A stretch of 64,000 nt of DNA, from positions 1 to 64,000 of the forward strand of contig NZ_JACJJL010000014.1 of NCBI RefSeq assembly GCF_016899955.1, in the 5' to 3' direction. Source of the DNA: Marseilla massiliensis. GTDB lineage: Bacteria > Bacteroidota > Bacteroidia > Bacteroidales > Bacteroidaceae. The notes under the pieces are model-generated. The model did not search any database. It was not told the origin of the DNA and saw nothing but the letters and a program-made list of their open reading frames with translations. Numbering within the stretch: the first letter of the stretch is position 1; each line of letters starts with the position of its first letter. This document shows, in pieces, positions 1-64,000 of the stretch. Position numbers and translations under genes: made by a program.

Positions 1-22
1 CAGGATCAAACTCTACATTGTA
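1..22 (-). rRNA. rrs: 16S ribosomal RNA, 5' end only
   Basis: Read on the minus strand, the first bases give AGAGTTTGATCCTG, the universally conserved start of bacterial 16S rRNA (the 27F primer site), preceded by a short ACAATGT stretch. The rest of the gene lies beyond the window start. The exact mature 5' end is judged from the usual eight or so bases before this motif. Confidence 0.93.
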
Positions 23-209
23 TAATTGACTTTTATCTTAAAACCTCAACGGACGTAAAGCCCGAAGGGTCTGTTCCGTACACAGGGCTGGCTAAATGCA
101 CAGCCCCGGCTCTCGCCTTGTACTGCTCTACATATCCTCTGTCTGTCTCAACCTGTCAAAGAACTCTTTCTCTCGCCGCTCATCAGGGGTTGTTCCCTGA
201 AAGCGGATG

Positions 210-240
210 CAAAGGTAGGCACTTTTTCACAAACCACAAA
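210..240 (-). promoter_or_regulatory. rRNA operon promoter
   Basis: On the minus strand a -33 box TTTG (240-237) is followed by exactly 19 nt and then TACCTTTG (217-210), a perfect match to the Bacteroidota TTTG-N19-21-TAnnTTTG promoter. It lies about 190 nt upstream of the 16S 5' end, as expected for an rRNA leader. The gap from 23 to about 640 otherwise holds this leader and A/T-rich upstream sequence. No convincing gene is seen there. Confidence 0.75.
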
Positions 241-637
241 ACATTCGCGGTTTTTTTTGCCTCCGGAAAACGTTTTTTTATATTTCACTTGACAAACATC
301 AAGCACAGTGGGACGCATACAATATAAATATAATAAGCGAAAACAAAATACACCAGCAACAATATGGCGCAGCAGAACAACTGGCATGGGGAACCGAGAC
401 GCGCAAGACGGTGAAACATAAGCAACATGCCTGCATTAGCCAAACAAGCACATACGAACGGCAAGAAACTGCCAACAGAATTAGGAGACAACCCGAACCT
501 GGGTGCTGAGTTCAGTTGCAAACAGGATAAACAAACAAAGCAAAGGAAAAGATACAGCTTCGACAACTAAACGACAAAGCGCAAAATATATGCCACCTGG
601 CGCATGCAAAAAGAGACCAGCGACAGACGTGAAAACG

Positions 638-688
638 GCAACCTGCGTTGCCGGCAGCCCTTTCAGGCAAACCGGCAACGCAGGTTGC
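638..688 (-). terminator. Hairpin downstream of pbp1A
   Basis: A perfect 17-bp inverted repeat (638-654 and 672-688, arm GCAACCTGCGTTGCCGG) with a 17-nt loop lies about 70 nt past the pbp1A stop. On the minus strand it is followed by CGTTTTC, so the U-tract is short. It is a likely intrinsic terminator or 3' end-stabilising hairpin. Confidence 0.6.
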
Positions 689-756
689 GATGATACGCCG
701 TCAGAAGCAAGGCACTGTGGTCGGCTCAAGGCCGACAGATGTCATGCCGACAAGCG

Positions 757-3069
757 TTACTCATATATTTCATCGATACCATCGACCTCAACCGAGTCGG
801 CGACAGCCCCACACGGATTGTAGTCTTTCGGCAAATCAAACACAGCACTCTCACTATACCCAAGGTCAGTGTCGGCAAACACGCTGCGCATATAATAAGC
901 CCAGATTGGGAGTGCCATCGTGGCACCCTGCCCCATGCGCATAGAGTCGAAGTGAATGTCGCGGTCGTCGCCGCCAACCCACACACCACTGACAAGTTCG
1001 GGAGTAACCCCGATGAACCACGCGTCGCTGTTGTTGTTGGTAGTTCCGGTCTTACCACCAATTTCACCTTTCATATTATAACGGAAGCGCAACCTGCCTG
1101 CCGTGCCGCCGTCGACCACCCCCTTGAGCATATACAGCATCTTGTTGGCGCTCTCGGCGCTTATAACCTCATTCATCCTCGGCTGGAATCGGGCTATGAC
1201 ATTGCCCTCATTGTCTTCAATCTTTGTGACAAACAAAGGCGCGCAACGTATGCCATGGTTGACGAAAGCCGTATATGCGCTCACCATCTCGGCTACAGAT
1301 ATGTCACATGGGCCAAGGCACAAGGCCATCGACGGATGTATGTCGGGGTTGTTCACGCCATACTCATGCAGCAAGTCTACAAAAGCCTGCGGGTTGAGCT
1401 TGCTCATAAGATACGCTGAAATCCAATTGTTGGACTGAGCAAGCCCCCACTTTAGCGTAACCATCTGCCCGTACCGCCTGCGGCTGGCATTCCTCGGTGT
1501 CCACCTCTGCCCGGCCACGATATACGTCTGTTGCACATTTGGCGCCATGTCGCATGGTGAGAATCCGTTTTCCATTGCCAGCGAATAAAGGAACGGCTTT
1601 ATGGTCGACCCTACCTGCCTGCGCCCTTCCATGCACATATCATATTTAAAATGTATGAAATCCATTCCACCGACATAAGCCTTGACAGCCCCGTCGACCG
1701 GGCTCATGCTCATGAACCCGGTGCGCAGGAACGACTTGTAATATCGTATAGAATCGAGCGGCGTCATCGTTGTGTCAATCTCGCCATGGTAAGTAAAGAC
1801 TGTCATTTCCGTAGGTGTGCGGAACGCCTTCCTTATGTCTGCCTCCGAAGCCCCATCGGCTTTCATCACCCGATAGCGCTCACTTTGCCTCACCGACCGC
1901 ATCAATATCTGGTTTACTTGGCTGCTTGTCAGTTTCCCGGAGAACGGAGCGGTTTTCTTTCCGCGGTTCTCGCGGTCGAAGGCCGGCTGCAAGAACTTCA
2001 CCACATGGTCGCGCACAGCCTTCTCGGCATACTCCTGCATTCTGGAGTCGATGGTGGTAAACACCTTCAGCCCGTCGGCATAAACGTTGTATGGCGTGCC
2101 GTCTTTCTTCGTATTCTTATGGCACCACCCACACAAGGGGTCGGTAGCCCAGTTCACAGAGTCCTGGTAAAACTTAACCATGTTCCACGACGGGTAGTCG
2201 GCCCGGCGCGGTTTCTCCATCGTCATGTACAGGCGCAGGAACTCCCGGAAGTAGGTTGCTATACCGTCCTTATGGTCGGCCACATGGAAATTGAGCTTCA
2301 AGGGCTCGGCAGAATACTGGTCATACTGCGCCTGGGTTAGGAAGCCGGCTTTCATCATCTGCATTAGCACCACGTTGCGCCGTTCGCGGCACCTCTCCGG
2401 GTTGCGCACAGGGTTATAATAAGACGGGTTCTTGCACAGGCCTATGAGCATGGCCGACTCCGTTACAGTAAGGTTGCGTGGCTCCTTCCCGAAGTAAGTG
2501 TTGGCCGCGGTCTTTATTCCCACGGCGTTGTGAAGGAAGTCGAAATAGTTGAGATACAACGCGATGATTTCATCCTTCGTGTAGTTCCGTTCAAGCTGCA
2601 CGGCAATGACCCACTCTATCGGCTTCTGCAACATACGCTCGGTGACACTGTGGGCCGTGCCCGAGTAAAGCTGCTTGGCCAGTTGCTGCGTTATGGTGGA
2701 ACCGCCGCCGGCATTCACCTGCCCCAGTATGCCGCGCTTGACGACCGCTCTTCCCAAAGCATAGAAGTCGATGCCCGAATGGTCGTAGAATCGAACATCC
2801 TCTGTGGCGATGAGCGCCTGTACAAGAGATGGCGACAACTGAGAAAAGTCCACGCAAATCCTGTTCTCCTTATTATAATTCCATGTACCCATTATCTTAC
2901 CATCGGCAGAATACACCTGCGTGGCAAAACGATCGATGGGATTTTGCAAATCCTCTACCGGCGGCATATAGCCTATCCACCCCTTGGCTATGGCGGTAAA
3001 AGCTACAGCTGCGAAAAGCACCACAAGCACCAACACGGTCCAAAGGAAGCGAACAAAGAACTTTCTCAT
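757..3069 (-). CDS. mrcA: Penicillin-binding protein 1A (bifunctional transglycosylase/transpeptidase)
   Basis: Class A PBP that polymerises lipid II into glycan strands and cross-links the peptides, anchored in the inner membrane and facing the periplasm. Residues 7-30 form an N-terminal membrane anchor. The GT51 transglycosylase domain follows, with catalytic glutamate E90 in ATEDVRF and the GGSTITQQLAKQ motif near 122-133. The transpeptidase domain has the three penicilloyl-serine motifs: STIK with S488, SNN at 546-548 and KTGT at 673-676. The 770-residue length is normal for the family. The gene stands alone, with a TAnnTTTG promoter just upstream and a hairpin downstream. The gene symbol follows the closest E. 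coli function; the domain call itself is firm. Confidence 0.95.
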   Translation of the reverse strand: MRKFFVRFLWTVLVLVVLFAAVAFTAIAKGWIGYMPPVEDLQNPIDRFATQVYSADGKIMGTWNYNKENRICVDFSQLSPSLVQALIATEDVRFYDHSGIDFYALGRAVVKRGILGQVNAGGGSTITQQLAKQLYSGTAHSVTERMLQKPIEWVIAVQLERNYTKDEIIALYLNYFDFLHNAVGIKTAANTYFGKEPRNLTVTESAMLIGLCKNPSYYNPVRNPERCRERRNVVLMQMMKAGFLTQAQYDQYSAEPLKLNFHVADHKDGIATYFREFLRLYMTMEKPRRADYPSWNMVKFYQDSVNWATDPLCGWCHKNTKKDGTPYNVYADGLKVFTTIDSRMQEYAEKAVRDHVVKFLQPAFDRENRGKKTAPFSGKLTSSQVNQILMRSVRQSERYRVMKADGASEADIRKAFRTPTEMTVFTYHGEIDTTMTPLDSIRYYKSFLRTGFMSMSPVDGAVKAYVGGMDFIHFKYDMCMEGRRQVGSTIKPFLYSLAMENGFSPCDMAPNVQQTYIVAGQRWTPRNASRRRYGQMVTLKWGLAQSNNWISAYLMSKLNPQAFVDLLHEYGVNNPDIHPSMALCLGPCDISVAEMVSAYTAFVNHGIRCAPLFVTKIEDNEGNVIARFQPRMNEVISAESANKMLYMLKGVVDGGTAGRLRFRYNMKGEIGGKTGTTNNNSDAWFIGVTPELVSGVWVGGDDRDIHFDSMRMGQGATMALPIWAYYMRSVFADTDLGYSESAVFDLPKDYNPCGAVADSVEVDGIDEIYE

Positions 3070-3102
3070 CTCAAAACGTAGTCATAATTAATTACCTTCA
3101 TG

Positions 3103-3110
3103 CAAAAGTA
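3103..3110 (-). promoter_or_regulatory. pbp1A promoter -7 box
   Basis: TACTTTTG on the minus strand matches TAnnTTTG. A TTTG lies about 18 nt upstream (3132-3129). The predicted transcript begins roughly 25-30 nt before the pbp1A start. Confidence 0.55.
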
Positions 3111-3186
3111 AGGATTTTACTTCACATACAAAAAAAATATGGTTGATTTTCTATGCCGTATATATCCAATTATCGGAAATTATGTG

Positions 3187-3194
3187 TACCTTAG
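3187..3194 (+). promoter_or_regulatory. pyrBI promoter -7 box
   Basis: TACCTTAG differs from TAnnTTTG by one base. It ends only 9 nt before the first possible pyrB ATG (3204). The alternative start at 3231 would leave a more ordinary leader of about 30 nt. Confidence 0.5.
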
Positions 3195-3203
3195 CGGTCG
3201 AAA

Positions 3204-4175
3204 ATGAACTTAAAACATATTACAGCACTGATGGAAAAGCATAATTTTGTCACTATCGCCGACATCACGAAAGAGAAGATACTCTACATGATTGATATGG
3301 CGCACGAATTTGAGAAACACCCCAACAGGGAACTGCTGAAAGGCAAAGTTGTGGCAACGCTGTTCTTCGAGCCCTCAACCCGCACCCGCCTGAGCTTCGA
3401 AACAGCGGCCAACCGCCTCGGGGCGCGCGTCATAGGATTTGCCGACCCAAAGGTGACCAGTGGCACTAAAGGCGAGACGCTCAAAGACACCATAATGATG
3501 GTGGCAAACTATGCAGACGTCATCGTGATGCGCCACTACATCGAAGGGGCCGCCCAGTATGCCAGCGAAGTGTCGCCGGTGCCCATTGTCAACGCCGGCG
3601 ACGGGGCCCACCAGCACCCGTCGCAGTGCATGCTCGACCTGTACTCCATATACAAGACCCAAGGAACGCTCGAAGGCCTGAACATATACCTCGTGGGCGA
3701 CCTTAAGTACGGGCGCACCGTCCACTCGCTCATCATGGCCATGCGCCATTTCTCTCCCACGTTCCACTTCGTAGCCCCAAAAGAGCTGGCCATGCCCGCA
3801 GAATACAAGCTTTACTGCAAGGAGCACGGCATAAAATATGAAGAGCACACCGAATTCACCGAAGACACTATTGCCGACGCCGACATCCTTTACATGACAC
3901 GAGTGCAGAAAGAGCGCTTCTCTGACCTCATGGAGTACGAACGTGTGAAAAACGTGTACATATTAAGAAACGACATGCTGGCCAAGGCCAAGCCAAACAT
4001 GAAGATACTGCACCCGCTGCCCAGAGTGAACGAAATAAACTACGACGTTGACTCAAACCCGCACGCCTACTACATACAACAGGCCGGCAACGGTCTTTAT
4101 GCCCGCGAGGCCATCTTCTGCGACGTGCTGGGAATTTCTTTAGACGAAGTTAAAAACGACAAAACAATCATCTGA
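3204..4175 (+). CDS. pyrB: Aspartate carbamoyltransferase catalytic subunit
   Basis: Catalyses carbamoyl phosphate + aspartate to N-carbamoylaspartate, the first committed step of pyrimidine synthesis. The carbamoyl-phosphate loop STRTR is at residues 58-62, and HPLPR (270-274) is the second substrate-binding motif. The length (323 residues) fits the family. Met10 (base 3231) is an alternative start that aligns better with Bacteroides PyrB N-termini as I recall them, and it gives a normal leader after the promoter. The gene is followed after 3 nt by the regulatory subunit, so the enzyme should be the allosteric catalytic/regulatory holoenzyme. Confidence 0.96.
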
Positions 4176-4178
4176 CAC

Positions 4179-4634
4179 ATGAACAAGAACGAAATGCTCG
4201 TGGCCGCCATCAAAAACGGCACCGTCATCGACCACATACCAACCGACAAGACATACCAGGTGGTCAACCTGCTTAAGCTCGAAGAAATAGCCACGCCTGT
4301 AACAATAGGCTACAACTATCTGTCAAAGAAGCTCGGGCGCAAAGGCATAATAAAGGTGGAAGACAAATTTTTCACCGACGAGGAGATATCACGCCTCTCG
4401 GTTGTGGCCCCCAACATAGTGCTCAACATCATAAAAGACTATGAGGTGGTTGACAAAAAGACAGCCACCACACCCGACGAACTGCGTGGCATAGTGAAAT
4501 GCAACAATCCCAAATGCATAACCAACAACGAGCCCATGCAGACGCTTTTCCATGTGGTTGACAAAAAGAACGGCATACTAAAATGCCACTACTGCGAAAT
4601 GGAACAGGACATCGACAAGGTTGAACTCGTATGA
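4179..4634 (+). CDS. pyrI: Aspartate carbamoyltransferase regulatory subunit
   Basis: Non-catalytic subunit that binds nucleotide effectors and holds the catalytic trimers together. The N-terminal half is the nucleotide-binding domain ([11 protein letters not shown] near residues 14-24). The C-terminal domain has the four zinc-binding cysteines C108, C113, C136 and C139. The length of 151 is typical. It starts 3 nt after pyrB and is clearly cotranscribed with it; a strong hairpin follows. Confidence 0.96.
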
Positions 4635-4679
4635 GCCGCGCCATCATCACAGCATAACTACAGAAAACGAAAATCCACG

Positions 4680-4713
4680 AAGCGCCGCCAACCATCATTT
4701 GTTGGCGGCGCTT
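4680..4713 (+). terminator. pyrBI terminator hairpin
   Basis: A perfect 13-bp stem (AAGCGCCGCCAAC, 4680-4692, pairing with 4701-4713) has an 8-nt loop and lies 45 nt after pyrI. The 3' tract is only weakly T-rich. Confidence 0.65.
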
Positions 4714-4840
4714 TGGCATCATAGGCAGATGCCATCAAGCGACCGCCCATATTGCAAACATTGCGGGCGCAGTCTGCAGGTTGCCACGCCTGCCACGGCT
4801 ATCAACCGAATAAATTACAACAGCCTGACAGTCATGAACT

Positions 4841-4928
4841 TACCGAAACGGTTGTTTTGCATTGCAAAACGGCACAAACCATCACGCCGAACGGCCCGTT
4901 TGGCATACTCAAACGGGCCGTTCGGCCA
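4841..4928. repeat. 22-nt-period palindromic repeat array, copy 1
   Basis: Four degenerate units carry ACGG cores at 4848, 4869, 4891 and 4913, giving spacings of 21, 22 and 22 nt. Units 3 and 4 together form a perfect 17-bp hairpin (4886-4902 with 4910-4926). The remaining gap between pyrI and the glyA promoter holds nothing else I can recognise. See the findings for the family description. Confidence 0.7.
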
Positions 4929-5202
4929 ACGACATGGTTAAGCATCAGGCTGTCGGCCGGCCATCATCGAATGGCAAGCAGCCACAACAACTCCCCTCAC
5001 CCGCCGTGCCACAGTCATTATTCCGGCACGGACCTCTCGGCATAACCATCAAGCAAAATCAGTGGCTGGCGGGTGGCCAGGCCCCACAAAAAGCCATTGG
5101 CGCAAGCCGTCAAAAACTCTTAACACTTTAGCACAATGCAGACAGCTGCGAAAAATGGAAGTTTTTAAGTGCAAAACGCTGTGTAATACCAAAATTATTG
5201 TG

Positions 5203-5210
5203 TACCTTTG
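5203..5210 (+). promoter_or_regulatory. glyA promoter -7 box
   Basis: TACCTTTG is an exact TAnnTTTG match, leaving a leader of about 75-80 nt before glyA. No clear -33 box is seen. Confidence 0.55.
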
Positions 5211-5292
5211 CAACACGGCCGCCTAAAGGCGGGCAATGCCGAATGCCGGCGGCCGACACAGCATGACTGTCATCAACAAACACTAATAAGAC

Positions 5293-6573
5293 ATGAAAAG
5301 AGATCAGGAGGTCTTCGACCTTATCGAAAGGGAGCACCAGCGCCAACTGAAAGGCATGGAGCTTATCGCGTCAGAGAATTTCGTCAGTGACGAGGTAATG
5401 GAAGCCATGGGCTCTTACCTCACAAACAAGTACGCTGAGGGCTACCCAGGCAAGCGCTATTACGGAGGCTGCGAAGTGGTAGACAAGGTGGAACAACTGG
5501 CCATCGACCGCGTGTGCAAGCTGTTCGGGGCAGAATATGCCAACGTACAGCCACACTCCGGAGCCCAAGCCAACGCCGCTGTGCTGCTGGCCGTGCTCAA
5601 GCCCGGCGACACATTCCTCGGTCTCAACCTCGCCCAGGGCGGCCACCTGTCACACGGTTCGGCCGTAAACACATCGGGCATACTATACAATCCGGTAGGC
5701 TACAACCTCAACCGCGAGACCGGCCGCGTTGACTACGACGAGATGGAACAGCTGGCCATCGAGCACAAACCGAAGCTCATCATCGGCGGAGGCTCTGCAT
5801 ACAGCCGCGAATGGGACTACAAGCGCATGCGCGAGATAGCCGACAAAGTGGGTGCACTGCTCATGATCGACATGGCCCACCCGGCCGGACTGATAGCTGC
5901 CGGACTGCTGGACAACCCGGTGAAGTATGCCCACATCGTGACCTCTACAACTCACAAGACCCTCCGTGGTCCGCGCGGCGGCATCATACTCATGGGCAAG
6001 GACTTTGAAAACCCATGGGGCCTGAAGACACCAAAGGGCGCAACGAAGATGATGAGCCAGATACTCAACTCGGCCGTATTCCCCGGACAGCAGGGCGGCC
6101 CGCTCGAGCACGTCATAGCAGCCAAGGCCGTTGCCTTCGGCGAAGCACTGCAGCCAGAGTTCAAGGAATGGGCAAAGCAGGTGCAGAAAAACGCCAAGGT
6201 GCTTGCCGACGAGCTTATCAAGCGTGGCTTCACCATCGTGAGCGGAGGCACAGACAACCACTCCATGCTCGTAGACCTGCGCTCGAAATATCCCGAACTG
6301 ACCGGCAAGGTGGCAGAAAACGCCCTTGTGGCCGCCGACATCACTGTAAACAAGAACATGGTGCCGTTTGACACACGCAGCGCTTTCCAAACCAGCGGCA
6401 TCCGTCTTGGCACACCTGCCATCACCACACGCGGCGCAAAGGAAGACCTCATGGTGCTCATAGCAGAACTGATTGAGGAGGTTCTCAACGCCCCCGAAGA
6501 CGAAAACGTAATCAGCAGCGTTCGCGCCCGTGTCAATGAGACAATGAAGAACTATCCGCTCTTTGCATATTAA
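5293..6573 (+). CDS. glyA: Serine hydroxymethyltransferase
   Basis: PLP enzyme interconverting serine and glycine with transfer of a one-carbon unit to tetrahydrofolate, in the cytoplasm. The PLP-binding lysine is K222 in the [13 protein letters not shown] motif. The N-terminal LIASENF and [15 protein letters not shown] motifs, which contribute substrate-binding residues, are present. The length of 426 residues is normal. It is monocistronic: a promoter box lies 80 nt upstream and a hairpin 70 nt downstream. Confidence 0.97.
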
Positions 6574-6644
6574 TTTGACAAAAGGATTTTTATCCGGCCT
6601 GGAAGCCGTGCGCACGGCAGGCTTGCCCAGACCATAGCAACCTC

Positions 6645-6672
6645 GATGGCCGACCGTTAATGGTCGGCCATC
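6645..6672 (+). terminator. glyA terminator hairpin
   Basis: A perfect 11-bp stem (GATGGCCGACC, 6645-6655, with 6662-6672) has a 6-nt loop and lies about 70 nt after the glyA stop. There is no strong U-tract. Confidence 0.5.
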
Positions 6673-6754
6673 ATGCGTTATTACTTACAGAACCAAATTT
6701 GTTCCACACCAAGAAAAACCGCAATCAAAATTTCATTTTAAGCTCCAAAAATGC

Positions 6755-6762
6755 TATATTTG
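6755..6762 (+). promoter_or_regulatory. Promoter abutting the AlkD-like gene start
   Basis: TATATTTG is an exact TAnnTTTG box whose last base lies only 5 nt before the ATG at 6768. Transcription from it would begin at or next to the start codon, suggesting a leaderless mRNA. Confidence 0.55.
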
Positions 6763-6767
6763 CACTT

Positions 6768-7469
6768 ATGGACATAACAACAACCATAATTGAAGAGTTA
6801 ACGGCACTTTCAACCGAGGAAAAAAGGCAGGTGCTGCCCCGCTTTTTCAAGACCGGGCCGGGAGAATACGGCGAAGGCGACCTCTTCATCGGCACGGCCG
6901 TGCCAGACACAAGACAGGTGGCAAAAGCCCATCGTGACATATCCATGGCCGACGTCGAGGCATTGCTCAACTCTGAATGGCACGAGGTAAGGCTGGCCGC
7001 GCTGCTAATAATGGTGGCAAAAGCCAACAAGGCCGACGACAGCACAAGGAAAGAGCTGTTTGACTTCTACCTGAGCCACACTGACAGAATAAACAACTGG
7101 GACCTTGTAGACCTGTCGGTCAAAACTGTTGTAGGCGAATATCTGATGGACAAACCTCGCGACCAGCTCTACATTCTGGCCAAAAGCCAGTCACCATGGG
7201 AGGTGCGCATGGCCATAGTTTCCACATTTGCGTTCATACGCAAAGGCGAACTCGACGACACCTACCGGCTCTGCGACATGCTTATGAACCACAAACACGA
7301 GCTCATACACAAGGCGTGCGGGTGGATGTTGCGCGAAGCCGGCAAGCGAGACCCAGCCCGGCTGTATGACTATGTCTATGCAAACCTCAAGCGAATGCCC
7401 CGCACCATGCTGCGTTACGCAATCGAACGATTTGGCAAGAGTGAAAAAGCAACCCTCATGAAGAAATAA
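6768..7469 (+). CDS. DNA alkylation repair protein (AlkD-like HEAT-repeat glycosylase family)
   Basis: Resembles AlkD-type proteins, all-helical HEAT-like solenoids that bind DNA and can excise alkylated bases. The N-terminal motif RFFKTGPGEYGEGD, followed by VPDTRQVAK, is the family signature. The helical repeats run through to the C-terminus, where KACGWMLREAGKRD is also typical. I chose the start at 6768 because the protein then begins as relatives do (MDITTTIIEEL). An in-frame ATG at 6660 would add 36 residues unlike the family and would lie upstream of the promoter box. The length of 233 residues fits. Confidence 0.88.
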   Translation: MDITTTIIEELTALSTEEKRQVLPRFFKTGPGEYGEGDLFIGTAVPDTRQVAKAHRDISMADVEALLNSEWHEVRLAALLIMVAKANKADDSTRKELFDFYLSHTDRINNWDLVDLSVKTVVGEYLMDKPRDQLYILAKSQSPWEVRMAIVSTFAFIRKGELDDTYRLCDMLMNHKHELIHKACGWMLREAGKRDPARLYDYVYANLKRMPRTMLRYAIERFGKSEKATLMKK

Positions 7470-7484
7470 ATCCATACTTTAGCC

Positions 7485-9251
7485 ATGAACAGAGAAGAAG
7501 ATAGAATAAAGCTGATTCAACAGATGTGCGACGATGATCGCGAAGAAGAAGTGGTACGGATGATTGACGACCTGCCCGACGAGGAACGTACATACAAGAT
7601 TGTCGGACTGCAAGCACGCACGCTGTCAAACCTGGCGGGCATGATTCGCAGCGGGTATACAGAAAGCGAACTCAACCCCGACGACCTTGACAGGCGGGCA
7701 CTCAGCATACTGGCCGACACTGCCGAAGAGGGCAAGGACGACCCAAACTGGTGGTGCCGCAACGGATACACACGCATGGGACTGAACATGGAAGCCGAAG
7801 CCATACCTTTCTTTGAGCATGTCATGACGCTGATACCCGACGACCCGGAAACCCAAGAGTTTTGGAGCGACGTGCCGGAAGCCATCGAGAATTGCAAGAA
7901 AACCGTCGAATTTCTTGAGCATCCCACCCTACGCGAACCTCCATACATCAAAAAACGCTCGGTGATGATAGCCGTGTCGCGTGTCGACGACTTCACGGCC
8001 GACATGCAGGCGTTCAGAAACCGCATGGGCGACATTGCCGGATTGGAAAGCCTCGAGTTTGAAGACGTTTCACAAAACACGGAAACAAACACGATTGAGC
8101 ATGTTCACGGGCAGTTCTGCGGAGAGCCGTTCGACATGGAAATCGACCGGCTCGAGGCGTTCAACGCCTCTGGCATGTTCATCAGCTCCTACTTCAACAA
8201 ACAAGACCTGGAGCTGATTGGCCAAGAAAGGCCGGGCTACGGCATCGACATCCGCTTCGGAACAGCCAACCCACTGGCATGGCTCCACCTGCAGCTAAAG
8301 ATTGCCACAGCACTCGTACCAAAGCTCCTCGCCATTTATGACCTGTCAAGCCAGCAAGCCTTGTCGGAGTCGTATGTGGTCAGCACCGCACGATCGTCAT
8401 CAGGACCACATGCAAGTTTCGCCTACAGCATAGCTTCAGAAAGCAACGAACAAGGCTCCGACACTTGGCTGTACACCAACGGTCTGGCACGCTTCGGGCT
8501 GCCGGACATTGAGATTATGCACAGCGACGCCAACCACTCTGCATGCCACCGCAAACTGATAGAGGCTGTTGCTTCATACATGTTGTGGCACCAAGCCCCC
8601 GAAACACGACAGACAATGCGGCCGGATGTGCCGTTTGCCATCATGACGGGCAACGTGCCGCTATACATCAGGCTGCTGCCATGGAACGAGGCCATAAAGG
8701 ACGGACAGAAAGACAAGGCAACCCCAGGGTCGATAAGGACAAGGCTAAAAAAGATGAACGCCAACTCTTGCGTCATATTCGCCTACGAAAACGAAGACGC
8801 CATGGCAGCAGACGCATACCAACCGCTCTGGATGAAAGACGACTTCCTAACAAACGACAGGGCCGACGACCTGCGATTGCTGCACTGCGAGGAAGAACGC
8901 AAGTTCGCGCACGACTACTCAAACGAATACTTCTGGCTGCCCGAGCACGTGGCCAAGCGCACTCCGGAAAAGGTTTGGTTCAAGTTTGACCTGACAAACG
9001 ATGAAGGCGAGGTAGAAACAGTGTGGACAAGACTCATCAGCTACACCGACAGGCACAACTTTGAAGTGGAGATTGACGATACACCACTGGCTTTGCCTTA
9101 CGAACAAGGCGACAGGCTTCGCTTTGTAGACGAACATGACGTAAAGCTCATATCATGGATGGTAGAAACAGAACAATCCAACATCAACCCGGGTAACATA
9201 TATATTCTTGATGCCGAACCATCCATAAAACGCGAGCTCGGAATAGAATGA
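7485..9251 (+). CDS. DUF4026/DUF2314-like protein of unknown function
   Basis: A 588-residue acidic cytoplasmic protein with no signal peptide or membrane segment. Residues 1-130 are helical and look like degenerate TPR-type repeats. The middle part, from about 150 (VMIAVSRVDDFTADMQAF), recalls DUF4026. The C-terminal stretch, about 500-570 (VWFKFDLTNDEGEVETVWTR and GDRLRF), resembles DUF2314. These assignments are from memory of the families and are moderate at best. Its start lies 15 nt after the AlkD-like gene, so the two are probably cotranscribed. I cannot assign a function. Confidence 0.6.
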   Translation: MNREEDRIKLIQQMCDDDREEEVVRMIDDLPDEERTYKIVGLQARTLSNLAGMIRSGYTESELNPDDLDRRALSILADTAEEGKDDPNWWCRNGYTRMGLNMEAEAIPFFEHVMTLIPDDPETQEFWSDVPEAIENCKKTVEFLEHPTLREPPYIKKRSVMIAVSRVDDFTADMQAFRNRMGDIAGLESLEFEDVSQNTETNTIEHVHGQFCGEPFDMEIDRLEAFNASGMFISSYFNKQDLELIGQERPGYGIDIRFGTANPLAWLHLQLKIATALVPKLLAIYDLSSQQALSESYVVSTARSSSGPHASFAYSIASESNEQGSDTWLYTNGLARFGLPDIEIMHSDANHSACHRKLIEAVASYMLWHQAPETRQTMRPDVPFAIMTGNVPLYIRLLPWNEAIKDGQKDKATPGSIRTRLKKMNANSCVIFAYENEDAMAADAYQPLWMKDDFLTNDRADDLRLLHCEEERKFAHDYSNEYFWLPEHVAKRTPEKVWFKFDLTNDEGEVETVWTRLISYTDRHNFEVEIDDTPLALPYEQGDRLRFVDEHDVKLISWMVETEQSNINPGNIYILDAEPSIKRELGIE

Positions 9252-9381
9252 CGGCGCTCACATGTGGGCATACGGCCGACAAAGGCAAAGACTTCCTGCT
9301 GCCATGCCCGGCACACGGCATTGGCGCAGCGGCCGTCTGCCCACAGTGTACGCCATAATCCAAACACTACAGAAACAAACA

Positions 9382-11532
9382 ATGGAAACCAACACAGACA
9401 TTTTCAGCGACATCATTGCACGCAACCTCGGCATAGACAGGCGCCACGTGGAAAACGTGCTTGGCCTTATTGCCGAAGGATGCACCATACCTTTCATAAG
9501 CAGATACCGCAAAGAGCGCACTGGCGGCATGGACGAAGTGCAGATAGCTGCCATTGCCGACATGGCCGGAAAACTGACGGAAATGGCCAAAAGGAAGGAA
9601 ACAATAACCAAAACCATAAGCGAACAAGGCAAGATGACCGCCGAACTGGACAAACGGATAAGCGAATGCTGGAACGCGGCCGAACTGGAAGATATTTACT
9701 TGCCATACAAGCCTAAGCGCCGCACCAAGGCACAGGTGGCCCGGGAGCGCGGCCTTGAACCACTGGCGGCAATAATATCGCTGCAGCGCGAGAGCGACAT
9801 CGAGGCCGCGGCACGGCGCTTTGTGCGCGGAGAAGTGAAAGATACGGCCGACGCGCTGAAAGGAGCACAAGACATAATTGCCGAGGGCGTCAGCGAAGAC
9901 GAACGCACCCGAAGCCTTGTCAGGAATGCGTTCAGGCGCGAAGCGGTGATAACATCCAAGGCAGTAAAGGCCAAAGCCGACTCCGACGAGGCTGCAAAAT
10001 ACTCCGACTACTTCGACTTCAGCGAGCCACTGCGGCGTTGCCCGGCCCACAGGTTGCTGGCAATGCGCCGAGGCGAGGCGGAAGGCATACTGCGCATAAG
10101 CATATCTGCCGACGACGAAGAGAGCAAACAGAGGATAAGGAAGATGTTTGTAAAAGGCACATCACGCTGCTCTAAACTCGTGGCAGATGCAGTAGACGAC
10201 GCCCTGAAACGCCTGGTGAAGCCGGCCATCGAGACGGAATTCGCCGCAATCTCAAAGGAACAAGCCGACGATGAGGCCATAAGGGTGTTTGCAATGAACC
10301 TGCGCCAACTGCTGCTTGCCGCCCCCTTAGGGCCAAAGCTGGTCATGGGAATTGACCCCGGCTTCAGAACCGGGTGCAAGGTGGTGTGCCTTGACGCCCA
10401 GGGTAACCTGCTGCACCACGAGGCTATATTCCCCCACCCGCCCGCCAACCGCCGCAGTGAAGCCGAGACACGGGTGAGAGACATGGTGAGACAATACCGG
10501 CCGGAAGCCATTGCCATAGGCAACGGAACCGCCGGACGCGAAACGGAAGCCTTCATCAGGTCGGCCGGACTGTCGGAAAGCATCAGGATATACACCGTTA
10601 GCGAAGACGGAGCCTCGGTATATTCGGCATCCAAGGTGGCGCGCGATGAGTTTCCAGACAAGGATGTCACCGTGCGTGGGGCCGTGTCTATAGGCCGCAG
10701 GCTCATGGATCCGCTCGCCGAGCTTGTGAAAATAGACCCGAAGAGCATCGGCGTCGGCCAATACCAGCACGACGTAGACCAGACGAAGCTAAAGAAAAGC
10801 CTCGACCAGACGGTTGAAAGCTGCGTAAACTCCGTTGGTGTCAACCTCAACACCGCCAGCCAGCACCTGCTTACCTACGTGAGCGGACTCGGCCCGACAC
10901 TGGCACACAACATTGTAGACTACCGAAAGGCCCACGGCCCGTTTAAATCGCGAGCCGAACTGATGAAGGTGTCACGGCTCGGGCCTGCCGCTTTTGAACA
11001 ATGTGCAGGCTTCCTGCGCATACCGGAAGCCCCAAACCCGCTTGACAACACAGCAGTACACCCCGAGAGCTATCGGATTGTGGAAAAAATGGCCGCCGAC
11101 GCCGGGTGTACCGTGGCTGAACTCATTGCGTCGCCAGAAAGGCGGAAGAACATCGACATCAAGCATTACGTGACGCAAAGTGTGGGCATGCCTACACTGA
11201 CCGACATCATGAACGAACTTGACAAACCGGGACGCGACCCGCGCGGACAAGCCGAGGAATTTGAATTTGACCCCAATGTGACGTCAATTGACAACCTAGC
11301 TGAAGGAATGGAACTGCCGGGAATAGTGACAAACATCACCAACTTTGGGGCTTTTGTCGACATAGGTGTCCACCACGACGGTCTGGTTCACATTTCGCAA
11401 ATGGCCGACCGCTATGTCTCTGACCCTACAGAAGTGGTGAAGCTGCACGAACATGTCAGGGTAAGGGTAATTGAAGTGGACCGGAAGAGAGAACGGATAT
11501 CACTGTCTATGAAGGGAATAAGGCAGAAATGA
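9382..11532 (+). CDS. tex: Tex family S1 RNA-binding transcription accessory protein
   Basis: Cytoplasmic nucleic-acid-binding protein related to eukaryotic Spt6. The order of parts is as in the family: N-terminal helical region with IPFISRYRKERTGGMDE, a YqgF/RNase H-like fold domain (MGIDPGFRTGCKVV), helix-hairpin-helix repeats (YVSGLGPTLAHNIVDYR) and a C-terminal S1 domain (GIVTNITNFGAFVDIG). I chose the ATG at 9382 (716 residues, METNTDIFSDIIARNLGI). Starting at 9262 would add 40 unrelated residues. It lies 130 nt after the preceding gene on the same strand. A stand-alone hairpin lies about 270 nt downstream. Confidence 0.94.
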   Translation: METNTDIFSDIIARNLGIDRRHVENVLGLIAEGCTIPFISRYRKERTGGMDEVQIAAIADMAGKLTEMAKRKETITKTISEQGKMTAELDKRISECWNAAELEDIYLPYKPKRRTKAQVARERGLEPLAAIISLQRESDIEAAARRFVRGEVKDTADALKGAQDIIAEGVSEDERTRSLVRNAFRREAVITSKAVKAKADSDEAAKYSDYFDFSEPLRRCPAHRLLAMRRGEAEGILRISISADDEESKQRIRKMFVKGTSRCSKLVADAVDDALKRLVKPAIETEFAAISKEQADDEAIRVFAMNLRQLLLAAPLGPKLVMGIDPGFRTGCKVVCLDAQGNLLHHEAIFPHPPANRRSEAETRVRDMVRQYRPEAIAIGNGTAGRETEAFIRSAGLSESIRIYTVSEDGASVYSASKVARDEFPDKDVTVRGAVSIGRRLMDPLAELVKIDPKSIGVGQYQHDVDQTKLKKSLDQTVESCVNSVGVNLNTASQHLLTYVSGLGPTLAHNIVDYRKAHGPFKSRAELMKVSRLGPAAFEQCAGFLRIPEAPNPLDNTAVHPESYRIVEKMAADAGCTVAELIASPERRKNIDIKHYVTQSVGMPTLTDIMNELDKPGRDPRGQAEEFEFDPNVTSIDNLAEGMELPGIVTNITNFGAFVDIGVHHDGLVHISQMADRYVSDPTEVVKLHEHVRVRVIEVDRKRERISLSMKGIRQK

Positions 11533-11802
11533 CTTGCAGGCAACGACAAGCCACAGACCCATTTCCGGCATAACCGACAATACGCAACAACAGGCCGACA
11601 AGACATCCTTTGCAGGCTTTGACGCTCTCATGCCGTTCACGGTCAGACAGTTCTGCCCTGCAGGCATACGAACAGCGCCCGTTGTCCAAGGCCGAAAGAT
11701 ATGCTTTTGGCAATACTTTACGTCAGAATGCACAACTGCCGCAAGCAGATTTATTGCCATGAGACGTCATGTAGCATTCTGTAACATCCAAGAATGAAAA
11801 AC

Positions 11803-11865
11803 AAAAGGCATGAAACGACTCCCACTGTCACGTACTTTGGCATTGGAAGTAGTTTCATGCCTTTT
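11803..11865. terminator. Hairpin between tex and the pantothenate kinase gene
   Basis: A perfect 14-bp inverted repeat (AAAAGGCATGAAAC, 11803-11816, with 11852-11865) encloses a 35-nt loop. Its arms end in A4/T4, so it could act as a terminator in either direction for these convergent genes. It is 270 nt from tex, farther than usual. Confidence 0.45.
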
Positions 11866-11996
11866 GCAAAATGACAGCTTCGGCATTGGCAGCCGCACAA
11901 TGTAACATGTCAACGGCAATGACAAAATCAAGACCTAAAGCCATGACAATTGCTTACAAAAGGCATCGATATATTTCACTACCACTGCCATTGCTG

Positions 11997-12085
11997 CCCC
12001 AAACACCCCAAAACGGAAAGCCAAACAGCACAAACGACAATCCCAAACGGCCTATTTTGCAGCACGAAACGGCAACAATGGCAAC
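11997..12085. repeat. 22-nt-period palindromic repeat array, copy 2
   Basis: AAAC units start at 12001, 12023, 12045 and 12067, an exact 22-nt spacing. The last two units are the best (AAACGGCCTATTTTGCA, AAACGGC). The rest of the gap 11866-12257 shows no gene. Confidence 0.65.
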
Positions 12086-12257
12086 CAACTGAACATCAAT
12101 TTGTTACGCAGAATCTGCACTGCTGCAATAAAAAATTACACGTAAATAGTTTCCATACATACGCCCCTTGCGGCACTGCCATAATCCGTCACGGCCACAC
12201 ACCATTGCATTGAGCCGCCGAAAGGCACTTTAGCAGAGGCATGCCAGCACACAGACG

Positions 12258-13100
12258 CTACAACTTCTCTACATGGAAACGCTGGTCGAAATGGCACAAT
12301 GCAGCACCGATGGCCGTACAGAATTCAGAATACTCGGGTATGATGAACTTCACTCCGTATAATTTCTCAATCGGAGGAAACACAACCCTGCACTGTGGCA
12401 ACAGCGTAAGATTGCCTATCATCACATATTCACGAATGTTGCTGCCTATCGAAGCCAATACTGCCGACTGACCCACAGACTGCAAAACGGTCCATATCAG
12501 GCCGATGGCAATGTCCTCACGCGAAGCATCGCTGCGGGCATTGCCGAAAAGAGAGGCCACGGCCGACATGGGAAGTCCGGGCAACGGCCTGGCACTAATG
12601 TCGCCGATGCGCAAATTAATGCTGGATATGTTGCCCCTCACAGCCATCTCGGAAACCGTACGTATGTCGTCTGTCTTAAGCAAAAGGCGCGAAAGCCCCT
12701 GCAATGTGCCCCCGCCAATGCCAATGCCGCCGATGTGCTCTATTTTGTCACCGTCGCATCTGACAAGCGATGTGCCTGTACCCATGCTCACAACTATGAT
12801 TCGGTCTTTGCCCGACTCATGGCAAGCACCGAGTCCGTCGGCCACAAACTCACCGGCCTTGGCTGTCGGCAACCCATAAACAGGCTTGCTGATGTAAGCC
12901 GCCCCCACGCCTGTTAGCATCACATGGTCTACGTCTGACATCTGAATCTTGTTATCATAAAGATATTTGCCGAACGCTCCGTAAAGCGACGAAACCGGGT
13001 CGGTGGCCTTGATTCTCATCGGTGAAACCACTCGCCCATTACAAATGCCAACTATCTTTGTTGTGCTTATGCCGACATCTATGCCAATTACCATTCCCAT
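12258..13100 (-). CDS. coaW: Type II pantothenate kinase
   Basis: Phosphorylates pantothenate, the first step of coenzyme A synthesis. It has the ASKHA ATPase fold: phosphate-1 loop GIDVGISTTK at residues 5-14 and a second glycine-rich loop VSMGTGTSLV near 105. Then comes IGGIGIGGGTLQGLSRLL, which is characteristic of the type II (eukaryote/Staphylococcus-like) enzyme. The 280-residue length fits. The protein may begin at Met3. It is downstream of the rplT operon on the same strand but separated from it by a clear terminator. Confidence 0.88.
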   Translation of the reverse strand: MGMVIGIDVGISTTKIVGICNGRVVSPMRIKATDPVSSLYGAFGKYLYDNKIQMSDVDHVMLTGVGAAYISKPVYGLPTAKAGEFVADGLGACHESGKDRIIVVSMGTGTSLVRCDGDKIEHIGGIGIGGGTLQGLSRLLLKTDDIRTVSEMAVRGNISSINLRIGDISARPLPGLPMSAVASLFGNARSDASREDIAIGLIWTVLQSVGQSAVLASIGSNIREYVMIGNLTLLPQCRVVFPPIEKLYGVKFIIPEYSEFCTAIGAALCHFDQRFHVEKL

Positions 13101-13216
13101 TGAAAAATAATGTCTGTTGGTTTAACGATATACTAAAACCTCATTTCAAACCTCTCACACCACATGCCATACTTCAGCACAAAGCCGACATGGCACAAGA
13201 TGGCGGCAGAAAGAGG

Positions 13217-13258
13217 AAAAACAAAAGCCGCAGTCTCCGTCGTAGAGGAGACTGCGGC
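13217..13258 (-). terminator. Rho-independent terminator of the infC-rpmI-rplT operon
   Basis: A perfect 12-bp GC-rich stem (GCCGCAGTCTCC, 13227-13238, with 13247-13258) has an 8-nt loop. On the minus strand it is followed by TTTTGTTTTT, about 40 nt after the rplT stop. This is a textbook intrinsic terminator. Confidence 0.88.
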
Positions 13259-13300
13259 CCAATATTCATCGCGTGAATGAGTTTACTTGTACAATGCTGA

Positions 13301-13645
13301 TTACTTAACCTTCTGCACAATAGCCTTGAATGCCTCAGGATTATTGACTGCGAGGTCAGCAAGCACCTTACGGTTGATTTCGATACCGGCCTTGTTGAGC
13401 GCACCCATCAGCACAGAATAGCTCATTCCCTCCAGACGGGCAGCAGCGTTGATACGCTGAATCCACAATGAACGGAAATTGCGCTTCTTGGCGCGACGGT
13501 CACGATATGCGTATGTAAGACCCTTCTCCCAGGTGTTCTTTGCTACAGTCCAGACATTCTTGCGTGCTCCAAAATAGCCGCGTGTAAGCTTTAAAATTCT
13601 CTTTCTCCTTGCTCTCGAAGCAACGTGATTTACTGATCTTGGCAT
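13301..13645 (-). CDS. rplT: 50S ribosomal protein L20
   Basis: Primary 23S rRNA-binding protein needed for early assembly of the large subunit. The 114-residue basic sequence starts [16 protein letters not shown] and contains the conserved GYFGARKN and [19 protein letters not shown] motifs. It is the last gene of infC-rpmI-rplT and begins 33 nt after rpmI. A strong terminator follows. Confidence 0.98.
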
Positions 13646-13678
13646 AATTTTCTACTTTAAACGTTCGACAATTAGGAT

Positions 13679-13876
13679 TTAACGGAGGCACAGCAGATCA
13701 CGAACCTGCTTCATGTTATCAGTGTCCACAAGTGTCTGGTGAACCAAATTACGCTTTTGCTTCTTGGTCTTCTTAGTCAGAATGTGGCTGTGGTAAGCAT
13801 GATGTCTCTTAATCTTACCCGACCCGGTGAAACGAAATCTCTTCTTAGCACCGGAATTTGTCTTTACTTTTGGCAT
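13679..13876 (-). CDS. rpmI: 50S ribosomal protein L35
   Basis: Small basic protein of the large ribosomal subunit, 65 residues. It starts [14 protein letters not shown] and carries the usual [15 protein letters not shown] stretch. It lies 92 nt after infC and 33 nt before rplT in the conserved order infC-rpmI-rplT. Confidence 0.98.
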
Positions 13877-13968
13877 TTTTTTAATGTTTAATTATGATTG
13901 TTATTTATTACAGTGGCAACGCATATACCGGGCGTTACGCACTTCTTCTTTCATCCTTGTCACGAATG

Positions 13969-14661
13969 TCACTCGCCACCCTGCAGCTTTTTAAGGGCAT
14001 CGGGGCTTATCTTCGCGTTGGCAAGCAACCCGCCATTGGCCGGTGTCTCGTCAGCCTCTGCAGTTGTTTCGGCTGCCGTTTCTTTGCCGGCGGCCGCTTT
14101 CTTCTCCCTATCCATGGCCTGTTGGCTCTTCTTAGCAGAACCGGTCTTCTTCGGGGCGATGTATATGAACATCTTCTTTCCTTCAAGCGATGGCATGTGC
14201 TCTACCTTGCCGACCTCTTCCAGGTCATTGGCAAACCTGAGCAACAGCACTTCTCCCTGTTCCTTAAACAGGATTGAACGCCCCCTGAAGAACACGTATG
14301 CACGCACCTTGTTGCCATCTTCGAGGAATTCCTTGGCATGCTTGAGCTTGAATTGATAGTCATGCTCATCGGTCTGAGGCCCGAAACGAATCTCCTTAAC
14401 CTCCACCTTAGCCTGCTTCGCCTTCAGTTCCTTGGCACGCTTCTTCTGCTGGTAGAGGAACTTAGAATAGTCGATGAGGCGACAAACGGGCGGATTGGCA
14501 TTGGGAGATATCTCAACGAGATCCACTCCTTGTTCGCGAGCCATATCCATGGCCTGGCGGGTTGGCATTACTGTCGAGCCGCCATCGCTGACGATACGGA
14601 CCTCACGCACTCGTATCTGTTCATTTACACGATACTGATTTTTTATATTGTCATTCTTCAT
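13969..14661 (-). CDS. infC: Translation initiation factor IF-3 with C-terminal extension
   Basis: Binds the 30S subunit, proofreads initiator tRNA and start codon, and prevents premature 50S joining. The N-terminal domain has [14 protein letters not shown] and [18 protein letters not shown]. The C-terminal domain has [20 protein letters not shown]. At 230 residues it is about 50 longer than usual IF-3. The extra tail, from about residue 180, is rich in Ala, Lys and Glu and ends [20 protein letters not shown]. The start is ATG, not the rare AUU used for autoregulation in enterobacteria. It has its own promoter and is followed by rpmI. Confidence 0.96.
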
Positions 14662-14686
14662 TCAACTATTTTATGGAAATCGGGTG

Positions 14687-14717
14687 CAAAGTTACGATTT
14701 TTAATACAAACGGCAAA
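14687..14717 (-). promoter_or_regulatory. infC-rpmI-rplT promoter
   Basis: On the minus strand TTTG (14717-14714) is followed by 19 nt and TAACTTTG (14694-14687), a full match to the Bacteroidota consensus. The leader is about 20 nt. It shows that the ribosomal genes can be transcribed independently of thrS and the thioredoxin gene. Confidence 0.7.
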
Positions 14718-14825
14718 ACATTTCTGCCCTTTTATTTTCACTTTTCAACTGGAAACCAAGCAATTTGCATTATTAACGCCCAAATCCGGCTTTATGAGCC
14801 GAGCAATATTGTCAACAAAAGCCAG

Positions 14826-15341
14826 TCACTGCGCCGTTTTTCCCAAAAGGCGCTCGTCGAAGCCCTTTTTCAGCTCCTCTTTCGGCATAAGGCCCATTGA
14901 AACAAAAGGCTCACCATTTGCCGGAATCCACAGAAGCATTGGGATGCTCTGCACGTGAAAGGCTGCTGCCAGCTCGGGCTCCTTGTCTACATCGACCTTG
15001 TACACCTTCACCTTTCCGGCATATTCAGCGGCCAGTTCCTCCAACAGAGGCGACAGCTGCTTGCAAGGGCCGCACCAAGTGGCATAAAAGTCGATGACGG
15101 CGGGGGTGTCGCCTTCATACTTCCACTTGTCTGGGTGGCTCTTGAAATCGTACACCTTACTGATAAAGTCTGCCGTGTTCAGATATGTCACAGCACCCTC
15201 TGCCTTAACATCGGATGCCACCTGCACTGTATCGGCTGCCTTGGCGGGAAGTTTTCCCTTGTTGCCTTGCCCGCCACAGCCCGGTATGGCCACAACAGCC
15301 AGCATGCAGGCAATGAATGTTTTTAATTTTGTCATAATCAT
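14826..15341 (-). CDS. Thioredoxin-domain lipoprotein
   Basis: Envelope thiol-disulfide protein. Residues 1-21 form a signal peptide ending in IPGC, a plausible lipobox, so the protein is probably lipidated at C22. After a linker, the thioredoxin domain carries DFYATWCGPCKQLSPLLEEL with the full WCGPC active site, and the conserved cis-proline is in VQSIPMLLW. The length is 171 residues; Met3 is an alternative start. It lies between thrS and infC on the same strand, 136 and 164 nt away. That placement is an insertion into the usual thrS-infC neighbourhood. Its redox partner is unknown. Confidence 0.87.
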   Translation of the reverse strand: MIMTKLKTFIACMLAVVAIPGCGGQGNKGKLPAKAADTVQVASDVKAEGAVTYLNTADFISKVYDFKSHPDKWKYEGDTPAVIDFYATWCGPCKQLSPLLEELAAEYAGKVKVYKVDVDKEPELAAAFHVQSIPMLLWIPANGEPFVSMGLMPKEELKKGFDERLLGKTAQ

Positions 15342-15477
15342 TTATTAATGTGTTACACGTCTGGCCAAGCCGTTGCCGGCACGACGTATGAAAACGATTG
15401 CCGCCTGCCACGGGATAATGAACAATCCTGCAACAGGCGACAACCACTATCGTCTTACAAAAATGGTTTCATGCCTC

Positions 15478-17439
15478 TTACTCCGGCCTTACGTCGGTAG
15501 CCTTGAGCAGCTCGGCCACCTCGGCGTTAACCTTGCCTGCAAACTCGACAATGGTCATCACGCCACGCTCCTCAGAGCCCTGCTTGCGCACGCTTACAGT
15601 GCCGTCGGCCTGCTCCTTCTCGCCGACGATGACCATGTACGGTATGCGCTTGAGCTCGTTGTCACGCACTTTGCGGCCGATTTTCTCGTTGCGGCTGTCA
15701 ATGGTTGCACGCACACCGACGGCATCGAGCTCGCGGGCAACGCGCGCAGCGTAGTCGTTGTACTTCTCGGATATTGGCAGGATTGCCACCTGGTCGGGTG
15801 TCAGCCACAGCGGGAAGTGACCTGCGGTATGCTCGATGAGCACAGCGCAGAAGCGCTCCATCGAGCCAAACGGGGCGCGGTGAATCATCACCGGGGTCTT
15901 CTTGGTGTTGTCCTCGTCGGTATATTCGAGCTTGAAACGCTCAGGCAGGTTATAGTCTATCTGTATTGTGCCGAGCTGCCAGCGGCGGCCTATGGCGTCT
16001 TTCACCATGAAGTCGAGCTTCGGGCCGTAGAATGCTGCCTCGCCATACTCAATCTTTGCCTTGAGGCCTTTTTCCTTGCAAGCCTCGATGATGGCCTGCT
16101 CGCCTTTCTCCCATACCTCATCCGAACCTATGTATTTCTCGCGGTCGTTGGGGTCGCGAAGAGATATTTGGGCCTCGAAGTTGTCGAAATGGAAGATGGA
16201 GAACACAGTGTGTATGATGTCCATCACGCGGAGGAACTCGTTTTTCACCTGGTCTGGCCGGCAGAAGATATGGGCATCGTCCTGCGTAAACGAACGCACG
16301 CGGGTGAGGCCATGCAGCTCTCCGCTCTGCTCATAACGGTAAACGGTGCCAAACTCGGCTATGCGCAACGGCAGGTCACGGTAAGAACGCGGCTTCCACG
16401 CAAACACCTCACAGTGGTGGGGGCAGTTCATTGGCTTGAGCATATACTCTTCTCCCTCCTCAGGCGTATGTATGGGCTGGAACGAATCCTTGCCGTAGTG
16501 GGCGTAGTGGCCGCTGGTCACATAGAGGTTCTTGCTACCGATATGCGGTGTTATCACCTCCTTGTAGCCATAGCGCGACTGTATCTTGCGCAGCATATCC
16601 TGCATGCGGAGGCGCAATTCTGTGCCTTTGGGCAGCCAGATGGGCAGTCCCTTGCCCACGCGCTCAGAGAACATGAACAGCTCCATTTCCTTTCCAATCT
16701 TCCTATGGTCGCGTTTCTTGGCCTCTTCCAGCATTACCAGATATTCGTCAAGCATCTTTTTCTTCGGGAACGTGATGCCGTAAAGACGCTGCATCTGCTC
16801 TCTTGTGGCGTCGCCACGCCAGAAAGCACCGGCCACGCTGGTGAGTTTGATAGCCTTTATAAGCCCGGTGTTGAGCAAATGGGGGCCTTTGCACAGGTCG
16901 GTGAATGCACCTTGGGTATATGTAGTTATCGAACCGTCCTCAAGATCCTGCTCGATATGTTCGCACTTATAAGTCTGCCCGTCGGCGGCAAACTCCTTCA
17001 GAGCGTCGGCCTTCGACACTTCCTTGCGCACCACAGGCTCTTTCTTTGAAGCCAGTTCGCGCATTTTGTCCTCAATCTTCGGGAAGTCTCCTTCCTTGAT
17101 GGCCTCGCCGTCCTTCAACAAGACGTCATAGAAGAAGCCGTTCTCCACAGCCGGACCGAAACCAAACTGTATGCCGGGATAAAGCTCCTGCAACGCCTCG
17201 GCCAGCAGGTGGGCCGAAGTATGCCAGAAGGCGTGCTTGCCCTCATCGTCCTCCCACTTGTAAAGCTGAACGGTGGAATCGGCGTTTATCGGCCTGTTAA
17301 GTTCTACTGTCTCGCCGTTGACGCCGCAAGCCAGCACGTCGCGTGCCAATGCCGGCGAGATGCTCTCAGCAATCTGAAGTCCGGTCACGCCCTGTTCGTA
17401 CTCGCGCACGGAACCGTCCGGAAATGTGATCTTTATCAT
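15478..17439 (-). CDS. thrS: Threonyl-tRNA synthetase
   Basis: Class II aminoacyl-tRNA synthetase that charges tRNA-Thr. In order it has an N-terminal TGS domain ([20 protein letters not shown]), the editing domain with [11 protein letters not shown], the class II catalytic core with [10 protein letters not shown] (zinc and substrate ligands), and a C-terminal anticodon-binding domain ([20 protein letters not shown]). I start at 17439 (653 residues) because the protein then begins with the TGS strand. An ATG at 17466 would add nine residues and overlap the promoter region. It heads the co-oriented thrS-thioredoxin-infC-rpmI-rplT block. Confidence 0.96.
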
Positions 17440-17470
17440 AGTCGTATTGTTTAACCTTACTTTCAATGCG

Positions 17471-17478
17471 CAAAATTA
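17471..17478 (-). promoter_or_regulatory. thrS promoter -7 box
   Basis: TAATTTTG on the minus strand matches TAnnTTTG and sits 31 nt before the thrS start chosen here. No good -33 box is visible. This box supports the start at 17439 over the one at 17466. In the gap from 17479 to 18580 I see no gene, only the repeat array at 18258-18343. Confidence 0.45.
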
Positions 17479-18257
17479 ACCATTAAATTCGGAATAAGTG
17501 CACGTTTAACAGGATTTTTTTGCCCGCCGACAGCGATTGCGGCCCGCCGGAGCCCATTTGCACATTACGCAAGGCAAGTGGCATTGACCGGGAAAACACA
17601 GCTCAGAGCCGCCGCCAATGCCACCACGACGCATTGCCATGGCCTGAAGACAGCCGAGCCACGCCTGTGCATGTACGTATTTCAACGTGTGAAGTATATG
17701 CAATATGGCTGAGAGTTTATAGCCGGAAATCAGCCTTTACATTGCCTACATGCCATCAAAATGCCCCACTGTTGCCGACGCCACGACTGCCCCCGCGCCC
17801 AGGGAATACGCCGCACATGCTCTCGGGCATTTGCCTTGGCTTTATATGCCAGGCCAAAGCCATGCCATATAGTACAGACACCTCGCAGCAACAGTTCACA
17901 CCGTTGGCCAGACGACCAAACAACCGGCCATGGCAGAGCAATCTGAGCTGTGGCAATTGCGCCAAATAAGGCATAGGCAGGCAAGCTGCCCACAGCTGAC
18001 AGAGCGTATATAACGAGCCAATGGGCATAGCCCGAACGGCATACTTACACGCTGCCGCATACCGGCACAATCGGACTTGCATACCATCCCCCTAAAGGGC
18101 CGACACTGTGACAACCAAACCCACGGGCCAGCCATGCCAATGCCCGATTGCCGGATGCCCGGATAAACGCTCCACTATTTGTATGAATATTTCATAGGAC
18201 GGCCAAAATGGTTTAAAGCACTGGGGTACAGCAGGTTAAGAAACAAAAAGAAAGAGG

Positions 18258-18343
18258 GTGCAAAACTGCCCGTTTTGATAGTTCAAACAGACCATATCAG
18301 AGTACCAAACGGCCCATACGGCCAGCCAGAACTGCCCTTGGTG
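18258..18343. repeat. 22-nt-period palindromic repeat array, copy 3
   Basis: Four units have their core (CTGCCC, CAGACC, CGGCCC, CTGCCC) at 18266, 18288, 18310 and 18332, exactly 22 nt apart. A possible fifth unit (CAAAACTATATTTG) lies at about 18350. Confidence 0.68.
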
Positions 18344-18580
18344 GTTTTCAAAACTATATTTGTAAATATTTGTTGACGCTTCGACCGTGGTTTGAAAACT
18401 ACGCAACACCACGCAGGTTTACATTCCGCAGAATTGAGATTCCAATGCTCCTTGCCTGGCAAGCACGCCGCCATGATGCAAAGAAGTGGATGGAAATGAC
18501 GCATGGAGAAGCGATTGGATGCGGCTAACGCCGGGGCATGGCATTTCTAAACGCCCTCTACAAAGCCATGCTCGAATCCG

Positions 18581-20554
18581 TCATTTCTTGTCGCCCTTGG
18601 CGTATCTCTTTATTATGCTGTAAGCGTTATACAGTCCAAGCTCACCGGCCTTGCTCAGGTCGGCTATGCCTGCATCGGTGCGCTGGCTGAACAGCTCTGC
18701 CAGACCGCGGTTGTAGTAAGCCTCGGCGAGCTTCTGGTCAAGGCTGATGGCCTTGGTATAGTCCTCGATGGCCCGGGCATAGTCCTTTCGCGCGGCATAA
18801 ACGTTGCCCCGGTTATAATAAAGGTAGGCACACTGGGGGTTGAGCTTGATGGCACGCTCAAGGTCGGCTATGACATTGGCATACTTCATTGCCATGTCGG
18901 TGCCGAGCGAAGCGTTGAACTCATTCACCTTGGTCTGGCACACGGCACGCTGCCAGTAGCCCAGCGAAGAAGCGGTGTCATTCTGTATGAACTCCGACAA
19001 GTCGCCTATGGCGTCTTCAAAGTTCTGCGTGGCCGAATAAGCAACGGCCCTCAAGAGCAAGGCCGACTGGGCCCCGATGCGCCCGCCGGTGCCTCCGATA
19101 CCGCTCGAGAGAGAGTCGATGTAGCTGAAAAGGGCTTTGGAATGTGGCTCGTCGAGTGCTGCCTGATTGCAGTTGACGTATACCCGCCGCGCTTTGCCCG
19201 CCTGCTGGTTGAACGCATCGACTTGCCTGTCGAATGGGATGTAGAGCGTCACGTCGCTATGGTAACGGTCGAACGACAACCCGAACATGGGCAGGAAGGC
19301 CACTTCGACCTGCCTGTCTTGCACGCGGCCGCGGTAGTCGCTTTCATACTTGTGCTCCATTTCCTGCTCGTCGGCCACCACAAGCTGGTTGTACTTATCC
19401 ATGTCTTCGTCGCTGCGCTTGCGCAACTGCTCTTTGTTGAGCCTTGGCTGTATGCCGTAAAGGCTCTTGTAAAGCTGTGCCTTGTACACCCTGAATTCGT
19501 CGGCCTCGGCCTGTTTGGTCATGCCCAGCCTCCTGTAACAGGCTGCACGGTATTGCAGTCCGGTCCAGAAATTGGGGTATTGGTCGATGACTTTCGAGTA
19601 ATCGCGTATGGCCCCGCGCAGGTCTCCCGTGCGGTCAAGAAGCAGGGCGCGGTTGAACAGTGCCATGAGGTTGTCGGGTTCGAGCTTCAAGACAAAGTCG
19701 AAGTCGGTGATGGCACGGTTGTCGTCACCCACTTGCGAACGCAGCAATCCCCGGTTGTAATGGCCGAGAAAGTTGTTGGGATCAATGTCGAGGGCTGTGT
19801 CGTAGTCGGCCATCGCACCTCGAAGGTTGTTTTGGTTGACCCGCGCAAGGGCACGGTTGATATAGTTGCCGGCTTGCTTGGGCAACAGGTGTATGGCTTT
19901 GTCGAGATAGCCCTCGGCATCTTTCCACTCCTTGCGGGCCAGGCTGATTATCGACCGCATGGTCCATGTAGACCCGTCGTAGGGGTCTATCTCCAGACTC
20001 TTGTCCAATGCGGCTATCGCTTTGGCCGTGTCTTTCTGCAGCATATACACCTCGGCCTTCATCGAATAGGCCGGGGCGTACTTGCTCCAGTGCACCGCCA
20101 TGGTGTCAAGTTCGGCCAATGCGCGTTCGTATTCCTTGTTCTGGATTCTGCAGAGCACCCTGTTGTGCCACATGCTACGGTTCTCCGGGTCGTATTTCAG
20201 AGCCTTGGTGTAGTCGTCAATGGCATCAGAAAACTTCTCCTGGCGTATCCGCGCAATGCCCCTCAGCTCGTAAGTGTTGACCACATACGGGTTGCGGTCG
20301 ATGGCTTGGGTACAGTCTTGCTCTGCCCCAACGAAGTCGTCGAGGTAAAATTTTGCCACGGCACGGTAGAACCAAGGCTCATACAAGTAGGGCTTGGCCA
20401 TTATAGCCTGGTTGAAATACTGTATCGAAAGCACATAGTCTTCATAATAGAGCGCGCTGCGCCCTATCGTTACGAGCCTGTCTGTGTTGAATTGTGCCCT
20501 GCCGGCAAGCGGCAACAGCAGCATCGTTATGAAGAAAACAACCTTTCGATACAT
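18581..20554 (-). CDS. Secreted tetratricopeptide-repeat protein
   Basis: A 657-residue protein with a signal peptide (MYRKVVFFITMLLLPLAGRA, cleaved before QFNTD). From about residue 30 to 355 there are nine or so consecutive TPR units, with repeating signatures such as YNRGLLRSQVGDDNRAITDF and LEPDNLMALFNRALL. A non-TPR section of roughly 365-510 follows, rich in polar residues, and then three or so further TPRs (YYNRGNVYAARKDYARAIEDY). It is probably periplasmic or outer-membrane-facing and acts as a protein-interaction scaffold; the partner is unknown. It starts 9 nt after def and is the last gene of SPOR-ruvX-def-TPR. Confidence 0.85.
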   Translation of the reverse strand: MYRKVVFFITMLLLPLAGRAQFNTDRLVTIGRSALYYEDYVLSIQYFNQAIMAKPYLYEPWFYRAVAKFYLDDFVGAEQDCTQAIDRNPYVVNTYELRGIARIRQEKFSDAIDDYTKALKYDPENRSMWHNRVLCRIQNKEYERALAELDTMAVHWSKYAPAYSMKAEVYMLQKDTAKAIAALDKSLEIDPYDGSTWTMRSIISLARKEWKDAEGYLDKAIHLLPKQAGNYINRALARVNQNNLRGAMADYDTALDIDPNNFLGHYNRGLLRSQVGDDNRAITDFDFVLKLEPDNLMALFNRALLLDRTGDLRGAIRDYSKVIDQYPNFWTGLQYRAACYRRLGMTKQAEADEFRVYKAQLYKSLYGIQPRLNKEQLRKRSDEDMDKYNQLVVADEQEMEHKYESDYRGRVQDRQVEVAFLPMFGLSFDRYHSDVTLYIPFDRQVDAFNQQAGKARRVYVNCNQAALDEPHSKALFSYIDSLSSGIGGTGGRIGAQSALLLRAVAYSATQNFEDAIGDLSEFIQNDTASSLGYWQRAVCQTKVNEFNASLGTDMAMKYANVIADLERAIKLNPQCAYLYYNRGNVYAARKDYARAIEDYTKAISLDQKLAEAYYNRGLAELFSQRTDAGIADLSKAGELGLYNAYSIIKRYAKGDKK

Positions 20555-20563
20555 ATTTCCAAC

Positions 20564-21127
20564 TTACTTCTTCACCGCAGCCTTTGTCTTGTAACCGCAG
20601 CGATAACGCCCTTGAAGCAAGGCGCGCAGCTTGCTCTTGATGAGCTGCTTGCGCAGAGGCGAGATGCGGTCAATGAACATTTTGCCGTCAAGATGGTCAA
20701 ATTCGTGCTGCATCACGCGGGCGAGGTAGCCCTCAATCCACTCGTCGTGGGGCTGCATCTGCTCGTCGAGGTAGCGCACCCTGATTCGCGTTGGGCGCGT
20801 CACGCGCTCGTGTATGGCCGGCAGGCTGAGGCAACCTTCCTCCATCGTCTCAGTCTCCGAGTCGTCGTATTCCTCTATATGAGGATTGATGTAAGCCTTG
20901 CGGAAACCCTTGTATTCCGGCAGGTCGTCCGAAAGAACGTCAAGGTCGATTACAACGACACGTATGGCCTTGCCTATCTGAGGTGCCGCAAGCCCCACTC
21001 CCTCGGATGCAGTGAGGGTTTCAAACATATCCTGAACCAGTTCATCCACTCCCGGCATATCCGCCGGGATGTCCTCGGCAACCTTTCTCAATACCGGCTG
21101 CCCGTAAATATATATCGGTAATATCAT
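20564..21127 (-). CDS. def: Peptide deformylase
   Basis: Metalloenzyme that removes the formyl group from nascent proteins. All three motifs are present: GVGLAAPQIG, EEGCLSLPA with the metal-binding cysteine, and MQHEFDHLDG with the two metal histidines and catalytic glutamate. I start at 21127 (MILPIYIYGQPVLRK, 187 residues), the usual beginning of this family; an ATG at 21154 would add nine residues. It lies 27 nt after ruvX and 9 nt before the TPR gene. Confidence 0.96.
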   Translation of the reverse strand: MILPIYIYGQPVLRKVAEDIPADMPGVDELVQDMFETLTASEGVGLAAPQIGKAIRVVVIDLDVLSDDLPEYKGFRKAYINPHIEEYDDSETETMEEGCLSLPAIHERVTRPTRIRVRYLDEQMQPHDEWIEGYLARVMQHEFDHLDGKMFIDRISPLRKQLIKSKLRALLQGRYRCGYKTKAAVKK

Positions 21128-21154
21128 CTTTTCTCTCTTTAATAAGAAACTCAC

Positions 21155-21583
21155 CTACCTTCCGGCAGGCCCTCGCCTTGATGACAGATAATCGCTGAGG
21201 ATGATCGTTGCGCTTATCTCGTCAACCAGCTCTTTGTTCCGGCGGGCCTTCTTTCCGAGGCCGCCGTCTATCATCGCCCTATGCGCAAGCACCGAAGTAA
21301 AGCGTTCATCGTAATACTCTATGGGGATGTCGGGCATTGCCTTGCGCCATCTGGCCACAAACTGCCTCACCCGCTCCAGGTTCTCGCTGGGCATGCCGTT
21401 GGGCTGCATGGGCTCACCGATGACGATGCGCTCAACCGACTCGCGCCCCACATAGTCGCGCAGATAGTCAAACAGGCCAGACGTTGGAACGGTTGCCAAC
21501 CCTCCCGGCACAATCTGCAGAGGGTCGGTAACCGCCAATCCTGTCCGTTTTTTCCCGTAATCGATAGAAAGTATCCTTGCCAC
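21155..21583 (-). CDS. ruvX: Putative pre-16S rRNA nuclease / Holliday junction resolvase YqgF
   Basis: Small RNase H-fold protein of the YqgF/RuvX family, involved in 16S rRNA 5' maturation. Motifs seen: the N-terminal IDYGKKRTGLAVTDP strand with the first catalytic Asp, VIGEPMQPNG in the middle, and YDERFTSVLAHRAM with the DER motif. The length of 142 is normal. It lies 35 nt after the SPOR gene and 27 nt before def on the same strand. Confidence 0.93.
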   Translation of the reverse strand: MARILSIDYGKKRTGLAVTDPLQIVPGGLATVPTSGLFDYLRDYVGRESVERIVIGEPMQPNGMPSENLERVRQFVARWRKAMPDIPIEYYDERFTSVLAHRAMIDGGLGKKARRNKELVDEISATIILSDYLSSRRGPAGR

Positions 21584-21618
21584 AGGCTTCGTTTATCGAT
21601 TGCGTTCACATTATATTA

Positions 21619-22125
21619 TTATTGCGCATTGTAGAGCAACCATGCGTCGGGGTACTTTGCCCTGAACTCATTGCGGCTTGCCGCTGCATCGGCCTTGCTG
21701 TCAAAAGTGGCTGCAACAACACGATACATATTGCGATCCTCGTTCTTCACCACCTGCGCATCATATCCAGCCTCCCTCAACTTCTGCTGGAGTCCGTCTG
21801 CATTTGCCTTTAGTGAGAACGAGCCAACCACGACACTGAAATGCTTCAAGCCAGACCCGTTGACCAGTGACACCCTTTCCTGGCGCACCTGCACGTTGTC
21901 CACATTATCTACAACCTGGGTGTCTGTTGCGGGTCTGTCCACAAGCGGAGCCACCACATTGGCCTCTGTCTGAGCCGTTTCAGGTGTGGTCTGCTGTGCA
22001 GTCTCCTGGGCCTTAGCCTTCTCGTATGCCTTCTTGTAAGCACTCTCGCTCGATTTGCAGCTAGTGAAAGCCATTGCGGCGCATAAACCTGCGCATAACA
22101 CCATGTACTTCTTCATCTTCACCAT
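21619..22125 (-). CDS. SPOR-domain lipoprotein
   Basis: Probable outer-membrane lipoprotein that binds peptidoglycan. The N-terminus is a signal peptide ending AFTSC, a plausible lipobox. A Gln/Thr/Ala-rich linker follows. The C-terminal domain from about residue 95 (HFSVVVGSFSLKANADGLQQ through RVVAATFDSKADAAASRNEF) has the SPOR pattern, which binds denuded glycan at septa in other bacteria. I use the ATG at 22125; one at 22116 is equally possible, and the upstream ATG at 22185 adds a stretch that does not look like part of a signal peptide. It is first in the operon with ruvX, def and the TPR gene. Confidence 0.82.
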   Translation of the reverse strand: MVKMKKYMVLCAGLCAAMAFTSCKSSESAYKKAYEKAKAQETAQQTTPETAQTEANVVAPLVDRPATDTQVVDNVDNVQVRQERVSLVNGSGLKHFSVVVGSFSLKANADGLQQKLREAGYDAQVVKNEDRNMYRVVAATFDSKADAAASRNEFRAKYPDAWLLYNAQ

Positions 22126-22264
22126 TATTAAAATTAAACTTTCGAAATTGTATAGAAATATTTGTGCGAAATTACTAAATATCATGCAAAAGCGAAGAAA
22201 AACCCGACATAAAGTTTGTTAAATGCAGGAAATCGCTGCCATTTAACAAAAAATGATGATAAAA

Positions 22265-22297
22265 ATTGTTTTACTCGGAAAATCTTTTCTATATTTG
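22265..22297 (+). promoter_or_regulatory. Promoter of the YtxH-like trio
   Basis: ATTG (22265-22268), 21 nt, then TATATTTG (22290-22297) gives a near-consensus promoter. The leader to the first gene is about 35 nt. Confidence 0.65.
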
Positions 22298-22338
22298 CGA
22301 TACGAAAAAATTATTGTCTAATTTAAAACATAACGACT

Positions 22339-22551
22339 ATGAAGAGTTTAGGTTATATCAGCGCATTCCTCGGCGGAGCCATCGCCGGAGCCGTGTTAGG
22401 ACTTTTGTTAGCCCCGGAAAAAGGCAAAGACACACGCGAAAAAATAACTGACGCCGTTGACGATTTCCTCAACAGGCACAACATCAAGCTGAGCCGCAAG
22501 GAAGTTTGCGACCTCGTTGACGACATACAGGACGCTGCTCCGCAGGTATAA
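22339..22551 (+). CDS. YtxH-domain small membrane protein
   Basis: A 70-residue protein whose first 27 residues form a glycine-rich membrane segment (GYISAFLGGAIAGAVLGLLL) followed by APEKGKDTREKI, the YtxH/GvpP signature. The remainder is an amphipathic helix. Such proteins are often induced by stress in other bacteria. It is first of three closely spaced small genes (gaps of 43 and 20 nt) and has its own strong promoter. Confidence 0.8.
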   Translation: MKSLGYISAFLGGAIAGAVLGLLLAPEKGKDTREKITDAVDDFLNRHNIKLSRKEVCDLVDDIQDAAPQV

Positions 22552-22594
22552 GGGCGCGAGTGAACAATCAGCAAAGAACTGACAAAACCAAAGA

Positions 22595-22945
22595 ATGTTA
22601 TCAAGCGACAAAAACGTTGAGTCGTTGGCACGGCTCATTGAGACACTTAAAGATTACATCGGGCTTCAGAAAGAATACCTGAAGTTCGATGTAATCGACA
22701 AGTTGGTGCGGCTTATCACGGCGTTGTCACTGACAATAATAATGTTTGTGCTTGTGTTTGCCGTGCTTTTCTACCTGTCTTTCGCAATGGTATACTGGAT
22801 TTCGCCTGTCACGGGCACAGCCTGCGCCTTTGCCATCGTTGCGGCAATGCTGCTGGCATTGCTCATCATCATCTTCGCCTTGCGCAAACCACTGATAACC
22901 CGCCCACTGATCAGATTCATCACGGGCATACTCTTGAGCAAGTGA
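22595..22945 (+). CDS. Small membrane protein of the holin-X/YqjE type
   Basis: A 116-residue protein with a charged N-terminal helix and two hydrophobic segments, about residues 41-66 and 72-95. The layout recalls the phage-holin-like superfamily 3.6/YqjE proteins. These are not phage lysis genes and usually sit beside YtxH/YqjD-type genes. It is the middle gene of the trio. The function is unknown. Confidence 0.65.
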   Translation: MLSSDKNVESLARLIETLKDYIGLQKEYLKFDVIDKLVRLITALSLTIIMFVLVFAVLFYLSFAMVYWISPVTGTACAFAIVAAMLLALLIIIFALRKPLITRPLIRFITGILLSK

Positions 22946-22965
22946 TTAACTAAAAAGGAACAGAA

Positions 22966-23226
22966 ATGCCGATAAACAACAAAGCTTACTATACGCTGGA
23001 CGACATCCAGGCCCGCAAAGATGAGCTGCAGAGCGAAATACACAAGAAGGGCGAACAGATAGGGCTATTGTGGAACAGCCTGTTTACACCCAAGAAAGCC
23101 AACACGAAAGGTGAGCTCATAGCCAGCATCATAACAAACAGCATAACGGCTTTCGACACGTTCATGCTGGTGAGAAAACTCATGAGCAAATACGGAGGGC
23201 TGTTTAAAAGCAAGAAAAAACGCTGA
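22966..23226 (+). CDS. Hypothetical protein, third gene of the small trio
   Basis: An 86-residue basic protein (MPINNKAYYTLDDIQARKDELQ...) with a helical N-terminal half, a motif LWNSLFTPKKANTKGELIASI and a very basic end (KYGGLFKSKKKR). There is no signal peptide; one weakly hydrophobic helix lies near 50-68. By position it resembles the third gene (YqjK-like) of YqjD-YqjE-YqjK operons, but I see no clear sequence similarity. It is cotranscribed with the two preceding genes. Confidence 0.7.
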   Translation: MPINNKAYYTLDDIQARKDELQSEIHKKGEQIGLLWNSLFTPKKANTKGELIASIITNSITAFDTFMLVRKLMSKYGGLFKSKKKR

Positions 23227-23461
23227 CGAAGACATGCATGCCGCAAGGCTAAGTTAGCGGAACTGGCTTGGCGGAACTGCAGACAGGCACCGCCAAACGC
23301 ATCGGCATGGGTAAGCATTCTTCGTGTCTTTCACGCGCACACCATACATTATTCCAAGGCAATCTGCATTGGCCACCCATAAATACATAAGGGGAATGAA
23401 AGGCAAACCCGTGTGAACTTATATTTACAAAAGCCTAGTTGTCGCGCCGCTATGCACACCG

Positions 23462-23556
23462 TGCGGCGTGAAACGGCTTGTTCGGCACTGCCATACGGCC
23501 CGTTTTGCAACATGAAACGGGCCAAACCGAACTTAAAGACGGCAAGCATTGCAACT
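23462..23556. repeat. 22-nt-period palindromic repeat array, copy 4
   Basis: Four units with CGG cores at 23474, 23496, 23518 and 23540 are spaced exactly 22 nt apart. Units 2 and 3 pair (GGCCCGTTT with AAACGGGCC). Otherwise the gap 23227-23730 has no recognisable gene. Confidence 0.7.
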
Positions 23557-23730
23557 CGCTGACACACATTCGGTTGTATACAATAGCCCAGGAAACAAAA
23601 ATATTCAACAAACAATAATCCACTAAGTTACATATTTCTGCAGCCTGACGCATTTTAACAAAGCTGCTTACAACCAACCCGCATTATGTTGTATCAGCAC
23701 AGCAACACAGCCTCAACAACGACAAGGCAC

Positions 23731-23755
23731 AAAAAAAGGAGTACCGCTGTACTCC
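23731..23755 (-). terminator. Terminator of the DUF4348-murB-MBL operon
   Basis: On the minus strand a 7-bp stem (GGAGTAC/GTACTCC, 23738-23744 with 23749-23755) with a 4-nt loop is followed directly by seven T. It lies about 120 nt after the MBL hydrolase stop. Confidence 0.65.
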
Positions 23756-23809
23756 CAACCATTTGTTAACCTTAAATCTAATACTATGAAAAACACAGTG
23801 CAAAGATAA
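23738..23809 (+). other. Leader-like segment with a seven-codon ORF
   Basis: Plus-strand sequence with a hairpin, then TTAACCTTAAATCTAATACT and an ATG that opens a seven-codon ORF, MKNTVQR-stop (23786-23809). The TTAAC...CTAATACT-ATGAAA layout is like the start region of many Bacteroidota genes, but no gene follows. It could be a remnant of a gene start, a leader peptide or a small RNA. Confidence 0.3.
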
Positions 23810-23874
23810 GAATATTATTGCAATGCACAATATTTTATGGTGCAAAGGCACCAAAGATTTATCATTATTTAACT

Positions 23875-24636
23875 TTAAATATCGATTACTTGGCCGTCAT
23901 ACGCCATCTCAAAGCCTTCCGGCAACAAGTGACAGACCTCATCATGCAGGCCGATATGGTGGCAAGAGTGCATGAAATAAGTGTGGCGGGCACCGATACG
24001 GCGCGCAAAACATATTGCATCGTCAACCAATTGGTGTGAGTGATGCGGGCGTTCAAAACGCAAAGCATTGACAACCAGCACCTCCACCCCGTCCAGATAG
24101 GCAAGCTCACCATCGCCGATGGTCTTCATGTCTGTTATATACGCCATCCGGCCGAAGCGGTAGCCAAGTATCGGCAGCTTGTCGTGCATCACTTCAACCG
24201 GCATTATGTCAATGTCGCCAATGCGCAGCGGCTTGTGCGGCTCTATCACAATGAGGTTTATGTTTGGCACCCCGGGATACTTCTCCTTGTCGAAGCAATA
24301 TGGTATAGCCCTCTTCAGGTTGGCAGCTGTGATGCGGTCTGCATATATGTCTATGTCGCCAAACTTGCAGAAAGGCCGCAAATCGTCTATCCCACCTACG
24401 TGATCATAGTGCGAATGCGTTAGCAGCACGCCGTCTATCTTTCTGAAAGGCATGTTCAGGGCCTGCTGCCTGAAGTCCGGCCCGCAGTCGATGAGCAGCC
24501 TCGTGGTATCGGATTCTACCAGCGCCGAGCTCCGCAGGCGGTGGTCTTTGGGGTTGTTGCTCCTGCACACTGCGCACTGGCACCCTATCATTGGCGTGCC
24601 GAAACTGCCTCCTGTACCAAGAAACGTAAGCCTCAT
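23875..24636 (-). CDS. MBL-fold metallohydrolase (PhnP-like)
   Basis: A 253-residue metallo-beta-lactamase-fold hydrolase. The N-terminus has GTGGSFGTPMIGC followed by CQCAVC, the extra cysteine-rich zinc-site segment seen in PhnP-type phosphodiesterases. The metal motif is THSHYDHVGG (HxHxDH), and further ligands are likely in the EVMHDKLPILGYR and RPHHSHQ stretches. This suggests a cyclic phosphodiester or similar substrate, but I see no phn genes nearby. It overlaps murB by 4 nt (ATGA) and is last in DUF4348-murB-MBL. Confidence 0.87.
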   Translation of the reverse strand: MRLTFLGTGGSFGTPMIGCQCAVCRSNNPKDHRLRSSALVESDTTRLLIDCGPDFRQQALNMPFRKIDGVLLTHSHYDHVGGIDDLRPFCKFGDIDIYADRITAANLKRAIPYCFDKEKYPGVPNINLIVIEPHKPLRIGDIDIMPVEVMHDKLPILGYRFGRMAYITDMKTIGDGELAYLDGVEVLVVNALRFERPHHSHQLVDDAICFARRIGARHTYFMHSCHHIGLHDEVCHLLPEGFEMAYDGQVIDI

Positions 24637-25646
24637 CTGATGTTCACCTCCGGTTTAAGCATAATGCCAAACTTCTCGTTAACGTCGTGGCGTATGGTCT
24701 CGCACAACCTGACGACATCTGAGCCTGACGCCCCGCCAAGGTTGACGAGCACCAGTGCCTGCCTGCCATGCACGCCTGCCCTGCCCAAGGCCTTGCCTTT
24801 CCATCCGCACTGCTCTATCAGCCAGCCTGCAGGAATCTTTTCGTGGTTGCTGTCTACGGTGTAATGAGGCATGCCGGGGTATAGTGCCGCAAGCCCGTCA
24901 TAGCACTGGCGGTCTACCACGGGGTTCATGAAGAAGCTGCCGGCATTGCCTGTCACCTTCGGGTCGGGCAGCTTTGCATTGCGTATGTCTATCACTACCT
25001 GCCGCAGTTGCCCGGCTGTTGGCACAACGATGCCTCGCTTTTGCAGTTCCGCCCTGATGTTGCCATAATCAAGGTGGGGCCTGAACTGCTTGCCCAAACG
25101 GTAAGTGACATGGGTTATGACATACCGTCCGGCCCACTCGCCCTTAAAGCGGCTGTGCCTGTAGGCATATTCGCAATCGGCATTATTGAAGCGTTCGAGG
25201 CTGCCGTCGGCCAACGACACAGCCTCAACCTCATATATCAAGTCTTTCGCTTCGACGCCGTATGCACCGATATTCTGCACAGCGCTTGCCCCAACTTCGC
25301 CCGGGATGAGCGACAGGTTCTCGGCCCCGTACCATCCGTTGGCCACGCATGTGCCGACAAATCCATCCCAGTCTTCGCCACTTCCTACCCTCACGAGCAC
25401 GCTGTCACCGTCGTCCGACGGAACGATGCCCCTGATGGCAGAATGCAACACCGTACCGGGGTAGTCGGCCGTAAGCAGCAGATTGCTCCCGCCGCCAAGC
25501 ACAAGCAACGGGTCGTCGGCCTTGGTTAGGCCGGCAATTACATCCCGCAGCTCGTCGACAGAGCCGAACTCGACAAACCGGCTGCACGAGGCTTTTATTC
25601 CAAATGTGTTGTGTGGCGTTAAGTCGTAGTTTCTTATATCCTTCAT
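24633..25646 (-). CDS. murB: UDP-N-acetylenolpyruvoylglucosamine reductase
   Basis: FAD enzyme making UDP-N-acetylmuramate for peptidoglycan synthesis. FAD-binding motif LVLGGGSNLLL at about residues 47-57, YAYRHSRFKGEW in the active site, and GNAGSFFMNPVV with the catalytic serine that protonates the intermediate. The C-terminal HEKIPAGWLIEQCGWKGKALG is typical of type I MurB. The 337-residue length fits. It begins 17 nt after the DUF4348 gene and overlaps the next gene by 4 nt. Confidence 0.95.
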   Translation of the reverse strand: MKDIRNYDLTPHNTFGIKASCSRFVEFGSVDELRDVIAGLTKADDPLLVLGGGSNLLLTADYPGTVLHSAIRGIVPSDDGDSVLVRVGSGEDWDGFVGTCVANGWYGAENLSLIPGEVGASAVQNIGAYGVEAKDLIYEVEAVSLADGSLERFNNADCEYAYRHSRFKGEWAGRYVITHVTYRLGKQFRPHLDYGNIRAELQKRGIVVPTAGQLRQVVIDIRNAKLPDPKVTGNAGSFFMNPVVDRQCYDGLAALYPGMPHYTVDSNHEKIPAGWLIEQCGWKGKALGRAGVHGRQALVLVNLGGASGSDVVRLCETIRHDVNEKFGIMLKPEVNIR

Positions 25647-25663
25647 CTCAAGTCAAACGTTTA

Positions 25664-26509
25664 TCATGTTGAGAGCTCAACCAACAGCCATTTGCCGCCC
25701 TTGCGCTCGAAAGTCATCTCTACCTCGAGGCCGTTGGATATGCCCCTGATAACAAATATCTTGTGGTCGCTCTCTGTATATGTCTGCCCGTAAATGATGT
25801 TATAAATCATTTTAGACGGCATTTCAGAAGCGAACGCGGGCCAGGTGTCCGCAGTTATCACTCCCTCAATCTGACTGAAGTCGTCGTCGGGGTCGGGTCC
25901 TGTGAACTTGACCGGGTCTTTCAGGCTCGCAATCTGGAACGCCGAGTCGCGCGAGAAACGCTGGTAGAACTTCAGGAACGAAGCGTTGGTGTTCTCATAC
26001 AGAGGCTTGTAATGTATGGAACAGAGCATCCACAATCCCCCCACCCTGTCGAAGACATACTGCTTGACCTGCTTTTTGGGGAAGAACACCTTCTCGACGA
26101 CCACATGATCGATAGAAGTGTCCTTCACAACAGCCATCTGCTTCATGTTGTCGAAGATGAGAGTATAGTACCCTTGGCGCATAAAGAAATGATCCATCCG
26201 CCAATCCTCTTTCTGGATGTAGTCTGTCTGGTCGCCTTTTATCACCGGCAACGGAAACTTGATGCGCCCCATCTGCAGCTTTCGGTTGGCTGCGAAATTG
26301 AAGAAAAAATCATCAAACAACTCGTCGGCTGCCTTTGGCATGGGTGTCTCGGATATCAGTTGCTCCATCGTGTCCACCGGGACGGTGTCCACAACGAAGC
26401 TGTCTGAAGAATCAGGCACCACCTCATCGGCATCCTTGGCAGTCTTGTTTCCTTTACAGGAAAACATCAACAAGACCATTGCGAAAACCGCAATCAAAAA
26501 CCTTTTCAT
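25664..26509 (-). CDS. DUF4348-type lipoprotein
   Basis: A 281-residue envelope lipoprotein with a signal peptide ending LLMFSC (lipidation at about C18) and an acidic linker. A globular domain follows, starting ELFDDFFFNFAANRKLQMGRIKFPLPVI, which I recognise as the Bacteroidota-specific DUF4348 pattern from memory. The function is unknown. It is first in an operon with murB and the MBL hydrolase, so a link to the cell wall is possible but only inferred from position. Confidence 0.75.
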   Translation of the reverse strand: MKRFLIAVFAMVLLMFSCKGNKTAKDADEVVPDSSDSFVVDTVPVDTMEQLISETPMPKAADELFDDFFFNFAANRKLQMGRIKFPLPVIKGDQTDYIQKEDWRMDHFFMRQGYYTLIFDNMKQMAVVKDTSIDHVVVEKVFFPKKQVKQYVFDRVGGLWMLCSIHYKPLYENTNASFLKFYQRFSRDSAFQIASLKDPVKFTGPDPDDDFSQIEGVITADTWPAFASEMPSKMIYNIIYGQTYTESDHKIFVIRGISNGLEVEMTFERKGGKWLLVELST

Positions 26510-26571
26510 CTATAAACCGGAATATATCCGCCTCTCAAATTTCGGCAAAAGTACAACTTTATTTTGATATC

Positions 26572-26604
26572 TTGCTCTGTTTTGACACAAAAATATTACC
26601 TTTG
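26572..26604 (+). promoter_or_regulatory. pheS promoter
   Basis: TTG (26572-26574), 22 nt, then TACCTTTG (26597-26604), an exact -7 box. The leader to pheS is about 135 nt. It shows no tRNA-like or peptide-leader structure that I could identify. Confidence 0.55.
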
Positions 26605-26743
26605 CAGCAAAAATTAGCCCGAAACGGTCATGCCAAGTGGCTGCCACAGGCCGGCGGGCTGATGTTGGCCACGCTACGGCCGGGCCATACCAGCCTTAAG
26701 CCATGGCTCACAAAGCAAAGCCAAGTGACAAACATATACCATC

Positions 26744-27781
26744 ATGATACTTGAAAAGATTGAGCAACTTCTAAACGAAGTGAAAGGCATCAGCGCCAGC
26801 AACGCTGGCGAAATAGAAGCACTGAGGCTGAAATACCTCAGCAAGAAAGGCGAAATCAATGCCTTAATGGCAGACTTCCGCAATGTGCCCGCCGACCAGA
26901 AGAAGGAAGTGGGCATGAAACTTAACGAACTCAAGCAAACAGCCACTGAGCGCATCAACGCCCTCAAAGAGCAGTTCAGCCAGGAAGACGGCCTGAACGA
27001 CGACGTAGACCTGACGCGCTCGCCCTATCCGATAAGCCTCGGCACACGCCATCCGCTTACAATCGTGACCAACGAGATTATCGACATATTCTCGCGAATG
27101 GGTTTCATCCTGGCCGACGGGCCCGAAGTGGAGGACGACCTGCACGTGTTCACCAAGATGAACTTTGCCGCCGACCACCCCGCTCGCGACATGCAAGACA
27201 CCTTTTTCGTTGAGCAGAACCCCAACGACGTAACGAAAAACATCATACTGCGAAGCCACACGAGCTCTGTGCAGGCACGTGTGATGGAGACCACCGAGCC
27301 CCCCATACGCGTGATATGCCCCGGGCGTGTTTACCGGAACGAGGCCATCACCGCCCGCGCCCACTGTTTCTTCCATCAGGTAGAAGGACTTTACATCGAC
27401 AAAAACGTTTCCTTCACCGACCTCAAGCAAGTGTTGCTGACGTTTGCGCGCGAGATGTTCGGGGCAGACACAAAGATACGCCTGCGCCCAAGCTACTTCC
27501 CGTTCACCGAGCCAAGCGCCGAGATGGACATATCGTGCCACATCTGCGGCGGCAAGGGATGCGGATTCTGCAAGCACACGGGATGGGTCGAGATACTCGG
27601 ATGCGGAATGGTAGACCCCAACGTGCTGGAACAGTGCGGCATCGACAGCAAGGTGTACAGCGGATACGCCTTCGGCATGGGAGTGGAGCGCGTCACCAAC
27701 CTGAAATATCAGGTGAGCGACCTGCGCATGTTCTCTGAGAACGACGTGCGATTCCTCAAAGAATTCGAATCGGCAAACTAA
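26744..27781 (+). CDS. pheS: Phenylalanyl-tRNA synthetase alpha subunit
   Basis: Catalytic subunit of the (alpha-beta)2 class II enzyme that charges tRNA-Phe. The N-terminal coiled coil (about 1-85) binds tRNA. Motif 2 is VICPGRVYRNE, the substrate-site EPSAEMDISC and GCGFCKHTGWVEILGCG stretches follow, and motif 3 is GYAFGMGVERV. The 345-residue length fits. pheT is not adjacent, as in many Bacteroidota. A strong terminator lies right after the stop. Confidence 0.96.
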   Translation: MILEKIEQLLNEVKGISASNAGEIEALRLKYLSKKGEINALMADFRNVPADQKKEVGMKLNELKQTATERINALKEQFSQEDGLNDDVDLTRSPYPISLGTRHPLTIVTNEIIDIFSRMGFILADGPEVEDDLHVFTKMNFAADHPARDMQDTFFVEQNPNDVTKNIILRSHTSSVQARVMETTEPPIRVICPGRVYRNEAITARAHCFFHQVEGLYIDKNVSFTDLKQVLLTFAREMFGADTKIRLRPSYFPFTEPSAEMDISCHICGGKGCGFCKHTGWVEILGCGMVDPNVLEQCGIDSKVYSGYAFGMGVERVTNLKYQVSDLRMFSENDVRFLKEFESAN

Positions 27782-27797
27782 ATTGCCGACACACAAA

Positions 27798-27849
27798 CGG
27801 GAGCGATGCGGAAGGCATGCCGGCAGTGCAGCCTTGCGTGTCGCTCCCG
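27798..27849 (+). terminator. pheS terminator
   Basis: The outer stem CGGGAGCGA/TCGCTCCCG (27798-27806 with 27841-27849) is extended inward by AAGGC/GCCTT, and is followed by ATTGTTTT. It lies between pheS and the MFS gene. Confidence 0.75.
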
Positions 27850-27878
27850 ATTGTTTTACACAACAAACAGACCAAGGC

Positions 27879-29132
27879 ATGAAACGAGACAAACTGTTCA
27901 CCCGAAGCTATATATGCATCCTTGCAGCCAACTTCCTGCTGTTCTTCGGTTTCTGGCTGCTCATACCTATACTGCCCTTCTACCTCCAGGAGAATTACCA
28001 CTGCCCGGAAGCCATGCTCGGCCTCATTTTGAGCTGCTATACGGTGAGCGGGCTGTGCATACGCCCCTTCTCAGGCTTCCTGATGGACAAGTTCCCGCGC
28101 AAGCCGATATACATACTGTGCTATTTCACGTGTGTCTGCATGTTCCTGGGCTACATGCTGGCAGCCACCCTGGCGTGGTTCGTCTTGCTCCGAGCACTCC
28201 ATGGTGTGGCGTTTGGCAGCGTCACCGTAGGCGGCAACACGCTCTGCGTCGACATAATGCCAAGCAGCAGGCGCGGCGAAGGGCTGGGATACTACGGCCT
28301 GACCAACAACACGGCCATGGCCCTGGGCCCAATGACGGGCCTGTTCATGCACAGCCACATCAGCTACACGGGCATTTTCCTCACAGCCATGATAGTAAGC
28401 TTGTGCGGACTGATGTGCGCATGCGCCGTCAAGGCACGCATGCCGGAGTCTATGCGCAAGCGCATGGAGGCTGAGAAATCGGGCGCCCCCTTGCCCGAAA
28501 GCATGTCGGCACCAAAGAGAAAGGTGTCGCTCGACCGCTTCATACTGCTGAAAGGCATACCCGTGAGCATATCGTTGCTGCTGCTGTCGATACCTTACGG
28601 CGCCACAACCAACTTTGTTGCCATGTATGCCGGCGAGATACACATAACTGCCCCGAGCGGTTTCTTCTTCACGCTCATGGCCATCGGCATGGGCGTGTCG
28701 CGCCTGTTTGCCGGCCGGCTGGTCGACAAAGGCTACATAACGCAGTGCATCCACTACGGATACTACCCTGTGATAGTGGCTTTCTTCTGCCTCGGCTCGT
28801 GCCGGTTCATGGCCATGGCCGACATGCCCCTGGCCACGGCAGTGTTCTTCACCGTGCCGGTGATGCTCGGCATTGGCTTCGGCGTGATGTTCCCGGCCAT
28901 GAACTCGCTATACGTCAACCTGGCCCCAAACAACCAGAGGGCCACTGCCACGAGCACATACCTCACCGCATGGGACGTAGGCATAGGCATCGGCATACTG
29001 TCGAGCGGATTCATCGCACATGCGTTCACGTTCTACATGGTCTACCTTTCGGGGGCTGTGCTATGCGTGATATCCATGGTTTTCTTCGTGAAAAAGGTAA
29101 CACCCCACTACAACATGAACAAACTTAGATAA
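27879..29132 (+). CDS. Major facilitator superfamily transporter
   Basis: A 417-residue inner-membrane transporter with about 12 hydrophobic segments. The loop between segments 2 and 3 reads GFLMDKFPRKPIY, close to the MFS signature. The first segment begins just after MKRDKLFTRSYI, so I chose the ATG at 27879. An in-frame ATG at 27783 would include the terminator sequence. The overall look is that of drug- or metabolite-efflux permeases, but no substrate can be assigned. The Nudix gene follows after 9 nt. Confidence 0.85.
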   Translation: MKRDKLFTRSYICILAANFLLFFGFWLLIPILPFYLQENYHCPEAMLGLILSCYTVSGLCIRPFSGFLMDKFPRKPIYILCYFTCVCMFLGYMLAATLAWFVLLRALHGVAFGSVTVGGNTLCVDIMPSSRRGEGLGYYGLTNNTAMALGPMTGLFMHSHISYTGIFLTAMIVSLCGLMCACAVKARMPESMRKRMEAEKSGAPLPESMSAPKRKVSLDRFILLKGIPVSISLLLLSIPYGATTNFVAMYAGEIHITAPSGFFFTLMAIGMGVSRLFAGRLVDKGYITQCIHYGYYPVIVAFFCLGSCRFMAMADMPLATAVFFTVPVMLGIGFGVMFPAMNSLYVNLAPNNQRATATSTYLTAWDVGIGIGILSSGFIAHAFTFYMVYLSGAVLCVISMVFFVKKVTPHYNMNKLR

Positions 29133-29141
29133 ACAACCGCT

Positions 29142-29585
29142 ATGAAAAGGGCAACAGAAATGAAGCACTCGCGCGTGGTGGCTGCCGTGGTGAAGCGCGG
29201 CGACCGCTACCTCTGTATGAGAAGGTGCAGGAGCAAGTATGCATACATATCTGAGAAATGGGAGTTTCCGGGCGGGAAGGTTGAGCCGGACGAATCAGAC
29301 CGCGATGCGCTGAGGCGCGAAATAAAGGAGGAAATGGATTGGGACGTTTGCGCAGGCGAGGCCTTGGCAACGGTTGAATACTCTTATCCCGACTTCAGTC
29401 TCACCCTGGTTGCCTACTTGTGTGAGGCCCCGGCCGACGACTCTTTCAAACTGCTTGAGCACACAGACTACTGCTGGCTGAAAGCCGACGAGATGCTGTC
29501 GCTCGACTGGACGGCTGCCGACGCCGAACTGATAAGGCTGGCATGGCCTGAAGTGGCGGCAGAGAGGCATGGCCAAAAGGCATGA
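29142..29585 (+). CDS. Nudix hydrolase (MutT-like)
   Basis: A 147-residue nucleoside-diphosphate-linked hydrolase. The Nudix box is GKVEPDESDRDALRREIKEE (G-x5-E-x7-REUxEE), preceded by KWEFPGG as in MutT-type 8-oxo-dGTP or (d)CTP pyrophosphohydrolases. Met7 is an alternative start. It begins 9 nt after the MFS gene and is probably cotranscribed with it. The exact substrate cannot be told. Confidence 0.88.
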   Translation: MKRATEMKHSRVVAAVVKRGDRYLCMRRCRSKYAYISEKWEFPGGKVEPDESDRDALRREIKEEMDWDVCAGEALATVEYSYPDFSLTLVAYLCEAPADDSFKLLEHTDYCWLKADEMLSLDWTAADAELIRLAWPEVAAERHGQKA

Positions 29586-29608
29586 AAATTAATTACAACA
29601 AGCCTCGT

Positions 29609-29662
29609 GAGAATCGCGTATTTGCCGATGCGGACAATGCCGGCGGCAAATACGCGATTCTC
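29609..29662 (+). terminator. Terminator after the MFS-Nudix operon
   Basis: A perfect 18-bp stem (GAGAATCGCGTATTTGCC, 29609-29626, with 29645-29662) has an 18-nt loop and lies 24 nt after the Nudix stop. It is followed by ATTTG rather than a long T tract. Confidence 0.7.
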
Positions 29663-29746
29663 ATTTGAAACAGACAACACGCTGATTTGCTTATCATTAC
29701 ACGCCGGGCGGGCCACATCGGCATCGCCAGTAGATGGATTCACTCT

Positions 29747-29856
29747 CACCATACGGCCCATTTCACCCCACCAAAGGGCACAAACAGCGATGCGAAAAGG
29801 GCCTTTTGACAACACAAAACAGCACATACCGCCCGGCCAAACGGCCCTTTCGGCTG
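29747..29856. repeat. 22-nt-period palindromic repeat array, copy 5
   Basis: Five units with cores at about 29754, 29776, 29799, 29820 and 29842 have spacings of 22, 23, 21 and 22 nt. The best unit is the last (AAACGGCCCTTTCGGC). The gap 29663-30120 has no gene otherwise. Confidence 0.63.
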
Positions 29857-30120
29857 CCAATCCACCGCCAAAGGCGTCTACGACCGTGGCCGAAACAGCC
29901 CTCACAACCATACTTACTGCCATTACGGCGCTATAGCGGAACATCACGGCGAGGCCTTTTCCGACCAAAAAGATTTACGCCGTAATCACCCATCCACCGG
30001 CCTGCCGCAACTCAGCCTAACGCCCTGCGGCCTACGACAACGCGCCTTCGACAATCAGCAGAGCATCGTTGTTTTTTATTTTATTAACCATAATAACCTC
30101 TACATTTTAACAAAATTCAG

Positions 30121-30128
30121 TAATTTTG
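30121..30128 (+). promoter_or_regulatory. Promoter abutting trmD
   Basis: TAATTTTG matches TAnnTTTG and ends 5 nt before the trmD ATG (30134). The mRNA would be leaderless or nearly so. No clear -33 box is seen. Confidence 0.5.
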
Positions 30129-30133
30129 TAGCC

Positions 30134-30808
30134 ATGAGAATAGACATTATCACCGTATTGCCCGAGATGCTCGAGGGCTTTGTCAACGAATCGATACTGG
30201 CACGGGCCCAGAAAAAAGGCCTTGCCGAAATACACCTCCACAACCTTCGCGACTATACCACCGACAAATGGCGCCGCGTGGACGACTATCCCTATGGCGG
30301 CTTCGCCGGAATGGTGATGCAGTGCGAGCCAATCGACCGGGCCATCTCAGCCCTGAAGGCCGAGCGTAACTACGACGAAGTGATATTCACCTCGCCCGAC
30401 GGCGAGCAGTTCAACCAGCACGTGGCCAACGACTTGTCGATGCTGGAGAACATAATCATACTCTGCGGCCACTACAAAGGCATAGACCAGCGTGTGCGCG
30501 ACCACCTGATAACGCGCGAGATAAGCATCGGCGACTATGTGCTCACGGGCGGCGAACTGGCCGCGGCGGTCATGGCCGACGCCATCGTGCGCGTGGTGCC
30601 GGGGGTGATCGGCGACGAGCAGAGCGCCCTGTCCGACTGTTTCCAAGACGATATGCTCTCTGCACCCATCTACACACGGCCGGCCGACTACAAGGGATGG
30701 AAGGTGCCCGACATTCTGTTGAGCGGAAACGAGGCCAAGATAAAGGAATGGGAGATGGACCAGGCAATGGAACGGACACGCCGCCTGCGCCCCGACCTTC
30801 TCAAATAA
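30134..30808 (+). CDS. trmD: tRNA (guanine-N1)-methyltransferase
   Basis: SPOUT methyltransferase that makes m1G37 in tRNAs, preventing +1 frameshifting. The N-terminus [21 protein letters not shown] and [17 protein letters not shown] are diagnostic. The trefoil-knot SAM site is [14 protein letters not shown] and [15 protein letters not shown]. The length of 224 is normal. It is not in the usual rpsP-rimM-trmD-rplS operon but stands on its own in this window. Confidence 0.96.
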
Positions 30809-30938
30809 AGCCGGCACAGCATGGCGACAGCATACGCAAAGAAAACCTAAAAACGGCTTTGCCGATGTGGGCAAAAGGGCTTGCCACGACTGCAAAAGCC
30901 AGAATCAAGACCAAAGCCCTGACCAAAACCATACTTAC

Positions 30939-31499
30939 ATGAATGGAATAACGTATCTGCCACAACTCACGCTCACTGAGGCATTGGAGGAGGCATGGAG
31001 CAAAATTGTACAAGTAAAAGGTCGCTCACGCCGGTCTGAATTCTGGTGGACATACCTTATACTGGCAATTATCAAGATGATATGCATGTTTATCCCCATT
31101 ATCGGCAGCATAATACCATTGGCGATAAACGCCGCCACGATACCGCTCGTATTCAGAAGGCTGCACGACACCGGCCGCAGCGGATGGTGGTTGGGTGGCT
31201 ACATCATCCTGAGTGTCATCTTCGTTATCGTATTCCTGTCATGGCTTTACTACATGATACAAGGCAACGACTTCACCACAGCCGTGCAAGACTCCGAGTT
31301 TGCCACCCTGCTATTGAGGACACTACTCAACCCCACGCTAATCACAATCGGCGCGCTCATGTTCGCATACGGAATAATAATGCTCATATTCCTCTGCCAA
31401 GACAGCCAGATTCACGACAACAAATACGGCCCGTCGCCCAAATACAAGGTAGAAGAGCCGGAAGAAAACATACCGGAATACGTTCCCGAATGGAAGTAA
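30939..31499 (+). CDS. DUF805 membrane protein
   Basis: A 186-residue inner-membrane protein. RSRRSEFWW followed by a membrane segment, and RRLHDTGRSGWW before the next segment, are the DUF805 (YhaH family) signatures. Four hydrophobic segments are visible, and the C-terminus is acidic and proline-rich. I start at 30939 (MNGITYLPQLTLTEAL). An ATG at 30867 would add 24 polar residues unlike the family. It ends 3 nt from the convergent patatin gene. The function of the family is not known. Confidence 0.83.
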   Translation: MNGITYLPQLTLTEALEEAWSKIVQVKGRSRRSEFWWTYLILAIIKMICMFIPIIGSIIPLAINAATIPLVFRRLHDTGRSGWWLGGYIILSVIFVIVFLSWLYYMIQGNDFTTAVQDSEFATLLLRTLLNPTLITIGALMFAYGIIMLIFLCQDSQIHDNKYGPSPKYKVEEPEENIPEYVPEWK

Positions 31500-31502
31500 G
31501 AC

Positions 31503-32351
31503 TCAGGCAAACTCCCGTTCGCAGAACTCCTCACCCAACCGGAAGCCTTCTTCATAGAGGGCTTCCAGTTTTTTAATATCCTTCTCTATACGTCCCACCT
31601 CCATGGGTCTCTGCGGGCGTATGCACACGATGGAGCCCTCGTCTTCCATCCTCTCCACCATCTCCAACTGTGCGTTGTATGCCTCGATGCGGTGGCTCAA
31701 AGCCACACGCAGGCGGGGATAGTTGCGGTAGATGAACCTCGGTATCTTGCGGTCGCGCCCGTTGTTGCGGAAGCCCCGGTTGCGCGTGGCCACCACCACG
31801 TTCTTCCTGAAGCCCATATCCACTGCCCTCATCACCGGAATGCTGTCTATTATGCCCCCGTCGAGCATCGGCACACCGTCAACATCCACTATCTTGCTCA
31901 CATAAGGCAGGCTGCTGCTCGCCCTGACGATGTCGATCAGCCTCTTGCGGTCGCCGGAACGCTCGCTCAGATATTCCGACTTGCCGGTCAGGCAGTTGGT
32001 CGTCACCATTTCAAACGTGGCCGGATTGCTGAAATAAGTGTCATAATCGTAAGGCACAATCTCATTGGGAAAACGCTCGTAAAGCAGTTCCGGGTCAAAG
32101 ATGCTGCCCTGGGTGAACAGGTGGCGCAGCCCTATGTAATCGTACTTGGCAAGCATGTCTATGTTTGAAATGCGCGCCCGACGGGGCTGTCGGCTCATGT
32201 ACGACAAGCCGTTGCACGCCCCTGCCGAAACAGCCACAACGTAATTGAAATACAACTCGTGCTTCATAAAAGCATCAAGCACACCACTGGTAAAGACACC
32301 CCTCATGCCTCCACCCTCAAGTACAAGCCCCGTATTCCTAATGATTTGCAT
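31503..32351 (-). CDS. Patatin-like phospholipase
   Basis: A 282-residue putative lipid acyl hydrolase with a Ser-Asp dyad. The oxyanion motif is GLVLEGGGMRGVF, the nucleophile elbow is VSAGA (relatives often have GxSxG; the first Gly is Ala here), and the catalytic Asp is in PMLDGGIIDSIP. There is no signal peptide, so it is probably cytoplasmic. It is transcribed divergently from aminopeptidase P and convergently with the DUF805 gene. Confidence 0.88.
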   Translation of the reverse strand: MQIIRNTGLVLEGGGMRGVFTSGVLDAFMKHELYFNYVVAVSAGACNGLSYMSRQPRRARISNIDMLAKYDYIGLRHLFTQGSIFDPELLYERFPNEIVPYDYDTYFSNPATFEMVTTNCLTGKSEYLSERSGDRKRLIDIVRASSSLPYVSKIVDVDGVPMLDGGIIDSIPVMRAVDMGFRKNVVVATRNRGFRNNGRDRKIPRFIYRNYPRLRVALSHRIEAYNAQLEMVERMEDEGSIVCIRPQRPMEVGRIEKDIKKLEALYEEGFRLGEEFCEREFA

Positions 32352-32383
32352 AGATATGTTTACCTTAAATACAATTTTTTATG

Positions 32384-32422
32384 CAAAGATACTTCTTTTC
32401 TATAAATAATTGTGTACCTTTG
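32384..32422. promoter_or_regulatory. Back-to-back promoters for patatin and aminopeptidase P
   Basis: On the minus strand TATCTTTG (32391-32384) faces the patatin gene, with a leader of about 25-30 nt. On the plus strand TACCTTTG (32415-32422) faces the aminopeptidase gene, with a leader of about 35-40 nt. The two boxes are 23 nt apart, so their -33 regions overlap and the two polymerases should compete. Confidence 0.6.
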
Positions 32423-32462
32423 CATTAATAATGCAATACAAACAACAAAATTAAACAAAGCT

Positions 32463-33854
32463 ATGTTTGGCAAAGAAACTTACATTAGGCGCCGAGCCGA
32501 GCTTAAAAAGCTGGTCGGAAATGGTGTGATTCTATTGTTTGGCAACAATGAAGCACCCGCCAACTACCCTGCCAACGCCTATTCACCTTTCAGGCAAGAC
32601 TCATCGTTTCTTTACTTCTTCGGGCAACACCGAGACGGACTTGTCGGCGTAATCGACGTTGACAACGACACGGAGACTCTCATTGGCGATGACATTGACA
32701 TTGAGGACATCGTGTGGTTTGGCTCCGTCGATAGTGTAAGCAACTTGGCCTCGCAAGTCGGGGTTGCCAAATCCGGCCCCATGAAGGAGCTGAAAAGCAT
32801 TTGCAACGAGGCACTACGGCTGCACAGGAAAGTGCATTTCCTGCCACCATACCGCTTCGACACCATGATACAAATAATGGACCTGCTCGGCACCCACCCC
32901 AGTCAGCAGAGGGAAGCAGCATCGTTGGAGCTCATCAAGGCTGTCGTCAAGATGCGCTCAACGAAAGAAGCCCAAGAGGTGGAAGCCATAGAGCGGGCAT
33001 GCGAAGTGGGCTACCAGATGCACACCAAGGCCATGCTCACGGCCAAGCCCGGCGTTACCGAACGGTTCGTTGGCGGCATAGTGGACGGCACGGCCAGGTC
33101 GCTGGCATCCAAGGTGAGCTTCGCAACCATCTTCAGCCAGCACGGCGAGATAATGCACGGATGCCCTTCGGCAGCGCCGCTCGAAGCCGGACGCCTCGCG
33201 CTATGCGACGCCGGATGCGAGCTCGACGACTATTGCTCTGACCACACGCGCACATATCCCGTGACCGGCAAGTTCACCCAACGGCAGCTCGACATATACA
33301 AGATTGTGGAAGAGTGCCACGATTACGCGCTCAAGGTGGCAAGGCCCGGGGTCAGATGGTATGATGTGCACATGGACATCTGCCGCCTCATGACCGAAAG
33401 GCTCAAGGAATTAGGGCTCATGAAGGGCGACACCGAAGAGGCAGTAAGGGCCGGTGCCCACGCCATGTTCCTGCCCCACGGCCTCGGCCACATGATGGGC
33501 ATGGACGTACACGACATGGAGGGGCTCGGACAACAGTACGTTGGCTTCGACGAAGAGACGCAACCCTCGACGCAATTTGGCACCAACTGCCTGCGGCTAG
33601 GCCGCCGCCTGGAAGAGAACTTTGTCGTGACAGACGAGCCCGGCATCTATTTCATACCCGCGTTGATAGACGACTGGCGCTCGAAAGGCCATTGCGAGGA
33701 ATACCTCAACTTCGAACTGCTCGACACTTACAAGGATTTCGGAGGCATACGAATAGAAGACGACCTGCTCATAACCAAGGACGGATGCCGCTTCCTGGGC
33801 AAGAACAGGATACCATACCATCCTGCCGATGTAGAAGAGTTCATGGCAAAGTGA
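32463..33854 (+). CDS. pepP: Xaa-Pro aminopeptidase (aminopeptidase P family)
   Basis: Cleaves the N-terminal residue next to proline. The N-terminal AMP-N domain (about 1-170) has the family's YPANAYSPFRQDSSFLYFFG. The C-terminal pita-bread domain carries the two-metal site: DAGCELDDYCSDHTRTYP with both aspartates, LPHGLGHMMGMDVHD with the metal histidine, VVTDEPGIYF with a glutamate and GIRIEDDLLI with the last one. I start at 32463 (463 residues, MFGKETYIRRRAEL), downstream of the promoter box. An ATG at 32412 would overlap that box. The C1 peptidase gene follows 50 nt later. Confidence 0.93.
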   Translation: MFGKETYIRRRAELKKLVGNGVILLFGNNEAPANYPANAYSPFRQDSSFLYFFGQHRDGLVGVIDVDNDTETLIGDDIDIEDIVWFGSVDSVSNLASQVGVAKSGPMKELKSICNEALRLHRKVHFLPPYRFDTMIQIMDLLGTHPSQQREAASLELIKAVVKMRSTKEAQEVEAIERACEVGYQMHTKAMLTAKPGVTERFVGGIVDGTARSLASKVSFATIFSQHGEIMHGCPSAAPLEAGRLALCDAGCELDDYCSDHTRTYPVTGKFTQRQLDIYKIVEECHDYALKVARPGVRWYDVHMDICRLMTERLKELGLMKGDTEEAVRAGAHAMFLPHGLGHMMGMDVHDMEGLGQQYVGFDEETQPSTQFGTNCLRLGRRLEENFVVTDEPGIYFIPALIDDWRSKGHCEEYLNFELLDTYKDFGGIRIEDDLLITKDGCRFLGKNRIPYHPADVEEFMAK

Positions 33855-33904
33855 AGCCACAAGTGACAGACAGACCAGAAATTAAATCACAACATCAACA
33901 TCAC

Positions 33905-35107
33905 ATGAAGCATTTATTGACCTTAGCGCTTGCTGCCGTGGTTGTAGCGGGCGCACACGCAGAGGAAAAGAAAGACTCTGTGAACAAGAACAAACCGGTG
34001 TTCACCGTTGTTAAAGAGAACAAAATAACCAGTATCAAGGACCAAAGCCGCAGCGGCACGTGCTGGGCTTACTCCACGCTGTCGTTCTTCGAGAGCGAGA
34101 TTCTGAGGAATACAGGCAAGACATACGACCTGTGCGAGAACTTCGTGGCAAGCAAGACTTACATGGACAGGGCCATCGCCGCTGTCAGAATGCACGGAGA
34201 CATATCGTTCTCACAGGGCGGTTCGTCGTATGACCCGCTCTACTGCGCCATCAACTACGGCCTCTGCCCCGAGAACGCAATGCCCGCCCCGGGCACGCCA
34301 CAGGGCGATTCGCTCAACAACTTCAACGAGTTTTTCAGCGTAATGACCCCTTACGTTGAAGGAATTGCCAAGAGCAACGCCAAGAAACTGACCCCGGCGT
34401 GGAAGAAGGGACTGCAAGGCATACTCGATGCTTACCTTGGCGAATGCCCGAAAGAGTTTACTTACGAGGGCAAAAAGTACACACCGCAGTCGTTCGCGCA
34501 GAGTCTCGGCCTCAATTGGGACGACTATGTAAGCATTAGCAGCTTCACACACCACCCCTTCTGGAAGACTTTCGTGGTAGAGGTGCAGGACAACTGGCGC
34601 TGGAAGCCCAGCTACAACGTACCGATGGACGACATGATGCGCATCATTGACAACGCAATCAACGAAGGATACACCATCATGTGGGGTGGCGACGTGTCGG
34701 AAGACGGATTCACACGCAAGGGCCTCGGCATTGCTTACGACACAAAGAAAGTGCAAAACATGGCCGGCAGCGACGCTGCAAGATGGCTTAAGCTGACCAC
34801 GGCACAGAAGAACGAGAAGTTCGACTCGCTCGGTGTAAACGCCCCCGAGATTGTTCCGACACAGGAAATGCGCCAGCAGGCTTACGACAACTGGGAGACC
34901 ACCGACGACCACGGCATGCACATCTACGGCATTGCAAAGGACCAGAACGGCAAGGAATACTATATGGTGAAAAACTCTTGGGGAGAATTCGGCGACTACA
35001 AAGGCACATGGTACATGACCAAGGCATTTGTTGCCTACAAGACCATGGACTTCATGGTAAACAAGAACGCCATACCTAAAGACATACGCAAGAAGCTCGG
35101 AATCTGA
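33905..35107 (+). CDS. Secreted C1-family cysteine peptidase (bleomycin hydrolase-like)
   Basis: A 400-residue papain-superfamily peptidase with a signal peptide (MKHLLTLALAAVVVAGAHA). The catalytic cysteine is in DQSRSGTCWAYSTLSF; the histidine is in DDHGMHIYGIA and the asparagine in YMVKNSWGEFG. The large insert and overall length match aminopeptidase C/bleomycin hydrolase relatives, but with an export signal, as is common in Bacteroidales. I chose the start at 33905 because the signal peptide begins there. It may act with the upstream aminopeptidase P in peptide use. A strong terminator follows. Confidence 0.92.
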   Translation: MKHLLTLALAAVVVAGAHAEEKKDSVNKNKPVFTVVKENKITSIKDQSRSGTCWAYSTLSFFESEILRNTGKTYDLCENFVASKTYMDRAIAAVRMHGDISFSQGGSSYDPLYCAINYGLCPENAMPAPGTPQGDSLNNFNEFFSVMTPYVEGIAKSNAKKLTPAWKKGLQGILDAYLGECPKEFTYEGKKYTPQSFAQSLGLNWDDYVSISSFTHHPFWKTFVVEVQDNWRWKPSYNVPMDDMMRIIDNAINEGYTIMWGGDVSEDGFTRKGLGIAYDTKKVQNMAGSDAARWLKLTTAQKNEKFDSLGVNAPEIVPTQEMRQQAYDNWETTDDHGMHIYGIAKDQNGKEYYMVKNSWGEFGDYKGTWYMTKAFVAYKTMDFMVNKNAIPKDIRKKLGI

Positions 35108-35130
35108 AACGATGCCGTGCAATGATGCAC

Positions 35131-35176
35131 AAGCCCCGCAACGATGCACCAACGCTCGTTGCGGGGCTTTTCGTTT
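35131..35176 (+). terminator. Rho-independent terminator after the C1 peptidase
   Basis: A perfect 14-bp stem (AAGCCCCGCAACGA, 35131-35144, with 35156-35169) is followed by TTCGTTTT. It lies 24 nt after the stop. Confidence 0.85.
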
Positions 35177-35471
35177 TGCCGGCAGCAGCATGCAAGATGG
35201 CGGCCCACCAATGGCGTGAGGCCATGCCGGCTGGCTGACAGAACTTACCGGCAAGGGCATAACACAGCCCAATGACTGGCAGACATTGGCATAAAGCATT
35301 GGCATAGCGCCAACACGGCAGGCAAATCGAGGCATCATGGCCTACGTCCGAAGCACTTCGGGCTACCGTACAGCAAGGTTCTGCTGGCAACATGCAACAC
35401 TGCCGGCATACACATCGTGTAAAACAATATCCAGACATTAGCGACGCCCAGCAACACCCTGGCCGGCAGCG

Positions 35472-35562
35472 GGTTACAAAACGGCCTGTTTTACATTGCA
35501 AAACGGGGCATGTCACACCACCAAACGGCCCGTTTTCAAATGCAGTACAGGCCGTATGGGCG
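35472..35562. repeat. 22-nt-period palindromic repeat array, copy 6
   Basis: Four units with cores ACGG, ACGG, ACGG and ACAGG at 35481, 35503, 35525 and 35547 are exactly 22 nt apart. Units include AAAACGGCCTGTTTTACA and AAACGGCCCGTTTTCAAA. The rest of the 35177-35726 gap has no gene I can support. Confidence 0.72.
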
Positions 35563-35726
35563 CCACGAACACAATATCCGGAAGCGCAACTAACATATTG
35601 TAAAAAAACATTATCAAAGGAAACACACGGGCATCATCACTACCATAAGCAATGATTCTGAAAGAAAATAATGGCAGACTGGTGTATTTTTAATTTAAAA
35701 CCTGACTGACTGATAGAATTATTCAC

Positions 35727-35734
35727 TATCTTTG
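35727..35734 (+). promoter_or_regulatory. Promoter -7 box of the PL11 lyase gene
   Basis: TATCTTTG is an exact TAnnTTTG box. The leader to the lyase ATG is long, about 170 nt, so post-transcriptional control is possible, but I see no riboswitch-like fold. Confidence 0.5.
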
Positions 35735-35911
35735 CACAAGCAAAAGCTACAATCGGGAATGCTCAAGCAAACTTGCAATCCGCCCGCTTGCGCCATATTT
35801 ACATCGGTAAACGAAACACACCTATGCACTGCGTGAATGGTACAAAAGCACAAGCAGGAGACGGGCCAAGAAAGAAACTCAACCTGAAACAAAACAAAAA
35901 CAAAAGAATCG

Positions 35912-37753
35912 ATGGACAAAAGACTTTTTTCTCTGCTGCTGATGGGGTGTGCCGCATGCGCAACTTACGCACAAGACCCACGCGAGAGTCATTATTACTA
36001 CGAAGTGCTCGACCCTCGCCATGAAGCGAAACCATTAACCGAAGGCTTCGCAACAGAACGCGTCACTGAACATCTGAACCGCGGGCTAACCGCCACACCG
36101 GCGACTGACGGCAAAAGCGTCTACCTGAGCTGGCGCCTGCTCGACACCGACGCCCCCACAGTGGCCTTCAATGTATACCGCGAATCATCAGGCAAGACAA
36201 AGCGGCTCAACCGAAAGCCCATCACTAAGACATGTGATTTCACCGACAAGTCGCCTGCAGGCGAAGCCACTTACTGGGTGGAGGCCACCGACAGCGAAGG
36301 CACCACAAACGGCAAAGCCACATCAAACCGCGTAAAGGCGAGCGCCAACGGAATGAAACAATACACCTCGATACCTATTGCCGACGGCGAGACACCTGGC
36401 AAACTGGCCATAGCCGACTTGGACGGAGACGGCACATACGACTTCATTGTGCGCACGCCAAATTCAAACGTCGACCCGGGAATGCCCGGCGACAAGACCG
36501 GAAAGACATACCGCATATCGGCATACCTCAGCACCGGGCGCCACCTGTGGACAATCGACCTTGGGCAGGGCATCGAGCCGGGGGTGTGGTATTCGCCCTT
36601 CGTGGCATTCGACTTCAATGGCGACGGAAAGGCCGAGGTGGCTTTCAAAAGCGCCGGCGATGACTATGTAAAGAACGAACAAGGGCGCGTGTGTGGCGGC
36701 AGCGAATACCTGACCGTGGTAGACGGCATGACCGGCAAGACCATCGACCGCGTTGACTGGCCTGAGCGCAACGACAGGTATGGCAACCTTGTGCGGCAAA
36801 ACCGCAACCAAATGGGAGTTGCCTACCTCGACGGCAAGACGCCGTTTCTGTTGGCTGCACGCGGCACATACAAGCTAATGGTGGTCGACGCGTGGATGCT
36901 CAAAGACGGAAAGCTCGTGCGCGCCTGGCGCTGGGACGGCGATGAGGAGAACCCCGTGATAAGAAGCATGGGGGCACACAGCATGGTTTCCGGCGATGTC
37001 GATGCCGACGGGCGCGACGAGATACTGCTCGGCTCGTGCATGCTCGACGACAATGGCACGGCACTGTGGTCGTCGGGACTCGGCCATAGCGACAAGGCAT
37101 ATCTCTGCCGGCTGCGCGCCGACCTACCCCTGCAGGTCTACATGGTGAGCGAACCGAAGAAAGAAGACGGACGCGGGGTGTCGGTTGTCGACGCCGCCAC
37201 AGGCAAGCTGCAATGGGGCATCGGCCAAACCACTTACCACGTGGGCAATGGCATGGTAGTAGATTTCGACCCGGGCCACCCCGGACTGGAATGCATTGCA
37301 TCAGAAGACCGTAAGGGCGGCAGCACCGACAAATACCTGCTCACGGCCGACGGCAAGCGGATAGATGTGCCGCAGGGCGACATTCCCGGTTGCAGCAACT
37401 GGATATGGTGGGACGGCGACTTGCTTCGCGAAACCATGAGATACAGGCCGAAGGCCGTCAACGCCGCAGGCCCGCGGCGCAGGAGAATGGAGATGGGTGT
37501 TTGCAAATGGCAGGGCGAGACACTGACCGACGGGATAGAAGGCGGTGTGATTGCCGTGGCCGACATCGAAGGCGACTGGCGCGAAGAACTGATAACCGCC
37601 ATGCCGGGCGAGCTACGCATCTACCATACAAACATACCGGCCAAAGACCGACGTGTGACATTGATGCAAGACAGGATTTACCGCAGCTACATTGCCCACG
37701 CGAGCATGGGATACCCACAAGCCCCGGTGCCATCTTTCTATCTCGGCGAATGA
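35912..37753 (+). CDS. Rhamnogalacturonan lyase, polysaccharide lyase family 11
   Basis: Cleaves the rhamnose-galacturonate backbone of pectin by beta-elimination. A signal peptide (MDKRLFSLLLMGCAACATYA) is followed by an Ig-like domain (LTATPATDGKSVYLSWRLL). Then comes the eight-bladed propeller with repeated calcium-binding DxDGDG-type loops: IADLDGDGTYDFIV, FDFNGDGKAEVAF and SGDVDADGRDEILLG. The GMVVDFDPGHPGLEC stretch and the 613-residue length also fit PL11. No SusC/SusD or other pectin genes flank it, so it is not in a visible utilisation locus. Confidence 0.92.
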   Translation: MDKRLFSLLLMGCAACATYAQDPRESHYYYEVLDPRHEAKPLTEGFATERVTEHLNRGLTATPATDGKSVYLSWRLLDTDAPTVAFNVYRESSGKTKRLNRKPITKTCDFTDKSPAGEATYWVEATDSEGTTNGKATSNRVKASANGMKQYTSIPIADGETPGKLAIADLDGDGTYDFIVRTPNSNVDPGMPGDKTGKTYRISAYLSTGRHLWTIDLGQGIEPGVWYSPFVAFDFNGDGKAEVAFKSAGDDYVKNEQGRVCGGSEYLTVVDGMTGKTIDRVDWPERNDRYGNLVRQNRNQMGVAYLDGKTPFLLAARGTYKLMVVDAWMLKDGKLVRAWRWDGDEENPVIRSMGAHSMVSGDVDADGRDEILLGSCMLDDNGTALWSSGLGHSDKAYLCRLRADLPLQVYMVSEPKKEDGRGVSVVDAATGKLQWGIGQTTYHVGNGMVVDFDPGHPGLECIASEDRKGGSTDKYLLTADGKRIDVPQGDIPGCSNWIWWDGDLLRETMRYRPKAVNAAGPRRRRMEMGVCKWQGETLTDGIEGGVIAVADIEGDWREELITAMPGELRIYHTNIPAKDRRVTLMQDRIYRSYIAHASMGYPQAPVPSFYLGE

Positions 37754-37805
37754 CAGGCTGGCCGGCTGTCGCGATGCATCAGCCTGGCATGCATGCACAA
37801 TAAAG

Positions 37806-37845
37806 AGGCTCGTTCCGCGTGGAAACAACCACAAGGAACGAGCCT
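37806..37845. terminator. Shared hairpin between convergent PL11 and ilvC genes
   Basis: An 11-bp perfect stem (AGGCTCGTTCC, 37806-37816, with 37835-37845) has an 18-nt loop. It lies 50 nt from each gene end and could terminate both. The T tracts are weak. Confidence 0.6.
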
Positions 37846-37894
37846 TCATAGTTTATTCACAACAGTGCCGCAAGACAAGTCACGGCACCTAACA

Positions 37895-38944
37895 TCAACA
37901 TTCGCCGTTTTCTGGGCGCAACTTGCGCACAGTCTCGGCCGCACGCCACATCTCCATGTTGCGCATTGCCTCAAGTTCTTTGTTCAATCCGTCACGGTAG
38001 TCGGGCTTCGAATTGCTGTCGATAGATATCTGAGCCTCGTTTCCGGTCTTCACGGAATAGTAAAGCCACTGCATCACAGGCTTGATGGCATCGCGGAACC
38101 GTGGCGCCCAGTCGAGCGCACCACGCTGGGCCGTGGTCGAACAATTGGCATACATCCAGTCCATTCCTTTCTGTGCAAACAGTGGCATAAGGCTCTGTGT
38201 AAGCTCTTCGACGGTCTCGTTAAATGCTTCCGAAGGCGAATGGCCGTTCTCACGGAGCACCTCATACTGCGCCTCGAGCAACCCCTCGATGGCTCCCATC
38301 AGCGAACCGCGCTCGCCGGTAAGGTCGCTCGTGGCCTCGCGCTGGAACGTGGTCTTGAACAGATAGCCCGCCCCGATGCCTATGCCGAAGGCTATCGTCT
38401 TCTCCTCGGCCTTGCCGCTGGCATCCTGATAGACAGCGTATGAGCAGTTGAGTCCGCGCCCTTCGAGGAACATTGTGCGCAAAGAGGTGCCCGAACCCTT
38501 GGGGGCCACCATTATGACATCGATGTCTGACGGAGGAACAACACCCGTACGGTCGTTCCAAGTAATGGCAAAGCCATGAGAATAATAGAGGGTCTTGCCG
38601 GCCGTAAGGTATTTCTTGATTGTTGGCCACACCTGTATCTGGCCTGCGTCTGAAAGCAGCATGCATATGATAGTGCCTTTCTCTGCAGCTTCCTCGATAG
38701 AGAATAGCGTCTGACCCGGAACCCATCCGTCGGCAACAGCCTTGTCGTAGGTCTTGCCTTCACGCTGTCCAACAATGACGTTGAATCCATTGTCACGCAA
38801 GTTGCATGCCTGTCCGGGGCCCTGGATGCCGTAGCCGATGACGGCTATTGTCTCGTCCTTCAATACTTCACGTGCCTTCTCCAACGAAAATTCCTTGTTT
38901 GTGACAACCGTTTCGATAACGCCACCAAAATTCATTTCTGCCAT
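37895..38944 (-). CDS. ilvC: Ketol-acid reductoisomerase
   Basis: NADPH- and Mg-dependent enzyme converting acetolactate to dihydroxyisovalerate in valine, leucine and isoleucine synthesis. The nucleotide-binding loop GYGIQGPGQACNLRDNG is near residues 37-53. The catalytic domain has GSGTSLRTMFLEGRGLN, the metal-binding DLTGERGSLMGAIEG and the NETVEELTQ stretch. The length is 349. It is the last gene of the ilvD-ilvB-ilvN-thioesterase-ilvC cluster. Confidence 0.96.
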   Translation of the reverse strand: MAEMNFGGVIETVVTNKEFSLEKAREVLKDETIAVIGYGIQGPGQACNLRDNGFNVIVGQREGKTYDKAVADGWVPGQTLFSIEEAAEKGTIICMLLSDAGQIQVWPTIKKYLTAGKTLYYSHGFAITWNDRTGVVPPSDIDVIMVAPKGSGTSLRTMFLEGRGLNCSYAVYQDASGKAEEKTIAFGIGIGAGYLFKTTFQREATSDLTGERGSLMGAIEGLLEAQYEVLRENGHSPSEAFNETVEELTQSLMPLFAQKGMDWMYANCSTTAQRGALDWAPRFRDAIKPVMQWLYYSVKTGNEAQISIDSNSKPDYRDGLNKELEAMRNMEMWRAAETVRKLRPENGEC

Positions 38945-39061
38945 AGTATAAAACGTTTTTGTGCGCAGCTCATCATAAGCCGCTGGTTATTATGATTTGA
39001 TATATTGCTTATCTTTGGTCTGCAAAAGTATAAAATTAAAACGAAACCACCAAGAATAGTT

Positions 39062-39823
39062 TCATATATTTATAAATTTAACTTTGCTTCTGCATACTTC
39101 GACATCACCCGAGGCGTCGGCCGGTGATTTCACGATGCGCACGCAAAACTCACCTTCTGCTGTTTCCTCGCGGTAAAACGACAGTTTGTCGCCCCCGTGG
39201 CTTTCCGCCACGTATGCTATCTCGAAGCGTTTCAGCCTGTGGGTTCTGTGCCATTCTATGTCAAACAGGTCTAAAACGTGCTCTATGTACTTCACCGAGT
39301 TGACGTGACCGTTTACGTCTACGTCGCTGTAACCGGTATCGATGGTTCGCACAATCGACGCATCGGCAGACATCTTGACGCGTGAACTCTTTTCGATGGG
39401 GCACTCCTTGCCTGTCTCTATCCATCCTTTTATCGCCCCGTCGTGTATCGCCAGTATGTCCTGGGGCTGCCTTGTGTCTGTGTCTATCATAGCCCAAACG
39501 CTGCGGCCATAGCCAAACACGCGCCCGTCTTCGCCCACAACGCGGAAGTTTCTGTTCGTAAAATACTTCATGGCACCCTCAACCCAGGTCTCAACGAAGA
39601 ACTTGGTGTACTGCACCGGCATCTCCTCCATCTCCACGGCAAGGCGCGATAGCACCCACGTCTTGTGTATTGGGTTGAGGTAAGTCATGCCGAAGCCACG
39701 TTCAGTTGAATGGAAATCCGCTGCATTCAGCATGTGATTGCCAAGGTGAGACATAAAAAGGCGGTGCGAAAAGTCACAATGGAACGGCTCCGCCAAAAAG
39801 AGATACTTGCCTATTTTATCCAT
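39062..39823 (-). CDS. Acyl-ACP thioesterase
   Basis: A 253-residue double hot-dog thioesterase of the FatA/FatB-like family that releases fatty acids from acyl carrier protein. The N-terminal half has the RGFGMTYLNPIHKTWVLSRL segment, and the second half the DVDVNGHVNSVKYIEHVLD segment (SDVDVNGHVN), which contains the likely catalytic Asn and His. It sits between ilvN and ilvC, a placement I recall from Bacteroides. That suggests a link between branched-chain amino acid precursors and branched fatty acids, an inference from position. Confidence 0.87.
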   Translation of the reverse strand: MDKIGKYLFLAEPFHCDFSHRLFMSHLGNHMLNAADFHSTERGFGMTYLNPIHKTWVLSRLAVEMEEMPVQYTKFFVETWVEGAMKYFTNRNFRVVGEDGRVFGYGRSVWAMIDTDTRQPQDILAIHDGAIKGWIETGKECPIEKSSRVKMSADASIVRTIDTGYSDVDVNGHVNSVKYIEHVLDLFDIEWHRTHRLKRFEIAYVAESHGGDKLSFYREETAEGEFCVRIVKSPADASGDVEVCRSKVKFINI

Positions 39824-39986
39824 ATCAATATAGTCAATGTTGTATAATCATGTCATTGTAATAATCGAGCTGTGCCGTGGCCGCCCCACCCCAGCGCCAC
39901 CGTTGCAGCCACCCCACCCGCTGACAGCTACGTGCTGCCCGTGGCGTAAAGGGCCTCATCAACCGTCAACAGCGCCGGGCCGGACG

Positions 39987-40550
39987 TCAGGCCCCGGCAT
40001 TGTTGCCGGCCCCACGCCTCAGTTCACGCTCCTCGAGGTATGTGCTCACCTCCTCCTGGGTGCTGCGTGTCACGGCGATGCGCCCCGAGCGGGTGTACTG
40101 CAACACACACCCGAAATCGTTGAGGGCGTGAAACAAGCTCATGATGTCTTCGGTCATGCCGTTCAACATCACAATAACGTAAGTAGGATTCACCTCGGCT
40201 ATGTTTGCCCCATGCTTGCGTATGGTGCGCGAAACGTCCGGGTTTCCGAGCACGGTATCCGTAGACAGCTTGTACAAACCGGTCTCCCTGATAAACAACT
40301 CGTCGTCGGTGTAGTACTTAGCCTTTACTACATCAATCTTCTTTTCTATCTGTTTGGTTATCTTCTCTATCTGATCTTGGTCGCTCCATGCGGTTATCGT
40401 GTACTTATGCAGGCCCTCAATGCTCGATGCCGAGACGTTAAGGCTCTCTATGTTCACCTGCCTTCGCGTGAAGACGGCCGTTATCTGGTTAAGTATACCG
40501 GCAATGTTTTCGGAGTAGACCAGCAATGTATACAGTTTCTTTCCTTCCAT
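39987..40550 (-). CDS. ilvN: Acetolactate synthase small (regulatory) subunit
   Basis: Regulatory subunit that confers valine feedback control on IlvB. The N-terminal ACT domain is YTLLVYSENIAGILNQITAVFTRRQVNIESLNVS (positions about 5-40). A second ACT-like C-terminal domain covers about 90-165 and contains RTIRKHGANIAEVNPTYVIV. The length of 187 fits. It begins 6 nt after ilvB. Confidence 0.93.
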   Translation of the reverse strand: MEGKKLYTLLVYSENIAGILNQITAVFTRRQVNIESLNVSASSIEGLHKYTITAWSDQDQIEKITKQIEKKIDVVKAKYYTDDELFIRETGLYKLSTDTVLGNPDVSRTIRKHGANIAEVNPTYVIVMLNGMTEDIMSLFHALNDFGCVLQYTRSGRIAVTRSTQEEVSTYLEERELRRGAGNNAGA

Positions 40551-40556
40551 ATCTAA

Positions 40557-42269
40557 TCATTTTATTTCCAACAACATCTCGTCAACACTCTTTCCCGGAG
40601 GCGTCATCGGCAGCACGTTGTCTTCTTCCTTTATTGCGCATTCAAGCAGATATGGGCCAGGCGTGGCAAGCATCCTGGCCACCTCGCCGTCCAATGCGGC
40701 CCTGTCTGTCACCAGCGAATATGCTATGCCGTAAGCATCGGCCACTTTTTCGTATACAGGGTTGAGCATCTTGGTGAACGACCTCTTCCCTTCGAAGAAC
40801 ATATCCTGCCACTGCCGCACGTTGCCAAGGTAATTGTTGTTCATCAATATCATCTTCACCGGCACCCGATTCTCCATGATCGTGCCCAGTTCCTGTATGC
40901 TCATCTGGAACCCTCCGTCGCCAGTGAACACACAAACGGTGCGTTCCGGTGCCCCGAAAGCAGCCCCCACGGCAGCCGGCAGCCCGAATCCCATGGTGCC
41001 GAGTCCGCCGCTCGTAACAATGGAGCGCTTACGGTTGTACCGGAAATACCGGCTTGCAAACATCTGGTTCTGCCCAACGTCGGTCACCAGCACGGCATCG
41101 CCGCCCGTAGCCTCGGCCACCGCGTTGACCACTTCGCCCATGAGCAGAGGGCCGTCAGCCGGGTGTATTGCCTTGCTTATCACCTTCTCATACTCCATGT
41201 CGTAGAGTCGGTCGAACGACTCGCGCCATGCGTGGTGGTCGTTTTTCTTGAGCAATCTCGTTATGGCAGGCAGTGTGACCTTGCAGTCGCCTATCACAGC
41301 CACGTCGGTCTTGACACATTTGTCTATTTCCGAGCGGTCGATGTCGAGGTGAATCACCTTTGCCTGCCTAGCATAAGTAGACGTCAGTCCTGTCACCCTG
41401 TCGCTAAAGCGCATGCCAATGGCAATAAGCACATCACACTCCTGCTCTTTCACGTTTGGCGCATAGTTGCCGTGCATGCCAAGCATGCCCACATTGAGCG
41501 GATGGCCCGTGGGCAACGCCGACAAGCCGAGCAGCGTACGGGCTGCCGGTATGCCCGCTTTCTCGATAAACTCAAGCAGTTCGTTATGGGCGTTGCCCAG
41601 CTCTACGCCCTGCCCCACCAATGCCAACGGTCGCTCGGCAGCATTGATCAGTGCAGCCGCCTCGGCTATGGCGTGTTCGTCGGGCGTTGGGTAAGGCACA
41701 TAGCTTCTCACAAAATCCACGTGCGCCGGCTTCCATTCGGCCATGTCAACCTGTGCATTCTTTGGGAAGTCGAGCACCACCGGGCCGGGCCGTCCCGACC
41801 GTGCGATATAGAAAGCGCGGCTCACTGCCCACGCAATGTCTTCCGGACGCCTTATCTGATAGCTCCATTTTGATATTGGCTGCGCCAGTCCCACGAGGTC
41901 AACCTCCTGGAAAGCATCGGTGCCGAGGGCCGCAATGCTCACCTGTCCGGCAATTACCACCATCGGTGTTGAGTCGAGCATGGCGTCAGCCACGCCGGTG
42001 AGCGTATTGGTTGCGCCCGGACCGCTTGTCACTATGCACACCCCTACTTCGCCGCTCACCCTGGCAAAGCCTTCGGCGGCATGCGTTGCAGCCTGTTCGT
42101 GGCGCACCAGGATATGGTCGAATGCCTTGTTCTCTCCTCGTGTGTAATCATAGAGCACGTCGAACACTGGCATGATAGACCCTCCGGGATAACCAAAGAT
42201 GGTCTTCACGCCCTCTTCCCTGAGCGCCCTAATCATTATTTCCGCACCTGATATAATTTCGTTTTGCAT
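40557..42269 (-). CDS. ilvB: Acetolactate synthase large subunit
   Basis: ThDP-dependent enzyme that condenses pyruvate with pyruvate or 2-oxobutyrate. Domains in order: the ThDP pyrimidine domain (FGYPGGSIMPVFD and the activating glutamate in VRHEQAATHAAEGFAR), the FAD-binding middle domain, and the ThDP pyrophosphate domain with GDGGFQMSIQEL followed by MNNNYLGNVRQWQ. The 570-residue length is normal. It is 192 nt after ilvD and 6 nt before ilvN. Confidence 0.97.
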   Translation of the reverse strand: MQNEIISGAEIMIRALREEGVKTIFGYPGGSIMPVFDVLYDYTRGENKAFDHILVRHEQAATHAAEGFARVSGEVGVCIVTSGPGATNTLTGVADAMLDSTPMVVIAGQVSIAALGTDAFQEVDLVGLAQPISKWSYQIRRPEDIAWAVSRAFYIARSGRPGPVVLDFPKNAQVDMAEWKPAHVDFVRSYVPYPTPDEHAIAEAAALINAAERPLALVGQGVELGNAHNELLEFIEKAGIPAARTLLGLSALPTGHPLNVGMLGMHGNYAPNVKEQECDVLIAIGMRFSDRVTGLTSTYARQAKVIHLDIDRSEIDKCVKTDVAVIGDCKVTLPAITRLLKKNDHHAWRESFDRLYDMEYEKVISKAIHPADGPLLMGEVVNAVAEATGGDAVLVTDVGQNQMFASRYFRYNRKRSIVTSGGLGTMGFGLPAAVGAAFGAPERTVCVFTGDGGFQMSIQELGTIMENRVPVKMILMNNNYLGNVRQWQDMFFEGKRSFTKMLNPVYEKVADAYGIAYSLVTDRAALDGEVARMLATPGPYLLECAIKEEDNVLPMTPPGKSVDEMLLEIK

Positions 42270-42461
42270 AATCCTTTTATTTAGAAATCAGACAAAGAAA
42301 ACAGCCGTTGGCTGCCTGTTGAAGCCACGACGGCCATGCGCCCGGCCGGTTCTGCCCAATAATGGCAATGCGCCCGGCCACAGCCACGGCGCATCACTCA
42401 CTGCTGCACGGCCCAGGCCAACAGCCACTGTCGCCCAGCCATGAACCGGCCACTGCCGTTT

Positions 42462-44267
42462 TCAATCTTCGATAATCCTCACTCCGCCCTTGTCGGCCGA
42501 GCTGACGCTCTGCGCATAAGCCTTCAGGGCCTTCGACACCGTGCGCCGGCGCGTCATGGGGCGCTGCGGCCTTGCGGCCAGCTCTGCCTCGGTCAGCCTT
42601 ACGTTGATGCTTCGGTTGGGTATGTCGATGTCGATGATGTCGCCGTCTACAATCTTGCCGATGTTGCCGCCGGCGGCAGCCTCGGGCGAGATATGGCCTA
42701 TGCTGAGGCCGCTGGTGCCGCCCGAGAAGCGCCCGTCGGTAATGAGCGCACACTCAGTGCCGAGGTGCATGCTCTTGATATACGACGTTGGATAGAGCAT
42801 TTCCTGCATGCCCGGGCCGCCCTTGGGCCCTTCGTGGGTGATGACCACGCAGTCGCCGCTCTTCACCCGTCCACCGAGTATTCCCTCGCAGGCATCTTCC
42901 TGTGAGTCGAACACGCGGGCCGGGCCCGAGAACCGCCATATCTTCTCGTCGACGCCGGCGGTCTTCACCACGCAGCCATCCTGCGCGATATTGCCGAAAA
43001 GCACTGCCAGTCCGCCGTCCTTTGTATATGCATGCTCTATGTCGCGAATGCAACCGCAGGCCCGGTCGGCATCCAACGACTCCCAGCGGGCGTCCTGGCT
43101 GCCCATGACCGTAGAGAACCTGTGCCCCGGGGCGCTGCCGTAGATGCGCTCTGCCTCGGCGTCGGGCGTGCCGTTGGTGATGTCGTAACGTTTCATCTGC
43201 TCGCCAAGGGTGTGTCTGTCAACGCGGTTTACATTGCCGTCTATCAGTCCTCCCTTAGCCAGTTCGTTCATTATGCCGAGTATGCCGCCCGCGCGGCCAC
43301 ACTCCTGGACGCTGTATTTCTGGGTGTTGGGCGCCAACTTGCAAAGGCAAGGCACTCGGCGGCTAAGCTCGTCGATGTCGGTCATGGTGAAGTCGGCGCC
43401 GGCCTCTTGCGCCACGGCCAGCAGATGGAGCACTGTGTTGGTGCTTCCGCCCATGGCTATGTCGAGCGACATGGCATTGAGGAATGCCTGGCGCGTGGCT
43501 ATGTTGCGCGGCAACACGCTCTCGTCGCCATCCTCGTAGTATGCCATGGCGTTTTTTACAACCTGCCGGGCGGCGTCGCGGAACAGCTGAATCCTGTTTT
43601 TATGGGTGGCCAGTATGGTGCCGTTGCCGGGCAGGGCCAGTCCGATGGCCTCGGTGAGCGAGTTCATTGAGTTGGCGGTGAACATGCCCGAGCAACTGCC
43701 GCAGCCCGGACAGGCGCAACCCTCAAGCTCGGCCACCTCATCGTCGCTAACCGACGGGTCGGCGCCTTTCACCATTGCCGTTATCAGGTCGGCATTCTCG
43801 CCGCGCCAGCGCCCGGCCTCCATGGGGCCGCCCGAACAGAACACGGTGGGTATGTTGAGCCTCATCGCAGCCATGAGCATGCCCGGCGTCACCTTGTCGC
43901 AGTTGGAGATGCAAATCATCGCATCCGCTTTATGGGCGTTGACCATATACTCCACTGAATCGGCTATGATGTCGCGGCTGGGCAATGAGTACAGCATGCC
44001 GTCGTGGCCCATGGCTATCCCGTCGTCGATGGCTATCGTGTTGAACTCGGCGGCGTAGCATCCCATGGACTCAATCTCGCTTTTTACTATCTGGCCTATC
44101 TCGTGCAAATGCGTATGACCGGGCACAAACTGCGTGAATGAGTTGACTATGGCTATGATGGGACGCCCGAACTGCTCGCGCTTCATGCCCGAAGCCACCC
44201 ACAGGGCACGCGCGCCGGCCATGCGGCGACCCTCGGTACACACTGCGCTTCTCAACTTATGCTTCAT
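42462..44267 (-). CDS. ilvD: Dihydroxy-acid dehydratase
   Basis: Fe-S enzyme of the IlvD/Edd family that makes the 2-oxo acids of valine and isoleucine. Likely cluster cysteines are in [14 protein letters not shown] and [20 protein letters not shown]. Further family motifs include [15 protein letters not shown] and [21 protein letters not shown]. The 601-residue length fits. It is the first gene of the cluster and has a full consensus promoter. Confidence 0.96.
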
Positions 44268-44305
44268 ATTTCGTGTATGTTTTTAATTTCTACCGTAGTT
44301 TGATG

Positions 44306-44337
44306 CAAAGTTAGCCTTTTATATTTTAATATGCAAA
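44306..44337 (-). promoter_or_regulatory. ilv cluster promoter
   Basis: On the minus strand TTTG (44337-44334), 20 nt, then TAACTTTG (44313-44306) is a full Bacteroidota consensus promoter. The leader is only about 30 nt, so there is no room for a classical ilv attenuator. Confidence 0.72.
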
Positions 44338-44429
44338 AAAATATTCAATTAAATGCCATATTACTGCAAATTTATAACCATATACCGCATATTGATAACA
44401 AAATGCAATCATACTACATCTTCTAATAT

Positions 44430-44565
44430 ATAAAATAAGAGAAGGGGAAAGTAAGTATTAAGTATTAAGAATTAAGGAGGAAGATTCAAGGGAATGGGAA
44501 GACAATGGGGCAAAAGAAGAACATTCAAGAATTAAAAATTATGAGTTAAAAATTAAAGCACGGGG
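44430..44565. repeat. Purine-rich low-complexity stretch
   Basis: About 135 nt with very few C residues on the plus strand, with repeated AAGTATTAAG, AGAATTAA and GTTAAAAATTAAA words. It looks like degraded simple-sequence DNA upstream of the ilv promoter. No gene is seen. Confidence 0.5.
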
Positions 44566-44743
44566 AAACGACGTTGGCAAGTTCGCTCGGCCGGATGGAT
44601 GAGGGCAAGCATGCAGGGGGATGAACCGGAAACTTAAGACTACGTATCGTGAGTGCTACATTTTTCTGAATGCATGACAAAACAAATCGGGCAAACAGAC
44701 TGGAAACCATGGCCGGAGAGGCGACGGCAACCACCGAAAAGAG

Positions 44744-44854
44744 CAAAACCGCAGTGGAATCTTTATGAAACGGCATGTTCGGCATTGCAATACGTGCCAT
44801 ACTGCATTGCTTAACCACAGGTCTTGAACTGTCATCCGGCTTGTTCTGCATGCC
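44744..44854. repeat. 22-nt-period palindromic repeat array, copy 7
   Basis: Five units in strict 22-nt phase have cores at about 44749, 44771, 44793, 44815 and 44837. The clearest are GAAACGGCATGTTCGGCATT and GCAATACGTGCCATACTGCA. Units 1 and 4 are strongly diverged. The remainder of 44566-45126 shows no gene. Confidence 0.62.
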
Positions 44855-45126
44855 TGAATGCGACAAATCGTTGAGTTTACATCCATGTTTCGACCAACAA
44901 CAAAATCCGCATCTGGACTTGTCGGCACTCAAAGCTAAGCATTACAACTGATTTACAGGAACTTACATTTATGCGGCCAATACTCGCGCATTTGCGGCGA
45001 AACAAAGCCGCCAATACATAAACGTTGCTCACGCAGGCGTTAATACTGCCCCAGGCATACCGCATTAGGGGTGGGCTATGCCCAAAAAAAACTCATCATC
45101 AGACGTGGATTTTATGATAAAAGAAG

Positions 45127-45134
45127 TATATTTG
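45127..45134 (+). promoter_or_regulatory. Promoter -7 box of the TlpA-like operon
   Basis: TATATTTG is an exact TAnnTTTG box, with a leader of about 95 nt before the ATG at 45236. Confidence 0.5.
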
Positions 45135-45235
45135 CAAAATCAAAAGCAAACAACAAAAACATGGTAACCACGCCAACACACAACGACGAGGCACCTAAAG
45201 CGAACCAATAGCGCGCAACTTAAAACAAACAAACA

Positions 45236-47128
45236 ATGAAATCAAACAACTTCTACAAGACAATGGCCGTGGCGGCGGCCGCTCTCTGCACACTCTCAGC
45301 TATGGCAAAGAGGCCACGGGTGATAGATAACCCTGAGTGCATGGCAAACAGCACCGACAACACACTTACCGTGACGCGCATCGAACTGAGCGACACGGCC
45401 ACCGTGGTTTCGTTTCACGCCAAATACAAACCGGGCTGGTGGATTCGCCTGTCGCGCTCTACGGTACTGGTAGACGACGCGGGGCGGCGGTATGCCACGC
45501 GCTGCGGAATAGGCATCGGGCTAAGCAAGAGGTTCACGATGCCCAAGTCTGGCGAGGCCGACTTCAAGGTTTCGTTCAATCCGCTGCCTCTGTCCACACG
45601 CTACATCGACATGATAGAGGGGCCTAACGACTATAAGATATGGGGCATACACGAGCGGGGAGAGAAGCCGCTGGGCAAGGATGCCACTGCCATAACGCCC
45701 GACACCGCCCTGCAGATTGCCGACGAGGCTGCTTTTTTCCGCCGCGGCACGGGCGTTGTGCGCGGCCGCTTCGCCGGCAAGCACCCCACCATAATAAACC
45801 ACTACGGCTACAACGCCATCATGCACACGGAGACACCGAAGGTGTTTGAAGTGGCCTACGACGGCACGTTTACGGCCACGCTGCCGGTAGAATGCCCAAC
45901 GCTCGACTATCTGAACAATGACAACAGCAAATACTACTTCTACCTCTGCGCTGGCGACACCATCGACGTGACCATCAACGAGGACAACACCGTGAGCTAT
46001 GCCGACGGCACGCGCCACCAGAGGCTGCTCACTCTGCTGTCAAACTACAGCCCCGACATGTCGCTCGACTACCACCACATGAATACATTGGCCGACTCGC
46101 TGACCTTTGCCGACTATTCTAAAGCCATCGTAAGCGGCACGGAGCAACGGATGGCCTTTGCCAACTACCTGATTGGCAAATACGGCCTCGACACGGAAGA
46201 GGCTCACCTGCTACGCACGATTACGCGCATGAGGTGCTGCATGTTCATATCTTGGTTTAAGGAGAACGACACGGACACCACCGCCACAAGCAACATGAAC
46301 CCGGCCAACTATGCCTTCATGCGCCACATGGGGCTGGAAGATCTCACCTGTTTCTCGCTGCCCTTTGAACTCTATTTCCTGCAAAACCGTTACGAATACT
46401 GCAAACCAATAGCATACAAACGCATCCCGGGAAAACCCGCCAACAGGCTGGAATGGGCAGACGACAGCAGGCGCATGGCCATAGATGAAGCCATATTCGG
46501 TCTCGGCCACCCATCGAAGCTGCTCCAACTAATATGGCTCAACGAGGAATATTACACAAGGGCGGTGTATGACAAAGACCCGGAGCGAGGCTCAACGCTC
46601 ATAGACAGCCGCAGGCAACTGCTCGTTTCGCCATTTCTTAGGGAGCGGCTCGACAGTCTGCAGCGCCGGCTGGACAGTAGGGCCAAGGCCACATACGCCC
46701 TGCCCAATGGCCGCGCCGCCGACGCGTTCAACGCTATCGTGAAGCCATATCGAGGCAAAACGGTCATTGTAGACTTCTGGGCCACCACGTGCGGGCCGTG
46801 CGTTGCCGAGATAGAAGCATCCCGGAGGCTTCGCGACTCCATAGCGGCCATGCCCGGCGTAGAGCTGGTGTTCATCACCAACGAGCGCCAGACATCAGAC
46901 AAGTCTTACAAGGAGTTCACTGCAAAATACCTGAACGGCGAAGAATCTTACCGCATACCATACGACGACTGGCTACGGTTCATGGCACTGTTCAAGTTCA
47001 ACGGCATACCACACAAGGAAATAGTGACCCCCGACGGACTCATAGCCAACATGGAGCCGCCACAATTATATCACGGGGAGTATGCCCTGCGGGAAATCAA
47101 GAGAATGGCACGCGAACTCAGGAAATGA
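45236..47128 (+). CDS. Secreted TlpA-like thiol-disulfide protein with large N-terminal region
   Basis: A 630-residue exported protein. A signal peptide (MKSNNFYKTMAVAAAALCTLSAMA) is followed by about 470 residues I do not recognise. These include a beta-rich part (about 40-130), a further domain around 170-255, and a mostly helical stretch. The C-terminal 130 residues are a TlpA/thioredoxin domain with VDFWATTCGPCVAEIEASRRL; the active-site cysteines are C519 and C522. The domain order resembles the Bacteroidota TlpA-family disulfide reductases found near nutrient-uptake genes. It is first of three tightly spaced genes. Confidence 0.82.
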   Translation: MKSNNFYKTMAVAAAALCTLSAMAKRPRVIDNPECMANSTDNTLTVTRIELSDTATVVSFHAKYKPGWWIRLSRSTVLVDDAGRRYATRCGIGIGLSKRFTMPKSGEADFKVSFNPLPLSTRYIDMIEGPNDYKIWGIHERGEKPLGKDATAITPDTALQIADEAAFFRRGTGVVRGRFAGKHPTIINHYGYNAIMHTETPKVFEVAYDGTFTATLPVECPTLDYLNNDNSKYYFYLCAGDTIDVTINEDNTVSYADGTRHQRLLTLLSNYSPDMSLDYHHMNTLADSLTFADYSKAIVSGTEQRMAFANYLIGKYGLDTEEAHLLRTITRMRCCMFISWFKENDTDTTATSNMNPANYAFMRHMGLEDLTCFSLPFELYFLQNRYEYCKPIAYKRIPGKPANRLEWADDSRRMAIDEAIFGLGHPSKLLQLIWLNEEYYTRAVYDKDPERGSTLIDSRRQLLVSPFLRERLDSLQRRLDSRAKATYALPNGRAADAFNAIVKPYRGKTVIVDFWATTCGPCVAEIEASRRLRDSIAAMPGVELVFITNERQTSDKSYKEFTAKYLNGEESYRIPYDDWLRFMALFKFNGIPHKEIVTPDGLIANMEPPQLYHGEYALREIKRMARELRK

Positions 47129-47138
47129 ACACGCCGGG

Positions 47139-47360
47139 ATGCAGGCGGATGGCTTTTCCGCCTCCATCGACCTATTTCCTGAAAAGGAACTCGACCGCGT
47201 GGGCGATTCGGTCTATACGGCCCAGGTGGAGAAGATGATACGCACCGACGCCCGGCTGCAGGAAATCATCAGCAGGAAACTGCTCGACTATTTGCTTGCA
47301 CCCGACAATGACAATGCCAAAAACAACATGACAACAACCAGAAACGACACGGAACAATGA
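47139..47360 (+). CDS. Small hypothetical protein between two thioredoxin-like genes
   Basis: A 73-residue acidic frame (MQADGFSASIDLFPEKELDRV...) begins 10 nt after the TlpA stop and overlaps the next gene by ATGA, as translationally coupled genes do. The sequence reads as a plausible two-helix protein (QVEKMIRTDARLQEIISRKL) with an Asn/Thr-rich tail and no signal peptide. It might instead be chance coding or a remnant. The coupling overlap is the main argument for it. Confidence 0.45.
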   Translation: MQADGFSASIDLFPEKELDRVGDSVYTAQVEKMIRTDARLQEIISRKLLDYLLAPDNDNAKNNMTTTRNDTEQ

Positions 47361-49459
47361 AAGCAAAGATCTGCATGACAATGGCACTGGCCTCCGTTTG
47401 CACCATGGGCGCAGCCCAGACACAACGCGCCATCGACGACATAGACAAGGAAATAGCAAGGCTTGAACGCTCGGACGAACTGCAGACGCGCCGGACCGAC
47501 AACGCCAATGCTTTCTTCAATGCCAAGCTCTATAACCAGCAAAAGGCCGGCAACCGCCAGGCTCCGCACATTCAAGACTGCAAAACGCTTTATTTTAAAT
47601 ATCTTTACGAAGTGGGCGACACTGCTGCCGCCCCATTGTTGCCGAAGTGCATAGGGCGCCTGGAACGGGCATTGAAACGAAATGCCGGCCTTGCGTCGCA
47701 GGCGTTGACTCACGATGCCGACCCTTCGGGCATCAACTCGCGTGAGATCGATGGATTGACCTACGCCTACTCCGACAGCATTGGCGGGGTGACGGCATAT
47801 TCATATCCGCTCGACAATCTGTGCAACTATGCCACAATGACTTTCTGCGGCAGCGACAGTGTGCGCACCAACTATATGTTTGCCTGGAAACCGCAGCTAT
47901 TCACAGACATGGAGTCGAGGCGTTTCTGCACCATCGACGGCTATATTGCCAAACTGACCGGAAAAGACTGGCAGGCAAACAGCTATATCGACTTCAACGA
48001 AAGCGGCTCGGAACAAAAGGTATACGACGTGGATGAAACAGAGAGGATAGACACCATGACCGGCGACATAGCCGTAAGCCAGGTGAAGATGCTGGCAGAG
48101 AAGTTCCGAAAAAGCATGGCCAAAGGCAACTACAAGCAGTGTGATGCCATAGCGTTCGTGATGAGGAGGCTCGCCGAAAAGTTTGACGGCACGCTTACAA
48201 CCGAACAATATGACTCGATAAAGCGAAATGTTTGGTCGATGGAAGAAACCGGCAACAGTCAGAGGGACAAGGCTCTTATGAGAACAGTGTCGGCCTTCAG
48301 AAGGAAAACGGAGCAAAAAACGGAGAAGCCATACAGGTCGCAAAGCTCTGACCTCGCAATGTCAACGCGCTCAAGGCTTGGCAAAAGGTTATGCCCGCCG
48401 GAAGTGTTTATGGTTGTCTCCGAGTTCATGGGATACCCGCAAATGTGCAATGATGAACCCACAATCGCCGTCAGAATCATCGGAACTGCGGCAGATGAGG
48501 ACTCAAAGATATTCGTCGGCGGATTGGCACCCGACAAGACTTTCGCCGTGCCAACCGATAAGCGGGGGTTCCGTTTCTGCAAGGACAGGGTGAGAAACTC
48601 GCTCGTCTGCATCACCGACGGCAGCAATACTTACTATGCCTTTGCCGACACCGTGACGATAAACGTAGACATGAGGCGCGGCATAACATCTGCCTCTGAG
48701 ACCAACATGAAACTGATGGCGGTGCAAGACTCGCTGAAAGCATTCGACACCGAGGCCATAAAATACTCCACAACCATCGACGGCAGGTTGACAGTGACCG
48801 ACAGTGCGGGCTTTGCCCGACTGATGCGGCGGCTCGACAATTATGTAATGGCAACAATAAAGGCCAACAGCGACAATGCCGTACACCTGTTCCTGCTGTA
48901 CAATTATTATTTCAGGATGAGCCAAGACGAGCTGGCACTCTATGTAGATTCGACCGGGCGCTACGCATCAAACCTGCTTATGCAGCCGGCAGCGAAATAC
49001 TTTAATGACAACGAAAAGCTGAAACCCGGCACAAAACTGGCCGACACTGAATGCTGGGACACCGACGGCAACAAACGCAACACGGCTGAATTTCGCGGCG
49101 ACGGGTATACTTTGCTTTACCTGTACTATCCACAAAACAGGGACGGACGGCGCGGAGCCGAAATCGTCAGGCAGCTTTACGACCGCTATGGCGGCAAGGG
49201 CCTGAACATAGTGTGCCATGCCTTCACGTTCGGGTTCAATGGCGACATATGGCGGTGGTACATAAGACGCAACGGCATGGAGCGCTTGACCAACATCTTC
49301 GGGGGCAACTTTGCGGCTCTGAACCACGTGAACGCAATGCCGACTGCGATAATATTAGACAACAAAGGGCGCATAGTTGACAGCTGCCACTACGGCCCCG
49401 GAATGGTGGAAAAGGTGAACCGGATTATGGAAAACCGCCCAACGGCCCAACGGCCATGA
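47357..49459 (+). CDS. Secreted protein with cysteine-less thioredoxin-like domain
   Basis: A 700-residue exported protein with a signal peptide (MKAKICMTMALASVCTMGAA). Most of it is unfamiliar. A helical region runs to about 330, followed by a beta-rich middle part (VFMVVSEFMGYPQMCNDEPT) and helices. The final 150 residues look like a TlpA-type fold. They run from LADTECWDTDGNKRNTAEF through a strand LLYLYYPQNRDGRRGAEIVR, where WCxxC would be expected, to VNAMPTAIILDNKGRIV with the cis-proline position. The redox cysteines are absent, so it is probably a binding or structural partner, not an oxidoreductase. It overlaps the small upstream frame by 4 nt. Confidence 0.72.
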   Translation: MKAKICMTMALASVCTMGAAQTQRAIDDIDKEIARLERSDELQTRRTDNANAFFNAKLYNQQKAGNRQAPHIQDCKTLYFKYLYEVGDTAAAPLLPKCIGRLERALKRNAGLASQALTHDADPSGINSREIDGLTYAYSDSIGGVTAYSYPLDNLCNYATMTFCGSDSVRTNYMFAWKPQLFTDMESRRFCTIDGYIAKLTGKDWQANSYIDFNESGSEQKVYDVDETERIDTMTGDIAVSQVKMLAEKFRKSMAKGNYKQCDAIAFVMRRLAEKFDGTLTTEQYDSIKRNVWSMEETGNSQRDKALMRTVSAFRRKTEQKTEKPYRSQSSDLAMSTRSRLGKRLCPPEVFMVVSEFMGYPQMCNDEPTIAVRIIGTAADEDSKIFVGGLAPDKTFAVPTDKRGFRFCKDRVRNSLVCITDGSNTYYAFADTVTINVDMRRGITSASETNMKLMAVQDSLKAFDTEAIKYSTTIDGRLTVTDSAGFARLMRRLDNYVMATIKANSDNAVHLFLLYNYYFRMSQDELALYVDSTGRYASNLLMQPAAKYFNDNEKLKPGTKLADTECWDTDGNKRNTAEFRGDGYTLLYLYYPQNRDGRRGAEIVRQLYDRYGGKGLNIVCHAFTFGFNGDIWRWYIRRNGMERLTNIFGGNFAALNHVNAMPTAIILDNKGRIVDSCHYGPGMVEKVNRIMENRPTAQRP

Positions 49460-49640
49460 CCTAATGCCGTTGCGCAAGCCGTGCCCCGCCACTGCCGCTA
49501 CCATGGCATTGGCGGCCACCTGGGCCCACCATGGCCTGCAGCCACAAGGCTGCGGGCTCGCCCGCAACCCATTTTCGACTGCCACCACCATTATGAAAGC
49601 TTTTTCACACACACAATACCGAAGGTTAGATTTTTATTAG

Positions 49641-49648
49641 TAACTTTG
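49641..49648 (+). promoter_or_regulatory. Promoter -7 box of the GH2 gene
   Basis: TAACTTTG matches TAnnTTTG, 31 nt before the ATG at 49680. Confidence 0.55.
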
Positions 49649-49679
49649 CAAAATAGAACATTCTAATAATCAAAACATA

Positions 49680-52091
49680 ATGAGAGACAAGATTCTGACC
49701 ATTGCGCTGGCCGTGGCAACAGCCGCCGTAGCGCAGACGCGGAGGGAGATTACGCTGACCGATGGATGGCAGTTCTCACGCGACAAGGCCGAGTGGCAAA
49801 CCGTTAGCGTGCCCCACGACTGGGCCATCAGCGGCCCGTTCGACAAGAAATGGGACTTGCAGACGGTGGCAATTGAGCAAAACAACGAGAAGGTGGCAAC
49901 GGAGAAGTCGGGCCGGTCGGGCGCGCTGCCGTGGATTGGCGAAGGCCATTACAAGCGCACACTGGCCATACCCGAGGGCTACAGCAAGGCCGAGCTGGTG
50001 TTCGACGGGGCGATGGCCGAGCCGACAGTGACCATCAACGGACAGAAAGCCGGCTTTTGGCCGTATGGATATAATGCGTTCAAGATTGACATAACGCCAT
50101 ACATCAAGGCCGGCGACAACCAGATGGAGGTCGACCTGAACAACCTTGAGGAGAGCAGCCGATGGTATCCCGGGGGTGGAATCTACCGTCCTGTCACACT
50201 GATACTGACCGGCAAGGAGCGGATTGCCACCTGGGCAACGTTCGCAAGGACTGCCAAGATAGACGGAAAGAAGGCATACATAGACGTAGACACAAAGGTT
50301 GAAGGCATCGACGCCACCGACAAGGCCGGGGTGGAGATAACACTTTACGACCGCAAAGGCTACGTGGCAGCTGCAAGCAGATGCGACATCGAGGCCGACG
50401 GAACGGTGAAGACCCAGCTGGACGTGGACAAACCGGAGCTGTGGTCGCCCGAATCGCCATACCTCTACAAGCTCACCACGCGCCTGTATAAAGGCAACAG
50501 GCTGATGGACGAGCAGACAATGAACTTCGGTATACGCACCGTGAGCGTCACAAAGGAAGGCGGATTCCAACTCAACGGGCAGACACGGAAAATAAAGGGA
50601 GTGTGCCTGCACCACGACTTGGGCCCGCTCGGTGCCGCAATAAACAAGGCCGCGCTGATAAGACAGATAAAAATGATGAAGGAAATGGGCTGCGACGCAA
50701 TACGTACGGCACACAACATGCCTTCGACAATGCAGATGGACGTGTGCGACTCGCTCGGGATGATGGTCATGGCCGAGAGCTTCGACATGTGGAAATACCC
50801 CAAATGCAAGAATGGCTACTGCCGCTTCTTCGACGAATGGGCCGAGAAAGACATTACCAACCTTATCCTCAACCATCGCAACCACCCGTCTATCATAATG
50901 TGGAGCATTGGCAACGAAATACCCGAACAGGGCATGAGGGGAGGTGCCGAGACGGCCAAGAGGTTGCAGGACCTGTGCCACAAACTCGACCCCACGCGCA
51001 CGGTGACGCAGGGAATGGACCGTGTGGACAACGCAATGAAGACTGGTTTCGCCGGGGTGATGGACGTTCCGGGATTCAACTACCGCCTTCACAAGTATGA
51101 AAAAGGACTGAAAGAGTTGCCGCAGGGCTTCCTGCTCGGCTCGGAGACGGCGTCGACGGTAAGCTCGCGGGGCGTCTACAAGTTCCCCGTTGACATTGCC
51201 GCAGGAAAGAAGTACGCCGACGGGCAATGCTCGGGCTACGACGTTGAGCACTGCTCATGGAGCAACCTGCCCGACGACGACTGGCGTTGGCAAGACGATT
51301 ATGACCAAGTCATCGGCGAGTTTGTGTGGACAGGATACGACTATCTGGGCGAACCTACGCCCTATGACGAGTATTGGCCCAGCCGCAGCAGCTACTTCGG
51401 GATATGCGACTTGGCCGGACTGCCCAAAGACCGTTACTATCTCTACCGCAGCAAATGGAACAAGGAGGAGCACACAACGCATCTGCTGCCCCACTGGACG
51501 TGGCCCGGCCGCGAGGGAAAAGTTACGCCGGTATACTGCTACACCGACGGCGTTGAGGGCGAACTGTTTGTCAACGGCAAGAGCCAGGGGCGCATTAGGA
51601 AGAACAAGGAAGGCCGCCTTGACCGCTACCGCCTGCGCTGGAACAACGTGAAATATGAGCCGGGAGAAATCAAAGTCGTCACTTACGACGCCAACGGAAA
51701 CAAAATAGGAGAGCAAAGCCGACGTACCGCCGGAAAGCCGGCGCAGCTATTGCTGAGCGCCGAATGCCAGACGGCAAGCCAAACGCCAACACTCAAGGCA
51801 GACGGAGAAGACATGGCATTCGTCACTGTCACCATGGCTGACAAGGAGGGGACGCCATGTCCGACGTCCGACAGCCAACTGACGTTCACCGTCGAAGGCG
51901 ATGGCGTGTTCCAGGCAGCCTGCAATGGCGACGCAACATCGCTCGAGCCGTTCACCAAACCGCAGATGAAGCTCTTCAACGGACAGCTGGTGGTCATCGT
52001 GCGCAGCACAAAACAGGCCGGGAAATTGACACTTACAGTGACCGACAAGAAGCATAACATAACCAAATCGATAGACATCAAGACTATCTGA
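49680..52091 (+). CDS. Glycoside hydrolase family 2, beta-galactosidase-like
   Basis: An 803-residue exported glycosidase with a short signal peptide (MRDKILTIALAVATAAVA). The GH2 layout is complete: a jelly-roll sugar-binding domain with GEGHYKRTLAIP, an Ig-like domain, then the TIM barrel. The acid/base is E413 in MWSIGNEIPEQ, and the nucleophile is the Glu in GEFVWTGYDYLGEP. DUF4982-like (YTDGVEGELFVNGKSQGRIR) and further Ig-like domains follow, as in Bacteroidota beta-galactosidases. The specificity could also be beta-glucuronidase or another GH2 activity. It is monocistronic, with a terminator 50 nt downstream. Confidence 0.9.
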   Translation: MRDKILTIALAVATAAVAQTRREITLTDGWQFSRDKAEWQTVSVPHDWAISGPFDKKWDLQTVAIEQNNEKVATEKSGRSGALPWIGEGHYKRTLAIPEGYSKAELVFDGAMAEPTVTINGQKAGFWPYGYNAFKIDITPYIKAGDNQMEVDLNNLEESSRWYPGGGIYRPVTLILTGKERIATWATFARTAKIDGKKAYIDVDTKVEGIDATDKAGVEITLYDRKGYVAAASRCDIEADGTVKTQLDVDKPELWSPESPYLYKLTTRLYKGNRLMDEQTMNFGIRTVSVTKEGGFQLNGQTRKIKGVCLHHDLGPLGAAINKAALIRQIKMMKEMGCDAIRTAHNMPSTMQMDVCDSLGMMVMAESFDMWKYPKCKNGYCRFFDEWAEKDITNLILNHRNHPSIIMWSIGNEIPEQGMRGGAETAKRLQDLCHKLDPTRTVTQGMDRVDNAMKTGFAGVMDVPGFNYRLHKYEKGLKELPQGFLLGSETASTVSSRGVYKFPVDIAAGKKYADGQCSGYDVEHCSWSNLPDDDWRWQDDYDQVIGEFVWTGYDYLGEPTPYDEYWPSRSSYFGICDLAGLPKDRYYLYRSKWNKEEHTTHLLPHWTWPGREGKVTPVYCYTDGVEGELFVNGKSQGRIRKNKEGRLDRYRLRWNNVKYEPGEIKVVTYDANGNKIGEQSRRTAGKPAQLLLSAECQTASQTPTLKADGEDMAFVTVTMADKEGTPCPTSDSQLTFTVEGDGVFQAACNGDATSLEPFTKPQMKLFNGQLVVIVRSTKQAGKLTLTVTDKKHNITKSIDIKTI

Positions 52092-52143
52092 CGGCAATGC
52101 CTGCCAAGCCAAGACACCTCGACAGGCAACCAACACCAAAAGG

Positions 52144-52187
52144 AACATCCCGCTCACCGAGTCAATTGACCGTGTAAGCGGGATGTT
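52144..52187 (+). terminator. GH2 gene terminator
   Basis: A perfect 11-bp stem (AACATCCCGCT, 52144-52154, with 52177-52187) is followed by TTTAATTC, about 50 nt after the stop. Confidence 0.75.
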
Positions 52188-52218
52188 TTAATTCAAAACA
52201 GAATGACGACCAACATGG

Positions 52219-52350
52219 TCATGCGTACCATCCGGAGATGTTGACCATGGACTGATAACGCTCGTCGAAATCCTCGTTGTAGTGATTGTCCAGCTCATAG
52301 AACTCTTCATTGTACGATTTTCTTCTTGGCTTCATAGTCTGTTCCTCCAT
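52219..52350 (-). CDS. Small acidic-aromatic protein, 43 residues
   Basis: A short minus-strand frame reads MEEQTMKPRRKSYNEEFYEL and goes on through DNHYNEDFDERY to end NISGWYA. A second start at Met6 (52335) would give 38 residues. Evidence that it is real: a consensus TATATTTG box lies about 65 nt upstream, and the composition (many Tyr, Glu, Asp and Asn, a basic KPRRK patch) is unlike chance translation. No gene runs over it on the other strand. It is soluble, with no signal or membrane segment. I do not recognise it. Confidence 0.55.
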   Translation of the reverse strand: MEEQTMKPRRKSYNEEFYELDNHYNEDFDERYQSMVNISGWYA

Positions 52351-52417
52351 CAGGCCCTCCGTCTCTATCGGACCCTGTTTAGTTAACACTGCAGATGCGA
52401 GACCACATCCTCATTGG

Positions 52418-52425
52418 CAAATATA
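52418..52425 (-). promoter_or_regulatory. Promoter -7 box upstream of the 43-residue gene
   Basis: TATATTTG on the minus strand is an exact TAnnTTTG match. The predicted leader is about 60 nt. Confidence 0.5.
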
Positions 52426-52636
52426 GTCATTTTATGGTTTAAGACGAGCATCTGATAGCATTATTTCACGCTCATTAATCCTTATTACGATTTATACAGT
52501 TCTGCAATGTCCCACCAAACGCAACATGGCAGCAAAGCGATTGGCAGGTGAAACGGCACGCCTGCCTCGACCGAAGAGAGCACCCCGCCCTACACTCCCC
52601 ACAGCCACTAAGTCCCAAACGCCCAAAACGGGCATG

Positions 52637-52667
52637 AAAAACCCCGCCGGCCATCAGGCCGACGGGG
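52637..52667 (-). terminator. OmpA gene terminator
   Basis: On the minus strand an 11-bp GC-rich stem with one mismatch (52667-52657 with 52652-52642) is followed by TTTTT. It lies about 70 nt after the ompA stop. Confidence 0.75.
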
Positions 52668-52738
52668 GCGTATCCCAAAACAAAAATTTACCCTTTTCTT
52701 TATTCGGCGGACAAAACTATTTGCCGCTACGGCTCTAA

Positions 52739-53887
52739 CTATTGCTTGCTAATATCCGTAAAAGTAACCACTCTGTTGAAATCTACCTCGTCGAATAGCT
52801 CGTCTGTGGCTCCCATGCCCCTTACGCTGATGCGTGAGGCAGCCACGCCGTAACGCTTGACAAGCGCGTCCTTGACAGCATTTGCACGTGCTTCAGAGAG
52901 CTTCTGGTTCAGTTCCTTGCTGCCTTCCGGCGAAGCATATCCCTTGATAAGTATCCTTGCGTCCTTGTGGTTCTTCATATATGTAGCCACCATCGACACA
53001 CTTGCGTATTGTGCGGCATCGATATTGCTCTTTCCCTGGCGGAAAATGACAGTAGGCTGGAGAACGTTCTCGTCTTTCTTCACAACCACCGTAGGCTTCT
53101 GCTGCTTGGCTGCTGCGAGCTGAGCCTGCAGGTCTGCTATGGTGTTGCGGTCGTTGGCGATGACGCCTTCCTTCTCTTCATTGGCGGCGCGCAACCTGTT
53201 TATCCTGTCGTTCAGACCGTCAATCTCAGCCTGGTCGCGCAATTCTGCAATCTTGAAATTATGTGTCCCGTTGCTGTTGGCAAACTTGTAGTTCACTCCA
53301 ACGAGCACTCCCAAGGCAGAACGGTCTACATTGAACTGTGTCTTCATGCCGTTATCAAGCGCATAAGTGATGTTCGGCTCAATGTAAACCTGCCAGTCCT
53401 TGCGTGCACCGAGGTTGAAGGCGAAGTCCAATCCCAGCTTTGAGGTGAACGCATTGCGCTCGTAAACGTCGGCACTCTCTGTGCTGAAGACGTGGCCCCA
53501 GCCCAGTCCATAGACACCGATTACCTCAAACAAGCGCGGCTCGCCGGTGTAACCGCCAAACCAATTGCTGAAGTTTGTGGTTCCCAACAACGACACATTG
53601 GTGCCCTTGACAAACGTACCGAGCGGGCGCTGCATGCTCGCTTTATTGTTGAAATAAGCCTCGCCTTCGATTGCAAAACCAAATACCGGCGTAAAATAGC
53701 GCCCTATGCGCAAACCGGCCGAAGGGTTGAGGTTCTTGAATATGGCCGTGTGTGTGGTCTTAGCGTTTAGACCTGTGTTGACTCCCAAATACCAATTGTC
53801 AAAAAACTTGCTGTCTTCGACTGTCTGAGCAGATGTAGTTTGTGCAGTCAATGCGACTGCAGCAAACATTAATAATAACTTTTTCAT
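52739..53887 (-). CDS. OmpA-family outer-membrane protein
   Basis: A 382-residue protein with a signal peptide (MKKLLLMFAAVALTAQTTSA). The N-terminal part (about 30-205) is a beta-barrel with alternating aromatic strands (NWYLGVNTGLNAKT to LGVLVGVNYKFA). A short coiled coil follows (LNDRINRLRAANEEKEGVI to about 260). The C-terminal OmpA domain binds peptidoglycan: VIFRQGKSNIDAAQYASV, then ILIKGYASPEGSKELNQKLSEARA with the conserved Asn/Arg region. It tethers the outer membrane to the cell wall. It is monocistronic, with its own promoter and terminator, and is probably highly expressed. Confidence 0.92.
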   Translation of the reverse strand: MKKLLLMFAAVALTAQTTSAQTVEDSKFFDNWYLGVNTGLNAKTTHTAIFKNLNPSAGLRIGRYFTPVFGFAIEGEAYFNNKASMQRPLGTFVKGTNVSLLGTTNFSNWFGGYTGEPRLFEVIGVYGLGWGHVFSTESADVYERNAFTSKLGLDFAFNLGARKDWQVYIEPNITYALDNGMKTQFNVDRSALGVLVGVNYKFANSNGTHNFKIAELRDQAEIDGLNDRINRLRAANEEKEGVIANDRNTIADLQAQLAAAKQQKPTVVVKKDENVLQPTVIFRQGKSNIDAAQYASVSMVATYMKNHKDARILIKGYASPEGSKELNQKLSEARANAVKDALVKRYGVAASRISVRGMGATDELFDEVDFNRVVTFTDISKQ

Positions 53888-53937
53888 ACCTATAATTTTT
53901 ATCTATTAATGCAGGGTATTGTATCCCTTGCCACATG

Positions 53938-53969
53938 CAATATTAGTTTAAAAAGTCGATTGCGCCAAA
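53938..53969 (-). promoter_or_regulatory. OmpA gene promoter
   Basis: On the minus strand TTTG (53969-53966), 20 nt, then TAATATTG (53945-53938), one base off the -7 consensus. The leader is about 45 nt. Confidence 0.6.
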
Positions 53970-54072
53970 TGTTTAGGCCCCAAAAAATCCGTTTTAAGAC
54001 AAATACCACCATTTAGAACTATTTATAAGCTATATCGATGGTTGGCTATTCGGCCCTTTCGGATTTTTATTG

Positions 54073-54080
54073 TAACTTTG
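54073..54080 (+). promoter_or_regulatory. Promoter of the cobUTSC operon
   Basis: TAACTTTG is an exact TAnnTTTG box that ends 8 nt before the cobU ATG (54089). The transcript would start within a few bases of the start codon. This leaves no room for a cobalamin riboswitch in the leader, and none is seen upstream. Confidence 0.55.
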
Positions 54081-54088
54081 CCTACGCA

Positions 54089-54616
54089 ATGACTAAGATT
54101 ATAATGATAACCGGAGGGCAGCGTTCCGGCAAGAGCCGATATGCAGAAAGCCTGGCGCTGAGCCTCAGCCCGACGCCCGTTTACATGGCGACGGCGCACA
54201 TCTGGGACGACGAGTTCCGCCAGAGGGTGGCCAAACACAAGCAGAGGCGCGGCCAGGAATGGACCAACATTGAGGAAGAGAAGCACCTGAGCCGCCACGA
54301 CCTCAGCGGCAGGGTGGCCGTGGTAGACTGCATCACGCTGTGGTGCACCAACTTCTTTTTCCGCCGCGACAGGGCCGAATGGGAGCAACCGTCGGTCGAC
54401 GAGGCCCTGGGCGCCCTGAAAGACGAGTTTGACCGGCTCACGCGGCAAGACGCGACGTTTATCTTCGTGACCAACGAGATTGGCTGGGGCGGCGTGAGCG
54501 AGAACGCCATACAGCGGCGTTTCACCGACCTGGAGGGCTGGATGAACCAGTATGTCGCGTCGAAAGCCGACGAAGTGGTGCTCATGGTGAGCGGCATACC
54601 TGTAAGGATAAAATGA
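54089..54616 (+). CDS. cobU: Adenosylcobinamide kinase / guanylyltransferase
   Basis: Phosphorylates adenosylcobinamide and attaches GMP, starting nucleotide-loop assembly of cobalamin. The P-loop GGQRSGKSRYAESLA is at residues 8-22, then YMATAHIWDDEF and RVAKHKQRRGQEW with the guanylylated histidine region. The 175-residue length fits. I start at 54089 (MTKIIMITGG). An ATG at 54038 would run through the promoter box. It is first of cobU-cobT-cobS-cobC. Confidence 0.95.
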   Translation: MTKIIMITGGQRSGKSRYAESLALSLSPTPVYMATAHIWDDEFRQRVAKHKQRRGQEWTNIEEEKHLSRHDLSGRVAVVDCITLWCTNFFFRRDRAEWEQPSVDEALGALKDEFDRLTRQDATFIFVTNEIGWGGVSENAIQRRFTDLEGWMNQYVASKADEVVLMVSGIPVRIK

Positions 54617-54679
54617 GAGCAAGGCGCGCCAAACAAGTTTGCGCGGCCGGCAAGTCAATGCAAAAAAACATATACAGAC

Positions 54680-55726
54680 ATGAGAAAGTTTAACATCGAG
54701 AGGCCTGACAGGCGCATTGAAGACTCCATACGCCACAAGATTGACAACCTGAACAAGCCCAAAGGTTCGCTTGGCAGGCTGGAAAGCATTGCCATGCAGA
54801 TATGCCTGATAGAGCAAACGCTGCACCCCACACTGCACAAACCGCAACACATACTGCTCGGCGCCGACCATGGCATAGAGCGCGAAGGCGTGAGCGTGTC
54901 GCCGCGCGAGGTGACATGGCAGCAGATGGTCAACTTCACCAAGGGCGGCGGAGGCGTTAACATGTTTTGCAGGCAGCACGGGTTCAAACTGCACATTGTA
55001 GACATGGGCGTCGACCATGACCTCGGAGGATACCCCGCGATAACCGACAGGAAGATTGCCCGCGGCACGGCCGATTTCCTTTACGGCCCGGCCATGAGCT
55101 TGGAACAGATGGACAAGGCTGTCGAAACCGGCGACGAACTGGCCGCGATGTGCCTTGACGAGGGCTCCGACATCATCTGCATAGGCGAGATGGGGATAGG
55201 CAACACTTCGGCATCGAGCGTATGGATGAGCGAGCTCGGGGGCGTTGCGCTCGACGAATGCATAGGGGCCGGGGCCGGACTCGACAGCCCCGGACTGGCG
55301 CACAAGCGCAAAGTGCTGGCCGAGGCCACCGGGCGCTACCACCGATGGAAACCCGACGCCGGCGTGACCGACTGCATTCGATACTTCGGAGGCTTCGAGA
55401 TGGTTGCCGCCGTGGGGCTCATGCTCGGCGCCGCCGAACGCCGCCTGGTTGTGATGGTCGACGGATTCATAATGTCGGCCTGCGCCCTTGCCGCCACAAA
55501 ACTGGTTCCGGAAGCCCGCGACTACATGATATTCGGGCACCAGGGCGACGAGAACGGCCATCGCAGGCTGCTGCAGCTGCTGCACGCCGAGCCCCTGCTG
55601 CAGCTCGGCATGAGGCTCGGCGAAGGCACAGGGGCGCTCTGCGCTTTCCCGATAATAGACAGTGCGGTTAGAATGATGAACGAAATGAACGACTTTGAAC
55701 ATGCAAATATCACTAAATACTTCTAA
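54680..55726 (+). CDS. cobT: Nicotinate-nucleotide--dimethylbenzimidazole phosphoribosyltransferase
   Basis: Activates the lower-ligand base as its alpha-riboside phosphate for cobalamin synthesis. Family motifs: KPKGSLGRLESIA near the N-terminus (KPxGSLG), LGADHGIEREGVS, TKGGGGVNMFCR, and CIGEMGIGNTSASS at about 172-185. The length of 348 is typical. It begins 63 nt after cobU, and its end overlaps the start of cobS by about 30 nt. Confidence 0.95.
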   Translation: MRKFNIERPDRRIEDSIRHKIDNLNKPKGSLGRLESIAMQICLIEQTLHPTLHKPQHILLGADHGIEREGVSVSPREVTWQQMVNFTKGGGGVNMFCRQHGFKLHIVDMGVDHDLGGYPAITDRKIARGTADFLYGPAMSLEQMDKAVETGDELAAMCLDEGSDIICIGEMGIGNTSASSVWMSELGGVALDECIGAGAGLDSPGLAHKRKVLAEATGRYHRWKPDAGVTDCIRYFGGFEMVAAVGLMLGAAERRLVVMVDGFIMSACALAATKLVPEARDYMIFGHQGDENGHRRLLQLLHAEPLLQLGMRLGEGTGALCAFPIIDSAVRMMNEMNDFEHANITKYF

Positions 55727-56498
55727 ATGGTACGACAACCTTTGGGCTGCCTTGATCTTCTTCACGCGCCTGCCGCTGTGGCGAATCCACCAGCCTCCGC
55801 GCCAGTGCTACCGCGCCGTGGTTGAGTACTGGCCATTGGTGGGGTGGCTCACCGGCGGCATCACGGCTGCCGTCATATTCTTCGGTCACCATGCAATGCC
55901 GTATTCCGTGGCAATATTGCTGGCCGTGGCCATACGGCTGCTGCTTACAGGCGCGCTGCACGAAGACGGGTTGTGTGACTTTTTCGACGGTTTCGGCGGC
56001 GGAGGCACCGATCGCAACCGCATACTCGCCATAATGAAAGACTCGCGGACAGGCACTTACGGTGTGGTGGGCCTGGTGGTCTACGAACTGTTGCTTGTGG
56101 CCTCGCTCCTCTCATTGCCACCCATGGTGGCGGCGCTCACGGTATTCGCTGCCGACCCTTTTGCCAAGATGGTGGCCGGGCAGGTGATAATGATGATGCC
56201 TTACGCACGCACCGAAGAAGAGTCGAAGGCCAAGACCGTATACCGGCGCCCCGGCATCAAGGCCGGAGTGGGCATGGCCCTGCAGGGATTGCTGCCCATG
56301 GCGGCATTCATCTACCTAACCAGGGGCTACACCGACTGGCAGTATGTCATATTCATGCCGTGCCTGGTGATGTACGCTCTCTACCTGCTTATATGGCACC
56401 GACTGCGCGGATACACCGGCGATTGCTGCGGGGCGATGTTCCTTCTCGTAGAACTGACGGTATACATCACCGTGAGCTGCTGCTACAGCCAATACTGA
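55695..56498 (+). CDS. cobS: Cobalamin synthase (adenosylcobinamide-GDP ribazoletransferase)
   Basis: Integral membrane enzyme that joins adenosylcobinamide-GDP and alpha-ribazole to make the cobamide. The metal-binding HEDGLCDFFDGFGGGGT motif is near residues 93-109, followed by the KDSRTGTYG motif. Five to six hydrophobic segments are seen. The length is 267, or 265 from Met3. The start overlaps cobT by 26-32 nt, pointing to coupled translation. cobC follows after 23 nt. Confidence 0.94.
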   Translation: MNMQISLNTSKWYDNLWAALIFFTRLPLWRIHQPPRQCYRAVVEYWPLVGWLTGGITAAVIFFGHHAMPYSVAILLAVAIRLLLTGALHEDGLCDFFDGFGGGGTDRNRILAIMKDSRTGTYGVVGLVVYELLLVASLLSLPPMVAALTVFAADPFAKMVAGQVIMMMPYARTEEESKAKTVYRRPGIKAGVGMALQGLLPMAAFIYLTRGYTDWQYVIFMPCLVMYALYLLIWHRLRGYTGDCCGAMFLLVELTVYITVSCCYSQY

Positions 56499-56521
56499 AC
56501 AACATAACATAGAACCGACAG

Positions 56522-57052
56522 ATGGAAGTGATACTAATCAGGCACACCCACGTGGGTGTGGAAAAAGGCACGTGCTACGGATGGACCGACGTGCCCGTGG
56601 CCGACACTTTTGAAGAAGAGGCCGCCGTGACAAAGGCCAACCTCGCAAGGTTTGAACCGTTCGACCGGGCATACTCGTCGCCGCTGACGCGCGCCACCAA
56701 ACTGGCGGCTTACTGCGGCCACGCCGACGCCACCACCGACCCGCGCCTAAAGGAAATGAACATGGGCGAATGGGAGATGCAGAAGTTTGACGAGATAAAA
56801 GACGAAAACCTGCAAAAATGGTATGATGACTACATGCACTTGGCACCGACCGGGGGCGAAAGCTTTCCTGAACTGTACAGCCGAGTGGCCGACTTCCTCG
56901 ACGAACTGCGCCGCAAAGACTACAGCAGGGTGGCTGTGTTTGCACACGGCGGGGTGCTGATTTGCGCCGGCATCTACGGCGGACTGTTCCCTGCCGAAGG
57001 CTGCTTCGAGCATCTTGTAGACTGCGGCGGCATAGAGCGCATAGAGATTTAG
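56522..57052 (+). CDS. cobC: Alpha-ribazole phosphatase, histidine phosphatase family
   Basis: Removes phosphate from alpha-ribazole phosphate or from adenosylcobalamin phosphate. The histidine phosphatase signature is LIRHTHVGVEKG with the nucleophile at H8 (RHT in place of RHG). SSPLTRATKLA, MNMGEWEMQKFDEI and VFAHGGVLICA with the second histidine follow. The 176-residue length fits. Its position as last gene of cobU-cobT-cobS-cobC supports the specific name over a general phosphoglycerate-mutase-like call. Confidence 0.9.
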   Translation: MEVILIRHTHVGVEKGTCYGWTDVPVADTFEEEAAVTKANLARFEPFDRAYSSPLTRATKLAAYCGHADATTDPRLKEMNMGEWEMQKFDEIKDENLQKWYDDYMHLAPTGGESFPELYSRVADFLDELRRKDYSRVAVFAHGGVLICAGIYGGLFPAEGCFEHLVDCGGIERIEI

Positions 57053-57120
57053 CCAAAGGGCACGGCCGGGTGAAGGCCGGGCTACAGCACTATCGATTTA
57101 TTTACAAAACGCCATGGCGA

Positions 57121-57210
57121 GGCAATACAGGCCGTTCGGCATTCCCGAACGGCCTGTATTGTTGGCCAAAACGGCACATATTGCACGCCCAAACGGCACA
57201 AATTGCGACA
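57121..57210. repeat. 22-nt-period palindromic repeat array, copy 8, with terminator-like hairpin
   Basis: Four units with GG cores at 57130, 57151, 57173 and 57195 have spacings of 21, 22 and 22 nt. The first two units form a perfect 16-bp hairpin (57124-57139 with 57145-57160, 5-nt loop), 70 nt after cobC, so it could also end the cob operon. In the remaining gap to 57688 I see no gene. Confidence 0.72.
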
Positions 57211-57688
57211 GCAGACTGCTGTAGCGGGCCAACCAACTAAACCTCAACGGATTGCGCAACGTGGCAAACTCAGAGACAAATCATTACAAAACAATCGTCC
57301 GTGGCGGCTGCCGCGCATGGCTTTTCTATGGTCAAGAGCCTTGCAAATGGGCAGGATACGCCTCCGACCAGCAGCAGACAGGCTTGCAGGCGTCATAGGC
57401 CGGCTGCACTACGATGGTCCGCGAAAAGCATTTACGCCACATTCCAGACGCGGAAAAGGCCGCAATATGCGGCATAGTTGGGCAGACCAAAGCCGTCAAA
57501 CGGCGGGGCATTGCCCTGTCGGATTGGGGCTGTGAAGAGGCACCACCATAATTTTCCAACACGAAAGACCAACTGAAGACATCGACGAAACATGTAGACC
57601 TACTGCTGTCCACGGCCGCCAAGCCTGACAATGGCCCGACCGCCCACGGCTGAGACTGTGCATCCGGCCGACTAACCAACGCCACACC

Positions 57689-59080
57689 TCATGGCTCATC
57701 CCGCCGCAGCCTCTCTACAAACCTGTCGACAGACTGCATCTGCGACGGTATGTCGATGCCCTGCGGGCATTTAGAGGCACACCGGCCGCAGCCGATGCAA
57801 TGGGCGGCCTGGCGTAGGCGGGGCACACTGCGGTCGTAGCCAATGAGGAAAGCGCGGCGTGCCTGCCCATATCCGTCGTGCCGGCTGCTCTCGGGCAGCA
57901 TCCCGTTGTTGACGCATTTGTTGTAATGCAGGAATATAGCCGGTATGTCTATGCCGTAAGGACAGGGCATGCAATACTTGCAATCGGTGCATGGTATGTA
58001 ACGGTTTCCGGCCATCCGCACCGCAACATCCTCTAAAAAGCCCTGCTCTTCTACCGATAGCGGCTCGAGAGGCGAACAGGTAGACAGATTGTCTTTTAGG
58101 TGTTCCATGTATGTCATGCCGCTCAATACGGTCAGGACGCCCGGCAGCGAACCTGCAAAGCGCATTGCCCACGAAGCGGCGGTGTGCCCGGGGCGCTTTT
58201 GTTTCATGTCGGCCAGCACGTTCTGGTCTACATTTGCCAGCCTGCCCCCGAGCAAAGGTTCCATCACAAAGACCGGTATGTTGCGCCGGGCCAGCTCGCC
58301 ATACAAATACTCAGCGTTGGCGTTGTCGCCCAAAGCAGCCTGCCAGTCGGAGTTGTATGCCGCCGCATGCCGCCAGTCTACATAGTTTAGCTGTATCTGA
58401 ACAAAGTCCCAATGAATGGTGTCGTGCATGTCCAACACCCGTTTGAACACGTCGATATCGCCGTGAAACGACCACCCGAGATGTCGGATGCGCCCATGCT
58501 CGCGCTCTGCCAGCAGAAAGTCGAGCATGCCGTTGGCCACAAAGCGCCGTTCGAACATGTCCATGCCCCCGCCACCAATGGCGTGCAAAAGGTAATGGTC
58601 GATGTAGTCAACCTGCAGGTCGGCAAGAGAACGGCGGTACATTGCCGTCATGTTCTCTGGCGAAAGGTCGTCAGAGGCAGACATCTTGGTGGCCACGAGA
58701 TAGCTGTCGCGCGGATGGCGCTTCAACGCAATGCCCGTTACCCGCTCCGACCACCCCTGGCAATAGATGGGAGCCGTGTCGAAATAGTTGACGCCATGCC
58801 CCATGGCATAGTCCACAAGGCGGTTTACAGTGTCTTGGTCTATGGGGCAACCGTCGGCCGAAGGCTCGGCAGCGGGCGGCCACCTCATGCATCCATATCC
58901 CAAAACTGATACAGCCCGTCCGGTCTTTGGGTCTGTCCGGCAAGTCATAGGGCCGTGGCCAGGCCTGTCGCCATCACCCTTCCGCACACACGAGGGGGCT
59001 CCTGCCAATACCCCCGCCAACCCCAGCTGCTTCAGGAACGTGCGACGTGAAATGCGCCCATTTGTCTCGATGTTTGTCAT
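57689..59080 (-). CDS. Tat-exported aldo/keto reductase with ferredoxin domain
   Basis: A 463-residue protein. A twin-arginine signal (SRRTFLKQLGLAGVLAGAPSC) suggests folded export, possibly as a lipoprotein. The aldo/keto reductase barrel follows, with VLGYGCMRWP, NYFDTAPIYCQGWSE with catalytic Asp and Tyr, and YLVATKM with the Lys. The C-terminal part has ferredoxin-like cysteine clusters: IPCTDCKYCMPCPYGIDIP and CIGCGRCASKCPQGIDIP. The partner and substrate are unknown. It lies 12 nt after an AraC-type regulator gene on the same strand, so the two are probably cotranscribed. Confidence 0.88.
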   Translation of the reverse strand: MTNIETNGRISRRTFLKQLGLAGVLAGAPSCVRKGDGDRPGHGPMTCRTDPKTGRAVSVLGYGCMRWPPAAEPSADGCPIDQDTVNRLVDYAMGHGVNYFDTAPIYCQGWSERVTGIALKRHPRDSYLVATKMSASDDLSPENMTAMYRRSLADLQVDYIDHYLLHAIGGGGMDMFERRFVANGMLDFLLAEREHGRIRHLGWSFHGDIDVFKRVLDMHDTIHWDFVQIQLNYVDWRHAAAYNSDWQAALGDNANAEYLYGELARRNIPVFVMEPLLGGRLANVDQNVLADMKQKRPGHTAASWAMRFAGSLPGVLTVLSGMTYMEHLKDNLSTCSPLEPLSVEEQGFLEDVAVRMAGNRYIPCTDCKYCMPCPYGIDIPAIFLHYNKCVNNGMLPESSRHDGYGQARRAFLIGYDRSVPRLRQAAHCIGCGRCASKCPQGIDIPSQMQSVDRFVERLRRDEP

Positions 59081-59092
59081 AGCCGTATGTTT

Positions 59093-60001
59093 TCATGTAA
59101 GTTTCCTGTATTCCGAAGGCGTTATACCGGTCTTCCTCTTGAACAGCCGGTTGAAGTGCTGCGGGTATTCAAAGCCCAACCTATATGCCACCTCGCTCAC
59201 CGACAACTGCGTGTTGGCCAGCAACACCTTGGCGCAATCAACCAAATAAGCATGAATGTGCTGCTTGGTGTTCATCCCCGTCTGGCTTCTCAACAGGTCG
59301 CTGAGGTAATGGGGCGACATGTTGAGTTCGCTGGCGACGGCGCTGACGGACAGGAACTCGCCACGACGCTCGTCGAGATGCTGCCGAAACATGCGCTGCA
59401 CACGCACCAGTATGTCGGGTTCGGCGTTGCTGCGCATACGGAACTGGCGGTCGTAGAAACGCTCGGCATAGCAGAACAGCACGTCGAGCTGCGCAACTAT
59501 GATGTCCTGCGTGTGCCGGTCTACGCCTTGCAGGTATTCGCCTTCAATGCCATCCATGATGCCTTCCACCGTTTTCCGCTCACTGTCAGAGATGTGCAAC
59601 GCCTCGTCCACTTCGTAAGAGAAATACCTCAAGCGAAGTATCTTTTCACCCAACGGATATTTCCGCACGAAGTCGGGATGGAATGCCAGCAGCCACCCCC
59701 ACCTGCCGGAGTTGGCGGTATGTTCGTCCCAACAGTGCATCTGGCCCGGGGCAAAGAAGTTGATTGCCCCACTGGAAAAGTCGTAGCTGCGCCACCCGTA
59801 ACGTGCATTGCAGGTTGTGCCGTCCTTTATCGCTACAGAATAAAGGTTCAACCGTACAGGTTTGCCTACCGGGACGTAATCCCTGACATCCGACAGTCGG
59901 CATGTGCAGAACAGGGGATGCCGCGCCTGAGGGCAACCAAACAGGTCGGCATATTCTCCGACGGTGTTTACCGTAATTATATCGTCGCTTTTTGCTTGCA
60001 T
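59093..60001 (-). CDS. AraC family transcriptional regulator
   Basis: A 302-residue regulator. The N-terminal half (about 1-170) is a ligand-sensing cupin-like domain with INFFAPGQMHCWDEH. The C-terminal half has the two helix-turn-helix motifs: LSVSAVASELNMSPHYLSDLLR and LSVSEVAYRLGFEYPQHFNRLF, followed by KRKTGITPSEYRK, the AraC signature. It precedes the aldo/keto reductase by 12 nt and probably regulates that shared operon. The effector is unknown. Confidence 0.92.
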   Translation of the reverse strand: MQAKSDDIITVNTVGEYADLFGCPQARHPLFCTCRLSDVRDYVPVGKPVRLNLYSVAIKDGTTCNARYGWRSYDFSSGAINFFAPGQMHCWDEHTANSGRWGWLLAFHPDFVRKYPLGEKILRLRYFSYEVDEALHISDSERKTVEGIMDGIEGEYLQGVDRHTQDIIVAQLDVLFCYAERFYDRQFRMRSNAEPDILVRVQRMFRQHLDERRGEFLSVSAVASELNMSPHYLSDLLRSQTGMNTKQHIHAYLVDCAKVLLANTQLSVSEVAYRLGFEYPQHFNRLFKRKTGITPSEYRKLT

Positions 60002-60071
60002 GATGTTTCACGTTTTAAAACATGGCGGCAGCAACGCCCACACTATACGGGCGTGAAACTGTAAGCCTGTG

Positions 60072-60079
60072 CAAATGTA
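60072..60079 (-). promoter_or_regulatory. Promoter -7 box of the AraC-reductase operon
   Basis: TACATTTG on the minus strand matches TAnnTTTG. The leader would be about 65 nt. No direct repeats typical of AraC operators were found nearby. Confidence 0.45.
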
Positions 60080-60339
60080 ATTCAATTTCGGCTGCAGCCC
60101 ATTAACCAAAAAAGAAAAAATGTTATACGAATCGGAACACTGCATTTATGATTGCGAACGCATACGCATTCAGGCCAAGTCGAACCCAGCCTGCGCAGCA
60201 AGAATGTGGCGTGGCTGGCCCACCCCGCCACTTTCCGCAACGCAGGCTATGCCGTTGAACCGGATCACATACAGTGTGGCATCCTATCGGAAACGCTTTG
60301 CGGTGAGGGGGAAAATAAGCTTCGGGAAACAATACAAAA

Positions 60340-60440
60340 CGACATGGTTGCGAAACACTGGCCGTTTGGCAACGCAAAACTGGCCGTTTGGCAATGCAAG
60401 ACAGGCCATACTGCATTGCGAAACAGCCCATTCGGCACCA
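60340..60440. repeat. 22-nt-period palindromic repeat array, copy 9
   Basis: Four units have GGCC or GCCC cores at 60360, 60382, 60404 and 60426, exactly 22 nt apart. Example units are GCAAAACTGGCCGTTTGGCA and GCAAGACAGGCCATACTGCA. The rest of 60080-60910 has no gene I can support. Confidence 0.72.
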
Positions 60441-60910
60441 TCGACGGCATGGTGCCGGCAAGCCACTATGGCTCAGCCGGTTGCGCCACAAGGCCGATAA
60501 GGAAACAACATTTACAGAAACATCCGCCATCACCGTGGCATGGAGGTTGCGGGGCGGCACCTATACAACGGCTGCTACGCCAAGAATAATGCCCGCCGCC
60601 CGGACGTTAAACGCCCGAACGGCTTGGCGGAGACGGCCGACGGGGGTGGGATGGCATGGGCTGGCTGCCGCACCAACGGCAATGGCAAGACGGGGAAAAC
60701 CAGGCAAACACACCATACCACAATAAGCCCACAGACCGCTGGGTGGCTGTCTGAATATTTATATCAAGCCATTCAAATGCTCAATGCCTGCACGCGGCAT
60801 CTTCCCTGCCGGTTCATCTCGACGCAAGCCGCCACACCAAAGCCAAATACTGCAACCAATTCGCACGCCTATCGGGTGTGACCACGGTGGGCGCAAACCA
60901 CCGTATTGGG

Positions 60911-60952
60911 AAAAAAATACGGCCGCAAGCGCTTCAATGAGCACTTGCGGCC
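60911..60952 (-). terminator. Terminator of the 2-oxoacid oxidoreductase operon
   Basis: On the minus strand a 9-bp GC-rich stem (GGCCGCAAG, 60952-60944 with 60929-60921) has a 14-nt loop and is followed by TATTTTTTT. It lies about 85 nt after the gamma subunit stop. Confidence 0.82.
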
Positions 60953-61035
60953 GCGGTATTGTGCATTAAATCAATGCCGGCAAGCAACCATGCAACAGTC
61001 TGTGCAGGCTGCATGACAGCCATATTGAGTCATCG

Positions 61036-61578
61036 TCACATCTGCTTTATAATCTTGCCACCCTCTTCGAGAGCCTGCATGTTAAGCGGAATGAGACCGT
61101 GGTGACGCTCGGGCAGAGTCTTCTTCAGGGCCTTCTCTATGCCATCGTTGCTGATGATGGGGCACACCTTTAGGAATCCGCCCAACACAATCATGTTGAA
61201 TATCTTGGCATTCTTCATCTCGGCAGCCTTGTCCATGGCGTCAATCCTGTACACGGTGATGTCTTTCCGCGTCGGCGGATTGATGATGCCATAACCGTCG
61301 TATATCAGTATTCCACCGGGCTTCAGCTTCGGTTCAAACTTCTCGAGCGACGGTTGGTTGAGCACAATGGCAACATCGTAAGTGCTCAATATAGGCGATG
61401 AAATCTTGTCGTCGCTCACAATGACCGTCACATTGGCTGTGCCACCGCGCTGCTCCGGACCGTATGCCGGCATCCACGTAACCTCCTTGTCCTCCATCAG
61501 GCCCGAATAAGCAAGGATTTTACCCATCGACAGCACGCCCTGTCCGCCAAAGCCCGATATTATAATCTCTTTCTTCAT
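61036..61578 (-). CDS. 2-oxoacid:ferredoxin oxidoreductase, gamma subunit
   Basis: A 180-residue subunit of a CoA-dependent, ferredoxin-linked 2-oxoacid oxidoreductase. The N-terminus EIIISGFGGQGVLSMGKILA is the family hallmark, and MPAYGPEQRGGTANVTV follows. It is last in the operon ferredoxin-alpha-beta-gamma, 48 nt after the beta subunit. The substrate, 2-ketoisovalerate or 2-oxoglutarate, cannot be told from this subunit. Confidence 0.92.
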   Translation of the reverse strand: MKKEIIISGFGGQGVLSMGKILAYSGLMEDKEVTWMPAYGPEQRGGTANVTVIVSDDKISSPILSTYDVAIVLNQPSLEKFEPKLKPGGILIYDGYGIINPPTRKDITVYRIDAMDKAAEMKNAKIFNMIVLGGFLKVCPIISNDGIEKALKKTLPERHHGLIPLNMQALEEGGKIIKQM

Positions 61579-61626
61579 AATAAGTCTGCTTTAAAAAACA
61601 TTGATAATAGTTAGGAGCAAACACCA

Positions 61627-62385
61627 TCAGATAGTATCCTTGAGGTCGCCTTTCTGGTAGAACGGGAACATGTTCTCTTCCATCCACTTGTTGGCCTGCA
61701 CCGGGGTGAGCTTCCAACCGCTGTTACATGTAGCGACAATTTCAACAAGGCAGCTTCCCTTTCCTTCCATCGAGGCCTGGAAAGCCTTGCGTATCGCTTT
61801 TTTCGCCTTGCGTATTGAAGCCACCGTATCCACGCTCTGGCGGGTCACATAGCATGTCCCTTCCATCATCGCAGCCATCTCGGTGATTTTCAACGGATAG
61901 CCATGCAGCGACGCCTCACGCCCGTATGGGCAGGTACTGGTCTTCTGGCCGAGCAGCGTCGTGGGCGCCATCTGGCCTCCGGTCATGCCGTATATGGCAT
62001 TGTTTATGAATATTATGGTGATGTTCTCGCCACGGTTCAGCGCGTGCACCGTCTCGGCTGTGCCTATGCAGGCAAGGTCGCCGTCGCCCTGGTATGTAAA
62101 CACCAGACGGTCGGGCCACAGCCTCTTGATGCCTGTCGCTACGGCTGGAGCACGCCCGTGGGCAGCCTCCTGCCAGTCAATGTCAATGTAGCGATAGGCA
62201 AACACAGCACACCCCACAGGGCTGACGCCAATGGCCTTGTCGCTCATGCCCATCTCTTCTATCACTTCAGCCACCAGCTTGTGAACCACACCGTGGCTGC
62301 ATCCCGGGCAATAATGCATCGGGACATCGTTCATCAACGTCGGTTTCTTATAGACAAGATTGTCAGGCGAAATTATATTTTCCAT
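61627..62385 (-). CDS. 2-oxoacid:ferredoxin oxidoreductase, beta (ThDP) subunit
   Basis: A 252-residue ThDP-binding subunit. YCPGCSHGVVHKL at the start carries the conserved cysteines. The ThDP site is TYQGDGDLACIGTAETVHAL followed by NNAIYGMTGGQM. It works with the alpha and gamma subunits and the small ferredoxin encoded alongside. It begins 12 nt after the alpha subunit. Both ketoisovalerate (VOR) and 2-oxoglutarate (KOR) enzymes share this arrangement. Confidence 0.93.
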   Translation of the reverse strand: MENIISPDNLVYKKPTLMNDVPMHYCPGCSHGVVHKLVAEVIEEMGMSDKAIGVSPVGCAVFAYRYIDIDWQEAAHGRAPAVATGIKRLWPDRLVFTYQGDGDLACIGTAETVHALNRGENITIIFINNAIYGMTGGQMAPTTLLGQKTSTCPYGREASLHGYPLKITEMAAMMEGTCYVTRQSVDTVASIRKAKKAIRKAFQASMEGKGSCLVEIVATCNSGWKLTPVQANKWMEENMFPFYQKGDLKDTI

Positions 62386-62397
62386 CTTATAGCCTCC

Positions 62398-63480
62398 TTA
62401 CATAAGTTTTGTCTTCAGTGCATTCACTATCTCATCCGGATCGGGCACAATGCCGCCCAAGCGTCCGAAATGCTCAACGGGCTCTTTGCCGTTTATGGCC
62501 AGGCGCACGTCCTCTACCATCTGGCCGGCATTTATCTCGGCCACGAGCACGCCCTTCTTGCCCCTTGCCACGGCATCTACCTGCTCTGACGGGAAAGGCC
62601 ACAGCGTTATCGGGCGGAAAAGACCAACCTTTATGCCCTCTTCGCGGGCAATCTCGATGGCCTTCTGGGCTATGCGGGCCGCGCTGCCGAACGCCACGAT
62701 GATGTAGTCTGCGTCATCGCACTGCTGTGTCTCATAGCGAACTTCTGTCCGGCGTATCTCATCATACTTCTTCTGCAGGTGGATGTTGTGGGCCTCCATT
62801 GCTTCGGGCTGCAGCTCCAAAGACGTTATTATGTTAGGCTTCCTGCCACCTATGCAGCCAAACGTGGCCCATGGGCACTCCTTCATTATTTCCTCTTCCG
62901 TGCGGCGAGGCTTGAACGGAGGCAGCACAACCTTCTCCATCATCTGCCCAATGACGCCGTCGCTCAGTATCATTGCCGGTATACGGTACTTGAAAGCAAG
63001 CTCAAAGGCAAGGTCAACGAAGTCGGCCATCTCCTGAACAGAGTTTGGTGCAAGCACTATCACGTAGTAATCACCGTTGCCACCGCCACGTGTGGCCTGG
63101 AAATAGTCGCTCTGCGACGGCTGGATGGTGCCGAGGCCGGGGCCTCCGCGCTGTACGTTGACTATGACGCCGGGAAGCTCAGCACCTGCCATGTAGGCAA
63201 TGCCCTCCTGCATCAGGGCCACACCTGGGCTTGACGACGACGTCATGGCCCGCTTGCCGGCACCGGCGGCGCCGTATAACATGTTGATTGACGCCACCTC
63301 GCTCTCTGCCTGCAGCACCACCATGCCGGTGGTCTCCCAGGGTTTTTCGAGAGCCAATGTCTCGATGACCTCACTCTGCGGTGTGATAGGATAGCCGAAA
63401 TATCCGTCAACTCCACAACGAATAGCGGCACGGGCTATCGCCTCGTTGCCTTTCATCAGTGTCACTTCTCTGTCTGCCAT
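62398..63480 (-). CDS. 2-oxoacid:ferredoxin oxidoreductase, alpha subunit (VorB/KorA-like)
   Basis: A 360-residue catalytic subunit. It begins ADREVTLMKGNEAIARAAI and has GYPITPQSEVIETLA, TSSSSPGVALMQEGIAYMAG and RGGPGLGTIQPSQSDYF. Bacteroidales homologues are usually labelled 3-methyl-2-oxobutanoate dehydrogenase subunit VorB, which I use as the best guess. I start at 63480, where a GGAGG lies 10 nt upstream. The ATG at 63489 overlaps the ferredoxin stop as ATGA and is an equally possible coupled start, adding three residues. Confidence 0.92.
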   Translation of the reverse strand: MADREVTLMKGNEAIARAAIRCGVDGYFGYPITPQSEVIETLALEKPWETTGMVVLQAESEVASINMLYGAAGAGKRAMTSSSSPGVALMQEGIAYMAGAELPGVIVNVQRGGPGLGTIQPSQSDYFQATRGGGNGDYYVIVLAPNSVQEMADFVDLAFELAFKYRIPAMILSDGVIGQMMEKVVLPPFKPRRTEEEIMKECPWATFGCIGGRKPNIITSLELQPEAMEAHNIHLQKKYDEIRRTEVRYETQQCDDADYIIVAFGSAARIAQKAIEIAREEGIKVGLFRPITLWPFPSEQVDAVARGKKGVLVAEINAGQMVEDVRLAINGKEPVEHFGRLGGIVPDPDEIVNALKTKLM

Positions 63481-63485
63481 AGCTT

Positions 63486-63716
63486 TCATTCCTCCATTTT
63501 TTTCCTGTAAACAGTGATGCATCCGTCAGGACATACTATGGCGCATGACGCGCATCCTATACAAGCATCGCCTTTCACTACCTCCACAAATGGGTATCCG
63601 TGGACGTTAACTCTCTTTCCTCGCGCAATGACATCCTGCGGACAGGATTCCACACAGAGCCCGCATCCCTTGCATCTGTCTGTGTTTACTACAATAGCGC
63701 CTCTGATTTTACCCAT
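63486..63716 (-). CDS. 2-oxoacid:ferredoxin oxidoreductase, delta (2x4Fe-4S ferredoxin) subunit
   Basis: A 76-residue bacterial-type ferredoxin with two cluster motifs, CKGCGLCVESCP and CIGCASCAIVCP. It passes electrons from the ThDP subunit to free ferredoxin. It is first of the four enzyme genes, and its stop overlaps a possible start of the alpha gene. A 59-residue TPR gene lies 40 nt upstream. Confidence 0.93.
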   Translation of the reverse strand: MGKIRGAIVVNTDRCKGCGLCVESCPQDVIARGKRVNVHGYPFVEVVKGDACIGCASCAIVCPDGCITVYRKKMEE

Positions 63717-63756
63717 AAAGTATTCTCCTTTCTTTAATCTGGTTTAAGCTATCTGA

Positions 63757-63936
63757 CTAAGGATTATAGGCATCCTTATTGTAAAAGTTCAATATGTCGT
63801 CGAGCATTCTCTTTGCTTCGGCGGCCGGACTTTCGGGATCCTGCTCCACGGCGGCCACGTAATTGTTGATGGCCAGTTGCCAGTTACCCTCCTGCCGGTA
63901 GCGATTGCCGAGCTTGTAATATTCTTCTGCGGTCAT
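63757..63936 (-). CDS. Small TPR protein heading the oxidoreductase operon
   Basis: A 59-residue protein (MTAEEYYKLGNRYRQEGNWQ, then LAINNYVAAVEQDPESPAAEAKRMLDDIL) made of one TPR motif and a capping helix, ending FYNKDAYNP. A purine-rich AAGGAGAA (63952-63945) lies just upstream of the start. It lies 40 nt before the ferredoxin gene and just after another minus-strand gene, so it seems to belong to the same operon. I recall similar mini-TPR genes beside this enzyme in Bacteroides. Its role is unknown. Confidence 0.82.
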   Translation of the reverse strand: MTAEEYYKLGNRYRQEGNWQLAINNYVAAVEQDPESPAAEAKRMLDDILNFYNKDAYNP

Positions 63937-63949
63937 GTTTAGGTTCTCC

Positions 63950-64000
63950 TTATTTATAGTATTCTTTCTTTCCTGCGGCCAATGTGTTCTTCATGAGCGA
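63950..64000 (-). CDS. C-terminal end of an unidentified upstream gene
   Basis: A minus-strand frame open to the window edge ends in SLMKNTLAAGKKEYYK and a TAA stop, 13 nt before the small TPR gene. The spacing suggests an operon partner. Sixteen residues are too few to identify it. Confidence 0.5.
   Translation of the reverse strand, partial: SLMKNTLAAGKKEYYK

Follow-up and report, generated by a model that had tools for sequence, protein, structure and literature searches.

The window, a stretch of 64,000 nucleotides of Marseilla massiliensis DNA, carries two large open reading frames back to back on its forward strand, with a small frame between them (Table 1). Both large frames are intact, and the N-termini of their products, P0001 and P0003, resemble cleavable signal peptides without a lipobox when judged by eye. 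An earlier, sequence-only reading had noted the same two exported proteins and small frame and suggested an operon pairing a catalytic with a non-catalytic subunit of an envelope complex.

Table 1. Features of the locus (positions in the window)
Feature	Position	Strand	Basis
TATATTTG, match to the TAnnTTTG promoter motif, 109 bp 5′ of the first gene	45127..45134	+	motif scan
P0001, first protein, 630 aa, exported TlpA-like thiol-disulfide oxidoreductase with N-terminal domains	45236..47128	+	Pfam Thioredoxin_8, 28.1 bits
CGPC active site of P0001, residues 519-522	46790..46801	+	alignment with relatives
Small open frame, 92 aa; its 5′ end lies within the first gene and its stop overlaps the P0003 start as ATGA	47082..47360	+	ORF list
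Membrane-regulator remnant, C-terminal helix region (regulator residues 187-245 of 247)	47175..47351	+	homology, 68%, E 1.7e-18
P0003, second protein, 700 aa, putative redox-dead TlpA-like third component	47357..49459	+	ORF, family profile, structure model
DUF4369-like part of P0003, about residues 365-447	48449..48697	+	family matches, paralogue alignment
Predicted thioredoxin-fold domain of P0003, about residues 554-693	49016..49435	+	structure comparison, family profile
YPQNRDG of P0003, residues 591-597, at the position of the CxxC region in active TlpA	49127..49147	+	alignment

The Thioredoxin_8 score of P0001 exceeds the Pfam cut-off of 27 bits, and both cysteines of its CGPC, C519 and C522 as originally read, are invariant across an alignment of nine sequences (P0001 and relatives). 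When 397 other genomes of the genus were searched at E ≤ 1e-60, orthologues with 59-60% identity were found in G113, G157 and G351; a plasmid search with P0001 returned two relatives, both partial, at 31 and 37%. The sequence upstream of P0001 matches the Bacteroidota promoter motif, of which the window holds 50 matches against 27.5 expected; no further match was found on the + strand from there to 47357. A consensus scan of 44200-49800 gave nine sigma-70-type promoters (4.8 expected), a promoter type that Bacteroidota genes are not known to use, and five terminators (7.5 expected). No Rfam family reached its gathering score in 42000-52800.

In P0003, YPQNRDG occupies the active-site position, as the earlier reading had noticed. 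Its label "cysteine-less" fits the missing CxxC but not the protein, which contains 15 cysteines; those at 566, 620 and 677 lie inside the thioredoxin-like domain. The claim that some 550 N-terminal residues are unfamiliar likewise holds in part. From about residue 370, P0003 is laid out as DUF4369-TlpA, like a CGPC paralogue of 366 residues encoded in the same genome (G000, contig C52), and DUF4369 was matched at E ≤ 0.1 by 10 of 25 members of the P0003 family. The predicted model of the thioredoxin domain aligned with PDB 4grf over 136 residues (Z 17.8, 2.2 Å), and the family profile hit ResA/TlpA chains at 3e-22. The C-terminus is thus predicted to adopt the TlpA/ResA thioredoxin fold, as had been proposed, and the alternative that it is not thioredoxin-like was rejected on these two matches.

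The N-terminal extension of P0003-type proteins, about 340 residues, gave no secure match. As a stand-in for that of P0003, the N-terminal domain of the relative L134 was modelled (pLDDT 77.6, pTM 0.54); its model had no Foldseek match at E ≤ 0.001 and no structural match at Z ≥ 8. The top two matches, at Z 7.8 and 7.4, cover a helical segment, and LolA/RseB were absent among the matches shown. With the alpha/beta part, PA1624, DcrB, SciW, EagT6 and PsbP, which presumably share one fold, recurred at Z 4.8-6.5; this recurrence may reflect a common fold or merely a common arrangement.

A sigma gene and a regulator gene between the orthologues

In G113, G157 and G351, all three of the other genus genomes with a P0001 orthologue, the orthologues of P0001 and P0003 are same-strand neighbours, so the gene pairing proposed by the sequence-only reading stands in that sense; it does not stand as direct adjacency, for between them lie an ECF sigma gene, a gene for a single-pass membrane regulator and a strong RNA hairpin. 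G188 carries an ilvD-like gene, the sigma gene, the regulator gene and the P0003-type (third) gene at the equivalent place without the first gene. All three sigma proteins scanned passed the Pfam cut-offs for Sigma70_r2 and r4_2. Their best NCBIfam match was the GFO_1088/PG0214 family ECF sigma factor (NF058625), at 117, 103 and 124 bits against a model cut-off of 130. The four regulators scanned had no Pfam or NCBIfam match, hence none to anti-sigma families.

The small frame gave no informative match in Pfam or NCBIfam. However, 59 of its 92 residues are 68-69% identical to the C-terminus of the relatives' regulators, which identifies it as a regulator remnant; an unrelated gene was rejected. 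The ATGA overlap of its stop codon with the P0003 start is also found between regulator and third gene in G113 and G157. Ahead of the remnant, the sigma gene, the N-terminus of the regulator and its membrane helix are absent, and, compared with G113 and G157, the interval between the two large genes lacks about 1.1 kb. Elsewhere in the genome, no close relative of the operon's sigma factor was found (best 31%), nor was the remaining part of the regulator. The two large genes are directly adjacent here because this segment of about 1.1 kb is absent, and the proposed two-gene operon of paired subunits does not survive the comparison.

Survey of the P0003 family

A first search of genome contigs with P0003 alone as the query found no relative. 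A family profile matched 132 frames in loci L097-L126, L134-L213, L010 and L085, with identical last 300 residues counted once. Frames of at least 640 aa with a profile start ≤ 20 and end ≥ 655 were kept as full-length relatives; these number 53, not including P0003 itself and the G351 protein, and near-identical members remain among them, so that clustered counts are given separately. One of the 53 (L107), located on a 4 kb contig of G125, is an odd frame that begins like a sigma protein and runs into the third gene. Closed frames of at most 400 aa with at least 60 bits and a profile end ≥ 640 were classed as short matches (n = 38).

None of the 53 full-length relatives has a CxxC in its last 200 residues, whereas 33 of the 38 short matches do. 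The other five (65-318 aa) start inside the profile and include the only two short matches with a sigma gene upstream; they were taken as pieces of broken long frames. With a sigma profile made from 12 of the surveyed loci, a sigma gene was found upstream of all 47 full-length relatives whose upstream sequence spans 1.5 kb or more (50 of 53 overall, the other three having 159, 307 and 775 bp), but of none of 31 short CxxC paralogues. After clustering at 60%, the counts were 14/14 and 0/20, respectively. A regulator gene lies beside 47 of the 53, encodes a hydrophobic stretch in all 47 and overlaps the start of the third gene in 32. The six misses comprise three frames just beyond the distance limits (L165, L136 and L151), one masked (L146) and two loci that show none (L085 and L107). 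The regulators are 171-278 aa as listed, the longest being 286, and their best-conserved part is the C-terminal helix (0.61-0.68 versus 0.25-0.46 among 28 regulators below 70% identity). In related Prevotella, judging from gene order, the conserved unit is thus sigma factor, regulator and redox-dead TlpA, with the P0003-type gene last in the operon.

Across the order, full-length family members at E ≤ 1e-60 were confined to the window's own genome out of 295, among the candidates listed with at most four scored per genome; weaker ones may occur outside the genus.

Active CxxC TlpA-like genes were found within 4 kb downstream of 8 of 38 relatives and within 4.5 kb upstream of 5 of 39, that is, near 13 of the 53, while the searched flank of the other 40 contains none. 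An envelope complex of the CGPC protein with the redox-dead protein could draw on these 13 loci and on the neighbouring genes in the window, G113, G157 and G351. We consider it improbable given the 40 loci without an active partner, the two genes and hairpin that intervene in the three relatives, and the arrangement in G188. A conserved two-gene catalytic/non-catalytic operon was rejected, since the constant companion of the third gene is the sigma gene.

Divergence of P0003 and the fate of the small frame

P0003 departs from its family at 10 of 34 near-invariant positions, as compared with five in the next worst member and a median of 0. Its branch length is 1.14 versus 0.82, and dN/dS in its thioredoxin domain is 0.60-0.63 versus 0.22. 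P0003 would be an orphan that diverges from the family consensus in this genome and may have lost its function. Its reading frame nevertheless stays open over 700 codons, which counts against that view.

A misassembly, with the operon intact in the organism, is a very improbable explanation of the missing 1.1 kb. The genome is in 128 contigs and another relative, G125, has the odd frame running from sigma to third gene, but the assembly is rated 99.98% complete without the sigma gene or the rest of the regulator, and the divergence of P0003 is an independent sign that this copy differs.

The remnant gave a dN/dS of 0.23-0.31 against three relatives (59 codons), and so it has been under constraint during most of the period since they separated. 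One possibility is a recent deletion, with P0003 already changing before it; the other is that the remnant is still in use. In that second case the small frame would be a leader for translationally coupled synthesis of P0003 or would encode a small protein, which the ATGA overlap common to G113 and G157 would also suit. We find this doubtful: by eye, no membrane helix or signal peptide is left, so that a helix that is periplasmic in the relatives would stay in the cytoplasm, and a recent deletion accounts for the low dN/dS equally well.

A possible ECF sigma module and its partial loss

We propose, at roughly even confidence, that P0003 belongs, as its third component, to an ECF sigma module found in the Prevotella lineage, the first two components of which were lost in this genome. 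The first would be an ECF sigma factor. The second, the single-pass membrane regulator, is most likely an anti-sigma factor, judging from its membrane helix and its place beside the sigma gene; it would consist of an N-terminal part, the helix, a linker of low conservation and the conserved C-terminal helix. The third would be an exported protein in which the N-terminal extension is fused to a DUF4369-TlpA unit without CxxC. Here the sigma gene and the front of the regulator, including the membrane helix, are gone, leaving the regulator tail as the small frame and the third protein orphaned and drifting, and one promoter now probably serves both the gene of the CGPC protein and the third gene.

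The frame overlap and the conserved C-terminal helix suggest that the regulator and the third protein work together. The redox-dead protein would lie in the periplasm and bind both this helix and an envelope ligand (a client protein, a peptide or a surface partner), and such binding would adjust the regulator's grip on the sigma factor, with the thioredoxin fold acting as a binding module instead of a redox enzyme. More tentatively, with the odds somewhat against it, the third protein would descend from a DUF4369-TlpA enzyme that shed its CxxC, acquired the N-terminal extension and entered a sigma operon in Prevotella, coming to serve as periplasmic sensor for an ECF sigma/anti-sigma pathway. 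The lack of CxxC in all 53 relatives and their constant association with an ECF sigma gene probably mark an enzyme fold turned signalling part.

Third genes of sigma operons can also be outputs. If so here, the redox-dead protein would be an induced envelope protein with a chaperone or binding role, outside the control circuit. The gene order fits this equally well, and 9 of the 53 relatives have active TlpA-like genes further downstream in the same orientation, as in a regulon of envelope proteins. We regard an output role as possible but on the unlikely side, the frame overlap in 32 of 47 loci and the conserved helix suggesting joint work, although neither is proof.

By position, the proposed sensor module resembles the E. 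coli RpoE-RseA-RseB operon, with a sigma factor, a single-pass membrane regulator and an exported third protein. RseB is LolA-like, whereas the third protein here is TlpA-like, the anti-sigma role of the regulator and its binding to the third protein are putative and the first two components are lost in the window. Dma proteins likewise are membrane regulators beside Bacteroidota ECF sigma genes and have a single membrane helix that divides a leading part from a tether-like one, but they end in a beta-barrel. The present regulators are short and end in the conserved helix, their partner being a separate exported protein; all 47 are below 300 aa, too short for a barrel to follow the linker, and the four scanned have no Pfam barrel domain. 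TlpA/ResA-like oxidoreductases with DUF4369 (PDB 4grf (BVU-2223), 2lrn and 3fkf) share the predicted thioredoxin fold of P0003 and the domain layout of its second half, but P0003 and its 53 relatives differ in the absent CxxC, the N-terminal extension and the sigma-gene link.

Our literature searches found no published description of a module of sigma factor, regulator and redox-dead TlpA, such as Prevotella genomes carry. If the sensor role is correct, a client-binding fold would report the state of the envelope to transcription, and the window would be the residue after the cytoplasmic half of the pathway was lost. This genome offers a natural loss of sigma factor and regulator with the third gene retained, and it cautions that a neat catalytic/non-catalytic pairing seen in one genome was the product of a deletion. 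The same genome encodes two other relatives of the sigma factor (contigs C42 and C45), each beside a frame that resembles the first 110 residues of the regulator, which ties the N-terminal part of the regulator to sigma factors generally.

Two frames with thioredoxin-like domains

Beside an ordinary CGPC protein, the window encodes what is left of a conserved sigma-factor module whose third protein is thioredoxin-like but redox-dead. The sequence-only reading had proposed a secreted operon of a catalytic TlpA-like protein and a cysteine-less relative; what it observed is real, but the identity of the locus differs. Both open frames are present at the stated positions; the first protein carries CGPC at residues 519-522, and the second YPQNRDG at residues 591-597. 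The second protein is not cysteine-less, as it contains 15 cysteines, but the active-site CxxC is indeed absent.

The thioredoxin-like domain of the first protein scores above the Pfam Thioredoxin_8 cut-off (28.1 vs 27 bits), and the C-terminal region of the second has no Pfam match of its own. AhpC-TSA and Thioredoxin_8 are matched by 24 of 25 aligned members of the second-protein family (Pfam, E ≤ 0.1), the sole exception being the window's, and DUF4369 by 10 of the 25 at the same threshold. A profile of the 25 searched against the PDB found ResA/TlpA-like chains (best E 3e-22). In an AlphaFold model of the second protein built with 24 relatives (mean pLDDT 73.7, pTM 0.69), residues 554-692 are predicted to adopt a thioredoxin fold, as had been proposed, and resemble 4grf (Z 17.8, rmsd 2.2, 136 aligned; Foldseek E 4.4e-7).

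In the family of the first protein, DUF5643 is matched by three of nine members (best E 5.6e-5), the window's only at 0.11. Other proteins of the genus, 600-700 aa long, share the first protein's N-terminal 140-250 residues. A paralogue in the same genome (L116), about 37% identical and with a shorter N-terminus, carries CGPC and two more CxxC pairs, CTDC and CLPC; orthologue-like copies of it occur in genomes G113, G157 and G351.

Coordinates of features in the window and in other sequences
Sequence	Position	Strand	Feature
Window	109 bp before first gene	+	TATATTTG, promoter-like, TAnnTTTG match
Window	45236-47128	+	First gene, 630 aa
Window	47082-47360	+	Small frame, 92 aa
Window	47357-49459	+	Second gene, 700 aa
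Window	49641		TAACTTTG, motif of the next gene
Window	49680-52091		Glycoside hydrolase family 2 gene
L116 (G000, C39)	208-1722		Paralogue of first protein
C42 (G000)	51551-52395		Sigma relative and regulator-like frame
C45 (G000)	14035-14857		Sigma relative and regulator-like frame
L107 (G125)	308-2329	+	Sigma-third protein single frame
L099	8125-10935		PF14905 beta-barrel gene
L102	7843-10680		PF14905 beta-barrel gene
L101	8707-11010		PF14905 beta-barrel gene

A sigma-regulator-third protein unit

Relatives of the second protein were drawn from the genome set and the best 80 of 87 named loci, the titles of which are mostly Prevotella or Prevotellaceae, with some Bacteroidaceae, Bacteroidales, Alloprevotella and 'uncultured bacterium'. 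Among 132 frames matching the family, 53 are distinct full-length proteins. None of these 53 has a CxxC in its last 200 residues, and 33 of 38 short matches have one, the five exceptions looking like fragments. A sigma profile built from 12 of the same loci finds an ECF sigma gene no more than 2.5 kb upstream, on the same strand, in all 47 full-length relatives with 1.5 kb or more of sequence there, and in 0 of 31 such short CxxC-bearing matches. Clustering at 60% identity gave 14/14 long vs 0/20 short, and at 50% identity 10/10 vs 0/6.

A regulator frame adjoins 47 of the 53 full-length relatives; it has a hydrophobic stretch in every case, starting at residue 45-97, and overlaps the start of the third gene in 32. 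Its C-terminal helix (residues 181-220 in G113) is the most conserved part (0.61-0.68 vs 0.25-0.46 elsewhere, in 28 regulators of <70% identity). The triad is present in a named isolate, Xylanibacter muris (L137), and a Prevotella communis locus has short CGPC paralogues. In the window's genome, a sigma relative lies beside a frame like the first 110 residues of the regulator on two contigs (L128, L130, L132 and L133).

Gene order aside, we infer each step of a mechanism in which the regulator would hold the sigma factor, its conserved extracytoplasmic helix would offer a handle for the third protein, and the thioredoxin fold would serve to bind a client or peptide rather than to carry out redox chemistry. 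The main rival explanation places the third gene among the outputs of the sigma factor. By position, the unit resembles RpoE-RseA-RseB, in which the sigma factor is accompanied by a membrane-bound anti-sigma factor and a third protein in the periplasm. Bacteroides has a related design, Dma, where the anti-sigma itself extends to a barrel in the outer membrane (PMC13088901). No published description of a sigma-regulator-redox-dead TlpA arrangement was found among the literature matches listed; the ECF reclassification may contain an entry for it.

Downstream of the triad, three of five relatives scanned have a gene for a PF14905 outer-membrane beta-barrel, which may represent a split form of the Dma design; L105 has a rhamnosidase there and L104 a protein without Pfam match. 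In G125, a beginning like that of the ECF sigma protein and the redox-dead third protein share a single frame, owing either to a second, independent regulator loss or to misassembly of a 4 kb contig. The long frame seems split in L193, L207, L213 and L163, through either decay or sequencing errors.

Loss of the sigma and regulator genes in the window

The first protein is matched at E ≤ 1e-60 in 4 of 398 genus genomes, its own included, with orthologues 59-60% identical in G113, G157 and G351. In all three, the orthologue of the second protein is encoded downstream on the same strand, but genes for an ECF sigma factor and a membrane regulator intervene every time. The G113 sigma protein scores above the Sigma70_r2 and r4_2 cut-offs; its best relative elsewhere in the window's genome is 31% identical, in a frame with one stop. 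At the same place, G188 has an ilvD-like gene, named from its sequence, then sigma, regulator and third genes; the first gene is absent.

DNA alignment equates 156 bp of the window (47031-47187) with 1275 bp in G113, and 135 bp at the junction with 1233 bp in G157. Residues 34-92 of the small frame match the regulator C-terminus (69% identical; in the reverse comparison, regulator residues 187-245 of 247, 68%, E 1.7e-18), and the surviving part is the conserved C-terminal helix region. In the relatives, a strong hairpin (-20.7 to -23.7 kcal/mol, z -2.9 to -3.9) lies in the gap between the first gene and the sigma gene, so the first gene may there be transcribed on its own. The alignment reveals no counterpart in the window's junction. 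We take TAnnTTTG to be a promoter motif; no further match occurs on the + strand between TATATTTG and the second gene. The two genes may therefore be cotranscribed here, which would follow from the loss. The glycoside hydrolase gene downstream has its own motif, and in G113 the same place holds a protein with a start similar by eye.

The proposed catalytic/non-catalytic pairing finds some support beyond the window: of 38 relatives with 3 kb or more of downstream sequence, 8 have an active CxxC TlpA-like gene within 4 kb on that side, and of 39 with 3.5 kb or more upstream, 5 have one within 4.5 kb. The chance for a 4 kb stretch is about 1% (12 Redoxin matches/4.13 Mb, estimated from the window's genome alone and ignoring kinship). 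However, 40 of 53 relatives have none in the flank searched.

Probable origin and divergence of the second protein

The second half of the second protein is organized like an ordinary DUF4369-TlpA enzyme, one of which, a 366 aa paralogue with CGPC, occurs in the window's genome. In predicted models, the first 320-340 residues are an addition comprising an alpha/beta domain plus about four helices; structure comparison of this part, modeled from relative L134 (27% identical there to the window's protein) as a stand-in, gave no secure match. A TlpA-type protein likely acquired the N-terminal part, lost its active site and became tied to a sigma operon, all prior to the family's spread through the genus. 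Among the candidates scored from 294 other genomes of the order, none was a full-length member (E ≤ 1e-60), and no other was found in the window's genome.

The window's second protein deviates at 10 of 34 near-invariant positions (54 aligned proteins; next worst 5, median 0), including F589 and W590 directly before the lost site. After divergence from G351, its branch measures 1.14 vs 0.82. It is ~35% identical to the G113, G157 and G351 orthologues, vs 59-60% for the first protein, whereas among these three both proteins are 79-88% identical. The dN/dS of the thioredoxin domain is 0.60-0.63 between the window and the orthologues vs 0.22 for G113-G157. These values fit weaker constraint on the window's copy. 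The regulator remnant complicates this picture: with dN/dS of 0.23-0.31, it was under constraint for most of the time, so either the deletion occurred recently, the second protein having begun to diverge beforehand, or the remnant remains in use, perhaps as a leader frame.
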